From Comamonadaceae bacterium (lineage in GTDB: Bacteria > Pseudomonadota > Gammaproteobacteria > Burkholderiales > Burkholderiaceae_C): a DNA stretch of 41,439 nucleotides. The DNA lies in NCBI GenBank assembly GCA_947449895.1, contig CANFSO010000010.1, positions 1 to 41,439 of the forward strand, given 5' to 3'. The first letter of the stretch is position 1, and each line of letters opens with the position of its first letter. This document shows positions 1 to 41,439 of this stretch, in pieces. Made by a program: the position numbers and the translations under genes. The notes under the pieces were generated by a model. The model saw only the letters and a program-made list of their open reading frames with translations. It did no database searches and was not told where the DNA came from.

Positions 1-731
1 CTGGCATCGGTGTAAGGCAGTATTTCGGCCACGCGGGTCGGTCGTTTGGTCAGCAGCAAGACCTCATCAGCCAGGTAAACGGCTTCTTCCAAATCGTGCG
101 AGACCAGCAACATGGTGGTGCCGGTTTGCATGAACACTTCTTGCAGCTTTTCACGGATGAACAGCGTCATCTCGAAGTCCAGCGCCGAGAACGGTTCGTC
201 CAGAAAAAGCACTTCCGGATTCGGTGCCAGCGCCCGCATGATGGACGCGGTTTGTTGTTGCCCGCCTGAGAGTTCGTAGGGGTAACGATTCAAATCAAAC
301 TTGACGTCAAAGGACGCCACCAACTCAGCCATGCGGCGGTCGACTTCGGCTTTCGATTGGCCTTCCAACTTCAGCGGATAGGCGATGTTGTCGATGGTCC
401 GCATCCACGGAAAGAGGGCTTCACGGTAGTTCTGAAAAACGTAACCGATCTTGGTGTCTTTGAGGGTCTTGCCGTCGAACAGAATCTCACCCGAATCAAT
501 CGGCACCAGCCCGGCGATCATGTTGATCAGTGTCGACTTGCCGCAACCATTGGGGCCGAACACCGAAGTGATTTTGTGCTTCGGAATATCCAGGTCGAAG
601 TTTTCATACAGCGGCCAACCCGCAAAGTACTTGGTCAAACCGCGGATGGTGATGTGCGTGCCCACCGGGCCGGGCCGAAATGGCGGCACCGGCACGTCTG
701 CATAAAAAGGCGCGTTAAGGACTGCACTCAT
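1..731 (-). CDS. ABC transporter ATP-binding protein, NitT/TauT/SsuB type (3' end outside window)
   Basis: This is the cytoplasmic ATPase of an importer whose permease and binding protein lie directly upstream. About 243 residues are visible; the C-terminus lies beyond the left edge. Walker A GPNGCGKST is at residues 59-67, the Q-loop glutamine near 100, the signature LSGGQQQ at 154-160, Walker B ending LFLDEP at 175-180, the D-loop SALD after it, and the switch histidine near 212. The signature helix reads QQQTASIMRAL rather than the more usual M/RQRVAIARAL, so the family is recognisable but somewhat divergent. The ATG overlaps the permease stop as ATGA, which suggests translational coupling. 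The substrate cannot be read from this subunit. The neighbouring allophanate hydrolase suggests a nitrogen-rich compound. Confidence 0.93.
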   Translation of the reverse strand, partial: MSAVLNAPFYADVPVPPFRPGPVGTHITIRGLTKYFAGWPLYENFDLDIPKHKITSVFGPNGCGKSTLINMIAGLVPIDSGEILFDGKTLKDTKIGYVFQNYREALFPWMRTIDNIAYPLKLEGQSKAEVDRRMAELVASFDVKFDLNRYPYELSGGQQQTASIMRALAPNPEVLFLDEPFSALDFEMTLFIREKLQEVFMQTGTTMLLVSHDLEEAVYLADEVLLLTKRPTRVAEILPYTDA

Positions 732-1573
732 CTTCCGCTCCAGTGAACAATGCGTTTTTCCAGCATCAAAAACAAAACATTCAGGGCATAACCCAGCGCA
801 CCGGCCGCCAAAATGGACGCATACATGTCGCGCACATTCATCACCTGCTGCGAATTGATGATGCGGTTGCCCAGGCCACTGTCGGCACCGATGAACATCT
901 CTGCCACGATGACGATCACCAGCGCCATCGACACGGCAGAGCGCAGGCCGACAAAACTCGGCTGCAGGCTTTCCCAGATCAGCACATCTTTGAACACTTG
1001 CCAGCGTGACGCGCCCATCACCTTGGCCGCCATGACGCGCTGCTTGCGGGCGTTGATCACGCCATAGGCGCTGTTGAAAACAACAATCAGCAGCGCACCA
1101 AAAGCGGCAATCGCCACCTTGTTGATCTCCGACACGCCGAAGATCATCAGGAACAAAGGGATCAGTGCCGACGATGGCGTTGAGCGAAAGAAATCAATCA
1201 AAAACTCCACGCTACGGTAGGCTTTTTCGGAGCTGCCCAGCAGCACGCCCAAAGGCATGCCGACAATCGCCGCGATCAAAAACGCCTGCACCGTGCGCCA
1301 GACCGTCATGCCGAAGTCTTGCAACAAGGGCCCACCAGCCAAACCGGTGATGAGCGCGCCCAGCGCGTCCAACGGCGGCGGCAGCAAGATGGCTTTGATG
1401 AAGCCCAGCCGCACCACCAAATCCCAGACGATGAACAGCACCACAGGACCGATGAAAGGTAAGACCTTGTCCCAAAAGGGTTGGCGCGGCACCCCGGCCT
1501 GTTCCGTCGCGGGTGGCGTCCAAGGCGTGGTGCTGGCGCTCGGCACCACCGCAGAAGTCGGGATTGCAGCCAT
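728..1573 (-). CDS. ABC transporter permease, NitT/TauT/SsuC type
   Basis: Inner-membrane permease of about 281 residues of the binding-protein-dependent transport family. After a proline- and alanine-rich cytoplasmic start there are about six hydrophobic segments, beginning with VLPFIGPVVLFIVWDLVV. A cytoplasmic loop containing AAKVMGASRWQVFKDV is the degenerate EAA loop that docks the ATPase. I chose the ATG at 1573 because AAAGG lies about 9 bases upstream. A TTG at 1582 overlaps the binding-protein stop and would add three residues, but it has the purine run directly against it. The gene lies between the binding protein and the ATPase, with junctions so tight that one transcript is near certain. 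Confidence 0.93.
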   Translation of the reverse strand: MAAIPTSAVVPSASTTPWTPPATEQAGVPRQPFWDKVLPFIGPVVLFIVWDLVVRLGFIKAILLPPPLDALGALITGLAGGPLLQDFGMTVWRTVQAFLIAAIVGMPLGVLLGSSEKAYRSVEFLIDFFRSTPSSALIPLFLMIFGVSEINKVAIAAFGALLIVVFNSAYGVINARKQRVMAAKVMGASRWQVFKDVLIWESLQPSFVGLRSAVSMALVIVIVAEMFIGADSGLGNRIINSQQVMNVRDMYASILAAGALGYALNVLFLMLEKRIVHWSGR

Positions 1574-1578
1574 CCCGA

Positions 1579-2586
1579 TCAACCTTTGTAAAGCATCGTG
1601 TCCACCATGACGCGAGACTTCAAGATACCGCGCTCTGAGAACAAGTCGTAGAACTTCTGGAAGTGTGCGACATCGGCTGGCGTGAACTCGTTGTACATGG
1701 TGTAGGCCGCCATCGGCACCTCTGCCGTCAGTGCGCCTTCAATGGCGGTGTAACCCTTGAGGTACTGGCGCGATTCGACCGGCTTGTTGCGCACATACGT
1801 CACGCCTTTGCCATAAGCGGCGATGAATTTTTTGGTTTCTGCAGGGTACTTTTTGATGAAGTCGGCAGTGAGTGACGCGACACCGCCAAACCACGGCGCC
1901 ATGGGGTCACCCAACACGTAATGCGACACCACGCCGGCTTCGAGTACGCGCGTTGTCCCGCTCATGCGGCCGATGGTGCCGGTCGGCTCCAGTGTGTAAG
2001 CACCGTCGATCTGACCCGCCGCCAGCGCTGCCACGTGCTGGCCAATCGGCAATTCGACCACCGTTGCACCGACGGCGCCGCCGCGCTCCAAAATTGTTTT
2101 AGCCAAGGTGACGTTCTGAATGCCCGGGCCAGAGCCGACGCGTTTGCCCTTCAGGTCGGCGATGGTTTTGGCCGTGCTGGCGACCGGAACAATCACTTCG
2201 TCAAGCACGTTCTTCAGATTGCTGGGGTTGGCGCAAAAAATCTTGAAGGTGCCGGGCGCGGCGAGTTCACCCACCGCGATGTTGCCCGAACCCGTGCCGT
2301 TGGCGCTGCCATCGCAACGGTCGGCGAGCATGCCTTCCATGATCTGCTGTGCCGCCGCATACCGTTGGACCTCAACATTCAGCCCGGCCTCCTTGAAATA
2401 GCCCAGTTCAATAGCGGCGTAAAAAGGCAGGCCGGCGGCAATCGGCCAATAGCCTATTCGGATCTTTGGGCCCGATTGGGCCAACACGATCGCAGGCATG
2501 CTGAGCGCACCGACGATGGCTGCGCCACTTTGCAAAACTTTCCGGCGTGATGCGGTGAACGTATTGGCATTTTTGGCTGTGGTCAT
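1579..2586 (-). CDS. ABC transporter substrate-binding protein, NMT1/THI5-like (NitT/TauT family)
   Basis: Periplasmic binding protein of 335 residues. The N-terminus carries a twin-arginine-like motif (SRRKVLQSG, arginines at 14-15) and a hydrophobic run ending in IVLA before Gln37, so Tat export is plausible. The mature part starts KIRIGYWPIAAGLPFYAAIELGYFKEAGL, typical of binding proteins for taurine, nitrate, pyrimidine precursors and similar ligands. GAGGA lies about 7 bases before the ATG. The gene sits 41 bases after atzF and feeds into the permease. The ligand is unknown; with atzF next door a ureido compound such as biuret is a reasonable inference, not a reading from the sequence. 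Confidence 0.92.
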   Translation of the reverse strand: MTTAKNANTFTASRRKVLQSGAAIVGALSMPAIVLAQSGPKIRIGYWPIAAGLPFYAAIELGYFKEAGLNVEVQRYAAAQQIMEGMLADRCDGSANGTGSGNIAVGELAAPGTFKIFCANPSNLKNVLDEVIVPVASTAKTIADLKGKRVGSGPGIQNVTLAKTILERGGAVGATVVELPIGQHVAALAAGQIDGAYTLEPTGTIGRMSGTTRVLEAGVVSHYVLGDPMAPWFGGVASLTADFIKKYPAETKKFIAAYGKGVTYVRNKPVESRQYLKGYTAIEGALTAEVPMAAYTMYNEFTPADVAHFQKFYDLFSERGILKSRVMVDTMLYKG

Positions 2587-2627
2587 AAAAATCCTCGTGA
2601 AAAATTAAAAAAGTTGGACGAAAGAAA

Positions 2628-4388
2628 TCACGCGGCGGCCGATTGCAAAGAAGCGATGTAAGCGCGCCAGCCGCCCCAGTGAGAGATGTCATTGGCGCCG
2701 TGTAATGCCTCGGCTTCACAGACAAAGCCCTGCACGCTGCTGCCATCTGCCAGCGTCAAAGTCCCGATGCCCAAGGGCCCAGGAATCAAGGCCACGAAAG
2801 AACCGTAGTGCTGCAGCGGCATGTCCCACACTTCGAGCTCAATGGCGCTGCCTTGGCCGGCGGCCACTCGCAGCAAACCTGGCTTGGGCGGTGTGGTGTT
2901 CGGCAAGGCGTACAGGCGATAGTCGGCGGCGGTGCTGGCGCTGCCGACCAAGGTCGCGCCGCGCTCAGTGAGCTGGCTGTTCAGCGGCATGCCCGACAAA
3001 TGGGCTCCGACCACGGCCACGCGCACGCTGCCTTGGCTGCTGGCCTTCACAGACAAACCTTTGATGGCTTGCGGTGCTGGCAGCGGCAAACCGGTCGCGC
3101 CTTGCGGTAGACCTGTGAGGTGGTGGTAACGCTGACCGAGGTCAGCGAGTTGCCAGTCACTGCCGCAGCGGCCAATCAAGGTGATGCCGAATGGCAAGCC
3201 GTCAGAGCGCATGGCGCTCGGCACCGAGAGTGCGGCGTAGTCCAGCAAATTCACAAAATTGGTGTACTCACCCAAGCGACGATTCAGCTCCACCGGAATT
3301 TGCAACATAGACGCCACGCTGTAGTGCGTGGGCGCGGTCGGCACTAACAACAAGTTGATGCCAGCCCAGAGCGCGTCAGCGCGTTGCCCAAGCAGTTTGA
3401 GCTGGGTTTGCGCGTCAAACAGGTCAGCCGCACTGTATTGACGGCCTTCGGCGATGATGCTGCGCACTGGTTCGATCACCTCGGCTTCATGCTTGTCAAA
3501 AAATGGCCGAATGGCGGCATAGCGTTCAGCCACCAGCGCACTGCCGTAGAGCAACTGCGCGGCTTGCTTGAAGGGTCCAAAGTCAAGTTTGACGGCAGTG
3601 CCGCCCATCGCTTGCAGGCGCAGCACGGCCGCTTGAAAAGCGGCTTCGGCCTGCGTATCGCCAAAAAATTCGAGCTGGTCGGGCACGCCGAATTTGAAGC
3701 TTGCCGGAAAGGCCTCGCTGGCCAATGTCAGCTGGCGCGAATAAGCATCGAGCGGGTCGTGACCCATCGCGCTTTCAAGCACTTGCACGGCCGTTGCCAC
3801 GGTGCATGCAAAGATAGACACACAGTCAACGCTTTGCGCTGCAGGCAACACACCGCGCGTGCTGATGAGTCCGCGCGATGGCTTCAAGCCCACGATATTG
3901 TTGAGTCCGGCCGGCACTCGGCCTGAGCCAGCGGTGTCTGTTCCCAATGAAAAATCAACCTGCCCGCTGGCCACCACATAAGCCGAGCCAGAGCTGGATC
4001 CGCCAGACACATAGGCCGGGTTAAATGCATTCGGCACGGCACCAAAAGGTGAGCGCGTCCCGTTAAGCCCGCAGGCGAATTGATCTAGGTTGGTCTTGCC
4101 GACCAGCGCCGCACCGGCATTGAGCAGTTGCTGCACCACTTGTGCGCTGGTGTCGGCTTTGCTTGCGAAAGCCGGGCAGCCTGCCGTGGTGGCGATACCG
4201 GCTACATTCATGTTGTCTTTGACAGCAAAGCGCAGTCCGGCCAAGGGCTGGTGCACGCTGGTGGCTGTCAGAGCGGTATTCATCAACGGCAGTGGCAGTC
4301 GATGAATCCAGGCGCAATTCGGGTCGGCAACAACCTGAATGGCAGGGTCTGCGTCTGCCGTGAAATCCAAAGTCGATTCTGTGATCAT
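2628..4388 (-). CDS. atzF: Allophanate hydrolase
   Basis: Amidase-signature enzyme of 586 residues that hydrolyses allophanate to ammonia and carbon dioxide, the last step of biuret, cyanurate or urea-carboxylase routes. The N-terminal amidase domain covers roughly residues 45-440. It shows the Ser-cisSer-Lys triad: Lys57 in AVKDN, Ser132 in GGSSSGSA and Ser155 in DTAGSGR. A separate C-terminal domain (about 465-586) is the small domain typical of full-length AtzF. The ATG lacks a strong ribosome-binding site and lies only a short leader from the proposed promoter. It is the first gene of the operon with the ABC transporter. No urea carboxylase or biuret hydrolase is in view, so the source of allophanate lies elsewhere, possibly left of the window. 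Confidence 0.92.
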   Translation of the reverse strand: MITESTLDFTADADPAIQVVADPNCAWIHRLPLPLMNTALTATSVHQPLAGLRFAVKDNMNVAGIATTAGCPAFASKADTSAQVVQQLLNAGAALVGKTNLDQFACGLNGTRSPFGAVPNAFNPAYVSGGSSSGSAYVVASGQVDFSLGTDTAGSGRVPAGLNNIVGLKPSRGLISTRGVLPAAQSVDCVSIFACTVATAVQVLESAMGHDPLDAYSRQLTLASEAFPASFKFGVPDQLEFFGDTQAEAAFQAAVLRLQAMGGTAVKLDFGPFKQAAQLLYGSALVAERYAAIRPFFDKHEAEVIEPVRSIIAEGRQYSAADLFDAQTQLKLLGQRADALWAGINLLLVPTAPTHYSVASMLQIPVELNRRLGEYTNFVNLLDYAALSVPSAMRSDGLPFGITLIGRCGSDWQLADLGQRYHHLTGLPQGATGLPLPAPQAIKGLSVKASSQGSVRVAVVGAHLSGMPLNSQLTERGATLVGSASTAADYRLYALPNTTPPKPGLLRVAAGQGSAIELEVWDMPLQHYGSFVALIPGPLGIGTLTLADGSSVQGFVCEAEALHGANDISHWGGWRAYIASLQSAAA

Positions 4389-4411
4389 GAGCGTTGCACC
4401 AACTTAAGGCA

Positions 4412-4440
4412 TCCATACTTGTATACAAGGATCAATGCAA
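4412..4440 (-). promoter_or_regulatory. Putative promoter of the atzF-ABC operon with embedded palindromic operator
   Basis: Read on the minus strand there is TTGCAT (4440-4435), exactly 17 bases, then TATGGA (4417-4412), a good sigma-70 arrangement. The spacer contains CTTGTATACAAG (4418-4429), a perfect 12-base palindrome abutting the -10 box. It fits the T-N-GT-NN-AC-N-A pattern known for FadR-subfamily GntR repressors. A repressor bound here would block polymerase. The start codon of atzF follows about 23 bases downstream of the -10. This is sequence inference only. Confidence 0.55.
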
Positions 4441-4457
4441 TTGCTGTGCCAACGAAA

Positions 4458-4492
4458 AAGGCCGGACTCAGGCTATCGCCCAGTCCGGCCTT
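4458..4492 (-). terminator. Rho-independent terminator of the OsmB-like/BON operon
   Basis: Perfect 11-base inverted repeat AAGGCCGGACT / AGTCCGGCCTT around a 13-base loop. On the minus strand it is followed by a run of T (CCTTTTTC). It lies just after the stop of the OsmB-like gene and separates that operon from the atzF promoter. Confidence 0.85.
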
Positions 4493-4516
4493 CTGGTCGC
4501 AAACGCGACGACGCTC

Positions 4517-4744
4517 TTACTTCTTCGCCGCTTCGTTACCGATGATGCCGCCGATGGCCGCACCACCCAATGTGCCGATCGTGCTGCCACCCGTCAGGAT
4601 GGAACCAGAGACGGCACCTATACCGGCACCCGCTGCAGTGTTCTGTTGTTGTGGAGAAATGCCGGCACAACCCCCAAGACCCATCAGCACAACCAGACCG
4701 AATGCAGTCAAAGCGCGACCTGATGTGATGCGTGCGGTGCTCAT
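4517..4744 (-). CDS. OsmB-like glycine-zipper lipoprotein
   Basis: Small protein of 75 residues. Its signal peptide ends in a lipobox (GLGGC, Cys26), so it should be an envelope lipoprotein. The mature part is a glycine-zipper: QQQNTAAGAGIGAVSG, then GSTIGTLGGAAIGGIIG. In length and pattern it closely resembles enterobacterial OsmB, an osmotically induced lipoprotein of unclear function. Its ATG overlaps the stop of the upstream BON gene as ATGA, so the two are translated together. A clear terminator follows. A role in envelope or osmotic stress is inferred from family resemblance. Confidence 0.85.
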   Translation of the reverse strand: MSTARITSGRALTAFGLVVLMGLGGCAGISPQQQNTAAGAGIGAVSGSILTGGSTIGTLGGAAIGGIIGNEAAKK

Positions 4745-5052
4745 TTGAGTTTCAAGTCGTTGGTGACATCTTTGACGCCTTTGACGCCCTTGGCTACGAC
4801 ACCTGCGCGGTCGATGCTTGGTCGGGTGCTGACGAAACCGCTGAGCTGAACGCGGCCTTTGAATGTCTCGACACTGATCTCAGCCGATTTGAGCATGGGG
4901 TCTTGGTAGATGGCGGTTTTGACCCTTGAGGTGACCGTCGTGTCATCGATATATTGGCCGGCGGTCTCTTGCTGCCCACCGGTAGCACAACCGGCTAACA
5001 CCAGCATCGCGCTGGCAGCGACAAGAACAGAAATGCGTGTGAAATGCTTCAT
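4741..5052 (-). CDS. BON-domain lipoprotein (OsmY-like, single domain)
   Basis: Protein of 103 residues with a signal peptide and lipobox LAGC (Cys22). One BON domain spans about residues 35-100, from YIDDTTVTSRVKTAI through VQLSGFVST to GVKDVTNDLKL. BON domains are thought to bind phospholipid and occur in periplasmic stress proteins such as OsmY and DolP, which carry two copies; here there is one. GAGGA lies 7 bases before the ATG. It is first of a two-gene operon with the OsmB-like lipoprotein, to which it is coupled by an ATGA overlap. Confidence 0.88.
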   Translation of the reverse strand: MKHFTRISVLVAASAMLVLAGCATGGQQETAGQYIDDTTVTSRVKTAIYQDPMLKSAEISVETFKGRVQLSGFVSTRPSIDRAGVVAKGVKGVKDVTNDLKLK

Positions 5053-5323
5053 AGGGAGTCCTCAGGAAATGGGTTGCTTAAAGTGCCCATGACGGATGTG
5101 CCCGGGTTGGCTTGCCGATGGCAAAACGCGCGAACTCAGAACTGTTTCATCGGATGCTCTGCTGCGTTTTTCACCGTTAACTCATCGTTACACGCAGCGT
5201 TTTCAGCGTCTGTAGTCTGCGAACTCGGCTGTACAACCCAGACGACGGCAGCGAATGTAGGTCAATACGCCGCACATACCATGGTACTTTTAATAATCAT
5301 TGACGGTATTTACGAACCATTGA

Positions 5324-5337
5324 AACATTTGTAAGTA
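5324..5337 (+). repeat. Shared intergenic motif AACATTTGTAAGTA, copy 1
   Basis: The identical 14-mer occurs at 27928-27941 upstream of tctB, and its core ACATTTGTAA occurs on the minus strand at 8961-8970 upstream of the CheB/CheR gene. All three copies are intergenic and point toward the nearest gene start (distances about 97, 37 and 158 bases). It could be a regulator site or promoter part. Confidence 0.4.
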
Positions 5338-5364
5338 CTTGCCAGGGGCGTCCTACGGCTCCCC

Positions 5365-5378
5365 TAGGCGGCCGCCTA
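5365..5378. promoter_or_regulatory. Perfect 14-base GC palindrome
   Basis: TAGGCGGCCGCCTA reads the same on both strands and lies 57 bases before the hypothetical gene at 5435. AGGGG (5344-5348) and CCCCT (5361-5365) just upstream can pair as well. A short T-run follows at 5385, so an attenuator-like hairpin or a protein-binding site are both possible. Confidence 0.3.
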
Positions 5379-5434
5379 CAGTGGTTTTTGCGCAAGCCAT
5401 TCAAGCTTGCAACCTTACTTTGCAAAGGAAATTT

Positions 5435-5737
5435 ATGTCCAACCAATTGCGCTCCATCGCCCTCACCGTGAACGAGCCAAGCCCGGGGCTCTTTCACTGG
5501 GCGTTGCTTGAAAGTCAAGGTGAACATACCGAGTTTGGTAGCCGTTTCGCCATGGCTGAAGAGCCTTATGACTCGTTTGAAAAAGCCGCCCGCGCCGGCA
5601 TGCTGAACTGGCTTAAATTGGCCGGAGACGACACCAAGCGTGGTCCGCGAACCCCTGAAAAACGCACGCCGCTGGTGCCAGCACCCGGCCCGTGGACACC
5701 TAAAGCCAAAGTGCGCCGCGAAACCAGCGCGGCCTGA
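5435..5737 (+). CDS. Small hypothetical protein, 100 residues
   Basis: Starts MSNQLRSIALTVNEPSPGLFHWALLES. The ATG at 5435 has AAAGGA about 6 bases upstream. The reading frame extends further upstream, but that part is unlike protein and overlaps the GC palindrome. The first 65 residues look like a compact globular domain; the tail is basic and proline-rich (TPEKRTPLVPAPGPWTP). No signal peptide or membrane segment is seen. I do not recognise a family; similar short proteins occur in comamonads as conserved hypotheticals. Function unknown. Confidence 0.7.
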   Translation: MSNQLRSIALTVNEPSPGLFHWALLESQGEHTEFGSRFAMAEEPYDSFEKAARAGMLNWLKLAGDDTKRGPRTPEKRTPLVPAPGPWTPKAKVRRETSAA

Positions 5738-5767
5738 TGCTTCTGTGCGACGTGCAGTGCAGACCCC

Positions 5768-6019
5768 TCAGTATTGGTTCAGCGTGCGGCGTTTGGGCGG
5801 AACATAGGGCTTGAGTTGGACGGCTTTGTCTGTAGCGTTCTGGCTACCTGCCGGGAAAGGCCAGCACAGCGCGGCATTTGATGGGCCGGCATCTGGCGCT
5901 GTTGTAGCGCTTGGCGATTTGGTCCTAGCGTTCCGCAAACCACGCTTTAGTGCGGCCTTCTGGTTTTGCGGCTCGGCCTCATCAAAGAAGTTTTTGTGAT
6001 CACTTGGTTGGTCAGGCAT
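5768..6019 (-). CDS. Small hypothetical protein, 83 residues
   Basis: Starts MPDQPSDHKNFFDEAEP and ends in the basic segment YVPPKRRTLNQY. It is polar, low in hydrophobics and probably disordered, with no signal peptide. The ATG at 6019 has GGTGGA a few bases upstream; the frame stays open to 6121, but the extra residues look non-coding. Whether it is a real gene is uncertain. The support is the ribosome-site-like sequence and its position between two genes, converging on the hypothetical at 5435-5737. Confidence 0.45.
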   Translation of the reverse strand: MPDQPSDHKNFFDEAEPQNQKAALKRGLRNARTKSPSATTAPDAGPSNAALCWPFPAGSQNATDKAVQLKPYVPPKRRTLNQY

Positions 6020-6135
6020 GTGTTGTCCACCGGGTTGAATTCTCAAAGAACAACTATCGTCATGGCCGCCGATTGCGGCCAGCGTCAGACGCTGTTGAAT
6101 TGGCCGTAGGACGCAGCGCAAGGTGTAGCCTCAAT

Positions 6136-8802
6136 TCAGCTGTGGGGCGCCGTGCCAGGCACTTTTGATTCGAGCAACTTTTGCACAGGAATGTCGGTGA
6201 AGGTGATCACGACGCCGTCAATCCGGTTGTCCTGCGTTCGGTACGGCATGATCCGCACCCGAAACCAACGGTTGCCTGATGCCTCGACATTTTTCTCTTT
6301 GAAAATCAGGGTACGCAAGACGTCGGTAGCGTCACTCGACAAATCAAATTTGAGGTCGTTGGTGAGGTCTGAAATTGGCCGGCCAATGTCACCGGGAATC
6401 AATTTGATGATCTTGGTGGCGCGGGTCGTGAAGCGCCGGACATGCAACAGACGGTCTAAAAACAGCGTGGCGATGTCGGTGCTGTTGAGCAGGTTTTCAA
6501 TGTCGTCGTTGGCTCGGCCAAATGCGTCAACCCGTGTCTGCAGTTCAGAGTTAACGGTTTGCAGCTCTTCGTTCATCGACTGCATTTCTTCGCGCGAGGT
6601 GGTGAGCTCTTCGTTGGCGGACTGCAACTCTTCGTTGGCTGACTTGAGTTCCTCCTGCGAGGTCTGCATTTCCTCGCGCGTGGCCTGATGCTCTTCGCGT
6701 ACACGCGCCAATTCAAGCATCAGTTCGGGCACGCGAGCATCTGCGGATGCTCCGCCAGTCGCGGTCTTAACGGATTGCATGGGTACGAGCCCCATGTCTG
6801 CAAAAATCACCATGAACATACCATCGAGCGCTTTGAGATCATCCACCGGCTCAACGCTGATGCGAACGCTTGACCCGATGCCGTTTTCACCCAACGACAC
6901 GGCGTCCACCTTGGTGGCTATTTTTTGCCGAACTGTGCGAAAAAAAATGTCCGACACCGGTTGTCGCAAGCTCGGCCGCAACATCGCGAACAGGTTCAGG
7001 TTCGCTTTCCCAGCCGGGGGTTCGAGGTATTTAGACGTTTTCCCGCTGAAGTAAACGATATCGCCCTGACCTGTTGCCAGCACCGCCGTGGGGGCGAATT
7101 TTTTCATCAACAACTGATCCGCCAGCGTTTGCAAACTGGGCACGGCTGATGCGGCGATGGACGCTCTCACCTTCAACTCTTGCGCCTTCATGAGCGCTAC
7201 CGGGCCTTGCAACGGAAAAGCCAGCGGCAAGGTCTGACGGCCACTCTCCAGTCGACGGTAAATGTGCGTCTTGGCACCAACTCCAGCAAACAGGTTGTTG
7301 GCAACACCGACCGTCTCAGCCGTGCCAAGGACCAAGTAGCCGCCAGAGTTAAGGCTGCCGTGAAACATATGCACCAGTTTTTGCTGTAGCTCAGCTTCCA
7401 GATAAATCAACAGGTTACGGCAACTCAACACATGCAGCTTGGCAAACGGCGGGTCGCTGGTCAGGCTTTGCGGCGCAAAAATAATCATGCCGCGAATTTC
7501 TTTGCTGACGTTGTAGCCGCCCTGCACCTTGGTGAAGAAACGCGCCAAGCGCTCGGTCGATACATCGCTTGCAATATTGTCCGGATAAAACGCGGCACGC
7601 GCCTTTTCGATAGCATCTTTGTCCATGTCGGTGGCAAATATTTGTAGCGTGTAGCGCGCCGCTGGTTTGAGCTCATGCAGCGCTTCGGCAAATAAAATGG
7701 CCACTGTGTAGGCCTCTTCGCCAGTCGAGCAGGCAGGCACCCAAACGCGTAGTTCACCGCCTGCTGGGTGGGCGGCGAACAGGGCTGGCAAAACTTCTTG
7801 CTTGAAGTGTTGCCAGACCTCCGGGTCGCGAAAAAAGCAGGTCACGCCGATCAGCAGTTCTTTGAACAATAGCTCAGCTTCAACCGGATTTTCTCGGATG
7901 TATTTGACATAGTCATCGACACCCTCAATTTGGTGAATCGCCATGCGCCGTTGAATCCGTCGGTACACGGTGCTTTTTTTGTACTCTGTGAAATCGTGCC
8001 CGGTATGGGCCCGCACCAGAATCAAAATTTTTTCTAAGGCGTTGTGCAGCCGATCGGCCATGCGCTCGTCCAGCGGCCCCGCCAACAGCGGGTGCGAAAA
8101 ATAGGCCATGATTTTTTCAGGCAGCTGATCGGCCGACGCGACCACATCGGCCAAGCCTGAATCAACGGCGTTACGTGGCATCGCATCAAACATAGCGGTC
8201 TCGGGCGCTTGCACAAAAACGCCACCGGCTTTCTCTTTCAGGGCACGCAAGCCCAAGGTGCCGTCAGAGCCCATGCCGGACAAAATCACGCCGGCCGCAT
8301 TGGCCTGCTGGTCAAGCGCCAACGCACGCAGAAAAAAATCAATCGGCAATTGCAAACCACGCGGCGTCACTGGTTTCAGCAAATGCAACACCCCATGCAG
8401 CAAGGTGACTTCAAAGCCGGGCGGTGCCACGTACACATGGTTGGCCTCGACCAAGGTGATGTCACGCACCTGCACCACCGGCACCTGACTGTAGCGCTGC
8501 AACAGCTCGGGCAACAGGCTTTCCTTCAGCGGGTCGAGATGCTGCACCACGACATAAGCCAAGCCGCTCTTGGGCGATACATGTGAAAAAAACTGCTCCA
8601 GCGCCTCCAGCCCCCCAGCTGAAGCGCCAATGCCGATGATCGGCGTTTTGTGTCCCACCAGCGGGGCCAACGTCGCAACAGCATCGACCGCATCGGCTTG
8701 CGGGAACGGTACAACTTCCGGCGCAGAGTCTTCAGGTTCTGGAGGCTTCAAAGAAATAGTCGTAGACAACGGTGTGGGGAGGGGGTGGTTCTTGTGCGTC
8801 AT
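6136..8802 (-). CDS. CheB methylesterase-CheR methyltransferase-PAS fusion protein
   Basis: Cytoplasmic signalling protein of 888 residues from the ATG at 8802 (a TTG at 8814 would add four). A CheB-type domain at about 52-230 has Ser61 in GASAGG, His88 in QHLDP and Asp180 in MGSDGT. A CheR-type SAM methyltransferase at about 255-520 has YRRIQRRM and the VPACSTGEEAYT motif. Then come a PAS-like stretch, a heptad-rich coiled coil at about 700-760 (EELKSANEELQSANEEL and relatives), and a C-terminal PAS domain at about 770-875. The CheB part lacks a receiver domain, and no histidine kinase module follows, unlike the longest members of this family. Such fusions lie outside classical chemotaxis operons; their role is little understood. 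It is divergent from a PAS protein with which it may work. Confidence 0.93.
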   Translation of the reverse strand: MTHKNHPLPTPLSTTISLKPPEPEDSAPEVVPFPQADAVDAVATLAPLVGHKTPIIGIGASAGGLEALEQFFSHVSPKSGLAYVVVQHLDPLKESLLPELLQRYSQVPVVQVRDITLVEANHVYVAPPGFEVTLLHGVLHLLKPVTPRGLQLPIDFFLRALALDQQANAAGVILSGMGSDGTLGLRALKEKAGGVFVQAPETAMFDAMPRNAVDSGLADVVASADQLPEKIMAYFSHPLLAGPLDERMADRLHNALEKILILVRAHTGHDFTEYKKSTVYRRIQRRMAIHQIEGVDDYVKYIRENPVEAELLFKELLIGVTCFFRDPEVWQHFKQEVLPALFAAHPAGGELRVWVPACSTGEEAYTVAILFAEALHELKPAARYTLQIFATDMDKDAIEKARAAFYPDNIASDVSTERLARFFTKVQGGYNVSKEIRGMIIFAPQSLTSDPPFAKLHVLSCRNLLIYLEAELQQKLVHMFHGSLNSGGYLVLGTAETVGVANNLFAGVGAKTHIYRRLESGRQTLPLAFPLQGPVALMKAQELKVRASIAASAVPSLQTLADQLLMKKFAPTAVLATGQGDIVYFSGKTSKYLEPPAGKANLNLFAMLRPSLRQPVSDIFFRTVRQKIATKVDAVSLGENGIGSSVRISVEPVDDLKALDGMFMVIFADMGLVPMQSVKTATGGASADARVPELMLELARVREEHQATREEMQTSQEELKSANEELQSANEELTTSREEMQSMNEELQTVNSELQTRVDAFGRANDDIENLLNSTDIATLFLDRLLHVRRFTTRATKIIKLIPGDIGRPISDLTNDLKFDLSSDATDVLRTLIFKEKNVEASGNRWFRVRIMPYRTQDNRIDGVVITFTDIPVQKLLESKVPGTAPHS

Positions 8803-9060
8803 GCTTGGATACAAATTGAGGACATCGACTGATTCAGTCCAAATTAATCTGTCAGCTTGAAGATCGCAAGTGAAGATCTACCCAAAAATGATACAAAAAG
8901 ATTCAAAAGTAATTATTCGTTTTATACATTTAAAACTATTGCCAAAAATCTAAACATACTTTACAAATGTCTTCGAAGCTTATGGGCGTCGGTCGGACTC
9001 GTTGAGTCTTTAACTTGACTGCTTGGGACTGCTCAAGACTACTCATGAAAGAAGTTTCAC
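8803..9060. other. AT-rich divergent promoter region
   Basis: About 258 bases between the CheB/CheR fusion (leftward) and the PAS protein (rightward), notably A+T rich between 8880 and 8970, where the promoters should lie. It contains TTACAAATGT (8961-8970), the reverse of the ACATTTGTAA core found in two other intergenic regions. No open frame here is convincing. Confidence 0.5.
8961..8970 (-). repeat. Shared intergenic motif core ACATTTGTAA, copy 3 (reverse)
   Basis: On the minus strand it reads GACATTTGTAAAGTA, close to the 14-mer at 5324 and 27928. It points toward the CheB/CheR gene, 158 bases from its ATG. Confidence 0.3.
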
Positions 9061-9663
9061 ATGGCCATTTTTTTGGAGCCAGACAGACAGTTACGCCAAG
9101 AGGCGCTACAACGTTTGCCGCATAAAAATCTGTGGGGGGTGCCCGCCGGCACCATGGATCCGCACCGTCTTGTCCACGAATTGCAGGTGCATCAGATTGA
9201 GCTCGAAATTCAAAATGAAGAGCTCACGCAAACGCTGACGGAGGTCAACGCACTGCGTGCTAAGTACCTCGACCTCTACGACTTTGCGCCCGTCGGCTAC
9301 TTCACACTTGACACCCATGGCAACATCATTGAGCTGAACCTGCGGGCCGCCAAACTGCTTGGCAAGGAGCGTCCGCTACTCGTCGGTCGACCCCTGCGCG
9401 AGTTTTTTGACCCACAGACCCTGCCCCGGATGGACGCCTTTTTGAGCACGGCCGAATACAGCAACGAAGAAGTTTTTGCCGAGGCATTGGAGTCACTGCG
9501 CAGCAAATCAATCCTGATGCCGATGTACATGAATGCGCAGGCCCGCGCCTTTGTCGATCCACAGAGCGGTCAAAAACTAATTCGACTGGTGCTGATGGAT
9601 GTCACCACCCTGAAAATAGCCACCGATGACGTGGCCAGAGTCATCATCCACAGCGCCGACTGA
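9061..9663 (+). CDS. Stand-alone PAS-domain protein
   Basis: Protein of 200 residues with no output domain. An N-terminal helical segment (LVHELQVHQIELEIQNEELTQTL, about residues 38-60) precedes a PAS domain at about 75-190 beginning YDFAPVGYFTLDTHGNIIELN. The helix plus PAS is the start seen in many hybrid histidine kinases linked to CheB/CheR fusions, but the kinase part is absent: the stop is clean and the next gene follows after 2 bases on the other strand. GAAAGAAG precedes the ATG. It may act as a sensing partner of the divergent CheB/CheR/PAS protein, or be a remnant of a longer kinase. Confidence 0.85.
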   Translation: MAIFLEPDRQLRQEALQRLPHKNLWGVPAGTMDPHRLVHELQVHQIELEIQNEELTQTLTEVNALRAKYLDLYDFAPVGYFTLDTHGNIIELNLRAAKLLGKERPLLVGRPLREFFDPQTLPRMDAFLSTAEYSNEEVFAEALESLRSKSILMPMYMNAQARAFVDPQSGQKLIRLVLMDVTTLKIATDDVARVIIHSAD

Positions 9664-9665
9664 CC

Positions 9666-10487
9666 TCACTCTTTGCGGGCGCGCTCATAGATTGGCAGCA
9701 CGCGCGGCAAGTTGCGTTCAATGTCGGCGATGCGGGTGTTGCCGGCCGGGTGCGTGCTGAGCCATTGCGGCGGTGCGCTTTGGCTGCTGGCCGCCATCTT
9801 TTGCCACAGCGTGATGCCGGCGCGCGGGTCATAGCCAGCACGGGCCGCCAGCTCCAGACCCACCAAGTCGGCCTCTGACTCGTCAGACCGGCTGAAAGTC
9901 ATGTTCAGCAATTGCACGCCGTAGTTGGTCACCGTGCGGCCCAAATCACCCAGCCCCAACAACTGCGACAACACGCCCGCACCCATGCTGGTGGCTGCGC
10001 TCTTGCCCATGCGAGCGCGGGCATGCTCACGCAAGGCGTGGGCAATTTCATGGCCCATGATCTGCGCCACCTCGTCGTCGCTGAGTTGCAACTGCTCCAG
10101 GATGCCTGTGTAAAAAACAATTTTTCCGCCCGGCATGCAAAACGCATTGATCTGCTTGCTGCCGATCAGGTTGACCTCCCATTTCCAGGTCTTGGCGCGC
10201 GGGTTCCACTCGTTGGTGAACGGAATCAACCGCTGAGCGATGCGGCGCAAGCGAATCACTTGCGCGTTGTCGGCCGAGCCCAAAGCTTTTTGACTGGCCG
10301 CCTGCATCAAAATTTCGGTGTACTGCTTGCCGGCAGAGGCTTCAATGTCATCGGCGGGCACCAGACGGGCAAAGCCGGAGTTGCCGCCCACATCGACGCC
10401 TTCGCGCTGCGCCATGACAGCACCAGGCAAGGCCAAGGTCGCCACTAGCAAGGCCGACGAAAAACGCCTGCGCCATGTCACCACCAT
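9666..10487 (-). CDS. Periplasmic M48 family zinc metallopeptidase (BepA/LoiP-like)
   Basis: Protein of 273 residues from the ATG at 10487, the start that gives a proper signal peptide (VVTWRRRFSSALLVATLALPGAVMAQ). The zinc site HEIAH is at residues 146-150, with the third ligand expected at Glu203 in DESEADLVG. The spacing and the following GYDP segment are typical of the M48 family that degrades misfolded envelope proteins. No TPR region follows, so it is the short form. An upstream in-frame ATG at 10529 would spoil the signal peptide. It is divergent from ampG, with about 93 bases between the starts. Confidence 0.9.
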   Translation of the reverse strand: MVVTWRRRFSSALLVATLALPGAVMAQREGVDVGGNSGFARLVPADDIEASAGKQYTEILMQAASQKALGSADNAQVIRLRRIAQRLIPFTNEWNPRAKTWKWEVNLIGSKQINAFCMPGGKIVFYTGILEQLQLSDDEVAQIMGHEIAHALREHARARMGKSAATSMGAGVLSQLLGLGDLGRTVTNYGVQLLNMTFSRSDESEADLVGLELAARAGYDPRAGITLWQKMAASSQSAPPQWLSTHPAGNTRIADIERNLPRVLPIYERARKE

Positions 10488-10580
10488 GCCCGACCGCCCA
10501 CAATTTTTTTCATGGTCTGAGTATTCCATTGTTTGAATGTCCGAGTCTCTGAAAGCCAAGTCACGCCGTATTATTCCTGC

Positions 10581-11906
10581 ATGAGCCAAACCAATCCCAC
10601 CCAGCCAAGCTGGGGCCAAACCCTGCGCGTGTACCTTGAGCCGCCCACGCTGCGCATGTTGCTGCTGGGGTTTTCGGCCGGCTTGCCCTTGTTGCTGGTC
10701 TTTGGCACGCTGAGTTTTTGGCTGCGCGAAGCCGGCATTGATCGCACCACCATCGGTTACCTGAGCTGGATCGGGCTGGCCTACGGTTTCAAATGGGTCT
10801 GGGCGCCGTTGGTCGATCGGCTGCCGATTTTCTTGTTAACGCGCTGGCTAGGCCGGCGCCGCAGTTGGTTGCTGCTGTCGCAAAGCGTCATCATGGCGGC
10901 CTTGATCGGGCTGGCCTTCACCGACCCACGCTTGGCGCTGCTGCCAATGGTCTGGTGCGCGCTGGCCGTGGCGGTGGCGTCGGCCACGCAAGACATTGCG
11001 CTGGACGCCTACCGCATTGAATCCGCCGACGTGCAGCGGCAAGCCGCGCTGGCGGCGTCCTACCAAACGGGTTACCGCATCGCCATGATCTGGGCCGGCG
11101 CTGGCGTGCTGTGGATCGCCGCACGCGCCGAAGTGGCGGGCATCACCGGCTATCAGCAAGGCGCTTGGCAAACCGCTTATCTGGTGATGGCGGCGTCGAT
11201 GTTGCTGGGCATGGTCACGGTCTTGTTTTCGCCCGAGCCCGTCGCCATCCAGATGCCGCGCGCACGCAACGCGACTGAATGGCTGAAGGGTGCGCTGGTC
11301 GAGCCCTTCGCTGACTTTTTACGGCGATACGGCAAACAAGCCGCCTTGATCTTGGCGCTGATTGCGGTCTACCGCATCAGCGACGTGGTGATGGGCATCA
11401 TGGCCAATCCGTTTTATGTGGACATGGGTTTCACCAAGGACGAAGTCGCTGCGGTGACCAAAGTTTTTGGCGTCGTCATGACGCTGGTCGGCGCCTTTGT
11501 GGGCGGTGCCCTGGCCATGCGCTTCGGCGTGATGAAAGTGCTGATGCTGGGCGCGGTGCTCAGTGCGGCGACCAACCTGCTGTTTGCCTGGCTCGCCACA
11601 CGCGGCCATGACGTGACCGCGCTGATGTTCGTGATCTCAGCCGACAACCTGGCCAGCGGCATCGCCTCTGCGGCCTTCATCGCCTATCTCTCGGGGCTGA
11701 CCAACGTCAATTATTCGGCCACGCAGTACGCCTTGTTCAGCTCGATGATGCTGTTGCTGCCGAAGTTTCTGGCAGGTTATTCAGGCGCCTTTGTCGACGC
11801 TTACAACTACCAGACCTTTTTCATGGGCACAGCGCTGCTGGGCGTGCCGGTGCTTTTGCTGGTCTGGCTGGCGTCTAAGCAGGCCACGCAAACCGAAAAG
11901 CACTGA
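10581..11906 (+). CDS. ampG: AmpG-family muropeptide MFS permease
   Basis: Inner-membrane transporter of 441 residues with 12 or more hydrophobic segments. The start LRVYLEPPTLRMLLLGFSAGLPLLLV and the following LREAGIDRTTIGYLSWIGLAYGFKWVWAPLVDR are hallmark AmpG sequence. AmpG imports GlcNAc-anhydroMurNAc peptides from the periplasm for cell-wall recycling and, where AmpR/AmpC exist, for beta-lactamase induction. The ATG at 10581 was chosen because AmpG homology begins right after it; a start 48 bases upstream is possible but adds unrelated residues. No other recycling gene is adjacent. Confidence 0.92.
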   Translation: MSQTNPTQPSWGQTLRVYLEPPTLRMLLLGFSAGLPLLLVFGTLSFWLREAGIDRTTIGYLSWIGLAYGFKWVWAPLVDRLPIFLLTRWLGRRRSWLLLSQSVIMAALIGLAFTDPRLALLPMVWCALAVAVASATQDIALDAYRIESADVQRQAALAASYQTGYRIAMIWAGAGVLWIAARAEVAGITGYQQGAWQTAYLVMAASMLLGMVTVLFSPEPVAIQMPRARNATEWLKGALVEPFADFLRRYGKQAALILALIAVYRISDVVMGIMANPFYVDMGFTKDEVAAVTKVFGVVMTLVGAFVGGALAMRFGVMKVLMLGAVLSAATNLLFAWLATRGHDVTALMFVISADNLASGIASAAFIAYLSGLTNVNYSATQYALFSSMMLLLPKFLAGYSGAFVDAYNYQTFFMGTALLGVPVLLLVWLASKQATQTEKH

Positions 11907-11920
11907 ACACTGAAGCGAGA

Positions 11921-11936
11921 TTTACCGCATCTTTAC
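11921..11936 (+). promoter_or_regulatory. TTTAC direct repeat, candidate OmpR-type site
   Basis: TTTAC at 11921-11925 and again at 11932-11936, an 11-base period, lies 69 bases before the response-regulator gene. OmpR-family regulators bind direct repeats about one helical turn apart, so autoregulation is possible. Confidence 0.25.
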
Positions 11937-12004
11937 GATGGCTTCAAGCAGGCTTGCCGAGGTTCAGCCAAGATAGACCTTTCAGCCTTGATCGCGCCCC
12001 TCCC

Positions 12005-12730
12005 ATGACACAGCAACTTTTGATGATTGAAGACGACAACCGACTCGCGGCCATGGTCGGCGACTATCTGCGTCAGTCGGGCTACGAGGTCACGCATGCA
12101 CCCGATGGCATGAGCGGCCTGGAAGCCCTCGACCACAGCGAACCCGACCTGGTCATTCTCGACTTGATGCTGCCCGACATGGATGGCCTTGAAGTCTGCA
12201 GACGCATCAAAAGCCGTGGCACCCGTGGCGAAAAATCCAGCGTGGCGGTGCTGATGCTGACTGCCAAGGGCGACCCGATGGACCGGATTATCGGACTCGA
12301 AATAGGCGCCGACGACTACTTGCCAAAACCCTTTGAGCCACGCGAATTGCTGGCCCGCATCCGCGCCGTGCTGCGCCGTGGCGCCGAACTCAGCACGCCC
12401 TCTGGCAGCACCATTCTGCACAAAGTGATGCGCTTTGGCACCCTCGACATCGACCGCGATGCGCGGGTCGTGTCGCTGGCCGGTGTCCCGCGTGAACTCA
12501 CCTCGTACCAGTTTGACTTGCTGGTGGCGATGGCTGAGCGCGCTGGCCGCGTGCTCAGCCGCGACCAGATCATGGAGGCCGTGCGTGGCCGCGAACTCGA
12601 AGCCTTTGACCGCTCCATTGACGTGCACATGGGACGCATACGCAGCGCCATTGAAGTCGACGCGAAAGACCCGAAACGCATCTTAACGGTGCGCGGTGTC
12701 GGCTACGTGTTTGCTCGGCAACAGGACTGA
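12005..12730 (+). CDS. OmpR-family response regulator
   Basis: Protein of 241 residues. The receiver domain covers residues 1-118, with the acidic pair IEDDN at 9-12, phospho-acceptor Asp53 in ILDLMLPDMDG, a Thr in MLTAKG and the lysine in LPKPFEP. The C-terminal winged helix (about 140-235) ends in the usual TVRGVGYVF. ATG at 12005 was chosen because the receiver begins at once. No strong ribosome site is seen. It is followed 10 bases later by its sensor kinase. The signal is unknown; the pair resembles RstA/RstB and EnvZ/OmpR-type systems. Confidence 0.94.
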   Translation: MTQQLLMIEDDNRLAAMVGDYLRQSGYEVTHAPDGMSGLEALDHSEPDLVILDLMLPDMDGLEVCRRIKSRGTRGEKSSVAVLMLTAKGDPMDRIIGLEIGADDYLPKPFEPRELLARIRAVLRRGAELSTPSGSTILHKVMRFGTLDIDRDARVVSLAGVPRELTSYQFDLLVAMAERAGRVLSRDQIMEAVRGRELEAFDRSIDVHMGRIRSAIEVDAKDPKRILTVRGVGYVFARQQD

Positions 12731-12740
12731 GACGCTGTTG

Positions 12741-14090
12741 ATGTGGTCCCGCTTCACTTCGCATTTGTATGTCCGCATCTGGTTGGCCGTGGTGCTGACC
12801 GTCGCGGTGCTGACGTTTTCTGTCGGTTGGGCTTGGCGCATGACGGCCGATGCACAGCCGCCAATCCGCGAAGTGGTGATCCGCAACGCTTCCGGTGACA
12901 TCATTGGCACGGCACAAACCAGCGCTGACCGACGCCCAGGCCAAGACTTGAATTTTGAAGTACAGACTACCGACGGCCGCACGCTGGCTGTTCATTTGCC
13001 GCGGCCGAAACACCCGCCCGGCAGCAACTTCTGGCTTCGTCCGCCGTTTGGGTTTTTCTGGACGCTCCTCATGGTCGGCTTGGCCGTGGCCTTGGCCGCC
13101 TACCCGATCATCCGCCGCCTGACCTTGCGGCTCGAAGCCTTGCAACGCGGTGTGGAGCGATGGGGCAGCGGTGACTTGTCGGCCCGCGTGTCGGTGCAAG
13201 GCCAAGATGAGGTGGCCTTTCTGGCGACGCGCTTCAACAGCGCGGCAGAACGCATTGAAACATTGATGGATTCGCAAAAAGCCTTGCTGAATGCGCATAA
13301 AAACTTGCTGGCGAATGCGTCCCATGAGTTGCGCTCGCCCTTGACCCGCATCCGCATGGGACTGGAGATGCTAGCCCCCACGCTTGTCGCTGTGCGTGCC
13401 TTCGGCGGTGCGCTGCCCCATGAACTAGAGAGTGGGGCGCATTTACCCTTGGGGCGGCCCGGCGGGGAAACCTCTGCGGCAACGCTAAACGCAGATGAGG
13501 CCAAGCTCTACGCTTCCCGAAAAGCCGAGATCACGCAAAGCATCACGGAGCTCGACCAATTGATCGACGAAATTCTGCTGGCGAGTCGTCTCGACTCAGG
13601 GCAGACAGACAACGAACCGATGGACGTACTGGACCTGACCGGTCTGGCGGCAGAAGAATGCTCGCGTGTGAATGCCGAACTGACGGCAGAACTAAGGCAT
13701 GGGTCTGAGATAGCCGACGCACACAGTCTGCAACTGTGCGGCTCAACGCGACTGCTGCGGAGGTTGCTGCGTAATCTGCTGGAAAACGCCAAACGTTACA
13801 GCGACGGCGACGTCACACTGGCCTTGTCGCAAGGCGGCAGCACGGCCCAACCGACAGCCGTGATCCGCGTCAGTGACCACGGCCCGGGTGTGCCAGCAGA
13901 CCAACGCGAACGCATCTTTGAGCCGTTTTACCGGCTTCCGGGCGCGAGCGAACGCGACGGTGGCGTGGGTTTGGGTCTGGCCTTGGTCAAATCAATTGCC
14001 GAGCGCCACAACGGCAGCGTACGCTGCGAAGACAACCCTGGCGGTGGCGCCTCGTTTGTGGTCGAGCTGCCGATCCATCTCGACGCTTAA
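12741..14090 (+). CDS. Sensor histidine kinase with an in-frame insert in the DHp domain
   Basis: Inner-membrane kinase of 449 residues, partner of the preceding regulator. It has TM1 at about 12-32, a short periplasmic loop, TM2 at about 105-125, then HAMP (125-178), and a DHp H-box ASHELRSPLTRIRMGLEML with His195. The ATP-binding domain has the N-box NLLENA near 345-350, DHGPG (379-383) and GVGLGL (408-413). Between the first and second DHp helices sits an extra segment, about residues 212-256, starting APTLVAVRAFGG. Homologues have only a short turn there. The insert corresponds to 13371-13510, and its first 95 bases look like a palindromic intergenic repeat read through in frame. Activity of the altered kinase cannot be judged from sequence. 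Confidence 0.9.
   Translation: MWSRFTSHLYVRIWLAVVLTVAVLTFSVGWAWRMTADAQPPIREVVIRNASGDIIGTAQTSADRRPGQDLNFEVQTTDGRTLAVHLPRPKHPPGSNFWLRPPFGFFWTLLMVGLAVALAAYPIIRRLTLRLEALQRGVERWGSGDLSARVSVQGQDEVAFLATRFNSAAERIETLMDSQKALLNAHKNLLANASHELRSPLTRIRMGLEMLAPTLVAVRAFGGALPHELESGAHLPLGRPGGETSAATLNADEAKLYASRKAEITQSITELDQLIDEILLASRLDSGQTDNEPMDVLDLTGLAAEECSRVNAELTAELRHGSEIADAHSLQLCGSTRLLRRLLRNLLENAKRYSDGDVTLALSQGGSTAQPTAVIRVSDHGPGVPADQRERIFEPFYRLPGASERDGGVGLGLALVKSIAERHNGSVRCEDNPGGGASFVVELPIHLDA
13371..13470 (+). repeat. Repeat-like palindromic segment inside the kinase gene
   Basis: Begins CTAGCCCCCACGCTTG and ends CTTGGGGCGGCCCGGCGGGG. It contains nested pairs of C-runs and G-runs: CCCC 13416-13419 with GGGG 13434-13437, and CCCCC near 13375-13379 with GGGG near 13451-13454. 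Its wording resembles the C-rich/G-rich palindromic elements common between genes in Comamonadaceae. That identification is from memory; no second copy exists in this window. Confidence 0.5.
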
Positions 14091-14128
14091 CGCAACGATT
14101 CAAGCCTCCGGATGGCGAGCGCATAGTT

Positions 14129-14206
14129 CGTCACTGCGAGCGAAGCGTGGCAGTCCAGGAGCCCGAATTCGCAGTCATGGATGGCCGCGCTGCGCTCGCC
14201 ATGACG
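14129..14206. repeat. Imperfect inverted-repeat element between convergent genes
   Basis: Two 29-base arms, 14129-14157 (starting CGTCACTGCGAGCGAAGCG) and 14178-14206 (ending CTCGCCATGACG), are inverted copies with about six mismatches around a 20-base centre. The arms match the style of the widespread bacterial REP/MITE sequence whose arms read CGTCATTGCGAGC and GCTCGCAATGACG. It sits between the 3' ends of the kinase and zinc-finger genes, a usual place for such elements, and could also terminate transcription. Confidence 0.75.
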
Positions 14207-14219
14207 GGAATTTTCGTCC

Positions 14220-14435
14220 TCAGTGATGCGGACTGAAATGCTCGCCGTCTTTGAGCTTGTACAACGTGCTGCAGTAGGGGCAACGGGCTTGCCCACTCTC
14301 CGCCAAGCTCAGGTAAACCTTGGGATGGCTGCTCCACTGGCTCATGTTCGGGTTCGGGCAGAAAACGCCGCCCTGGCTGTTGAGTTCGCTGGCGCGGAGT
14401 TCAACCAACGCACCTTTTTTTTCAATCTTGCTCAT
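14220..14435 (-). CDS. CHCC-type zinc-finger protein
   Basis: Protein of 71 residues with the pattern Cys26, His37, Cys52, Cys55 (FCPNP, SSHPKVYL, RCPYCSTLYKL). This matches the small zf-CHCC family related to the zinc-binding end of mitochondrial complex I subunit NDUFS6. Bacterial members are common in beta- and alphaproteobacteria with no proven role. It follows ilvE by 34 bases on the same strand, a pairing I recall from many Burkholderiales genomes, so the two are probably cotranscribed. Confidence 0.9.
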   Translation of the reverse strand: MSKIEKKGALVELRASELNSQGGVFCPNPNMSQWSSHPKVYLSLAESGQARCPYCSTLYKLKDGEHFSPHH

Positions 14436-14469
14436 GCTCTTTGTCCGGTTCGATGCGTCGATGGGCGAC

Positions 14470-15411
14470 TTAAACGCGGCTCAGCCAGCTGGCGTATTTA
14501 GGATTGCGGCCATTGACGATGTCAAAGAACGCAGCTTGGATTTTTTCCGTGATCGGGCCACGTGAACCGCTGCCGATCTCAATCCGGTCCAGCTCACGAA
14601 TCGGCGTGACTTCAGCCGCCGTGCCTGAGAAAAACGCCTCGTCTGAAATGTAGATTTCATCGCGGGTGATGGCTTTTTCTTTCAGCTCCAGACCCAGGTC
14701 TTGGCAGATCGCAAAAATCGTGTTGCGGGTGATGCCGTTCAATGCACCTGCGCTGGAGTCGGGCGTGTAAACCACGCCCTTGCGCACGATGAACAGGTTT
14801 TCGCCGGCACCTTCTGAGGCAAAGCCTTGCGGGTCGAGCAACAACGCTTCGTCGTAACCTTCGTCAGTGGCTTCCATGTTGGCCAAAATCGAGTTGGTGT
14901 AGTTGCTCACGGCCTTGGCGTGAATCATGGTGATGTTGACATGGTGGCGCGTGAAGCTCGAGGTCTTGACGCGGATGCCGCGCTTCATGCCGTCTTCGCC
15001 CAAGTAAGCGCCCCAAGTCCAGGCAGCCACCATCAGGTGAATCGTGTTGCCTTTCGGGCTGACACCGAGTTTTTCAGAACCGATCCAAGTCAGCGGGCGA
15101 ATGTAGCCGCTTTCTAGTTTGTTCTCACGCACCACAGCGAGCTGGGCATCCATGACTTCTTGCGGCGTGAAGGGGATCTTCATGCGCAAAATCTTGGCGC
15201 TGTTGAACAGGCGTTCGGTGTGTTCTTCGAGGCGGAAAATCGCCGTGCCGCCGTCAGGCATTTTGTAGGCGCGAACACCTTCAAAGGCGCCGCAGCCGTA
15301 ATGCAGGGTGTGGCTCAGCACATGGATCTTGGCGTCACGCCATTCGACCATCTGGCCGTCCATCCAGATCTTGCCGTCGCGGTCTTCCATGGAGGGTGCT
15401 ACTGATGACAT
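14470..15411 (-). CDS. ilvE: Branched-chain amino acid aminotransferase
   Basis: Class IV PLP aminotransferase of 313 residues that interconverts Leu, Ile and Val with their 2-oxo acids. The start MEDRDGKIWMDGQMVEWRDAKIHVLSHTLHYG is typical. The PLP lysine is Lys166 in IHAKAVSNYTNS, and the phosphate-binding GITRNTI and GTAAEVTP segments are present. Length is normal. AAGGA lies 7 bases before the ATG. The next gene on the strand is the CHCC zinc-finger protein, and upstream at 15492 is a small membrane protein. Confidence 0.95.
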   Translation of the reverse strand: MSSVAPSMEDRDGKIWMDGQMVEWRDAKIHVLSHTLHYGCGAFEGVRAYKMPDGGTAIFRLEEHTERLFNSAKILRMKIPFTPQEVMDAQLAVVRENKLESGYIRPLTWIGSEKLGVSPKGNTIHLMVAAWTWGAYLGEDGMKRGIRVKTSSFTRHHVNITMIHAKAVSNYTNSILANMEATDEGYDEALLLDPQGFASEGAGENLFIVRKGVVYTPDSSAGALNGITRNTIFAICQDLGLELKEKAITRDEIYISDEAFFSGTAAEVTPIRELDRIEIGSGSRGPITEKIQAAFFDIVNGRNPKYASWLSRV

Positions 15412-15491
15412 CTGCTGATCCTTATTGTCTCAATTGAAAACCTGAAAGGGCCCAGCACCGTTCAACCGCTGCAACCCCAAAAACAGCGATT

Positions 15492-15941
15492 TTAAGGGGC
15501 TGGCGGCAGGTTTTCGAGCGTCGGGCCGGAATCGTCTGAAACAACGCTTGTGTCGGTCGGCCGCGTCAGGCTGTAGCTGGCCAGCTTGCCATTGACAAAA
15601 GTACAGTCCACGTAGGAGTCGGAGCCGTCGGTCCAGCGGAAAATTTCGGGCTGGACACCCTTTAGGCTGCGCAACTCGCCGAGCGCGCGGGTCATGGCCA
15701 ACACGTGCATCAGGCTGAACTTGGGCTTCAGTTTGGCGTTGAGCATGACGGCGCTGTCAACGTAGCCAATCGGCCGGCCCGTCGCGCGCTTGAGGACCTG
15801 CATCATGCGCGTGAAGTGCAGCAGCATCCCCATCACCAGCACGCTGACAACCATGGCCACGCCGCCCCAACCATAGAAACGTTGAGCCAACACGAGCAGG
15901 GCGACAGCAGCGGCCGGAATCAGGATTTTTTGAAAGTTCAT
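15492..15941 (-). CDS. Hypothetical inner-membrane protein, 149 residues
   Basis: Two closely spaced hydrophobic segments lie at the N-terminus (about residues 6-20 and 25-43), followed by a soluble domain beginning MMQVLKRATGRPIGYVDSAVMLNAKLKPK and ending in a proline-rich tail. I recall relatives upstream of ilvE in comamonads, some labelled glycerate kinase, but nothing here looks like a kinase and I would not use that name. Eighty bases separate it from ilvE on the same strand. Function unknown. Confidence 0.8.
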   Translation of the reverse strand: MNFQKILIPAAAVALLVLAQRFYGWGGVAMVVSVLVMGMLLHFTRMMQVLKRATGRPIGYVDSAVMLNAKLKPKFSLMHVLAMTRALGELRSLKGVQPEIFRWTDGSDSYVDCTFVNGKLASYSLTRPTDTSVVSDDSGPTLENLPPAP

Positions 15942-16007
15942 CGGCTTATTTTCGCAGCACCCGCGCGCGGCTGTTTGTGGAGAGTGCGTACGGCGCGCTG
16001 AGCAGGT

Positions 16008-17522
16008 TCACTTGACCAGTTCACGCACTTTTTTACGCAAGGCTTTTTCAAGCCGCTGCTCAGCTTTCCAGTCTTGGTGGATCGCGCGCGTCACCGAGAC
16101 CGCCATCAGCAGCAGCACCACTGAAAACGGCAAGGCGAAGACGATGGTGGCGGTCTGCATGGCCTTCAATCCACCGGCCAGCAACAAACTGATAGCGATC
16201 GCCGCGACCAGCACACCCCACATGATCTTGACGCGATTCGGTGGGTTCGGATTGCCGCCGGTACTCATCATGCCCAACACCAGCGTGGCAGAGTCACCCG
16301 AGGTTACAAAGAACACCATCACCAGCAGCGTCGCCACCACCGACATGACGGCCCCCATGGGCAGCGCACTGAACAAGGCAAACATCGCGGTCGACACATC
16401 AGCCTTGACGGCGGCGGCGACTGGAGCGGCCTGAAAAATTTCCATGTAAAGCGCTGCACCGCCAAAAATCGAAAACCAAAGGCAACCCACCAGCGTCGGC
16501 GCCAGCACGGTACCGACGATGAACTGGCGAATGGTCCGCCCGCGTGACACACGCGCAATGAACAAACCGACAAAAGGCGACCATGAGACCCACCAAGCCC
16601 AGTAAAAAATAGTCCAGTCACCCACCCAGGAGTTCTCGCGGAAGGGGGTCATGCGCAAGCTCATGCTGACAAACTGACTCAGATAAGCGCCCAACGTACT
16701 GGTGAAGGTGTCAATGATGGCGATGGTTGGGCCGAGCAACAACACGGCCAAGGCCAACAACGCGGCCAGAATCAAGTTACCGGTCGACAACCATTTGATG
16801 CCGCGCTCAACGCCGCTCACGGCCGAGGTCAGAAACAGCAAGGTCGTCACCACGATGATGCCGACCTGTGCAGTCGAACCCACTGGGAGACCGAACACCG
16901 CGAACAAACCACTGTTGATCTGCTGCGCGCCCATGCCCAGCGAGGTCGCCACGCCAAAAGCTGTGGCCACCACGGCCAGCACATTGAAGGCCGGCGACAG
17001 GCGCTGCACGATGGTCCAAGGCAAGGCCTCGGTCACCGAACTGACCAGCGGCGCAGCCTTGCGACGGAACTGGAAAAAGGCAATCGCCAAGCCGACCACA
17101 CCGTAAATCGCCCAAGGGTGGAGGCCCCAATGGAAAAAGGCGTAACGCATGGCGATATTGGCGGCTTCAGGCGTCCCCGGGGTCACGCCAGGCGGCGAGC
17201 TCACGTAGTGCGAAAGCGGCTCGGCCACCCCCCAAAACACCAGACCAATGCCCATGCCGGCAGCAAACAACATGGAAAACCAAGTGCCTACGGAAAATTC
17301 AGGCTCCTCGTCTTCTTCGCCGAGTTTGAGGTCGCCGTAGCGGCTGACCGCCAGAAAGACGGCCAACACCACCAAGCCCAATACCAACCACAGGTAAAAC
17401 CAGCCAAAGTTGTGGGTAATGCTGCGCAGCAAATCGCCAAAAACGCCGTCCAAACTGGCTGGGGACAACAGCCCCCACAGTACTACAGCCACGATCAGGC
17501 CCGCTGAAAAAATGATTTGCAT
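16008..17522 (-). CDS. BCCT-family transporter (betaine/carnitine/choline type)
   Basis: Integral membrane protein of 504 residues with about 12 hydrophobic segments. Family marks include FSMLFAAGMGIGLVFWGVAEPLSHY near residues 82-106 and FYWAWWVSWSPFVGLFIARVSRGRTIRQF in the second half. BCCT proteins take up quaternary ammonium compounds such as betaine, choline or carnitine, usually with sodium or protons, often for osmoprotection. The short N-terminus and the basic C-terminal tail (EKALRKKVRELVK) could be osmosensing, but the tail is brief. GAGGA lies about 8 bases before the ATG. The substrate cannot be decided from sequence. Confidence 0.93.
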   Translation of the reverse strand: MQIIFSAGLIVAVVLWGLLSPASLDGVFGDLLRSITHNFGWFYLWLVLGLVVLAVFLAVSRYGDLKLGEEDEEPEFSVGTWFSMLFAAGMGIGLVFWGVAEPLSHYVSSPPGVTPGTPEAANIAMRYAFFHWGLHPWAIYGVVGLAIAFFQFRRKAAPLVSSVTEALPWTIVQRLSPAFNVLAVVATAFGVATSLGMGAQQINSGLFAVFGLPVGSTAQVGIIVVTTLLFLTSAVSGVERGIKWLSTGNLILAALLALAVLLLGPTIAIIDTFTSTLGAYLSQFVSMSLRMTPFRENSWVGDWTIFYWAWWVSWSPFVGLFIARVSRGRTIRQFIVGTVLAPTLVGCLWFSIFGGAALYMEIFQAAPVAAAVKADVSTAMFALFSALPMGAVMSVVATLLVMVFFVTSGDSATLVLGMMSTGGNPNPPNRVKIMWGVLVAAIAISLLLAGGLKAMQTATIVFALPFSVVLLLMAVSVTRAIHQDWKAEQRLEKALRKKVRELVK

Positions 17523-17558
17523 TGAAACTATCCTCTTATTAGGAGGAGGAGTATCCGC

Positions 17559-18947
17559 TTATCCGAGGCTGCGCACCAAAGTAAGGGCTTCTTCAATGCG
17601 CTCAACCGCATGAATTGTCAAGCCATCGAACGATTTGTCACTCTTTTTCGGGGCATTGGCCTTGGGCACAATCGCCACGCTAAAGCCGAGCTTGGCCGCT
17701 TCCTTCAGGCGCTCCTGGCCACGCGGCGCGGGCCGCACTTCACCCGCCAGCCCGACCTCACCAAAGGCAATGAAGCCTTTGGGCAGCGCCTTGCCGCGCA
17801 GGCTCGAGGCTATCGCCAGCATGACGGCCAAGTCGGCCGCCGGTTCGCTGATGCGCACGCCGCCCACCGCGTTGACGAACACGTCTTGGTCCATGCAAGC
17901 GACGCCAGCGTGACGGTGCAGCACCGCCAACAACATCGCAAGGCGGTCGCGGTCGAGGCCGACCGACAAGCGCCGTGGGCTCGGGCCACCGCTGTCGACC
18001 AAGGCCTGTATTTCAACCAGCAAGGGGCGCGTGCCCTCGAGCGTGACCATGACACAGCTGCCGGGCACCGGCTCGGAGTGCTGGCTCAAAAAGATCGCGC
18101 TCGGGTTGCTCACGCCCTTCAGGCCTTTTTCGGTCATGGCGAAGACGCCGATTTCATTGACAGCGCCGAAGCGGTTTTTGATGGCCCGCACCAGCCGAAA
18201 GCTGGAATGCGTGTCGCCTTCAAAGTACAGCACGGTGTCGACCATGTGCTCCAACACCCGCGGGCCGGCCAAGGCGCCCTCTTTGGTGACGTGGCCGACC
18301 AGCACGATGCAGACGCCGCTGGCTTTGGCCGCGCGCGTCAGGTGCGCGGCGCATTCACGCACTTGCGCCACCGAGCCGGGCGCCGAGGTGAGTTGGTCTG
18401 AATACACCGTCTGGATCGAGTCGATGACGGCGATGGTGGGCCGAATGTGGTCCAGCGTGGCGAGAATTTTTTCGAGCTGAATTTCAGCCAGCACCTGCAC
18501 CTGCGAGCCGTCCAGCCCGAGCCGGCGTGAGCGCAAGGCAATCTGCGCCCCGCTTTCTTCGCCCGTCACATACAAAGTGCGCTGGCCGGCGCGCTGCAAC
18601 GAGTCCAGCGCCTGCAGCAGCAAGGTCGATTTGCCAATGCCCGGGTCTCCGCCAATCAGCACCACGCCGCCTTCGACGATGCCGCCACCCAGCACGCGGT
18701 CGAGTTCTTCGTGGCCGGTCGGCGTTCGCGCCATGTCGGTGGCGTCGATGTCTGCCAGCGTGGTGACTTCAGACGCTTTGGCCAGTGACTGAAACTGGCT
18801 GCTGTAGCGGTTCTTGACCGGCGCATTGTTTTCAGCGACAGACTCGACCAGCGTGTTCCAAGCGTTGCAGTGCGGGCATTTTCCCAACCACTTGGGGCTG
18901 GTGCCACCACAGTCGTTGCAGGTGTAAATCGTTTTGTCTTTGGCCAT
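17559..18947 (-). CDS. radA: DNA repair protein RadA
   Basis: Protein of 462 residues that acts in recombination, promoting branch migration. An N-terminal C4 zinc finger (Cys10, Cys13, Cys24, Cys27) is followed by a RecA-like ATPase with Walker A GDPGIGKST at 100-108 and the RadA-specific KNRFG motif at 257-261. A C-terminal Lon-protease-like domain begins near residue 290. All expected parts are present and length is normal. The gene stops 36 bases before the BCCT gene on the same strand; the functions are unrelated. Confidence 0.96.
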   Translation of the reverse strand: MAKDKTIYTCNDCGGTSPKWLGKCPHCNAWNTLVESVAENNAPVKNRYSSQFQSLAKASEVTTLADIDATDMARTPTGHEELDRVLGGGIVEGGVVLIGGDPGIGKSTLLLQALDSLQRAGQRTLYVTGEESGAQIALRSRRLGLDGSQVQVLAEIQLEKILATLDHIRPTIAVIDSIQTVYSDQLTSAPGSVAQVRECAAHLTRAAKASGVCIVLVGHVTKEGALAGPRVLEHMVDTVLYFEGDTHSSFRLVRAIKNRFGAVNEIGVFAMTEKGLKGVSNPSAIFLSQHSEPVPGSCVMVTLEGTRPLLVEIQALVDSGGPSPRRLSVGLDRDRLAMLLAVLHRHAGVACMDQDVFVNAVGGVRISEPAADLAVMLAIASSLRGKALPKGFIAFGEVGLAGEVRPAPRGQERLKEAAKLGFSVAIVPKANAPKKSDKSFDGLTIHAVERIEEALTLVRSLG

Positions 18948-18980
18948 GCCGCTAGTGTAGGCAACGATCCGAAATACGGC

Positions 18981-19964
18981 TTATTTCATGACGTCGGGAT
19001 TCACCAGACTCTGGGGTTGACCCGACGCAAATGCATTCAGGTTGTCGAAGGCTGTGCCGAAATACAGCTCGTAGTTGTCACGCTCGACATAACCAATGTG
19101 CGGCGTGCACAACGCGCGCGGATGGCGCACCAGCGGGTGCTGCGCGCCCAGCACGGGCTCGGCTTCATAGACATCCACGGCGACAAAGCCCGGATGCCCT
19201 TGCTCCAGAGCCGCTACCAGCGCGCCTTCGGCCACCAACTCAGCGCGGCTGGTGTTGACGAACAGCGCGTCGGATCGCATCAGCGCCAGATCAGCCGCAG
19301 TGATCAGCCCGCGGGTTTGTGCGTTCAGCCGCACATGCAGACTCAGCACATCGCTGCCAGCAAAAAACGCCTCGCGCGACGGCGCGACTTCAAAACCATC
19401 GGCGCGGGCGTCGGCCAGCGACGCCTCACGACCCCAGACCCAGACCTGCATGCCAAAGGCCCGGCCATAAGCGGCGATCTGCCGACCAATGCGGCCGTAG
19501 CTCCAGACGCCCAAGCGCTGGCCGCTGAGTTGTTGGCCCAGATAGCCTTGCCATTGGCCAGATGTCAAACGATTCACTTCGTCCACCAAGTGGCGTCGGC
19601 TGGCCAGCACCAGCGCCCAAGTCAGCTCCGCCGTGGCCGCACCAGAGCCGCGCCCGTCAACCACCGCCACGCCGCGCGCGGTGCAAGCGGCGATGTCAAT
19701 GTGCTCGGCCACCTTGCCGGTCTGGCTGATGACGCGCAGCTGCGGCAAGCGCTCTAGCAAGGCGGCGCTGATGGCGGTGCGCTCACGGGTCAGCACCAGC
19801 GCGTCAAAGTTCTGCAGGCGCTCAGCCAGCGCGGAGACGTCATGCAGAGTGTCATTGAAAACCGTCACCTGATGCGCCGCCAGCTTGGAAAAACAAGCCA
19901 AGCTGCGAACGCAGTTTTGATAGTCGTCGGGGATGGCGATGCGTAAATTTGTCATGCTGGTCAT
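18981..19964 (-). CDS. D-2-hydroxyacid dehydrogenase family protein
   Basis: Protein of 327 residues of the D-isomer-specific 2-hydroxyacid dehydrogenase family, which reduces 2-oxo acids or oxidises 2-hydroxy acids with NAD(P). The nucleotide-binding segment reads LGVWSYGRIG, with Trp-Ser where Gly is often found. The catalytic Arg, Glu and His are expected in NTSRAELV, DVYEAEP and CTPHIGYVER, all present. It starts 12 bases after the Bug receptor gene, so the receptor and enzyme likely serve one substrate, perhaps a hydroxy or oxo acid. An internal ATG three codons in is an equal start choice. Confidence 0.9.
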   Translation of the reverse strand: MTSMTNLRIAIPDDYQNCVRSLACFSKLAAHQVTVFNDTLHDVSALAERLQNFDALVLTRERTAISAALLERLPQLRVISQTGKVAEHIDIAACTARGVAVVDGRGSGAATAELTWALVLASRRHLVDEVNRLTSGQWQGYLGQQLSGQRLGVWSYGRIGRQIAAYGRAFGMQVWVWGREASLADARADGFEVAPSREAFFAGSDVLSLHVRLNAQTRGLITAADLALMRSDALFVNTSRAELVAEGALVAALEQGHPGFVAVDVYEAEPVLGAQHPLVRHPRALCTPHIGYVERDNYELYFGTAFDNLNAFASGQPQSLVNPDVMK

Positions 19965-19976
19965 GGTCTTGATGCT

Positions 19977-20981
19977 TTATTCGAGTTTGATGGCGAGCTG
20001 GTCGACGGTACGTTTCCACAGCGCCAGATCGGACTTGATCAGCTGCTGGAACTCGGCAGGCGGCATACCGCCCGGCTCAATCCCTTGCGCCTTGAAAAGC
20101 TCCCGCACTTCACGGCTGGCCAACGCGGTTTTGACCTCCGCGTACAAGCGCTCGATGATCGCTGGCGGCGTGCCACTGCGCACCAACAAGCCATACCACG
20201 CGTGGATGTCAAAGCCCGGATAGCCTTGTTCGGCAATCGTCGGTACGTCGGGCAAGCCCTGAAAGCGGCGTGCCGGGGCGACGGCCAAGACGCGCAGCTT
20301 ACCCGCCTGAATCTGACTCAGGGCCGAACTCATGTCGAGAAACATGTATTGAATCTGGCCGCCGAGCAAGTCTTGCAGGGCCGGGCCCGCGCCACGGTAA
20401 GGCACATGCGTGACATTGATGTCAGCGCGAGAAGCAAACATGGCGCCAGCCAGATGCGCCGAGGTGCCATTGCCCGACGACCCGTAGGCGATCTGACCTG
20501 GCTTGGCTTTGGCCATGGCGACCAAGGCGGCCAGGTCTTTGGCCGGAAAATTGGGCCGCACCACCAGCGCATGCGGGATGAAACCGACCACGGTAACAGC
20601 GCTGAAGTCGCGGGTGGTATCGAAAGGATAGGTTGGCATCAACGCGGGGTTGGTCACAGCCAAGATGGACGGGAACATCAGTGTGTGACCATCGACCGGC
20701 TGGCGTGCCACTTCGCTGAAGCCGATGATGCCGCCACCGCCCGGTTTGTTGTCGACGATGACCGGCTGGCCCAACGTCGTGCTCAGGCTTTTGCTGATGG
20801 CGCGGGCCATCAAGTCGGTCGGACCACCCGCCGCAAAAGGCACGACGATGCGCACCGGTTTGCTCGGGAAATCAGCCGGCGTCTGGGCTTGCGCTGATGC
20901 GCCCACCCCGCCGATCAGGCCCAGCGCCAGAACGAGGGCCAGCTTGAGCCACGCGTGGCGAGCCCTAGATGAAAAAATCAT
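19977..20981 (-). CDS. Bug/TctC-family tripartite tricarboxylate receptor (periplasmic)
   Basis: Protein of 334 residues. The signal peptide spans about residues 1-32 (LKLALVLALGLIGGVGASAQAQ). The mature protein opens FPSKPVRIVVPFAAGGPTDLMAR, the usual Bug start with its aspartate-containing ligand loop, and later has HVPYRGAGPALQDLLGGQI and LPDVPTIAEQGYPGF. The ATG at 20981 has GGAGAC 7 bases upstream; a long open extension upstream is not protein-like. Bug receptors bind carboxylated ligands and hand them to TctA/TctB-type membrane pairs. It is followed by the 2-hydroxyacid dehydrogenase and faces a divergent IclR regulator that may control both. Confidence 0.93.
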   Translation of the reverse strand: MIFSSRARHAWLKLALVLALGLIGGVGASAQAQTPADFPSKPVRIVVPFAAGGPTDLMARAISKSLSTTLGQPVIVDNKPGGGGIIGFSEVARQPVDGHTLMFPSILAVTNPALMPTYPFDTTRDFSAVTVVGFIPHALVVRPNFPAKDLAALVAMAKAKPGQIAYGSSGNGTSAHLAGAMFASRADINVTHVPYRGAGPALQDLLGGQIQYMFLDMSSALSQIQAGKLRVLAVAPARRFQGLPDVPTIAEQGYPGFDIHAWYGLLVRSGTPPAIIERLYAEVKTALASREVRELFKAQGIEPGGMPPAEFQQLIKSDLALWKRTVDQLAIKLE

Positions 20982-21041
20982 GTTTTGTCTCCATTGGAAT
21001 GTTGCTTTTTGAGCTCTTTTAGAGATATTTATGCGCTCAGT

Positions 21042-21061
21042 TGTCACGAGTCTATGTGACA
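21042..21061. promoter_or_regulatory. Inverted repeat TGTCAC-N8-GTGACA
   Basis: Six-base arms at 21042-21047 and 21056-21061 in the 200-base divergent region between the Bug receptor and IclR genes. A candidate regulator site; the arms are short, so chance is possible. Confidence 0.35.
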
Positions 21062-21084
21062 TACTGCGGCGAGTCACTCTCCAG

Positions 21085-21099
21085 TTCCACTCATTGGAA
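21085..21099. promoter_or_regulatory. Palindrome TTCCA-N5-TGGAA, candidate IclR operator
   Basis: A 15-base palindrome 83 bases before the IclR ATG. The 9-mer CATTGGAAT within it (21092-21100) recurs exactly 100 bases away at 20992-21000, close to the Bug start. Paired sites at both promoters would suit one regulator controlling both directions. Confidence 0.4.
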
Positions 21100-21181
21100 T
21101 CACTCATTCGCACCCAGCTTGGCAAAAACCGCACATCCTCGTCCAGACAGCGCAAGTCGGCCCGACCATCTCGCGCCGCGC

Positions 21182-21937
21182 ATGGGCCGTTCTTCAGCCA
21201 ACCGTTCGCTGGAACGCGGCATGGACGTACTGCGGGCCTTTCGGCCCGGCCTAGAAACCTTGGGTAATGGCGAGATTGCGGAACGCACCGGCCTGTCACC
21301 GTCCACCGTCAGTCGGCTGACGCAAACCTTGGTCGACAGCGGCTGGTTGCAGCACGATGCACGACTGCGCGCTTATCGGCTGGCAGGGCCGGTGCTCAGT
21401 TTGGCGCACGCCATGCGAACGGGTTCGCGTTGGCTGCAAGTAGCAGCGCCCCTGATGCACGAGATGGCTGTCACACACCGCATCAACGTCGGCTTGGCGG
21501 TGGCTGACCGCGACGAGATGGTCTACCTGGAGTCGATCCGCTACAACCGCCGTGTGTCGCTGCGTAGCGTGGTCGCCGGCCAACGTGTGCCGATGGACTT
21601 GACCTCGCTCGGTAGAGCTTGGCTGGCTGCGGCACCGAAAAATCAGCGCTTGGCACTCATGGACATGTTTGCAACGCGTCGCAACGGCACCGCCTGGCAA
21701 CCGATCGCGCGCGAGATCAACGCGGCTGTGCAGGACGTGCAGACACGCGGCTATTGCGTGGCCTCGTGGCAACCCGAAGTTGTCGCGTTGGCGGTGCCGC
21801 TGCACGTGGCAGGCCAGCCTGTCCATGCGCTCAACATGAGCGTCACCGGCTCCGCCTCGATCAGCACGGTGAGCACCCTTTTAGGCGGGCCGCTGCTGGC
21901 GCTGGCCCACAAAATTGTCGCGGGCATGGGGACTTGA
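21182..21937 (+). CDS. IclR-family transcriptional regulator
   Basis: Protein of 251 residues. A winged helix-turn-helix covers about residues 8-70 (SLERGMDVLRAFRPG, then NGEIAERTGLSPSTVSRLTQTLVDSGWL). A GAF-like IclR effector domain follows (about 85-245), including ESIRYNRRVSLRSVVAGQRVPMDLTSLGRAWLA. ATG at 21182 gives the normal family length; the frame is open upstream but only to a TTG. It is divergent from the Bug/2-hydroxyacid dehydrogenase pair and probably controls it in response to its substrate or product. Confidence 0.93.
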   Translation: MGRSSANRSLERGMDVLRAFRPGLETLGNGEIAERTGLSPSTVSRLTQTLVDSGWLQHDARLRAYRLAGPVLSLAHAMRTGSRWLQVAAPLMHEMAVTHRINVGLAVADRDEMVYLESIRYNRRVSLRSVVAGQRVPMDLTSLGRAWLAAAPKNQRLALMDMFATRRNGTAWQPIAREINAAVQDVQTRGYCVASWQPEVVALAVPLHVAGQPVHALNMSVTGSASISTVSTLLGGPLLALAHKIVAGMGT

Positions 21938-21962
21938 TTTCACCATGGTGCACCCGTTGACC

Positions 21963-22952
21963 TCAGGGTTTGAGAACGATCTTCCCCGTACTGGTTCCAG
22001 CATCCAGCATCTGATGAGCCAATTGAATCTCAGACATCCGCAGCACCGTGGCTTTCGGCGCCTTGACATGGCCACGAGACATCTGCTCGATGGCTTGCGC
22101 CATGAGCGCACGCCGCTGGACTGCATCGTCATCCAAGGTGTGCATGGAGAAGGTCCGAATCGCTAAGCTGCGGTTCAGCAATGTGCGCATCTCTTTGAAG
22201 AGGTTGTCTTCCGGCAAGCCTTTGATGATGTTGATCGACACGACCATGCCCATCGGGGCCAAGCTGCGCAGACAAGCGATGAGCGAGTCACCGCCCAACT
22301 GGTCGACCGCCAAGTCCACGCCTTTGCCGCCGGTGACTTCAAGCACGTTGGTCGGCAAGGTGTCTGCGTTGCCACTCAACAAGTGGTCAACGCCATTTTC
22401 CAGAATGTAGCGGGTCTTCTCGACCGACGATGTGGTGCCAATCACCCGTGCATTTTTGTAATGCGCCAGACGGGTCAAGATAGACGCCACGCCACCGGAC
22501 GCACCCGGGATGAGGATGGATTCAATCGGCAGACCGCCATTGCACATCCAGATGGCGTTTGCAAATTGCAAATTAGGCAAACTGGCCGCATCCACCGGAT
22601 CAATGGTCTCGGACAAAACATACACGGCCTGGGCCGGCACGCAGATGTACTCGGCACAGCAGCCGGCCCTGATCTTCAGTTCCCGGGCACTCACCAAGAC
22701 GCGTTGGCCTTTGATCGACGCATCAACGCCGCTGCCCACCGCATCCACAATCCCGACCATTTCGCTGCCGGGAATAACCGGCAGGGGCGGCATCCATTTG
22801 TAAACGCCCTTGCGGACCAAGACATCGGGACGGCCAATGCCGATCGCTTCGGCTTTGACCCTGACTTCCCCGGCCGCGGGCTCGGGTGTCAGCACATCAA
22901 CCTCCGTGAGGACTTCTGGTCCGCCCGGTTGGAAAATTTGAATCGCTCGCAT
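21963..22952 (-). CDS. Zinc-independent quinone oxidoreductase-like MDR protein
   Basis: Protein of 329 residues of the medium-chain dehydrogenase/reductase superfamily. A GroES-like N-terminal domain opens MRAIQIFQPGGPEVL, with GRPDVLVRKGVY where zinc alcohol dehydrogenases have their catalytic cysteine. The nucleotide fold contains ILIPGASGGVASILTRLA. The absence of zinc ligands points to the quinone oxidoreductase/enoyl reductase branch using NADPH. It is the last gene of the GntR-led operon, starting 2 bases after the AA_synth gene. The substrate is not evident. Confidence 0.88.
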   Translation of the reverse strand: MRAIQIFQPGGPEVLTEVDVLTPEPAAGEVRVKAEAIGIGRPDVLVRKGVYKWMPPLPVIPGSEMVGIVDAVGSGVDASIKGQRVLVSARELKIRAGCCAEYICVPAQAVYVLSETIDPVDAASLPNLQFANAIWMCNGGLPIESILIPGASGGVASILTRLAHYKNARVIGTTSSVEKTRYILENGVDHLLSGNADTLPTNVLEVTGGKGVDLAVDQLGGDSLIACLRSLAPMGMVVSINIIKGLPEDNLFKEMRTLLNRSLAIRTFSMHTLDDDAVQRRALMAQAIEQMSRGHVKAPKATVLRMSEIQLAHQMLDAGTSTGKIVLKP

Positions 22953-22954
22953 GC

Positions 22955-23533
22955 TCAGCGCTGCCCATCATGAACGGAGACATTTTCTTTCGTCAATCCG
23001 CCGAGACGGGAATGGACGCGGCCGCCAGTGCCCATGACCAAGGCAAACAAGATTTCATTCGGTCGCGGCGCATCTTGGATGCCGATCTCCATCGTGTTGT
23101 AGTGGCTGCGCACATAGGACGCGTGGATGTAATGCAGTGGGACCATCAGGCGGTAGCCGGTCGCGGCGACCGCCTTGGCGGCAGGCACCATGGCCTTGGG
23201 CTCGCCCAACAGCGCGCGCATCGCCCAGCCGCCGGCTTCGTGCCAAACCGCACCGTGCTCTAGCTCGCCATTGACGCCCACAATGGCGGCCTTGCTGTAA
23301 ACCTCGATGTTGTCTTTGCCGAGCGTGTCGACGAGTTCCTGCGCCAACAGCGTTCCCAAGGATCGGAGCTCCGCCATGAACGGCATGAGGTTTTCTTCAT
23401 AGCGGCCCGCGTATGGGTTTTGAATGACCGCGCAGGCAGCGGCCAACTTCAAGGGTTTGCTTGCAACGGGGCCTCCCTCATGAAAGATGGTTTCAATCGT
23501 CAAGCTGCGTTTTCTAATCTGGATCAATGACAT
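22955..23533 (-). CDS. AA_synth-family protein (amino acid synthesis family, PF06684-like)
   Basis: Protein of 192 residues. The segments AAACAVIQNPYAGRYEENL, KAAIVGVNGELEHGAVWHEAGGWAMR and VPLHYIHASYVRSHYNTMEIGIQDAPRPNEI are what I associate with the family named amino acid synthesis protein, whose reaction is not established. The conserved His, Tyr and Arg in the last segment could be functional. No signal peptide. It is packed 2 bases before the MDR gene and follows a Bug receptor, so it is probably a catabolic enzyme here rather than a biosynthetic one. The family name should not be taken as a function. Confidence 0.8.
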   Translation of the reverse strand: MSLIQIRKRSLTIETIFHEGGPVASKPLKLAAACAVIQNPYAGRYEENLMPFMAELRSLGTLLAQELVDTLGKDNIEVYSKAAIVGVNGELEHGAVWHEAGGWAMRALLGEPKAMVPAAKAVAATGYRLMVPLHYIHASYVRSHYNTMEIGIQDAPRPNEILFALVMGTGGRVHSRLGGLTKENVSVHDGQR

Positions 23534-23555
23534 TTTTGGCTTCGTTGTGATGTGT

Positions 23556-24521
23556 TTATTGCTTCGGTATCTTGGCGTCGGCCACCACTTGAACCCAGCG
23601 ACTGAGCTCCGAGGCGACCATGTTCTTCATCTCTTCAGGCGTGCTGCCGCGGACCTCGCCGCCGATGTCTTCGAGCCGTGCTTTCACGGCCGGAATTTGC
23701 AAGGCTTTTTGCATCTCTGCGTTCAGCCGGTCGACCACAGCACGCGGTGTGCCGGTCGGCGCCATCAGCCCGGCCCACGAACGCACGTCGTAACCCGCTA
23801 CGCCTTGCTCGCTCACGGTCGGCACGTCTGGCAAACCCGGCCAGCGCTGCGAACCTGTGGCCGCCAGCGCGCGCAACTTGCCCGCCTTGATGTTGCTGAG
23901 CACGGCGGTGGGTGGCGCGATGATGAACGGCACGTCACCCGCCAACAGCGCGGTGAGGGATGCCGCGTCGCCACGGTAGGGCACGTGCAGCATGTCAACA
24001 CCTGCCATCTTGGCCAGCAGTTCGCCCGCCAAATGATGCGTTGAACCAATTCCGGCCGTGCCGTAAGCCACGGTGCCCGCTGCGCTTTTAGCGGCGGCCA
24101 GCACGTCTTTGAAATTGCGGAATTTCGAATTGGCTTGCGTGACGATGAGGAAAGGGAAATACGTGATGGTCGAGACCATCTCGAAACTGCTGACCGTCTG
24201 ATACGGAAGCGTGTTGTAGAGCGCACCCGCCACCACATGACCGCCTGTGGCCAGCAGCAGCGTGTAACCATCGGGTTTGGCGCGGGCAACCGTGGTGGCG
24301 GCAATCGTGCCACCCGCACCGGCTTGGGCATCGACCACAAACGGCTGGCCCAGCGTCTTGCCCATTTCGCCGCCGACCAAACGCGCAATCGCGTCCGCAT
24401 TGCCGCCTGGCGCGAAGCCCTGCAAGATGCGAATCGGCCGCTCTGGATAGGTTTGGGCCCACGTTGGCAAGCTGGCCGCAGCACCTGCCGCACCGATGCT
24501 TAAAAAGAGTCTTCTGTCCAT
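23556..24521 (-). CDS. Bug/TctC-family receptor with Tat-like signal
   Basis: Protein of 321 residues. The N-terminus MDRRLFLSIGAAGAAASLPTWA carries a twin arginine and a short hydrophobic stretch ending in TWA before Gln, so Tat export is likely, unlike the other three Bug proteins here. The mature part opens YPERPIRILQGFAPGGNADAIAR, with the expected ligand loop, and has HVPYRGDAASLTALLAG and LPDVPTVSEQGVAGY. AGGAGA lies 7 bases before the ATG at 24521. It sits between the FAH hydrolase and the AA_synth gene, which suggests it imports the operon's substrate. Confidence 0.92.
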   Translation of the reverse strand: MDRRLFLSIGAAGAAASLPTWAQTYPERPIRILQGFAPGGNADAIARLVGGEMGKTLGQPFVVDAQAGAGGTIAATTVARAKPDGYTLLLATGGHVVAGALYNTLPYQTVSSFEMVSTITYFPFLIVTQANSKFRNFKDVLAAAKSAAGTVAYGTAGIGSTHHLAGELLAKMAGVDMLHVPYRGDAASLTALLAGDVPFIIAPPTAVLSNIKAGKLRALAATGSQRWPGLPDVPTVSEQGVAGYDVRSWAGLMAPTGTPRAVVDRLNAEMQKALQIPAVKARLEDIGGEVRGSTPEEMKNMVASELSRWVQVVADAKIPKQ

Positions 24522-24611
24522 TTGTTTGTCTCCTGTTTTTTTAAGACACCCTGCCTGGACCTCTGACGGGTCCATGGCGGGTCAGCCGCGATAAGACGCG
24601 CTAAAACGGGC

Positions 24612-25475
24612 TCAGGCGCCGGCGACGATCGGGTTGCGCAAGGTGCCGACCGCTTCGATCTCAACTTCCACCACATCGCCAGCGCGCATGACCAACGGTG
24701 GTTTGCGGCTCCAGCCGACACCGGCTGGTGTGCCCGTCGCGATGACGTCACCCGGCACCAGCGTGAAGATGGTCGAGGCGTAATTGATCAGCGTCGGGAT
24801 GTCGAAAATCATGTGGCCGGTGTGGCTGGACTGCTCAACCTTGCCGTTCAGGCGCGTGACCAATTTGAGTTCACGGCCTGGTGCGATTTCGTCGGCGGTG
24901 ACCATCCACGGGCCAAAGCCGCCGGTGGCTTCGAAGTTTTTGCCGGAGGCAATTTGCTTGGCATGGAACTGCCATTCGCGCACACTCGCGTCGTTGTAGC
25001 ACGAATAGCCGGCGACGTATTGCCAAGCGTCTTCTTTCGGGATGTTGCGGCCCTCTTTGCCGATGATGACGGCCAACTCGCCTTCCCAGTCGAGTGAGTC
25101 AGAGACCTTCGGATTGACGATCGCTTGGTTGTGCCCGATCTGTGAGCGCCAGACGCGCAAGAAAATCGGTGGCTGCTCTGACAACTCACGGTGCATGCCG
25201 GCGGCCAGCACTTCTTTGTGGTGGTCCATGTAGTTGCGCACGGCACAAATGATTTTTTCAGAACGCGGGATCACCGGCAGGTAATGCAGGGTCGCCAACG
25301 GACCGTCAACCGGTGCGCCTTTGGCGTGCTCTGCCGCCTTCAAGTAGTCGCCCGAACCGATGTACTCGGCCAGCGTCGGCAACTGCGGTCGGCTGCGGCT
25401 CAGGTTAACCACTTCATCGCCGATGGCCGCGCCATAGCATTCCTGACCTTGATGCATGTATGACAGTAATCTCAT
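24612..25475 (-). CDS. Fumarylacetoacetate hydrolase (FAH) family protein
   Basis: Protein of 287 residues. The FAH fold occupies about residues 70-285. Metal ligands are expected at Glu131 and Glu133 (DWEGELAVIIG) and Asp162 (YNDASVREWQ), and GDVIATGTPAGVGWSRKPP is the family's C-terminal signature. Members hydrolyse or decarboxylate 2-oxo acids from aromatic ring cleavage, or act on oxaloacetate. GGAG lies 7 bases before the ATG. It follows a VOC-superfamily protein in the operon, a pairing common in ring-cleavage pathways. The substrate is not known. Confidence 0.92.
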   Translation of the reverse strand: MRLLSYMHQGQECYGAAIGDEVVNLSRSRPQLPTLAEYIGSGDYLKAAEHAKGAPVDGPLATLHYLPVIPRSEKIICAVRNYMDHHKEVLAAGMHRELSEQPPIFLRVWRSQIGHNQAIVNPKVSDSLDWEGELAVIIGKEGRNIPKEDAWQYVAGYSCYNDASVREWQFHAKQIASGKNFEATGGFGPWMVTADEIAPGRELKLVTRLNGKVEQSSHTGHMIFDIPTLINYASTIFTLVPGDVIATGTPAGVGWSRKPPLVMRAGDVVEVEIEAVGTLRNPIVAGA

Positions 25476-25517
25476 GAAATCTCCAACAGTTAAAACAAAA
25501 AAATAATAGGCCTTGAA

Positions 25518-26063
25518 TCACGCCGCCGATTGGCTCTCAAAACGGGCATGCCAATCTGCCAGTGGCATGAAGGTCGGGTCTGCGCGGCAGATCGCCTCGG
25601 TCTCGCGCATCAGCTCTGCATCGCTCTTGCTGAGGTCGAGCGGGTCGCCATGCGGTTGCGCCACGTACCAAGGGGTATCGATATAGACCTCGATGGTGTT
25701 GCCCTCGGGATCTGCAAAATATATCGACAGCGCATTGCCGTGGTTCAGGCCGCGCATCTGAGTCGCGCCATGCGCCAACGCGGCGGCTTGCGCATCGCGG
25801 ATGTGTTGGATGTCAGGCACCGCAAACGAAATCTGCATGACGGTGCTGAAGGATGCCTCTGGCGGGCGCCCAGACGCCAACACCAGTTGGTGATGTTGGT
25901 CTGGACTGGCGCTCATGAACACCAACTCGCTCTTGAAGGTCCGGCCGACACCACGGTCGGTGACTGTGAGCCCAAAAACCTGCGTATAAAAAGCCACCAT
26001 GCGCTCGATGTCGGTGACAAAAATTCCAAAGTGCGATGGCGTCGGCCGGGTCACTGAAAGCAT
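25518..26063 (-). CDS. VOC-superfamily protein (glyoxalase/extradiol dioxygenase fold)
   Basis: Protein of 181 residues with one VOC module repeated as two halves (PSHFGIFVTDIERMVAFYTQVFGL, then ISFAVPDIQHIRDAQAAALAHG). Metal ligands are probably His11, His57 or His58, and Glu125 in NTIEVYID. In length and wording it is close to single-module extradiol dioxygenase-like proteins often labelled biphenyl-2,3-diol 1,2-dioxygenase, but a lyase or isomerase cannot be excluded. AGGAG lies about 6 bases before the ATG at 26063; the open frame upstream overlaps the GntR gene and is not coding. Second gene of the operon. Confidence 0.88.
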   Translation of the reverse strand: MLSVTRPTPSHFGIFVTDIERMVAFYTQVFGLTVTDRGVGRTFKSELVFMSASPDQHHQLVLASGRPPEASFSTVMQISFAVPDIQHIRDAQAAALAHGATQMRGLNHGNALSIYFADPEGNTIEVYIDTPWYVAQPHGDPLDLSKSDAELMRETEAICRADPTFMPLADWHARFESQSAA

Positions 26064-26097
26064 GGGTTTCTCCTGTTTTGAAATGACGTTCTGGGGC

Positions 26098-26793
26098 TTA
26101 GCTTTGACTGGCCTCAAGGCGCAGAAGTGCCGCTTCGACATTGGCCTGGGTGCTGCGGATGTGTTCAGCCAGCAGAACGCAAGCGGTGTCGGCATCGCGT
26201 TTGAGCACGGCTTCCATCAGGTGGCGGTGCTCCTTGGTTTTGTTGTGAAGCGCCACACGATGTCGTGCTGAGTAGCGCCGATAACGCTCGGCCTGGTCAA
26301 AAAAACTCGCACACAAGCTGCGCTGTCGCTGTGATGGGCAAGCCGCCAGCAGCGCTAAATGGTAGTCACGGTGCAGGCCACTCCAGGTGTCGTTGAGCAC
26401 CTTCGGCCCGTCACCCAGTTGTGATTCAACCTTGGCCAAGCGATGGGCCGCCGCCACGATGGCCGCCTCCCAAGCATCGTCGCCGTGCAGCATGGATTCA
26501 CGCAGCGCAGCGACATCGACCAGCAAACGCATGTGCGTGATGTCGGCCAAGTCTTCGCGTGAAATCAGTGCCACCCTGAATCCCTTGCGGTCATCGGCTT
26601 TGACCAAGCCCTCTTGACTCAGACGGTTCAGCGCTTCGCGCAGGGGGCTGCTGGAAAAGCCGTAGCTGCCCTGCAGCTCATCAATTTTGAGTTTGGCGCC
26701 CGGCTCAAAAGCCCCCGCGAGAACCGCATGACGCAGCTGCGCAAAAGCTTGCTCGGATAGCGGCGCGTCCATTGGGAAAGTGGTGGCAGGCAT
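26098..26793 (-). CDS. GntR-family regulator, FCD subfamily
   Basis: Protein of 231 residues from the ATG at 26793 (a TTG at 26817 would add eight). The winged helix (about residues 8-75) includes the family motif SSSPLREALNRLSQEGLVKADDRKGFRV. The C-terminal helical FCD ligand domain (about 85-220) has the histidines expected for metal binding in DYHLAL and KEHRHLMEAV. It heads the minus-strand operon, 34 bases before the VOC gene, so it likely controls its own operon. A palindromic sequence lies just upstream. Confidence 0.92.
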   Translation of the reverse strand: MPATTFPMDAPLSEQAFAQLRHAVLAGAFEPGAKLKIDELQGSYGFSSSPLREALNRLSQEGLVKADDRKGFRVALISREDLADITHMRLLVDVAALRESMLHGDDAWEAAIVAAAHRLAKVESQLGDGPKVLNDTWSGLHRDYHLALLAACPSQRQRSLCASFFDQAERYRRYSARHRVALHNKTKEHRHLMEAVLKRDADTACVLLAEHIRSTQANVEAALLRLEASQS

Positions 26794-26820
26794 GTGGTGA
26801 CTTTTGAGTTTCGCCAACTT

Positions 26821-26847
26821 TATGCATAAAAATTAATTTTGTGCATA
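26821..26847. promoter_or_regulatory. Palindromic region upstream of the GntR gene
   Basis: TATGCA (26821-26826) and TGCATA (26842-26847) flank an AT-rich centre with AATTAATT, giving a nearly perfect inverted repeat offset by one base. It lies between the GntR gene and the divergent DMT gene, a fitting place for an autoregulatory operator overlapping promoter elements. Confidence 0.45.
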
Positions 26848-26902
26848 GTATTTACCCGACCCAGACTTTCACCTACTTTTGACCTGGGCGTACCATCCGC
26901 GC

Positions 26903-27838
26903 ATGAATCGCCCTGCTCGTCCCGCACTCACACCCGTCAAAGCGCTCAGCGCCAGCGCCTTTGCCACACTGCTGCTGGTCGCGCTGATGATGGGCGGCAA
27001 CCATGTGGCCGCCCGTATCGCCTTCAACAGCGGCACGGATGTGGCGACGGCGGTTGTTTTTCGCAGCTTGGTGACGGCTTTGGTCGTCGCCATCATCGTC
27101 ATGGCGCAGGGCGTCAGTCTGCGCTTCAGCGCACGCCACAAACGCGTGCTGCCGGTCATCGGTTTGTTGATCGGCGTGCAGAGCTTGTGCATCTATTCAT
27201 CGGTGGCTTTGCTGCCGGTGGCGTTAGCGCTGCTGGCTTTCAACACTTACCCCATTTGGACGGCACTATGGGCTTGGTTGATTTATCGACAGCGACCCGA
27301 GCGGGCCATGCTGATGGCCATGCCAGTGATCTTGCTGGGACTGGCGCTAGCGCTCGACGTGCTGGGTGCGACTTCAGGCTTGGGCGCGTCTGGTCAATGG
27401 TCACGCATCGGGGTTGGCGTTGGCTTCGCACTGGCGGCAGCCGGGACGTTTGGACTGGCACTGGTGTTCACGCAAAACGAGGCCGCCGACCTCGATGGCC
27501 GCGTGCGCACTGCGACCACCCTGACGCTGACCGGGCTGGTCGCCTTGAGCGTGGTGGCTGGGCAAGGAGGCTTTCATTTTCCGCAAGCAACGGCCGGCTG
27601 GTGGGGCCTGGCTGCGCTGACGTTGTTGTACGGCACGGCCTTCACCATCATGTTCACCGTGCTGCCCAAGTTAGGCGTGGTCGGCAACTCGGCCATCATG
27701 AATGTTGAACCGGTGTTTGCCTTGGTGTTGGCTTGGTTGCTGCTGGGACAAAGCATCGCGCCGGTGCAAGTGGCGGGGGCCTTGATTGTGGTGGCCGCGG
27801 TGATGGCGCTTGGTTTGCGCAAACTCAAGCCCCTTTGA
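26903..27838 (+). CDS. DMT-superfamily (EamA) transporter
   Basis: Inner-membrane protein of 311 residues with about ten hydrophobic helices arranged as two EamA repeats. The first contains MMGGNHVAARIAFNSGTDVATAVVFRSLVTAL; the second includes GTAFTIMFTVLPKLGVVGNSAIMNVEPVFALVLAWLLLGQ, the usual EamA end. Members export metabolites or amino acids; the substrate is unknown. ATG at 26903 is preferred over an upstream TTG, though neither has a strong ribosome site. It is divergent from the GntR operon across about 109 bases. Confidence 0.9.
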   Translation: MNRPARPALTPVKALSASAFATLLLVALMMGGNHVAARIAFNSGTDVATAVVFRSLVTALVVAIIVMAQGVSLRFSARHKRVLPVIGLLIGVQSLCIYSSVALLPVALALLAFNTYPIWTALWAWLIYRQRPERAMLMAMPVILLGLALALDVLGATSGLGASGQWSRIGVGVGFALAAAGTFGLALVFTQNEAADLDGRVRTATTLTLTGLVALSVVAGQGGFHFPQATAGWWGLAALTLLYGTAFTIMFTVLPKLGVVGNSAIMNVEPVFALVLAWLLLGQSIAPVQVAGALIVVAAVMALGLRKLKPL

Positions 27839-27927
27839 ACACCAAAGACAACAAATTATTTAGTTGTATTAACTCTGGGTTCAATGGCTTAAAACTTTAA
27901 AAAAGATACTTAATAACTGAGAAGTGC

Positions 27928-27941
27928 AACATTTGTAAGTA
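27928..27941 (+). repeat. Shared intergenic motif AACATTTGTAAGTA, copy 2
   Basis: Identical to 5324-5337. It lies 37 bases before the tctB ATG in an AT-rich stretch (27839-27978) that must hold the tctBA promoter. Confidence 0.4.
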
Positions 27942-27978
27942 GTCCAAGTTCATCGTGCCAGTCCCTCTATCATGGCCG

Positions 27979-28425
27979 ATGAACAAAAGAGACTCCACTG
28001 ACCTTATTGGCGGCCTGTTCCTCACAGCCTTAGGCCTTTTCTTCGTTATTTACGCTCAACGCTACAGCATGGGTACGCTGAACCGCATGGGTCCCGCTTA
28101 CTTTCCAATCGCCTTGGGCGGCGTCTTGGCCTTCCTAGGCTTACTGATCGCAGTACCCGCTTGGTTCCGAGCCGGCGTGGGTCCAGAAGTGAGCTGGAAA
28201 ACCCTGTTCATCGTCATTGGCAGCGTGGTGCTGTTTGGCGCTACGCTACAAACGATGGGCTTGGTTTTCGCCTGCATGACTACCCTGCTCGTCGCCTCCT
28301 TGGCGGACAACGACATCAGTTGGCGTGAGCGCGTCATTTTGATGGTCTCCGTCCCGCCCATCATCTACCTCATCTTCATCTTTGGGCTTGGCATGACAGT
28401 GCCGGTTTGGCCCTGGAGCTACTGA
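27979..28425 (+). CDS. tctB: TctB-family small membrane subunit of a tripartite tricarboxylate transporter
   Basis: Protein of 148 residues with four hydrophobic segments, at about 11-30, 44-62, 76-92 and 118-140, and the conserved MGPAYFPIALGGVLAFLGL segment. TctB partners the large TctA channel to move a carboxylate delivered by a Bug receptor, driven by an ion gradient. ATG at 27979 fits the family; the frame extends to a GTG at 27955. tctA follows after 114 bases that contain a terminator-like hairpin, and no receptor gene is directly attached. Confidence 0.9.
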   Translation: MNKRDSTDLIGGLFLTALGLFFVIYAQRYSMGTLNRMGPAYFPIALGGVLAFLGLLIAVPAWFRAGVGPEVSWKTLFIVIGSVVLFGATLQTMGLVFACMTTLLVASLADNDISWRERVILMVSVPPIIYLIFIFGLGMTVPVWPWSY

Positions 28426-28481
28426 ACACAGCGCCAACGGCGCTCTGCTCCGCCCCCTAACTGCTGCGCCTTTGCGCCACA

Positions 28482-28508
28482 CATCCCGCCAGCGGCGGGA
28501 TGCTTTTT
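28482..28508 (+). terminator. Terminator-like hairpin between tctB and tctA
   Basis: CATCCCGCC, loop AGC, GGCGGGATG, then CTTTTT: a perfect 9-base stem and U-tract, as good as a textbook rho-independent terminator, placed inside what should be one operon. It may lower tctA expression relative to tctB, or tctA may have its own promoter. Confidence 0.75.
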
Positions 28509-28539
28509 GAATCCCCCTTAGGTTTTAGGAGATAAATAT

Positions 28540-30066
28540 ATGGACACCATGGACGGCCTGTTATTTGGCATGCAAACGGCCCTGCAGCCATCAGTACTGA
28601 TTTATTGCTTCGCTGGCGTTTTTCTCGGCACCTTGGTGGGTGTACTACCGGGCATCGGCGGCCTAGCGACGATCTCCTTGCTGCTGCCAGTCACTTACCA
28701 CATGGCGCCCACTGAAGCGATCGTCATGCTGGCCGGCGTTTATTACGGCTCAAATTATGGGGGCTCGACCGCATCAATTTTGTTGAACCTGCCTGGTTCC
28801 GCCTCGTCGGCGGTGGCCTGCTTAGACGGCTACCCGATGGCCCAACAAGGCAGGGCTGGCATTGCGTTGTTCATGACGACGATTGCCTCTTTCATCGGCT
28901 CGATGATCGGCCTTGCCTTGTTGATTGCTTTCGCGCCCAGCATCACAGAAATCGGCTTCAAGTTTGGTCCCGCCGAGTATTTCTCCATCATGCTGATGGG
29001 CTTGGTCGCAGCGTCCACGCTGAGCATGGGCGCCCCGGCTAAAAGTTTGGCGATGGTGGTCATGGGCCTGCTCATCGGCAGCGTTGGAACCGATGTGAAT
29101 TCCGGCGTCGCCCGCTTTAGTTTCGACATCCCTGAACTGACAGACAGCATCAGCTTGGTGGCGCTGGCCATGGCGATCTTTGGTGTGTCGGAGGTGGTTT
29201 CCAAAGTCAATAAAGTCAGCAAAACCACCGTGAAAGAAAAAATCACGTTCCGCAGCATGTTGCCGTCGCGTGCAGAATTCAAAACCACCATCATGCCGAT
29301 GCTGCGCGGCAGTGCTGTGGGTAGTTTTTTTGGCGCCCTGCCGGGCACAGGTGGCTCCATTTCTTCGTTCATGGCCTACGCGGTCGAGAAAAAAGTATCC
29401 AAAGACCCTAGCCGCTTTGGTACCGGTGCTATTGAAGGCGTGACAGCACCAGAGTCTGCCAACAACGCCGGCGCCCAGACCGCGTTTGTGCCCACGCTGA
29501 CGCTGGGTATTCCAGGCGATGCGACGATGGCCCTGATGCTCGGTGCGCTGATGATCCACGGCATTCAACCGGGTCCGATGATGATGAGCGAGCAGCCCGA
29601 AGTATTCTGGGGTTTGATCGCCAGCTTCTTCACCGGCAACATCTTGCTGCTGGTGCTGAATATCCCACTGGTCGGTCTCTGGGTATCGATTCTGCGCATC
29701 CCCTACCGCGCGCTTTTCCCGACCATCTTGGTGCTCATGAGTCTGGGCGTTTACAGCGTTAACAACAACGTCTTTGATGTGTACATGGTGGCTGGACTCG
29801 GGGTTCTGGGTTACTTCATGAATATCTTCAAGTTCCCTGCGGCGCCCATGTTGCTCGGCTTTGTACTAGGCCCCATGGTTGAAGAAAATCTGCGGCGCGC
29901 TTTGCTGCTGTCACGCGGCGACATGATGACCTTCATCGAACGCCCAATCAGTGCCTCGGTGATGGCCGTGACGGCACTGCTCATGATCTGGACTATTTGG
30001 AACGCCATCAGAACCGAATCTAAAGTCCGTGCCGAAAGGAAACTCTTGCTCAAGGAATCAACCTAA
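28540..30066 (+). CDS. tctA: TctA-family large membrane subunit of a tripartite tricarboxylate transporter
   Basis: Integral membrane protein of 508 residues with about 11-12 helices. Typical family segments are GVLPGIGGLATISLLLPVTYHM near residue 33, YYGSNYGGSTASILLNLPGSASS near 65, and the second-half repeat GALPGTGGSISSFMAYAVEKK with GIPGDATMALMLGALMIHGIQPGP. It forms the transport path used with TctB and a periplasmic Bug protein. GGAG precedes the ATG. A strong terminator follows. With four Bug genes in this window and only this one membrane pair, it may be shared among receptors. Confidence 0.95.
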   Translation: MDTMDGLLFGMQTALQPSVLIYCFAGVFLGTLVGVLPGIGGLATISLLLPVTYHMAPTEAIVMLAGVYYGSNYGGSTASILLNLPGSASSAVACLDGYPMAQQGRAGIALFMTTIASFIGSMIGLALLIAFAPSITEIGFKFGPAEYFSIMLMGLVAASTLSMGAPAKSLAMVVMGLLIGSVGTDVNSGVARFSFDIPELTDSISLVALAMAIFGVSEVVSKVNKVSKTTVKEKITFRSMLPSRAEFKTTIMPMLRGSAVGSFFGALPGTGGSISSFMAYAVEKKVSKDPSRFGTGAIEGVTAPESANNAGAQTAFVPTLTLGIPGDATMALMLGALMIHGIQPGPMMMSEQPEVFWGLIASFFTGNILLLVLNIPLVGLWVSILRIPYRALFPTILVLMSLGVYSVNNNVFDVYMVAGLGVLGYFMNIFKFPAAPMLLGFVLGPMVEENLRRALLLSRGDMMTFIERPISASVMAVTALLMIWTIWNAIRTESKVRAERKLLLKEST

Positions 30067-30080
30067 GCTAGGTCCAAACC

Positions 30081-30118
30081 AAAAACCCCAGCGCCTCATC
30101 AGCGCGGGGGTTTTTCTT
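30081..30118 (+). terminator. Rho-independent terminator after tctA
   Basis: AAAAACCCC-A-GCGC, loop CTCATCA, GCGC-GGGGG-TTTTT. A-runs and T-runs on both sides let it work in both directions, ending tctA rightward and ligI leftward. Confidence 0.88.
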
Positions 30119-30135
30119 TGTCTGGGGGTATCCCT

Positions 30136-31056
30136 TCAGGCGCTGACCAGCTCCGGCCAATACAAGCGCATCGGGTTGTCCACCAGCAACTGCTGTTGCA
30201 GCGCCGACGTGCTGGCAATGGCCGGAATGAAGTCAACCAGCAGGCCGTCGTCGGGCATGTGGTCTTTCAGGTTCGGATGCGGCCAATCGGTGCCCCACAA
30301 AACGCGGTCTGGAAAGCTCTCAACCAAACGCCGCGCAAACGGCACGACGTCACGGTAAGCCTGCGCCTCACCGTTCAGCGCCTTCGGCCCAGTGACGCTC
30401 AAACGCTCCGGGCAAGTGACTTTGCTCCAGACATTCGGGTGCAGGCGCATGAACTTCATGAACAACTCAAACTCTGGTCCGTCCACCGGCTGACTGACGT
30501 TGGGTCGGCCCATGTGGTCGACCACCACAGTGGTCGGCAAGGCGGTGAAAAAGTCCCACAACTCGGGCAGGTCAACGGCTTCAAAATAAATCACCACATG
30601 CCAGCCCAGAGGCGCAATGCGTGCGGCAATTTCAAGCAGTTCATCTTTGGGCGTGAAGTCGACCAAGCGCTTCACAAAGTTAAACCGCACCGCGCGCACG
30701 CCCGCTGCATGCATCGCCTGCAAGGCCGCGTCGGTGACGTCACGGCGCACGGTGGCCACGCCGCGCGCACGACCTTCTGAAGCCGTGAGTGCCGCGAGCA
30801 TGGCGCTGTTGTCCGCACCATGGCATGTCGCTTGCACGATCACGTTGCGGGCAAAGCCGAGGTGGTCGCGCAAGGCAAACAACTGCGCGGCAGAGGCATC
30901 ACACGGCGTGTACTTGCGCTCTGCCGCATACGGATATTGCGCGCCAGGACCAAAGACATGGCAATGCGCGTCGACCGCGCCTGCGGGTAACTTGAAACGG
31001 GGCTGGCTCGGGCCGGTGTACCAGTCGAGCCAGCCGGGGGTTTTGGTGAATTCCAT
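30136..31056 (-). CDS. ligI: 2-pyrone-4,6-dicarboxylate lactonase
   Basis: Amidohydrolase-fold enzyme of 306 residues that opens 2-pyrone-4,6-dicarboxylate (PDC) to 4-oxalomesaconate in the protocatechuate 4,5-cleavage pathway. Metal-site and catalytic marks: His31 and His33 in DAHCHVFGP, His181 in VDHMGRP and Asp257 in WGTDWPHP. RDHLGFARNVIVQATCHGADN and RFNFVKRLVD are very like Sphingobium LigI. ATG at 31056 agrees with the family start; an upstream ATG would add 20 unrelated residues. It is the last gene of the lig operon, 34 bases after a Bug receptor gene. Confidence 0.93.
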   Translation of the reverse strand: MEFTKTPGWLDWYTGPSQPRFKLPAGAVDAHCHVFGPGAQYPYAAERKYTPCDASAAQLFALRDHLGFARNVIVQATCHGADNSAMLAALTASEGRARGVATVRRDVTDAALQAMHAAGVRAVRFNFVKRLVDFTPKDELLEIAARIAPLGWHVVIYFEAVDLPELWDFFTALPTTVVVDHMGRPNVSQPVDGPEFELFMKFMRLHPNVWSKVTCPERLSVTGPKALNGEAQAYRDVVPFARRLVESFPDRVLWGTDWPHPNLKDHMPDDGLLVDFIPAIASTSALQQQLLVDNPMRLYWPELVSA

Positions 31057-31090
31057 CGGGGTCTTTGTTCTGAAGGGAGGTTGACGTCGG

Positions 31091-32104
31091 TCAGTCGGGT
31101 TTGATGTTGGCGTCACGGACGACCTTGGCGTAGCGCAGACGATCCGAATGAATCAGCGCGGCGAACTGCTCGCTGCTGCCCGGCAACACGATGCCGCCCA
31201 CCGCCGCCATGCGCTCGCGCACCTCGGGCGTTTGCAAGGCCTTCTGAACTTCGGCGTGCAGCCGCTGCACCACCGCTTTGGGGGTCGCGGCAGGCGCAAC
31301 CAAGCCATACCAGACCGAGGCCTCAAAGCCCGGAAAACCGCTCTCGGCCAGGGTGGGTACGTCCGGCAGCGTAGCAGCACGTGTTGGGCTCAACACCGCC
31401 AGCACGCGCAAGCGCCCGCTCTTGACGTGAGGCAGCGCCTCCAGTGCGTTGACAGCGACCATGGGCAACTGACCCCCGATGACGTCAGTGATAGCCGGAC
31501 CGCCGCCACGGTAAGGTACGTGCGACAACGAGATGCCGGCAGTCGCCTGGAACAACTCGACCGCCATGTGCGGCGTCGAGCCATTGCCAGGGCTGGCGTA
31601 ATTGATGCTGCCGGGCTTGGCCTTGGCCAGCTCGATTAATTTAGCCAAGCTCGCTGGACCGGTGGCGGCATTGACAGCCAGCACCACCGGCACGCGGCCG
31701 ACCAGCGCAATCGGCACAAGGTCTTTTTCAGCGTCAAAAGGCGCCGGCTGGTAGAGCGACATGTTGGCGGCCAGCGCATTGGCGGCCAACATCAAGGTGT
31801 AGCCATCAGCCGGGCTGTCGATCACATACTTAACGGCGATATTGGTGCCAGCGCCGGGTTTGTTTTCGATGACAAAGGGCTGGCCTAGGCTGGCCGACAG
31901 CGACTGACCCAAGGTGCGCGCCACGATGTCCACCGCGCCGCCAGCCGGATAACCCACGACCAGTTTGATTGGCTTGACCGGATAGGTCTGGGCCAGCGCC
32001 GGGCTGGCCAGCAAGCCAGCACCGAAGGCGCACAGCAACAACGCGGCAAGGATGTGACGGCGTGTCTGCAGCAGTGCCGAGTTGGATGTTTTGAATAAGG
32101 TCAT
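31091..32104 (-). CDS. Bug/TctC-family receptor within the lig operon
   Basis: Protein of 337 residues. The signal peptide (about 1-38) is HILAALLLCAFGAGLLASPALAQ. The mature part opens YPVKPIKLVVGYPAGGAVDIVAR and later shows HVPYRGGGPAITDVIGGQ and LPDVPTLAESGFPGF. ATG at 32104 has GGACG just upstream; another in-frame ATG is five codons earlier. It lies between a solute-binding lipoprotein and ligI, so it may deliver PDC or an aromatic acid such as protocatechuate or phthalate to a TctA/TctB pair, the nearest being 1 kb away on the other strand. Confidence 0.92.
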   Translation of the reverse strand: MTLFKTSNSALLQTRRHILAALLLCAFGAGLLASPALAQTYPVKPIKLVVGYPAGGAVDIVARTLGQSLSASLGQPFVIENKPGAGTNIAVKYVIDSPADGYTLMLAANALAANMSLYQPAPFDAEKDLVPIALVGRVPVVLAVNAATGPASLAKLIELAKAKPGSINYASPGNGSTPHMAVELFQATAGISLSHVPYRGGGPAITDVIGGQLPMVAVNALEALPHVKSGRLRVLAVLSPTRAATLPDVPTLAESGFPGFEASVWYGLVAPAATPKAVVQRLHAEVQKALQTPEVRERMAAVGGIVLPGSSEQFAALIHSDRLRYAKVVRDANIKPD

Positions 32105-32133
32105 GATGCGTCCGTCCATAAAAAATATAAAAA

Positions 32134-32946
32134 TCAGTCTGGGCTGGTGCCGCGCAGGCCAGCACGTTTCACGATGCCGGCGAGCAACCCTGAACGGCGT
32201 GCGTCTTCTGCGAACTGACGCACGAAAGGCATGGCCACACCGCGTTGCTGCGGAATCGCAATGGCCATGGTTTCGAGGCCCCAACGGCCATCCAAAATTC
32301 GGTAGCCGGGCAGCGCATCAGCCATTTCATTGAGAATGCCCTTGTTGGTCGCGAAGGCGTCGAGCTGGCCCTCTCGAAACATGACTTGCGCTAGCGTGAC
32401 CGACGGTGCGGGCACGACGGTCGCTCTTTTGAAGAGACGACCCAGCACACCCTGCGAAGAGCTGCCCTGCGCGACACCGACACGGATGCCCGGCTTATCG
32501 ACGTCGGCAACGGTTTGAAGCGTCGACATAGGCGGCACCAGATAACCGAGCTCGATCCGCACCAAGGGCGCGGTGAAATCCATGTCGCGAGCGCGCACTG
32601 CCGTGGCGTTGGTGAAAGTAAAATCCACCGCGCCGCCCTTAAGAGCTTCCAGAACATCCGCCAAGCGGGTGAATTCCTTGATCTCCACCGGCACGCCAAG
32701 CTGACGCCCTAAAGCTTGTCCAAGCTCAAACGCGACACCGGCTTTGTCACCAGTTTTGGCATCGCGCACCAGTGACGTCGGGCTGCCGAGATACACGCCC
32801 ACACGCAAGCTACCCGTGGGTGCCAGCGTCTTGACAATCACCGGATCGACTGTCGTTGTCACAGTCGGTGCGACTGATGCACAGCCAGCGGCCAGCATCA
32901 GAATCCCTGACGCCACACTCCAAAGAATTTTTCTGCACAAGTTCAT
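32134..32946 (-). CDS. Orphan solute-binding lipoprotein, family 3 (SBP_bac_3)
   Basis: Protein of 270 residues. A signal peptide with lipobox LAAGC (Cys22) means it is membrane-anchored. The mature domain begins LAPTGSLRVGVYLGSPTSLVRDAKTGDKAGVAFELGQALGRQLGVPVEI, the amino-acid-binding periplasmic fold, with a second lobe at about 150-240. No ABC permease or ATPase is nearby. It lies inside the lig operon between ligK and the Bug gene. It may bind a dicarboxylate-like ligand for sensing or for a remote transporter. An anchored family-3 receptor in a ring-degradation operon is unusual. Confidence 0.87.
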   Translation of the reverse strand: MNLCRKILWSVASGILMLAAGCASVAPTVTTTVDPVIVKTLAPTGSLRVGVYLGSPTSLVRDAKTGDKAGVAFELGQALGRQLGVPVEIKEFTRLADVLEALKGGAVDFTFTNATAVRARDMDFTAPLVRIELGYLVPPMSTLQTVADVDKPGIRVGVAQGSSSQGVLGRLFKRATVVPAPSVTLAQVMFREGQLDAFATNKGILNEMADALPGYRILDGRWGLETMAIAIPQQRGVAMPFVRQFAEDARRSGLLAGIVKRAGLRGTSPD

Positions 32947-32991
32947 CGGTCTCTTTCTTTTTCAGCTGACAAACACGCTTGGCGAAGCGCT

Positions 32992-33702
32992 TCAGTCGAT
33001 GTAACGCATACCGGCTTTTTCAAGCGGTTCACGCATCTTGTACATGTCGAGCCCGAGCACTCCGGAAGCGAGCAGTGCACGCTTGTCGGCTTCAAGGGCT
33101 TCGCGTTTTTCAGCGGCGTTGGCCACTTCCATGGCGCGGGCAGCAGGGATCACCACCACGCCATCGATGTCGGCCACGATCACGTCACCCGGATTGACAA
33201 AGGCGCCAGCGCAAACCACCGGCACATTGACCGAGCCCAGTGTGGCCTTGACAGTCCCCTTGGAATGAATGGCGCGGCTGAAGACCGGAAAGTTCATTTC
33301 GGTGAGATCGCTGACGTCGCGCACACCGGCGTCGATGATCAGACCGATGGCACCACGCGAGCGAAACGAGGTCGCCAGCAAGTCCCCAAAAAAACCATCG
33401 TCGTTGTCGGTGGTGCACGCGGCCACGGCGACGTCGCCGGGCTGCAACTGCTCAGCCGCCACATGCAGCATCCAGTTGTCGCCGGGCTGCAGCAAGATCG
33501 TGACGGCCGTCCCGCAGAGGCGCGCGCTCGGGTAAATCGGCCGCATGTAGGGCTTCATGAGACCGACGCGGCCCATCGCTTCGTGCAAGGTCGCAACGCC
33601 AAAGCGCGAGAGTTTATCGACGGCCGCTTTGTCGGCGCGAATGATGTTGCGCTTAACGATGCCGAGCTGATTGAAGAGGTCGAGATTGTCGCTCATGGTC
33701 AT
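32992..33702 (-). CDS. ligK: 4-carboxy-4-hydroxy-2-oxoadipate aldolase
   Basis: RraA-fold class II aldolase of 236 residues that splits 4-carboxy-4-hydroxy-2-oxoadipate into pyruvate and oxaloacetate; it often also decarboxylates oxaloacetate. Arg128-Asp129 in IIDAGVRDV is the conserved active-site pair, and [20 protein letters not shown] and the long C-terminal region (about 200-236) are typical of LigK/GalC rather than RraA itself. Its ATG overlaps the ligJ stop as ATGA. A second ATG two codons on is possible. Confidence 0.93.
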
Positions 33703-34742
33703 TGGCCTTTGAGTTTGAGGGCGGCATCGAGGCGCGGAAAAACCCGGCGCGCATTGCCTTCGTAAATCTGAAAACGGTCTGCATCGCTGAGGATTTTGGA
33801 GGACTCTATATAGCGCTTGGTGTCGTCGTAATAGTGGCCGGTTTGCGGATCGATGCCGCGCACAGCCCCGATCATCTCGGACGCAAACAAGACGTTTTTC
33901 ACCGGGATCACGGTGTTCAGCAAGTCGATGCCAGGTTGGTGATAAACGCAGGTGTCGAAGAAAATATTGTTCAGCAAATGCTCTTCGAGCAGCGGCTTTT
34001 TGAGCTCTTGCGCCAAGCCGCGAAAACGGCCCCAGTGGTAGGGCACCGCACCGCCGCCGTGCGGAATCAAAAAGCGCAACGTCGGAAAGTCTTTGAACAA
34101 GTCACTGGTCAGGCACTGCATGAAGGCGGTGGTGTCGGCGTTCAGGTAATGCGCGCCCGTGGTGTGAAAGCAGGCGTTGCAGCTGGTGCTCACATGGATC
34201 ATGGCGGGAATGTCGTGCTCCACCATTTTTTCGTAAATCGGGTACCACTGCTTGTCGCTCAGCGGCGGGGAAGTCCAGTGGCCGCCCGATGGGTCGGGGT
34301 TCAGGTTGATGCCGACGTTGCCGTACTCTTTGACGCAGCGCTCCAGTTCGGGAATGCAGGTGGCCGGATCAACACCGGGCGACTGCGGCAGCATGGCCGC
34401 GCCGATGAAGTGGTCTGGAAATAACTCGCTGACGCGAAAGCACAGCTCATTGCAAATAGCCGCCCAGGTGGCCGAGGTGTTGAAGTCGCCGATGTGGTGG
34501 GCCATGAAACTGGCGCGCGGCGAGAAGATGGTGAGGTCGCTGCCGCGCTCTTTCATCAGACGCAGCTGGTTGCTTTCAATCGATTCACGCAGCTCGTCGT
34601 CGCTGATGTTCAGGTCAGCTGCTTTGGGGCCGGCTGACGGATTGCCCAAGCTGGCGATCTGTTGGTTACGCCAGTTCTCCAGCGCTTTGGGTGCCGTGGT
34701 GTAGTGCCCGTGGCAGTCGATGATGAGGGGCTTTTTAGACAT
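33699..34742 (-). CDS. ligJ: 4-oxalomesaconate hydratase
   Basis: Amidohydrolase-fold enzyme of about 347 residues that adds water to 4-oxalomesaconate, giving 4-carboxy-4-hydroxy-2-oxoadipate. The start [15 protein letters not shown] carries the His-x-His metal motif. [38 protein letters not shown] and [21 protein letters not shown] are nearly word for word those of Sphingobium LigJ. The start is uncertain between 34742, with AAAGAAG just before it, and 34754, four codons earlier. It is translationally coupled to ligK. Confidence 0.94.
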
Positions 34743-34777
34743 GGCTTCTTTCATGGATGTAGAGTTGGTTGGATGGC

Positions 34778-35875
34778 TCAGCGGCCGTCCCAGACCGCGT
34801 GCGGAATCAGCGCCTCGCCGCGCATCAGCAAGCGGGCTGTGCGCAACAAAGCGGCCCGCGTGACGTTTTGCGGCTGAGCCGGGTCTAACCCCAACTCAAC
34901 GCTGAACTCACCTGTTGGGTGTTCGACCGAGACTGTTTTGGGATTGCCCTCGGCCATGACCGCCACGCCGTCGCAGACCGAGCCTTTGAGTACACAAGCC
35001 GTGCCGACCGTGACAGCCGCCAACACGCCAATGGCGTCATGGCAAACATGTGGAATGAAACTGCGCGTACACAAAGTACCGCCGTTCTGGGGCGCGGCAA
35101 TCAGCGTCATCTTGGGGTAATTTTTGCTGGTCACGTCGCCGAGTTGCATGGCGTGACCGGCAGCAATCCGCAGCGTCTCAAGGCGGGCTTTCAATTCAGT
35201 GTCAGCGTTGAGTTCGGCCACGCTTTCGTAACCGGTGCGCCCAACGGCGCTGGCCAGAAACATCACCAGCGGCATGCCGTTGTCGATGCAGGTGACTTCA
35301 ATGCCGTCGATCACATCGCGCACTTGGCCGGTCGGCAACAGGCCGGGTGCCACCGAACCCGCCGTGTCGAGAAAATTGATGGTGATGGGCGCCGAGCTGC
35401 CCGGCGCGCCATCGATGCGCGCCGACCCGGCGTACTCGACGTATCGGCCCTTTTCACCCAGCGGCGTCAGCACCGTGATGTCGCACTGCATGTCGGTGTT
35501 GAGCGTCAGCACGCGCAAAGTGGTGCTGTCGCCCTGCGCTTGCACCAAGCCGGTTTCCAGCGCAAAAGGCACGACAGCGGCCAACATGTTGCCGCAATTG
35601 GGCGTGGTGTCGACGCTGTCGCCGTTGGGCTGCAGTTGGGCAAACAAAAAGTCGAGGTCGACGCCCGGCGTGCTGCTTTTGGAAACGATGCCGGCTTTGC
35701 TGGTCAAAGGATGAGCACCGCCGAGTCCGTCGATCTGACGCGGGTCAGGCGAACCCATCACCGCCAGCAAGACCTTGTCCCGCGTCGGCAGATCGGCCGG
35801 CAAGTCGGACGCCAGAAAAAAGGGGCCCTTGGAGGTGCCGCCACGCATGAGAAGACAGGGGATCGCAGTTTGCAT
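34778..35875 (-). CDS. ligU: 4-oxalomesaconate tautomerase (PrpF family)
   Basis: Protein of 365 residues with the two-lobed diaminopimelate epimerase/PrpF fold. It interconverts tautomers of 4-oxalomesaconate so that LigJ can act (called LigU in Sphingobium, GalD in Pseudomonas). Lys16 in MRGGTSKGPFF and Cys94 in TPNCGNM are the conserved active-site positions; HPLTSKAGIV and VTSKNYPKMTLIA are family segments. First gene of the lig operon. No ribosome-binding site is visible before the ATG. It is divergent from a LysR gene across 102 bases. Confidence 0.92.
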   Translation of the reverse strand: MQTAIPCLLMRGGTSKGPFFLASDLPADLPTRDKVLLAVMGSPDPRQIDGLGGAHPLTSKAGIVSKSSTPGVDLDFLFAQLQPNGDSVDTTPNCGNMLAAVVPFALETGLVQAQGDSTTLRVLTLNTDMQCDITVLTPLGEKGRYVEYAGSARIDGAPGSSAPITINFLDTAGSVAPGLLPTGQVRDVIDGIEVTCIDNGMPLVMFLASAVGRTGYESVAELNADTELKARLETLRIAAGHAMQLGDVTSKNYPKMTLIAAPQNGGTLCTRSFIPHVCHDAIGVLAAVTVGTACVLKGSVCDGVAVMAEGNPKTVSVEHPTGEFSVELGLDPAQPQNVTRAALLRTARLLMRGEALIPHAVWDGR

Positions 35876-35933
35876 GCGCGAATTCTAGGGATTCCGCTGG
35901 TGCTGTGGGGCTTTCCCGCTCACTAGCTGCTAT

Positions 35934-35948
35934 TTATATTTGATATAA
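35934..35948. promoter_or_regulatory. Candidate LysR operator TTATAT-TTG-ATATAA
   Basis: A perfect inverted repeat with 6-base arms that also satisfies the T-N11-A rule for LysR proteins. It lies 30 bases before the LysR ATG and 59 bases before ligU, in the shared promoter region, as expected for a regulator controlling both. Confidence 0.6.
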
Positions 35949-35977
35949 CAAGCCATTCGGTATTTAGAAAAGAAAGC

Positions 35978-36898
35978 ATGGACCTCAAGCAGATCGAGTC
36001 TTTTGTGCGCGTGGCAGAGCTCGGCAGCTTCACCCGCGCCGCTGCCGCACTAGGCATGCCGCAGCCCTTGCTGAGTCGGCATGTGCGGCAACTCGAAGTG
36101 GAGTTGAGGCAGACCTTTTTGTGGCGCAACGGCCGCGGCGTGACGCTGACCGAAGCCGGCAGCGTGTTGCTGGAACATGGTCGCGGGATCTTGCACCAAG
36201 TGGCCTTGGCGCGTGAAGAGCTGGGTGCTGTGCGCGGCGCGCTGGCCGGCCATGTCTCGATTGGCTTGCCCCCGAGCTTGAGCAAACTGGTCGCGGTACC
36301 GCTGACGCGTGAGTTCAGGCGGCGTCTGCCCGATGCGCAACTGACGCTGACCGAGGGTTTTTCGATGTCCATGCAAGAAACCCTGCGCTCGGGCCGGCTC
36401 GACATGGCGCTGCTCTACAACACACCGCATTCGCCCGACATGGACGTCAACCTGTTGCACCGAGAAGCGCTGGTGTTGATCTCTTCAGTGGCCAGCGCCG
36501 AGTGCCACCCCGATGTGCCCCTGCAAGACCAGATGCCACTGGCCGATTTGGCCAAGCTGCCGCTGATTGTTCCCAGCCGACCGAACACCTTTCGCATCCT
36601 GATTGACACCGAGTTCGTGCGCATGAACTGCACGCCCAATATCGTCATGGAGGTTGACGGCCTGAACGCGATTCTTGACTTGGTGCGAGAAGGCTTGGGC
36701 TTTGCTGTGCTGCCGCCCTACACCCTGAGTCATTTTCAGGAGCCGCATCCGTTTTCAACCCACGCCTTGCACAGCCCTCGGCTCATGAGCGAGTTGATGC
36801 TGGTGAACTCGGCGCGCAGGCCCAGCACCGAGACCCACAAAGAAGTCCGGGCAATGGTTGCCTCGGTGGTTAAAAAAGCCATTCAGGCTTATGTGTAG
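35978..36898 (+). CDS. LysR-family transcriptional regulator of the lig operon
   Basis: Protein of 306 residues. A helix-turn-helix covers residues 1-62 (MDLKQIESFVRVAELGSFTRAAAALGMPQPLLSRHVRQLE), followed by the two-lobed effector domain (about 90-295). It is divergent from ligU, so control of the ligUJK-ligI operon by a pathway intermediate is likely, as for other LysR proteins in this pathway. No strong ribosome site (GAAAAGAAAGC before ATG). The 10-mer TAGCTGCTAT flanks the gene on both sides (35924-35933 and 36909-36918). Confidence 0.93.
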   Translation: MDLKQIESFVRVAELGSFTRAAAALGMPQPLLSRHVRQLEVELRQTFLWRNGRGVTLTEAGSVLLEHGRGILHQVALAREELGAVRGALAGHVSIGLPPSLSKLVAVPLTREFRRRLPDAQLTLTEGFSMSMQETLRSGRLDMALLYNTPHSPDMDVNLLHREALVLISSVASAECHPDVPLQDQMPLADLAKLPLIVPSRPNTFRILIDTEFVRMNCTPNIVMEVDGLNAILDLVREGLGFAVLPPYTLSHFQEPHPFSTHALHSPRLMSELMLVNSARRPSTETHKEVRAMVASVVKKAIQAYV

Positions 36899-36929
36899 TG
36901 TTTTGCTATAGCTGCTATGCCTTGTCCTT

Positions 36930-36981
36930 TCCATCAACTTATTTGTACAGTGTGTGATGGAGTTTTGAGCCCGTTGCTCAA
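36930..36981. promoter_or_regulatory. Two inverted repeats between the LysR and metallo-hydrolase genes
   Basis: TCCATCA (36930-36936) pairs with TGATGGA (36955-36961), spacer 18. TTGAGC (36965-36970) pairs with GCTCAA (36976-36981) as a small hairpin. They could be operator or weak terminator for the lysR gene; no T-run follows, so a terminator is less likely. Confidence 0.3.
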
Positions 36982-37035
36982 GGTCTCTGTACGCTAGCCG
37001 AATGGATTCGAAAAACTCGTAACGAAGGAGAATTA

Positions 37036-37887
37036 ATGTTCATTCAATTTTTTTCACGCCGTCATTTATTCACCGGCTTGGCCACTCTGATGGCCTTGAG
37101 CCTGTCTTTGGCGACGGATATGGCTGCGGCGCAAAGCGGCAAGACTGAAGTCCTTTGGCTCGGACAATCGGCTTTTCGCATCACCTCGCCCGGCGGCAAA
37201 GTCATCGTCGTTGACCCTTGGCTGAAGCTCAATCCTCTGACGCCGGCGATCTACAAAAATTTGGATGCACTGGGCAAGGTCGATGTGCTGCTGGTCAGCC
37301 ATGGTCACTTCGACCATTTCGCCGACGCACCGGCACTGGCGCTGATGCACAAGATACCGATGTACGCCCCGGGTGACATGAACCAATCTGCCGCCTTGCT
37401 CGGCATCTTGCCGCCTGAACTGCTGCCGCGTTTCAACAAGGGCGGGATCTTAACGCCAGCACCCGGCATCAAGGTCACCGCCGTGCACGCGGAACATTCA
37501 TCGGTACTGGTGTGGAAAAACGCCACCACCGGCCAGAGCGAAACCCATGTCGGCGGAGAGCCCCTCGGCTACATCATTGAACTTGAGGACGGCTTCAAGA
37601 TTTACCACATGGGCGACACCGGGCTCTTCGGCGACATGAAATTCATCGGCGATTACTACAAACCAGACTTGGTGTTGATGCCGATTGGCGGCAACTTCAC
37701 CATGGGTCCGGTCGATGCCGCCTTTGCCACGCGCGAATGGCTCAAGCCGAAAACGGTGATTCCGATGCACTACGGCGCTAACCCGCTCGGTAAAGGAACG
37801 CCTGCAGAATTCATCCAAGCTCTGGGCGCCAGCAACACCCGTGTATTGGCTCTCAAACCCGGCGAGCAAGCCGAATTTTCAAAGTAA
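37036..37887 (+). CDS. Exported metallo-beta-lactamase-fold hydrolase (UPF0173/UlaG-like)
   Basis: Protein of 283 residues. An N-terminal signal peptide (about 1-32, ending DMAAAQ) is unusual for this normally cytoplasmic family. The metal motif SHGHFDH is at residues 88-94, and further ligands are expected in VHAEHSS, YHMGDTG and IPMHYG. AAGGAG lies 5 bases before the ATG. A Bug receptor gene follows after 3 bases, so the periplasmic hydrolase may prepare, or act on, the receptor's ligand. A lactonase or phosphodiester-type reaction is possible; the sequence does not say which. Confidence 0.88.
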   Translation: MFIQFFSRRHLFTGLATLMALSLSLATDMAAAQSGKTEVLWLGQSAFRITSPGGKVIVVDPWLKLNPLTPAIYKNLDALGKVDVLLVSHGHFDHFADAPALALMHKIPMYAPGDMNQSAALLGILPPELLPRFNKGGILTPAPGIKVTAVHAEHSSVLVWKNATTGQSETHVGGEPLGYIIELEDGFKIYHMGDTGLFGDMKFIGDYYKPDLVLMPIGGNFTMGPVDAAFATREWLKPKTVIPMHYGANPLGKGTPAEFIQALGASNTRVLALKPGEQAEFSK

Positions 37888-37890
37888 ACC

Positions 37891-38913
37891 ATGACCTTCT
37901 CTACTGACCGATCCACCTTTCGCGCCTCAGCGCTGCACCGGCTGTCTGCCTTGCTGCTCGCCCTCGGTGCGGCCACCATGCTCCCTGCGCACGCGCAAAC
38001 CAGCGCTGCCGCCAACTACCCAAACAAGCCAATTCGCATGATCGTGCCTTTCACGCCGGGCGGTAGCACCGACATCTTGGCGCGCTCGATCGGCCAAGAA
38101 CTCAGCAAGGCCTGGGGCCAAAGCGTGGTCATTGAAAACGTCCCCGGTGCCGGCGGCAGCATTGGCGCCGACAAGGTCGCCAAGGCCGCAGGCGACGGCT
38201 ACACCTTGCTGATGGGCCACATCGGCACGCTGGCCGTCAACCCCAGCCTGTACCCCAAGCTGCCGTACAACCCGGTGACCGACTTTGCACCCGTAGCCTG
38301 GGTCGCCCGCGTGCCGAATGTGCTGGTGGTGCATCCCTCCGTGCCAGCCAAGTCCGTGCAAGAACTGGTGGCACTGAGCAAGTCACGCCCAGGTCAGCTC
38401 AACTACGGCTCCGGTGGCAATGGCAGCGCGGCCAACCTGGCCACTGAGTATTTCAATTTGCAAACCGGTTCGTCGTTTCTGCACATTCCTTATCGCGGCA
38501 CGGGACCGGCCGTCACGGATTTGTTAGGCGGCCAAATTCAGCTGGTCTTCACCGGTGCGCCAGCCGTGCTGGCGCAAATCAGGAACGGCCAACTGCGGGC
38601 TCTGGCCGTGTCGTCGCCAAAACGCATTGACGCCTTGCCCGACGTTCCGACTGTGGCGGAGAGTGGCTACAAAGGCTTTGAAGCCGACCAGTGGTACGGC
38701 ATTGTTGCGCCGGCCGCGACACCGCCAGACATCGTGCGCAAGCTGAATGCTCAAATCAATCTGGCGCTGAGTTCGGCAGAACTTAAAAACAGGCTGAACA
38801 ACGAAGGCGCTATCGCCACACCGTCCACGCCAGAGGTCTTTGGTCAACTGATTGCCAGCGAGCTAGCCCGCTGGAAGCCGGTGATTTCTTCTGGGCGGGT
38901 CAAGGTCGATTGA
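37891..38913 (+). CDS. Bug/TctC-family receptor downstream of the exported hydrolase
   Basis: Protein of 340 residues with a signal peptide (about 1-36, ending PAHAQ). The mature part opens YPNKPIRMIVPFTPGGSTDILAR and has HIPYRGTGPAVTDLLGGQI and LPDVPTVAESGYKGF. It starts 3 bases after the metallo-hydrolase stop, so the two form an operon. It runs head-on into the DUF1537 kinase gene with 11 bases between the stops and only a weak hairpin there (TTGAG/CTCAA at 38910-38928). Confidence 0.93.
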   Translation: MTFSTDRSTFRASALHRLSALLLALGAATMLPAHAQTSAAANYPNKPIRMIVPFTPGGSTDILARSIGQELSKAWGQSVVIENVPGAGGSIGADKVAKAAGDGYTLLMGHIGTLAVNPSLYPKLPYNPVTDFAPVAWVARVPNVLVVHPSVPAKSVQELVALSKSRPGQLNYGSGGNGSAANLATEYFNLQTGSSFLHIPYRGTGPAVTDLLGGQIQLVFTGAPAVLAQIRNGQLRALAVSSPKRIDALPDVPTVAESGYKGFEADQWYGIVAPAATPPDIVRKLNAQINLALSSAELKNRLNNEGAIATPSTPEVFGQLIASELARWKPVISSGRVKVD

Positions 38914-38924
38914 GTCGTTTCTGC

Positions 38925-40235
38925 TCAAGCCACCGATCCATTCACTAACTCTTCAAAGAGCGTTTCTGTTCCCATCTGCCCGCCTTTGAGCATGATTTCC
39001 AAGCCGTCCATCAGCGGGTTGTCACTGTGCAGGCAGCACAGTGCAACGCCCGGCGTCAGTTGGGCCCGGTAGGACAGCCCCCAAGCGTCCAAGGCTTGAA
39101 CTGCGTGACTGGACGTGTCTCCCCCCGCAATCCCTAAGCGTTTGACTGGCGTGATGCGCAGCACCTGCGCCAACAGATCGCCGCATGCGCGGGCTAGATT
39201 ACGGCCATGCGTGACGCCTGCCGTCTCGCCATTTGACGCGGTGAAGGCCAGCACATGGCGCCCCCCGGCAAGGGCTTTGGCGACATGGCTGGCTGTACTG
39301 ACCACGTAGGTCGGATCAGTTTCAAGGTGTTGCGGGTCTAAGCTGACATGCAGATAGGAGCTGGCCGCGCTCACTTGCAGTGCCGTCAGCGGCGACAAAC
39401 TGCCCGCCAGAACCAGCACGGGCCCATCAGCAGCGGCCACGCGCGGTGCCACCAACTCGGGCGCGATTTTCCAGTGCGCGACGAGCGCCTGCACCACGCT
39501 GCTGGGGCCAGCGGCGAGCAAGGGTTGCACTTGGGCGCGCGCCCAGATCAGCCGGCCCACGCTGGCCAGTTGACAGGCGTCAGACAGATCCATCAGCACG
39601 GCCCTTGGGGCGGCGCTGGCTTGCGGTGCCTGAGCCAGTAACGCATCCATCTGTTCGTCCAGCTCGGCGTCACTCTGCGCATAGTCGGTGTAGTTGATCG
39701 ACTGCACATTGTGCAGACCTTGCGCCTCAAGATGCAGGCGCAAATCTGCCTCATGCATCGGCGTCACAGGGTGCTGGCGCATCGTCGGATGGCGGTCAAT
39801 GCGGGCCACTGTGCTGTCGGTGCCGGCGAACAAGTTGCCAAAGACGCAGTAGCGCCGCAAATTGGGCTGGCCCCCGACGATAGGCACCCATGAATTGCCG
39901 GTGTAGTGCTGCAAGATGCTGATCGCCGCGCCGATGCTGCCAACATGCGGCGCACTGTCAAACGTCGAGCAGGTTTTGTAGTGCACAACGCTTGCACCGA
40001 GTCGGGCGAACAATGCACCGACAGGCGCCAGTTCCACCCGCATTTCGTCGGGTGTCATGGCGCGTGCTGCGCCGGCAATGCCCAAGCAGTCCAGCGGTCC
40101 AGCGCGTTCAAGTTGCGCGGGTGTTGGCAAACCCAGATACAACACCGTGCGCAAGCCAGCGCGAGCGGCAGTCGACAGGGTGTCGGTGGCGCCCGTGAAG
40201 TCGTCGCCGTAGAACGCGATTTTGAGATCGGCCAT
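38925..40235 (-). CDS. DUF1537 four-carbon/branched acid-sugar kinase (OiaK/OtnK-like)
   Basis: Protein of 436 residues. The N-terminal domain starts KIAFYGDDFTGATDTL, with the catalytic-type aspartates of the family; the C-terminal nucleotide-binding domain includes LVLAGSLSPLTALQVSAA, LAFTASNGETAG and LGIAGGDTSSHAVQAL. Family members phosphorylate tetronates (erythronate, threonate) or 3-oxo-isoapionate. The RuBisCO-like gene directly upstream favours the 3-oxo-isoapionate type, since that kinase is known to act just before an RLP. ATG at 40235 was chosen because homology begins there; another ATG lies at 40259. Substrate assignment is inference. Confidence 0.88.
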   Translation of the reverse strand: MADLKIAFYGDDFTGATDTLSTAARAGLRTVLYLGLPTPAQLERAGPLDCLGIAGAARAMTPDEMRVELAPVGALFARLGASVVHYKTCSTFDSAPHVGSIGAAISILQHYTGNSWVPIVGGQPNLRRYCVFGNLFAGTDSTVARIDRHPTMRQHPVTPMHEADLRLHLEAQGLHNVQSINYTDYAQSDAELDEQMDALLAQAPQASAAPRAVLMDLSDACQLASVGRLIWARAQVQPLLAAGPSSVVQALVAHWKIAPELVAPRVAAADGPVLVLAGSLSPLTALQVSAASSYLHVSLDPQHLETDPTYVVSTASHVAKALAGGRHVLAFTASNGETAGVTHGRNLARACGDLLAQVLRITPVKRLGIAGGDTSSHAVQALDAWGLSYRAQLTPGVALCCLHSDNPLMDGLEIMLKGGQMGTETLFEELVNGSVA

Positions 40236-40266
40236 CAGGCCACTGCCGTGCGGCGCCATGGCCCGG

Positions 40267-41439
40267 CTACTTGCCGAAAAAAGTCAACGCAGCAGCCAGC
40301 TCAGGGGCCTGCTCGGCGAACGTCGCCAGCGGAATGCCTGCACGTGCGGCAGCCCATGCTTGGCGAATGCTGGCGACACCAGCAGCAGGGCCGCCCGGAT
40401 GCGCCAAAATGCCGCCTCCAGACATGAACAGCAAGTCGTCGCTTTTCACCGCGGCCCAGGTGGCCGGCACGGTACCAGCCCACTGGCCCGACGAAAACGC
40501 CGGCATGACGCGGTCGTCAAAACCATCTGTGAGGGGGGTGTAGCAATCGTGTGCCGATTCGATGACTTCGTCGTCCGGCTGCGAGAACTTACCCTGCAGG
40601 CCATGCACATGCATGTGGTCGACACCGGCCAGCCGCCAAAGTGTCTGGTAGGCCTGGAAGGACATGCCCAGCAGCGGGTGCCGCGACAGCGCGCCGTAGC
40701 CATTGCGGTGGCCGTGGATCGCCAGGCCGGTGTGGCGGCGCAGTGTTTGCATGCCCGAGTGGCCGCACCAGTTGAGGCTGGCCATCACGCAGGAGCCGCC
40801 TTCGCGCTCGACCAGATCGGCGTGGCGCTTCATGGCATCCGTCTCGTCGGTGATGTTGAAGGCCACCATGACGTGTTTGCCGGTGCGCTGCTGGTGCTCG
40901 CGCACAACGGCCATGACGGCCGGCACGCGTTGCGCCAGCGGCGCGTGGGCCGGGTCGGCGCAGACCTCATCGTCCTTGATAAAATCCACGCCGGCAGCGC
41001 ACAGCCGGGCCACCAGCTCGGCGGTCTGCGCCGCGGAAAAACCGACATTGGGCTTGATGATGGTGCCGACCAGCGCGCCCGTCGCCACGCCGGTGGCCTG
41101 GCGCGTGCCGGCAATGCCAAACCGCGGCAAATCGAACCGGACCCGGTAGGTTGCCGGCAAAGTCAGACTTTCTAATCGCAGGCCGCTGGTTTCGCCGAGG
41201 TCGTACAGATTGCCAGACACGCTGGCAGCCAGCGTCGGTAAATTGGCACCGACGTTGGCAACTGGAAACGAGATGCGGACGCGGGCGCGCCGCCAAGGCC
41301 CGGTGTGACCTTTGCGCTCTAGCAGCGCATTGGGCAAACTCGGCGCGTTGACCGATTCGAGCTCCTCGATATGTTCGACAGTTGCCCGCGCACGTTCGCG
41401 CAGTTCGTCGGTCTCGCCTTCGACTCGCGCAAAGGTTCC
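40267..41439 (-). CDS. RuBisCO-like protein, form IV (5' end outside window)
   Basis: At least 390 residues; the frame continues past the right edge, where GTFARVEGETDELRERARATVEHIEEL is the usual N-terminal RuBisCO-family segment. Active-site correspondences: Lys in GTIIKPNVG (RuBisCO Lys175) is kept while Lys177 is Asn; the KDDE metal/carbamate motif is intact in VDFIKDDE; a lysine at the loop-6 position is present in VHGLQGKF; FMSGGGILAHPGG matches the phosphate site. It is therefore probably an active enolase-superfamily decarboxylase, transcarboxylase or hydrolase, not a CO2 fixer. It is adjacent to a DUF1537 kinase, as in 3-oxo-isoapionate 4-phosphate metabolism (OiaX/OiaT-like). Confidence 0.9.
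   Translation of the reverse strand, partial: GTFARVEGETDELRERARATVEHIEELESVNAPSLPNALLERKGHTGPWRRARVRISFPVANVGANLPTLAASVSGNLYDLGETSGLRLESLTLPATYRVRFDLPRFGIAGTRQATGVATGALVGTIIKPNVGFSAAQTAELVARLCAAGVDFIKDDEVCADPAHAPLAQRVPAVMAVVREHQQRTGKHVMVAFNITDETDAMKRHADLVEREGGSCVMASLNWCGHSGMQTLRRHTGLAIHGHRNGYGALSRHPLLGMSFQAYQTLWRLAGVDHMHVHGLQGKFSQPDDEVIESAHDCYTPLTDGFDDRVMPAFSSGQWAGTVPATWAAVKSDDLLFMSGGGILAHPGGPAAGVASIRQAWAAARAGIPLATFAEQAPELAAALTFFGK

Follow-up and report, generated by a model that had tools for sequence, protein, structure and literature searches.

The window, a stretch of 41,439 nucleotides from a MAG that is 78.5% complete, contains six minus-strand ORFs at positions 21963-26793, all of which are open and belong to the GntR/FCD, VOC, FAH, Bug, AA_synth and QOR-like families. 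Each of the six products scored above the Pfam cut-off for its family. With the starts chosen here, the intergenic gaps from the GntR gene to the QOR-like gene amount to 34, 42, 90, 22 and 2 nt, which bears out the tightly packed minus-strand cluster announced in the preliminary description. For the VOC and Bug genes, internal ATG starts were taken, the longer ORFs reaching 26195 and 24575, respectively. A pattern scan revealed no terminator-like pattern between the six genes; overall, terminator-like patterns occurred at chance level (seven vs 5.7 in shuffles) and a single promoter-like match was found against 1.4 expected. In NCBIfam, AA_synth, Bug, TctA and TctB were left without a family assignment. 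Genes for LigK and oxalomesaconate tautomerase are located in the same window as the operon.

The GntR/FCD regulator (26098..26793, minus strand; PF00392, PF07729) has several start candidates, namely the ATG at 26793, an upstream TTG at 26817 and the position 26772 given by a codon-usage gene finder, and the choice among them is uncertain. As had been noted before, a palindrome lies upstream of the operon: TTTATGCATAAA (26819..26830, unstranded) occurs once, is absent from 100 shuffles and is a candidate operator through which GntR might repress the operon. The motif TTATGCATAA was found upstream of 13 of 75 GntR homologs compared with 7 of 2400 random windows, five of these 13 loci being the window and four near-identical relatives, and it was present in none of ten GntR regions from outside Burkholderiales.

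A Bug/TctC periplasmic solute receptor is encoded at 23556..24521 (minus strand; PF03401, 7e-70). Its closest solved relatives are Bug27 and BugD, with terephthalate-binding proteins matching as well, and a twin arginine was spotted by eye in its N-terminus (MDRRLFLSIG). The last gene (21963..22952, minus strand; PF00107, PF08240) codes for a QOR/PIG3-like medium-chain reductase that reaches 160 bits for TIGR02824, below the cut-off of 297 bits. Zinc ADHs have a GHE motif, at whose position this protein carries PGSE, which is the basis of its earlier label as zinc-free.

The single-domain VOC protein (25518..26063, minus strand; PF00903) was compared in a set of 79 sequences, obtained after two of 81 labelled proteins had been removed by score or length. 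Its best profile match is the catechol 2,3-dioxygenase 1MPY (7.2e-12) and extradiol dioxygenases lead the list, while Foldseek returned extradiol dioxygenases mixed with glyoxalases and FosX. In the alignment, H11 (kept in 77 of the 79 sequences) as well as H58, H108, Y115 and E125 (kept in all 79) fall on H153, H199, H246, Y255 and E265 of 1MPY. We take H153, H214 and E265 to be the metal ligands of 1MPY, H214 being the second metal histidine, and H199, H246 and Y255 to be its second-sphere His and Tyr residues. The second-sphere equivalents (H58, H108, Y115) are all present in the VOC protein. The 2-His-1-Glu triad is incomplete, as Q77, again found in 79 of 79 sequences, aligns with H214. 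This invariant Gln at the position of the second metal histidine is, as judged from the alignment, a new feature and hints that the extradiol metal site may depart from the canonical one. Most likely, the protein is a single-domain extradiol ring-cleavage dioxygenase resembling HcdB. A tree of 43 of the 79 sequences showed long branches and left the sister status of window-type and hcd-type VOC proteins unsettled.

The point of comparison is the route by which Pseudomonas mandelii 7HK4 degrades 7-hydroxycoumarin, which is encoded by hcdABC/hcdDEFG (PMC6222606, PMC7913881), with accessions MH346032-4 and MW310253 for HcdA to HcdD. In five related loci (L143-L147), apparently from Pseudomonadaceae, a FAH-VOC-FMO operon, with FMO denoting an FAD hydroxylase, faces AA_synth-ADH-cupin genes with a GntR gene beside them; in three of the five, an FMN reductase gene is located next to the cupin gene. 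The products measure 30.5-30.9 kDa (FAH), 21.2 kDa (VOC; 19.0 kDa in L144, where the start was trimmed) and 57.9-60.4 kDa (FMO), and the published sizes are 31.2 kDa for HcdC and about 20 and about 62 kDa for its partners (PMC6222606, PMC7913881). In layout, size and partner families, these loci thus fit the published cluster. PMC6222606 also prints bands of 62, 31 and 20 kDa for HcdA, HcdB and HcdC, in conflict with its own 31.2 kDa for HcdC; if HcdB were the 31 kDa protein, the hcd match would fail. The same source terms HcdB a type I class II enzyme and describes cleavage of catechols by HcdB in whole cells (PMC6222606).

Proteins of the window are 39-59% identical to their counterparts in the five loci: 39-42% for VOC, 41-43% for FAH, 47-49% for the adjoining GntR and 56-59% for AA_synth. 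The fumarylacetoacetate-hydrolase-family protein (24612..25475, minus strand; PF01557, 4.8e-65) has a mass of 31.4 kDa, compared with the 31.2 kDa of HcdC. Because the FAH-VOC-FMO loci fit the hcd layout, sizes and families, the VOC protein is read as a probable HcdB-like dioxygenase and the FAH protein as a likely HcdC-like hydrolase of the ring-fission product. The FMO proteins of L147 and L072 exceed the NCBIfam cut-off of a 3-(3-hydroxyphenyl)propionate hydroxylase subfamily.

The preliminary description knew of no pathway with this gene set, a statement that is not supported in view of FMO, VOC and FAH genes with a nearby AA_synth gene (hcdD) in the published hcd cluster; a pathway already assigned to the set had been listed there as a refutation. 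As in strain 7HK4, a VOC-superfamily protein (the ring-cleavage dioxygenase there and a probable one here), a FAA-family hydrolase and an AA_synth protein (HcdD) are found in one region. The match is partial, however, since neither the Bug receptor nor the QOR-like reductase of the window appears to have a counterpart in the named hcd genes (PMC6222606, PMC7913881), whereas the hydroxylase, HcdE, cupin and FMN reductase genes of hcd are absent from the window operon. In the incomplete genome itself, an HcdA-like FAD hydroxylase gene (46% identity) is located at the edge of another contig; an HcdE-like ADH was not found (best 25%), and the best match in a cupin search reached 33%. A simple replacement of HcdE by the QOR-like reductase is disfavoured because both genes co-occur in the Variovorax loci L054, L078 and L079 and the QOR-like protein is only 24% identical to the HcdE-type ADH. 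The gene set also invites comparison with the ifc (Variovorax V35, isoflavone) and fde (Herbaspirillum, naringenin) systems, in which an FAD hydroxylase and a "putative glyoxalase" take part in opening the A-ring of a plant phenolic and cupins (IfcD1/D2) and an alpha/beta hydrolase are the other named enzymes; the likeness of IfcB and FdeC goes by description, and the main text of PMC11069340 mentions neither "fumarylacetoacetate" nor "amino acid synthesis".

The genomic context of orthologs was analysed with genes called by the codon-usage gene finder. Of 80 related loci, 56 had all six genes within 7 kb of the AA_synth gene, and the set therefore exceeds chance co-location; a lack of conserved neighbourhood, named earlier as a possible refutation, is ruled out. 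Among loci with 5 kb of flanking sequence on both sides, the set was complete in 41 of 49. Bug and QOR-like genes lie within 7 kb in 69 and 60 of the 80 loci, respectively, gene order differs from locus to locus, and AA_synth stands alone in eight. An order-wide AA_synth search (42 regions) found VOC and FAH genes beside two of three window-type AA_synth genes, the third lacking both, and beside none of 39 others; a class-wide search (10 of 369 genomes) was left out of the results. VOC and FAH are likewise missing beside a 77% identical AA_synth gene in Rhizobium ACO-34A and from L020, which has AA_synth, FMO and GntR genes, and VOC-FAH pairs occur without AA_synth in L099, L102 and L150. FMO genes were found in 7 of 63 Burkholderiales loci bearing the VOC-FAH-AA_synth trio, and some of the loci repeatedly show FMO, hydratase and aldolase genes nearby. 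Homoprotocatechuate-type genes adjoin L025, L027, L031, L032 and L050; in L025, the respective cut-offs are exceeded by HpaH and HpaI, and matches were also obtained for an HpaE-like ALDH and a truncated LigB protein. The earlier proposal of a catabolic operon is supported: the operon is conserved, and VOC and FAH probably act successively on an aromatic ring.

The AA_synth protein (22955..23533, minus strand; PF06684, 1.5e-65) scores 220.4 bits against a Pfam cut-off of 27 and belongs to the HcdD family. It is a full-length ortholog of BB2672 from Bordetella bronchiseptica (PDB 3byq; 4e-108 over all 192 residues). Seven residues (K81, E92, H93, R106, H144, R172, R176) are conserved to 98% or more in each of two sets (95 and 45 sequences), and these 140 proteins come from different contexts. 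Perchat et al. reportedly described in 2018 a trigonelline cluster in which the AA_synth protein TgnF has a luciferase-type monooxygenase, an alpha/beta-hydrolase and an ALDH as partners. These differ from the VOC and FAH partners of the window, and similar loci were found here: ALDH and alpha/beta-hydrolase genes adjoin AA_synth in all 30 top-scoring Pseudomonadaceae loci. As is probable for the window gene, TgnF of Acinetobacter baylyi belongs to a ring-opening catabolic cluster, and it is said to stimulate TgnE-dependent oxidation (PMC7913881). The earlier idea of a degradative AA_synth protein is not new, since HcdD and TgnF have already been placed in degradative clusters in print (PMC7913881). 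HcdD was proposed to help HcdE, an effect of HcdD not being seen in the same account (PMC7913881). This helper role is disfavoured because no HcdE-like ADH is seen in 59 of the 63 Burkholderiales trio loci, although ADH genes may be undercounted there since many of the locus stretches are incomplete. On comparative grounds, the "amino acid synthesis" family is thus shifted towards aromatic degradation, with VOC-FAH rather than HcdE as its testable partner.

Taken together, we consider it likely that the operon covers the ring-opening half of an hcd-type pathway for the meta-cleavage of aromatic compounds. In this model, the Bug receptor would bind an aromatic or phenylpropanoid carboxylate, and an HcdA-type FAD hydroxylase encoded elsewhere would add a hydroxyl group to yield a catechol that bears one more hydroxyl. 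Extradiol opening of this ring by the VOC protein would give a 2,4-dioxo acid, which FAH would hydrolyse to two small acids; the same has been proposed for HcdC, with hydroxy-oxopentenoate and succinate as the products in 7HK4 (PMC6222606, PMC7913881). An enone is the probable substrate of the QOR-like reductase, in the way that coumarin is reduced by the distantly related HcdE, and AA_synth may aid VOC and FAH, perhaps as a tautomerase of the ring-fission enol.

Alternatively, VOC could be a glyoxalase-type isomerase or hydrolase in an operon that handles a non-aromatic oxo acid cleaved by FAH. The invariant Gln, the presence of E. coli glyoxalase I and FosX among the top folds and the lack of a hydroxylase gene in the operon are in line with this reading, which nonetheless appears unlikely given the five residues that align with the 1MPY active site, the recurring FMO, hydratase and aldolase neighbours and the catechol cleavage by HcdB, whose gene layout matches (PMC6222606). 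In a sugar-acid route, FAH would hydrolyse 2,4-dioxo-3-deoxy sugar acids, with the MDR protein supplying the dehydrogenase. The best NCBIfam match of FAH is indeed 2,4-didehydro-3-deoxy-L-rhamnonate hydrolase (161 bits), the rhamnonate hydrolase 8gsr is a structural relative, and some loci have nearby genes for aldolases of the HpcH/HpaI family, whose members act on sugar acids as well. This score, however, is far below the equivalog cut-off of 500 bits and level with that of HpaG (160.5 bits), the L025 aldolase exceeds the HpaI cut-off and falls short of the rhamnonate aldolase cut-off, and no sugar-acid dehydratase was recognised by eye in the mapped loci; the route is highly unlikely and was rejected.

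A role in amino-acid metabolism, put forward for BB2672 from its fold and genome context, draws on the branched-chain amino-acid proteins BB1772-4 among its predicted associates (PMC2954203), on ABC-transporter-like genes near other AA_synth subfamilies (L165, L167) and on one Rhizobium AA_synth gene located with branched-chain transporter genes. It was rejected as extremely unlikely, as AA_synth genes of the window subfamily keep company with VOC, FAH, GntR and Bug and those of the 30 Pseudomonadaceae loci with ALDH and alpha/beta-hydrolase; moreover, the associates of BB2672 include the adjacently numbered exported protein BB2673 and regulator BB2675 (PMC2954203), a pairing in keeping with the operon described here. 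Co-location without a shared pathway would agree with the variable gene order and the eight solitary AA_synth genes, and is as improbable given that the set stays together in most well-flanked loci despite rearrangement and that neither VOC nor FAH adjoins the 39 other AA_synth genes; it was likewise rejected.

Within the preferred meta-cleavage pathway, a possible, rather doubtful extension is that AA_synth tautomerises ring-opening enols in hcd-like and trigonelline-like pathways alike, with a His-Gln-Glu single-domain extradiol dioxygenase as its VOC partner. The near-invariant Lys, Arg, His and Glu residues of AA_synth, Gln77 of VOC, the scarcity of HcdE-like ADH genes beside VOC-FAH and the constant hydrolase and ALDH neighbours of the Pseudomonadaceae loci support this view; VOC-FAH loci without AA_synth, AA_synth loci without VOC-FAH and the missing HcdD effect argue against it.

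By gene content, what appears new is a Burkholderiales version of hcd that includes a Bug receptor and an oxidoreductase and in which AA_synth tracks VOC-FAH, not HcdE. Intermediate layouts exist in Rhodococcus opacus PD630 (ADH-cupin, GntR, FAH-AA_synth-VOC-ALDH) and Novosphingobium US6-1 (VOC-AA_synth-FAH-GntR). A ring-cleavage module named from one coumarin degrader may be common in Comamonadaceae, including several Limnohabitans and Variovorax records.

The six-gene operon at 21963-26793 on the minus strand, which the preliminary description had considered a possible new catabolic route, is judged here to be a probable variant of an already known module, that of the 7-hydroxycoumarin (hcd) genes of Pseudomonas mandelii 7HK4. 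ORF inspection bore out the positions of the six genes, and Pfam returned the families originally named, i.e., GntR/FCD, Glyoxalase (VOC), FAA_hydrolase (FAH), TctC (the Bug receptor), AA_synth (PF06684) and ADH_N/ADH_zinc_N (the quinone oxidoreductase-like protein, QOR). With the start codons chosen here, the intergenic gaps measure 34, 42, 90, 22 and 2 nt, and no promoter or terminator pattern exceeded shuffled sequence. The upstream palindrome TTTATGCATAAA (26819-26830) occurs once in the window. Its core TTATGCATAA was found upstream of 13 of 75 GntR homologs vs. 7 of 2400 random windows drawn from the 80 loci described below, though independent support for this enrichment is smaller, since the window and the four loci most closely related to it make up five of the 13 carriers. 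None of 10 GntR regions outside Burkholderiales contained the core. A TctB-TctA pair lies close to the operon (27976-30066) and may serve the Bug receptor as membrane partner; it was found in relative locus L002 and not in L004, where an amidohydrolase gene adjoins EamA.

Conservation was assessed in the best 80 of 329 relatives of the window AA_synth, mostly from Comamonadaceae and other Burkholderiales, with identity limits of 40% (GntR), 50% (VOC), 55% (FAH), 60% (Bug), 80% (AA_synth) and 44% (QOR). Within 7 kb of AA_synth, Bug was present in 69, FAH in 68, GntR in 64, VOC in 62 and QOR in 60 of these loci. The complete six-gene set occurred in 56 of the 80; where a locus had 5 kb or more of sequence on each side, 41 of 49 contained it. 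The most common order among the best 80 was GntR-VOC-FAH-QOR-Bug-AA_synth (32 loci), while 15 showed the window's order, GntR-VOC-FAH-Bug-AA_synth-QOR, and eight carried AA_synth without the other five. As a control, 42 regions with flanks of about 6 kb, or less where a contig ended, were taken from an order-wide AA_synth search (family present in 38 of 300 genomes), excluding the window's own match. Window-type AA_synth (82-86% identity) was seen in three of them, two with both VOC and FAH and one with neither; the remaining 39 contained neither VOC nor FAH. No VOC or FAH was found among the annotated neighbors of AA_synth on plasmids of Rhizobium ACO-34A (77% identical) and Hydrogenophaga BPS33 (57% identical). 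In Burkholderiales, then, the tie of AA_synth to VOC and FAH is strong without being absolute.

A VOC search over 398 genomes, whose family was taken to be Pseudomonadaceae on the strength of a full-length match to OprF, gave 14 strong matches (E at most 7.4e-39, 39-42% identity) and two weaker ones (33-35%); of 219 genomes with a match, all others had E values of 1.5e-7 or worse. Every one of the 14 strong matches had FAH no more than about 1.5 kb away, and 13 had AA_synth nearby. In 10 of the 16 genomes, 11-20 kb was examined. Five loci (L143-L147) share the arrangement FAH-VOC-FAD hydroxylase (FMO) opposite AA_synth-ADH-cupin, with GntR alongside; in L144, L145 and L147 an FMN reductase gene follows the cupin, and in L144 the stretch from this gene through AA_synth spans 3.0 kb. 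Three others (L148, L149 and L152) have an ALDH gene downstream of VOC, two of them also FMO, and L150 and L151 are without AA_synth. According to PMC6222606, the products of hcdABC are a FAD hydroxylase of about 62 kDa, an extradiol dioxygenase of the VOC superfamily and a protein of the FAA family with a mass of 31.2 kDa. The same paper lists bands of 62, 31 and 20 kDa for HcdA, B and C “respectively,” in conflict with its own 31.2 kDa HcdC; the 20 kDa band is read here as HcdB. Predicted sizes in L143-L147 are 57.9-60.4 kDa for FMO, 21.2 kDa for VOC (19.0 kDa in L144, with a trimmed start) and 30.5-30.9 kDa for FAH (from the MKLISYRK start). The partner families FAD_binding_3, ADH_N, Cupin_2 and FMN_red were confirmed in the hcd-layout loci, and the hydroxylases of L147 and of locus L072 exceed the cut-off of the NCBIfam 3-(3-hydroxyphenyl)propionate/3-hydroxycinnamic acid hydroxylase subfamily. 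Because layout, predicted sizes, partner families and hydroxylase subfamily fit published hcd, L143-L147 are taken as probable hcd homologs. Identities between the window and these loci are 39-42% (VOC), 41-43% (FAH), 56-59% (AA_synth) and 47-49% (GntR).

Intermediate layouts exist in Rhodococcus opacus PD630 (ADH-cupin, GntR, FAH-AA_synth-VOC-ALDH) and Novosphingobium US6-1 (VOC-AA_synth-FAH-GntR). In three Variovorax loci (L054, L078 and L079) the six-gene operon is adjoined by FMO, HcdE-like ADH and cupin genes, in L072, L074 and L076 FMO lies within it, and L020, which has neither VOC nor FAH, carries AA_synth, FMO and GntR. VOC relatives without AA_synth occur beside FMO and FAH in Variovorax boronicumulans and Agrobacterium vitis; others neighbor meta-pathway hydratases. 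Homoprotocatechuate-type genes are also present in five loci (L025, L027, L031, L032 and L050). In L025, a hydratase and an aldolase exceed the HpaH and HpaI cut-offs, an ALDH is closest to HpaE but below its cut-off, and LigB and HpaD are matched by a protein whose sequence breaks off where the locus ends. In searches of open-access literature, no description of the Burkholderiales six-gene operon was recognized. Isoflavones are acted on in Variovorax by an FMO together with a “glyoxalase” (PMC11069340), so plant phenolics would be a reasonable substrate class.

Among 79 VOC proteins, H57, H58, Q59, Q77, H108, Y115 and E125 are invariant, and H11 is present in 77, with a gap in the other two. 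The top match of a 19-sequence profile was catechol 2,3-dioxygenase 1MPY (7.2e-12), accompanied by many extradiol dioxygenases. The alignment pairs H11/H153, H58/H199, H108/H246, Y115/Y255 and E125/E265, and places Q77 opposite H214. As H153, H214 and E265 are the 1MPY metal ligands, the second metal histidine is replaced by glutamine in all 79 proteins, hcd-layout loci included. With a good AlphaFold model (pLDDT 90.4), Foldseek ranked LapB and BphC first, at low TM over two-domain chains, with glyoxalases and FosX interspersed; the modeled fold alone does not distinguish a dioxygenase from other VOC reactions. The probable dioxygenase reading is decided by gene context together with the whole-cell HcdB data in PMC6222606.

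The window AA_synth is an ortholog of BB2672 (3byq). PMC2954203 describes BB2672 as hexameric, with conserved histidines close to a cavity of some 1000 cubic angstroms, and proposes for it a role in amino-acid metabolism. Across 140 AA_synth proteins from the genomic contexts covered here, compared as two sets, R7, N39, K81, E90, E92, H93, R106, R142, H144, E160, R172 and R176 are 93-100% conserved within each set and look like an active site binding carboxylates. ADH and cupin genes accompany all eight Pseudomonadaceae loci with VOC, FAH and AA_synth. Within the fetched stretches of 63 such Burkholderiales loci, FMO occurs in seven and HcdE-like ADH in four, so AA_synth appears to partner VOC-FAH rather than HcdE there. 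AA_synth was found in 146 of the 398 Pseudomonadaceae genomes. In the best 30 loci, ALDH and alpha/beta-hydrolase genes adjoin it in every case and a luciferase-type monooxygenase gene is present in 20; the query cluster's flavin reductase was found in none within the 3.5 kb examined each. These 30 loci resemble the trigonelline cluster with TgnF (TgnF and TgnE as cited in PMC7913881). In PMC7913881, every attempt to detect an effect of HcdD is described as unsuccessful. A tautomerase function of AA_synth is offered solely as a proposal. In L164, L165, L168, L172 and L183, AA_synth occurs as tandem pairs with about 40-46% identity to the window protein. The L165 pair lies next to genes that by eye look ABC-transporter-like and molybdenum-hydroxylase-like, and in annotated plasmid records AA_synth pairs are accompanied by UPF0280.

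The organism's own genome, a 2.7 Mb MAG of 78.5% completeness, contains one AA_synth and one VOC of the window type plus a 25% relative; for an HcdE-type ADH the best relative in this incomplete assembly reached 25%. Gene absence from this MAG proves little. An HcdA/MhpA-like hydroxylase gene (G000:C25:4-1254, 46% identical) is cut by its contig start and followed by a Bug gene, and the missing upstream stretch might hold further pathway genes. A cupin gene (33% identical) has a Bug gene on one side and a luciferase-like monooxygenase gene on the other.

Elsewhere in the window, 30136-35848 holds a gene set, including a Bug receptor, consistent with the lower part of the protocatechuate 4,5-cleavage route. 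Its LigK-type aldolase and 4-oxalomesaconate tautomerase exceed NCBIfam cut-offs; of its two amidohydrolases, one (30136-31059) is closest to 4-sulfomuconolactone hydrolase, below the cut-off, and the second lies at 33699-34754. The region 38925-41439, possibly an isoapionate-type sugar-acid pathway, encodes a protein related to OiaK, the 3-oxo-isoapionate kinase (325 bits against a cut-off of 700), adjoined by a RuBisCO-large-like protein extending past the window end.
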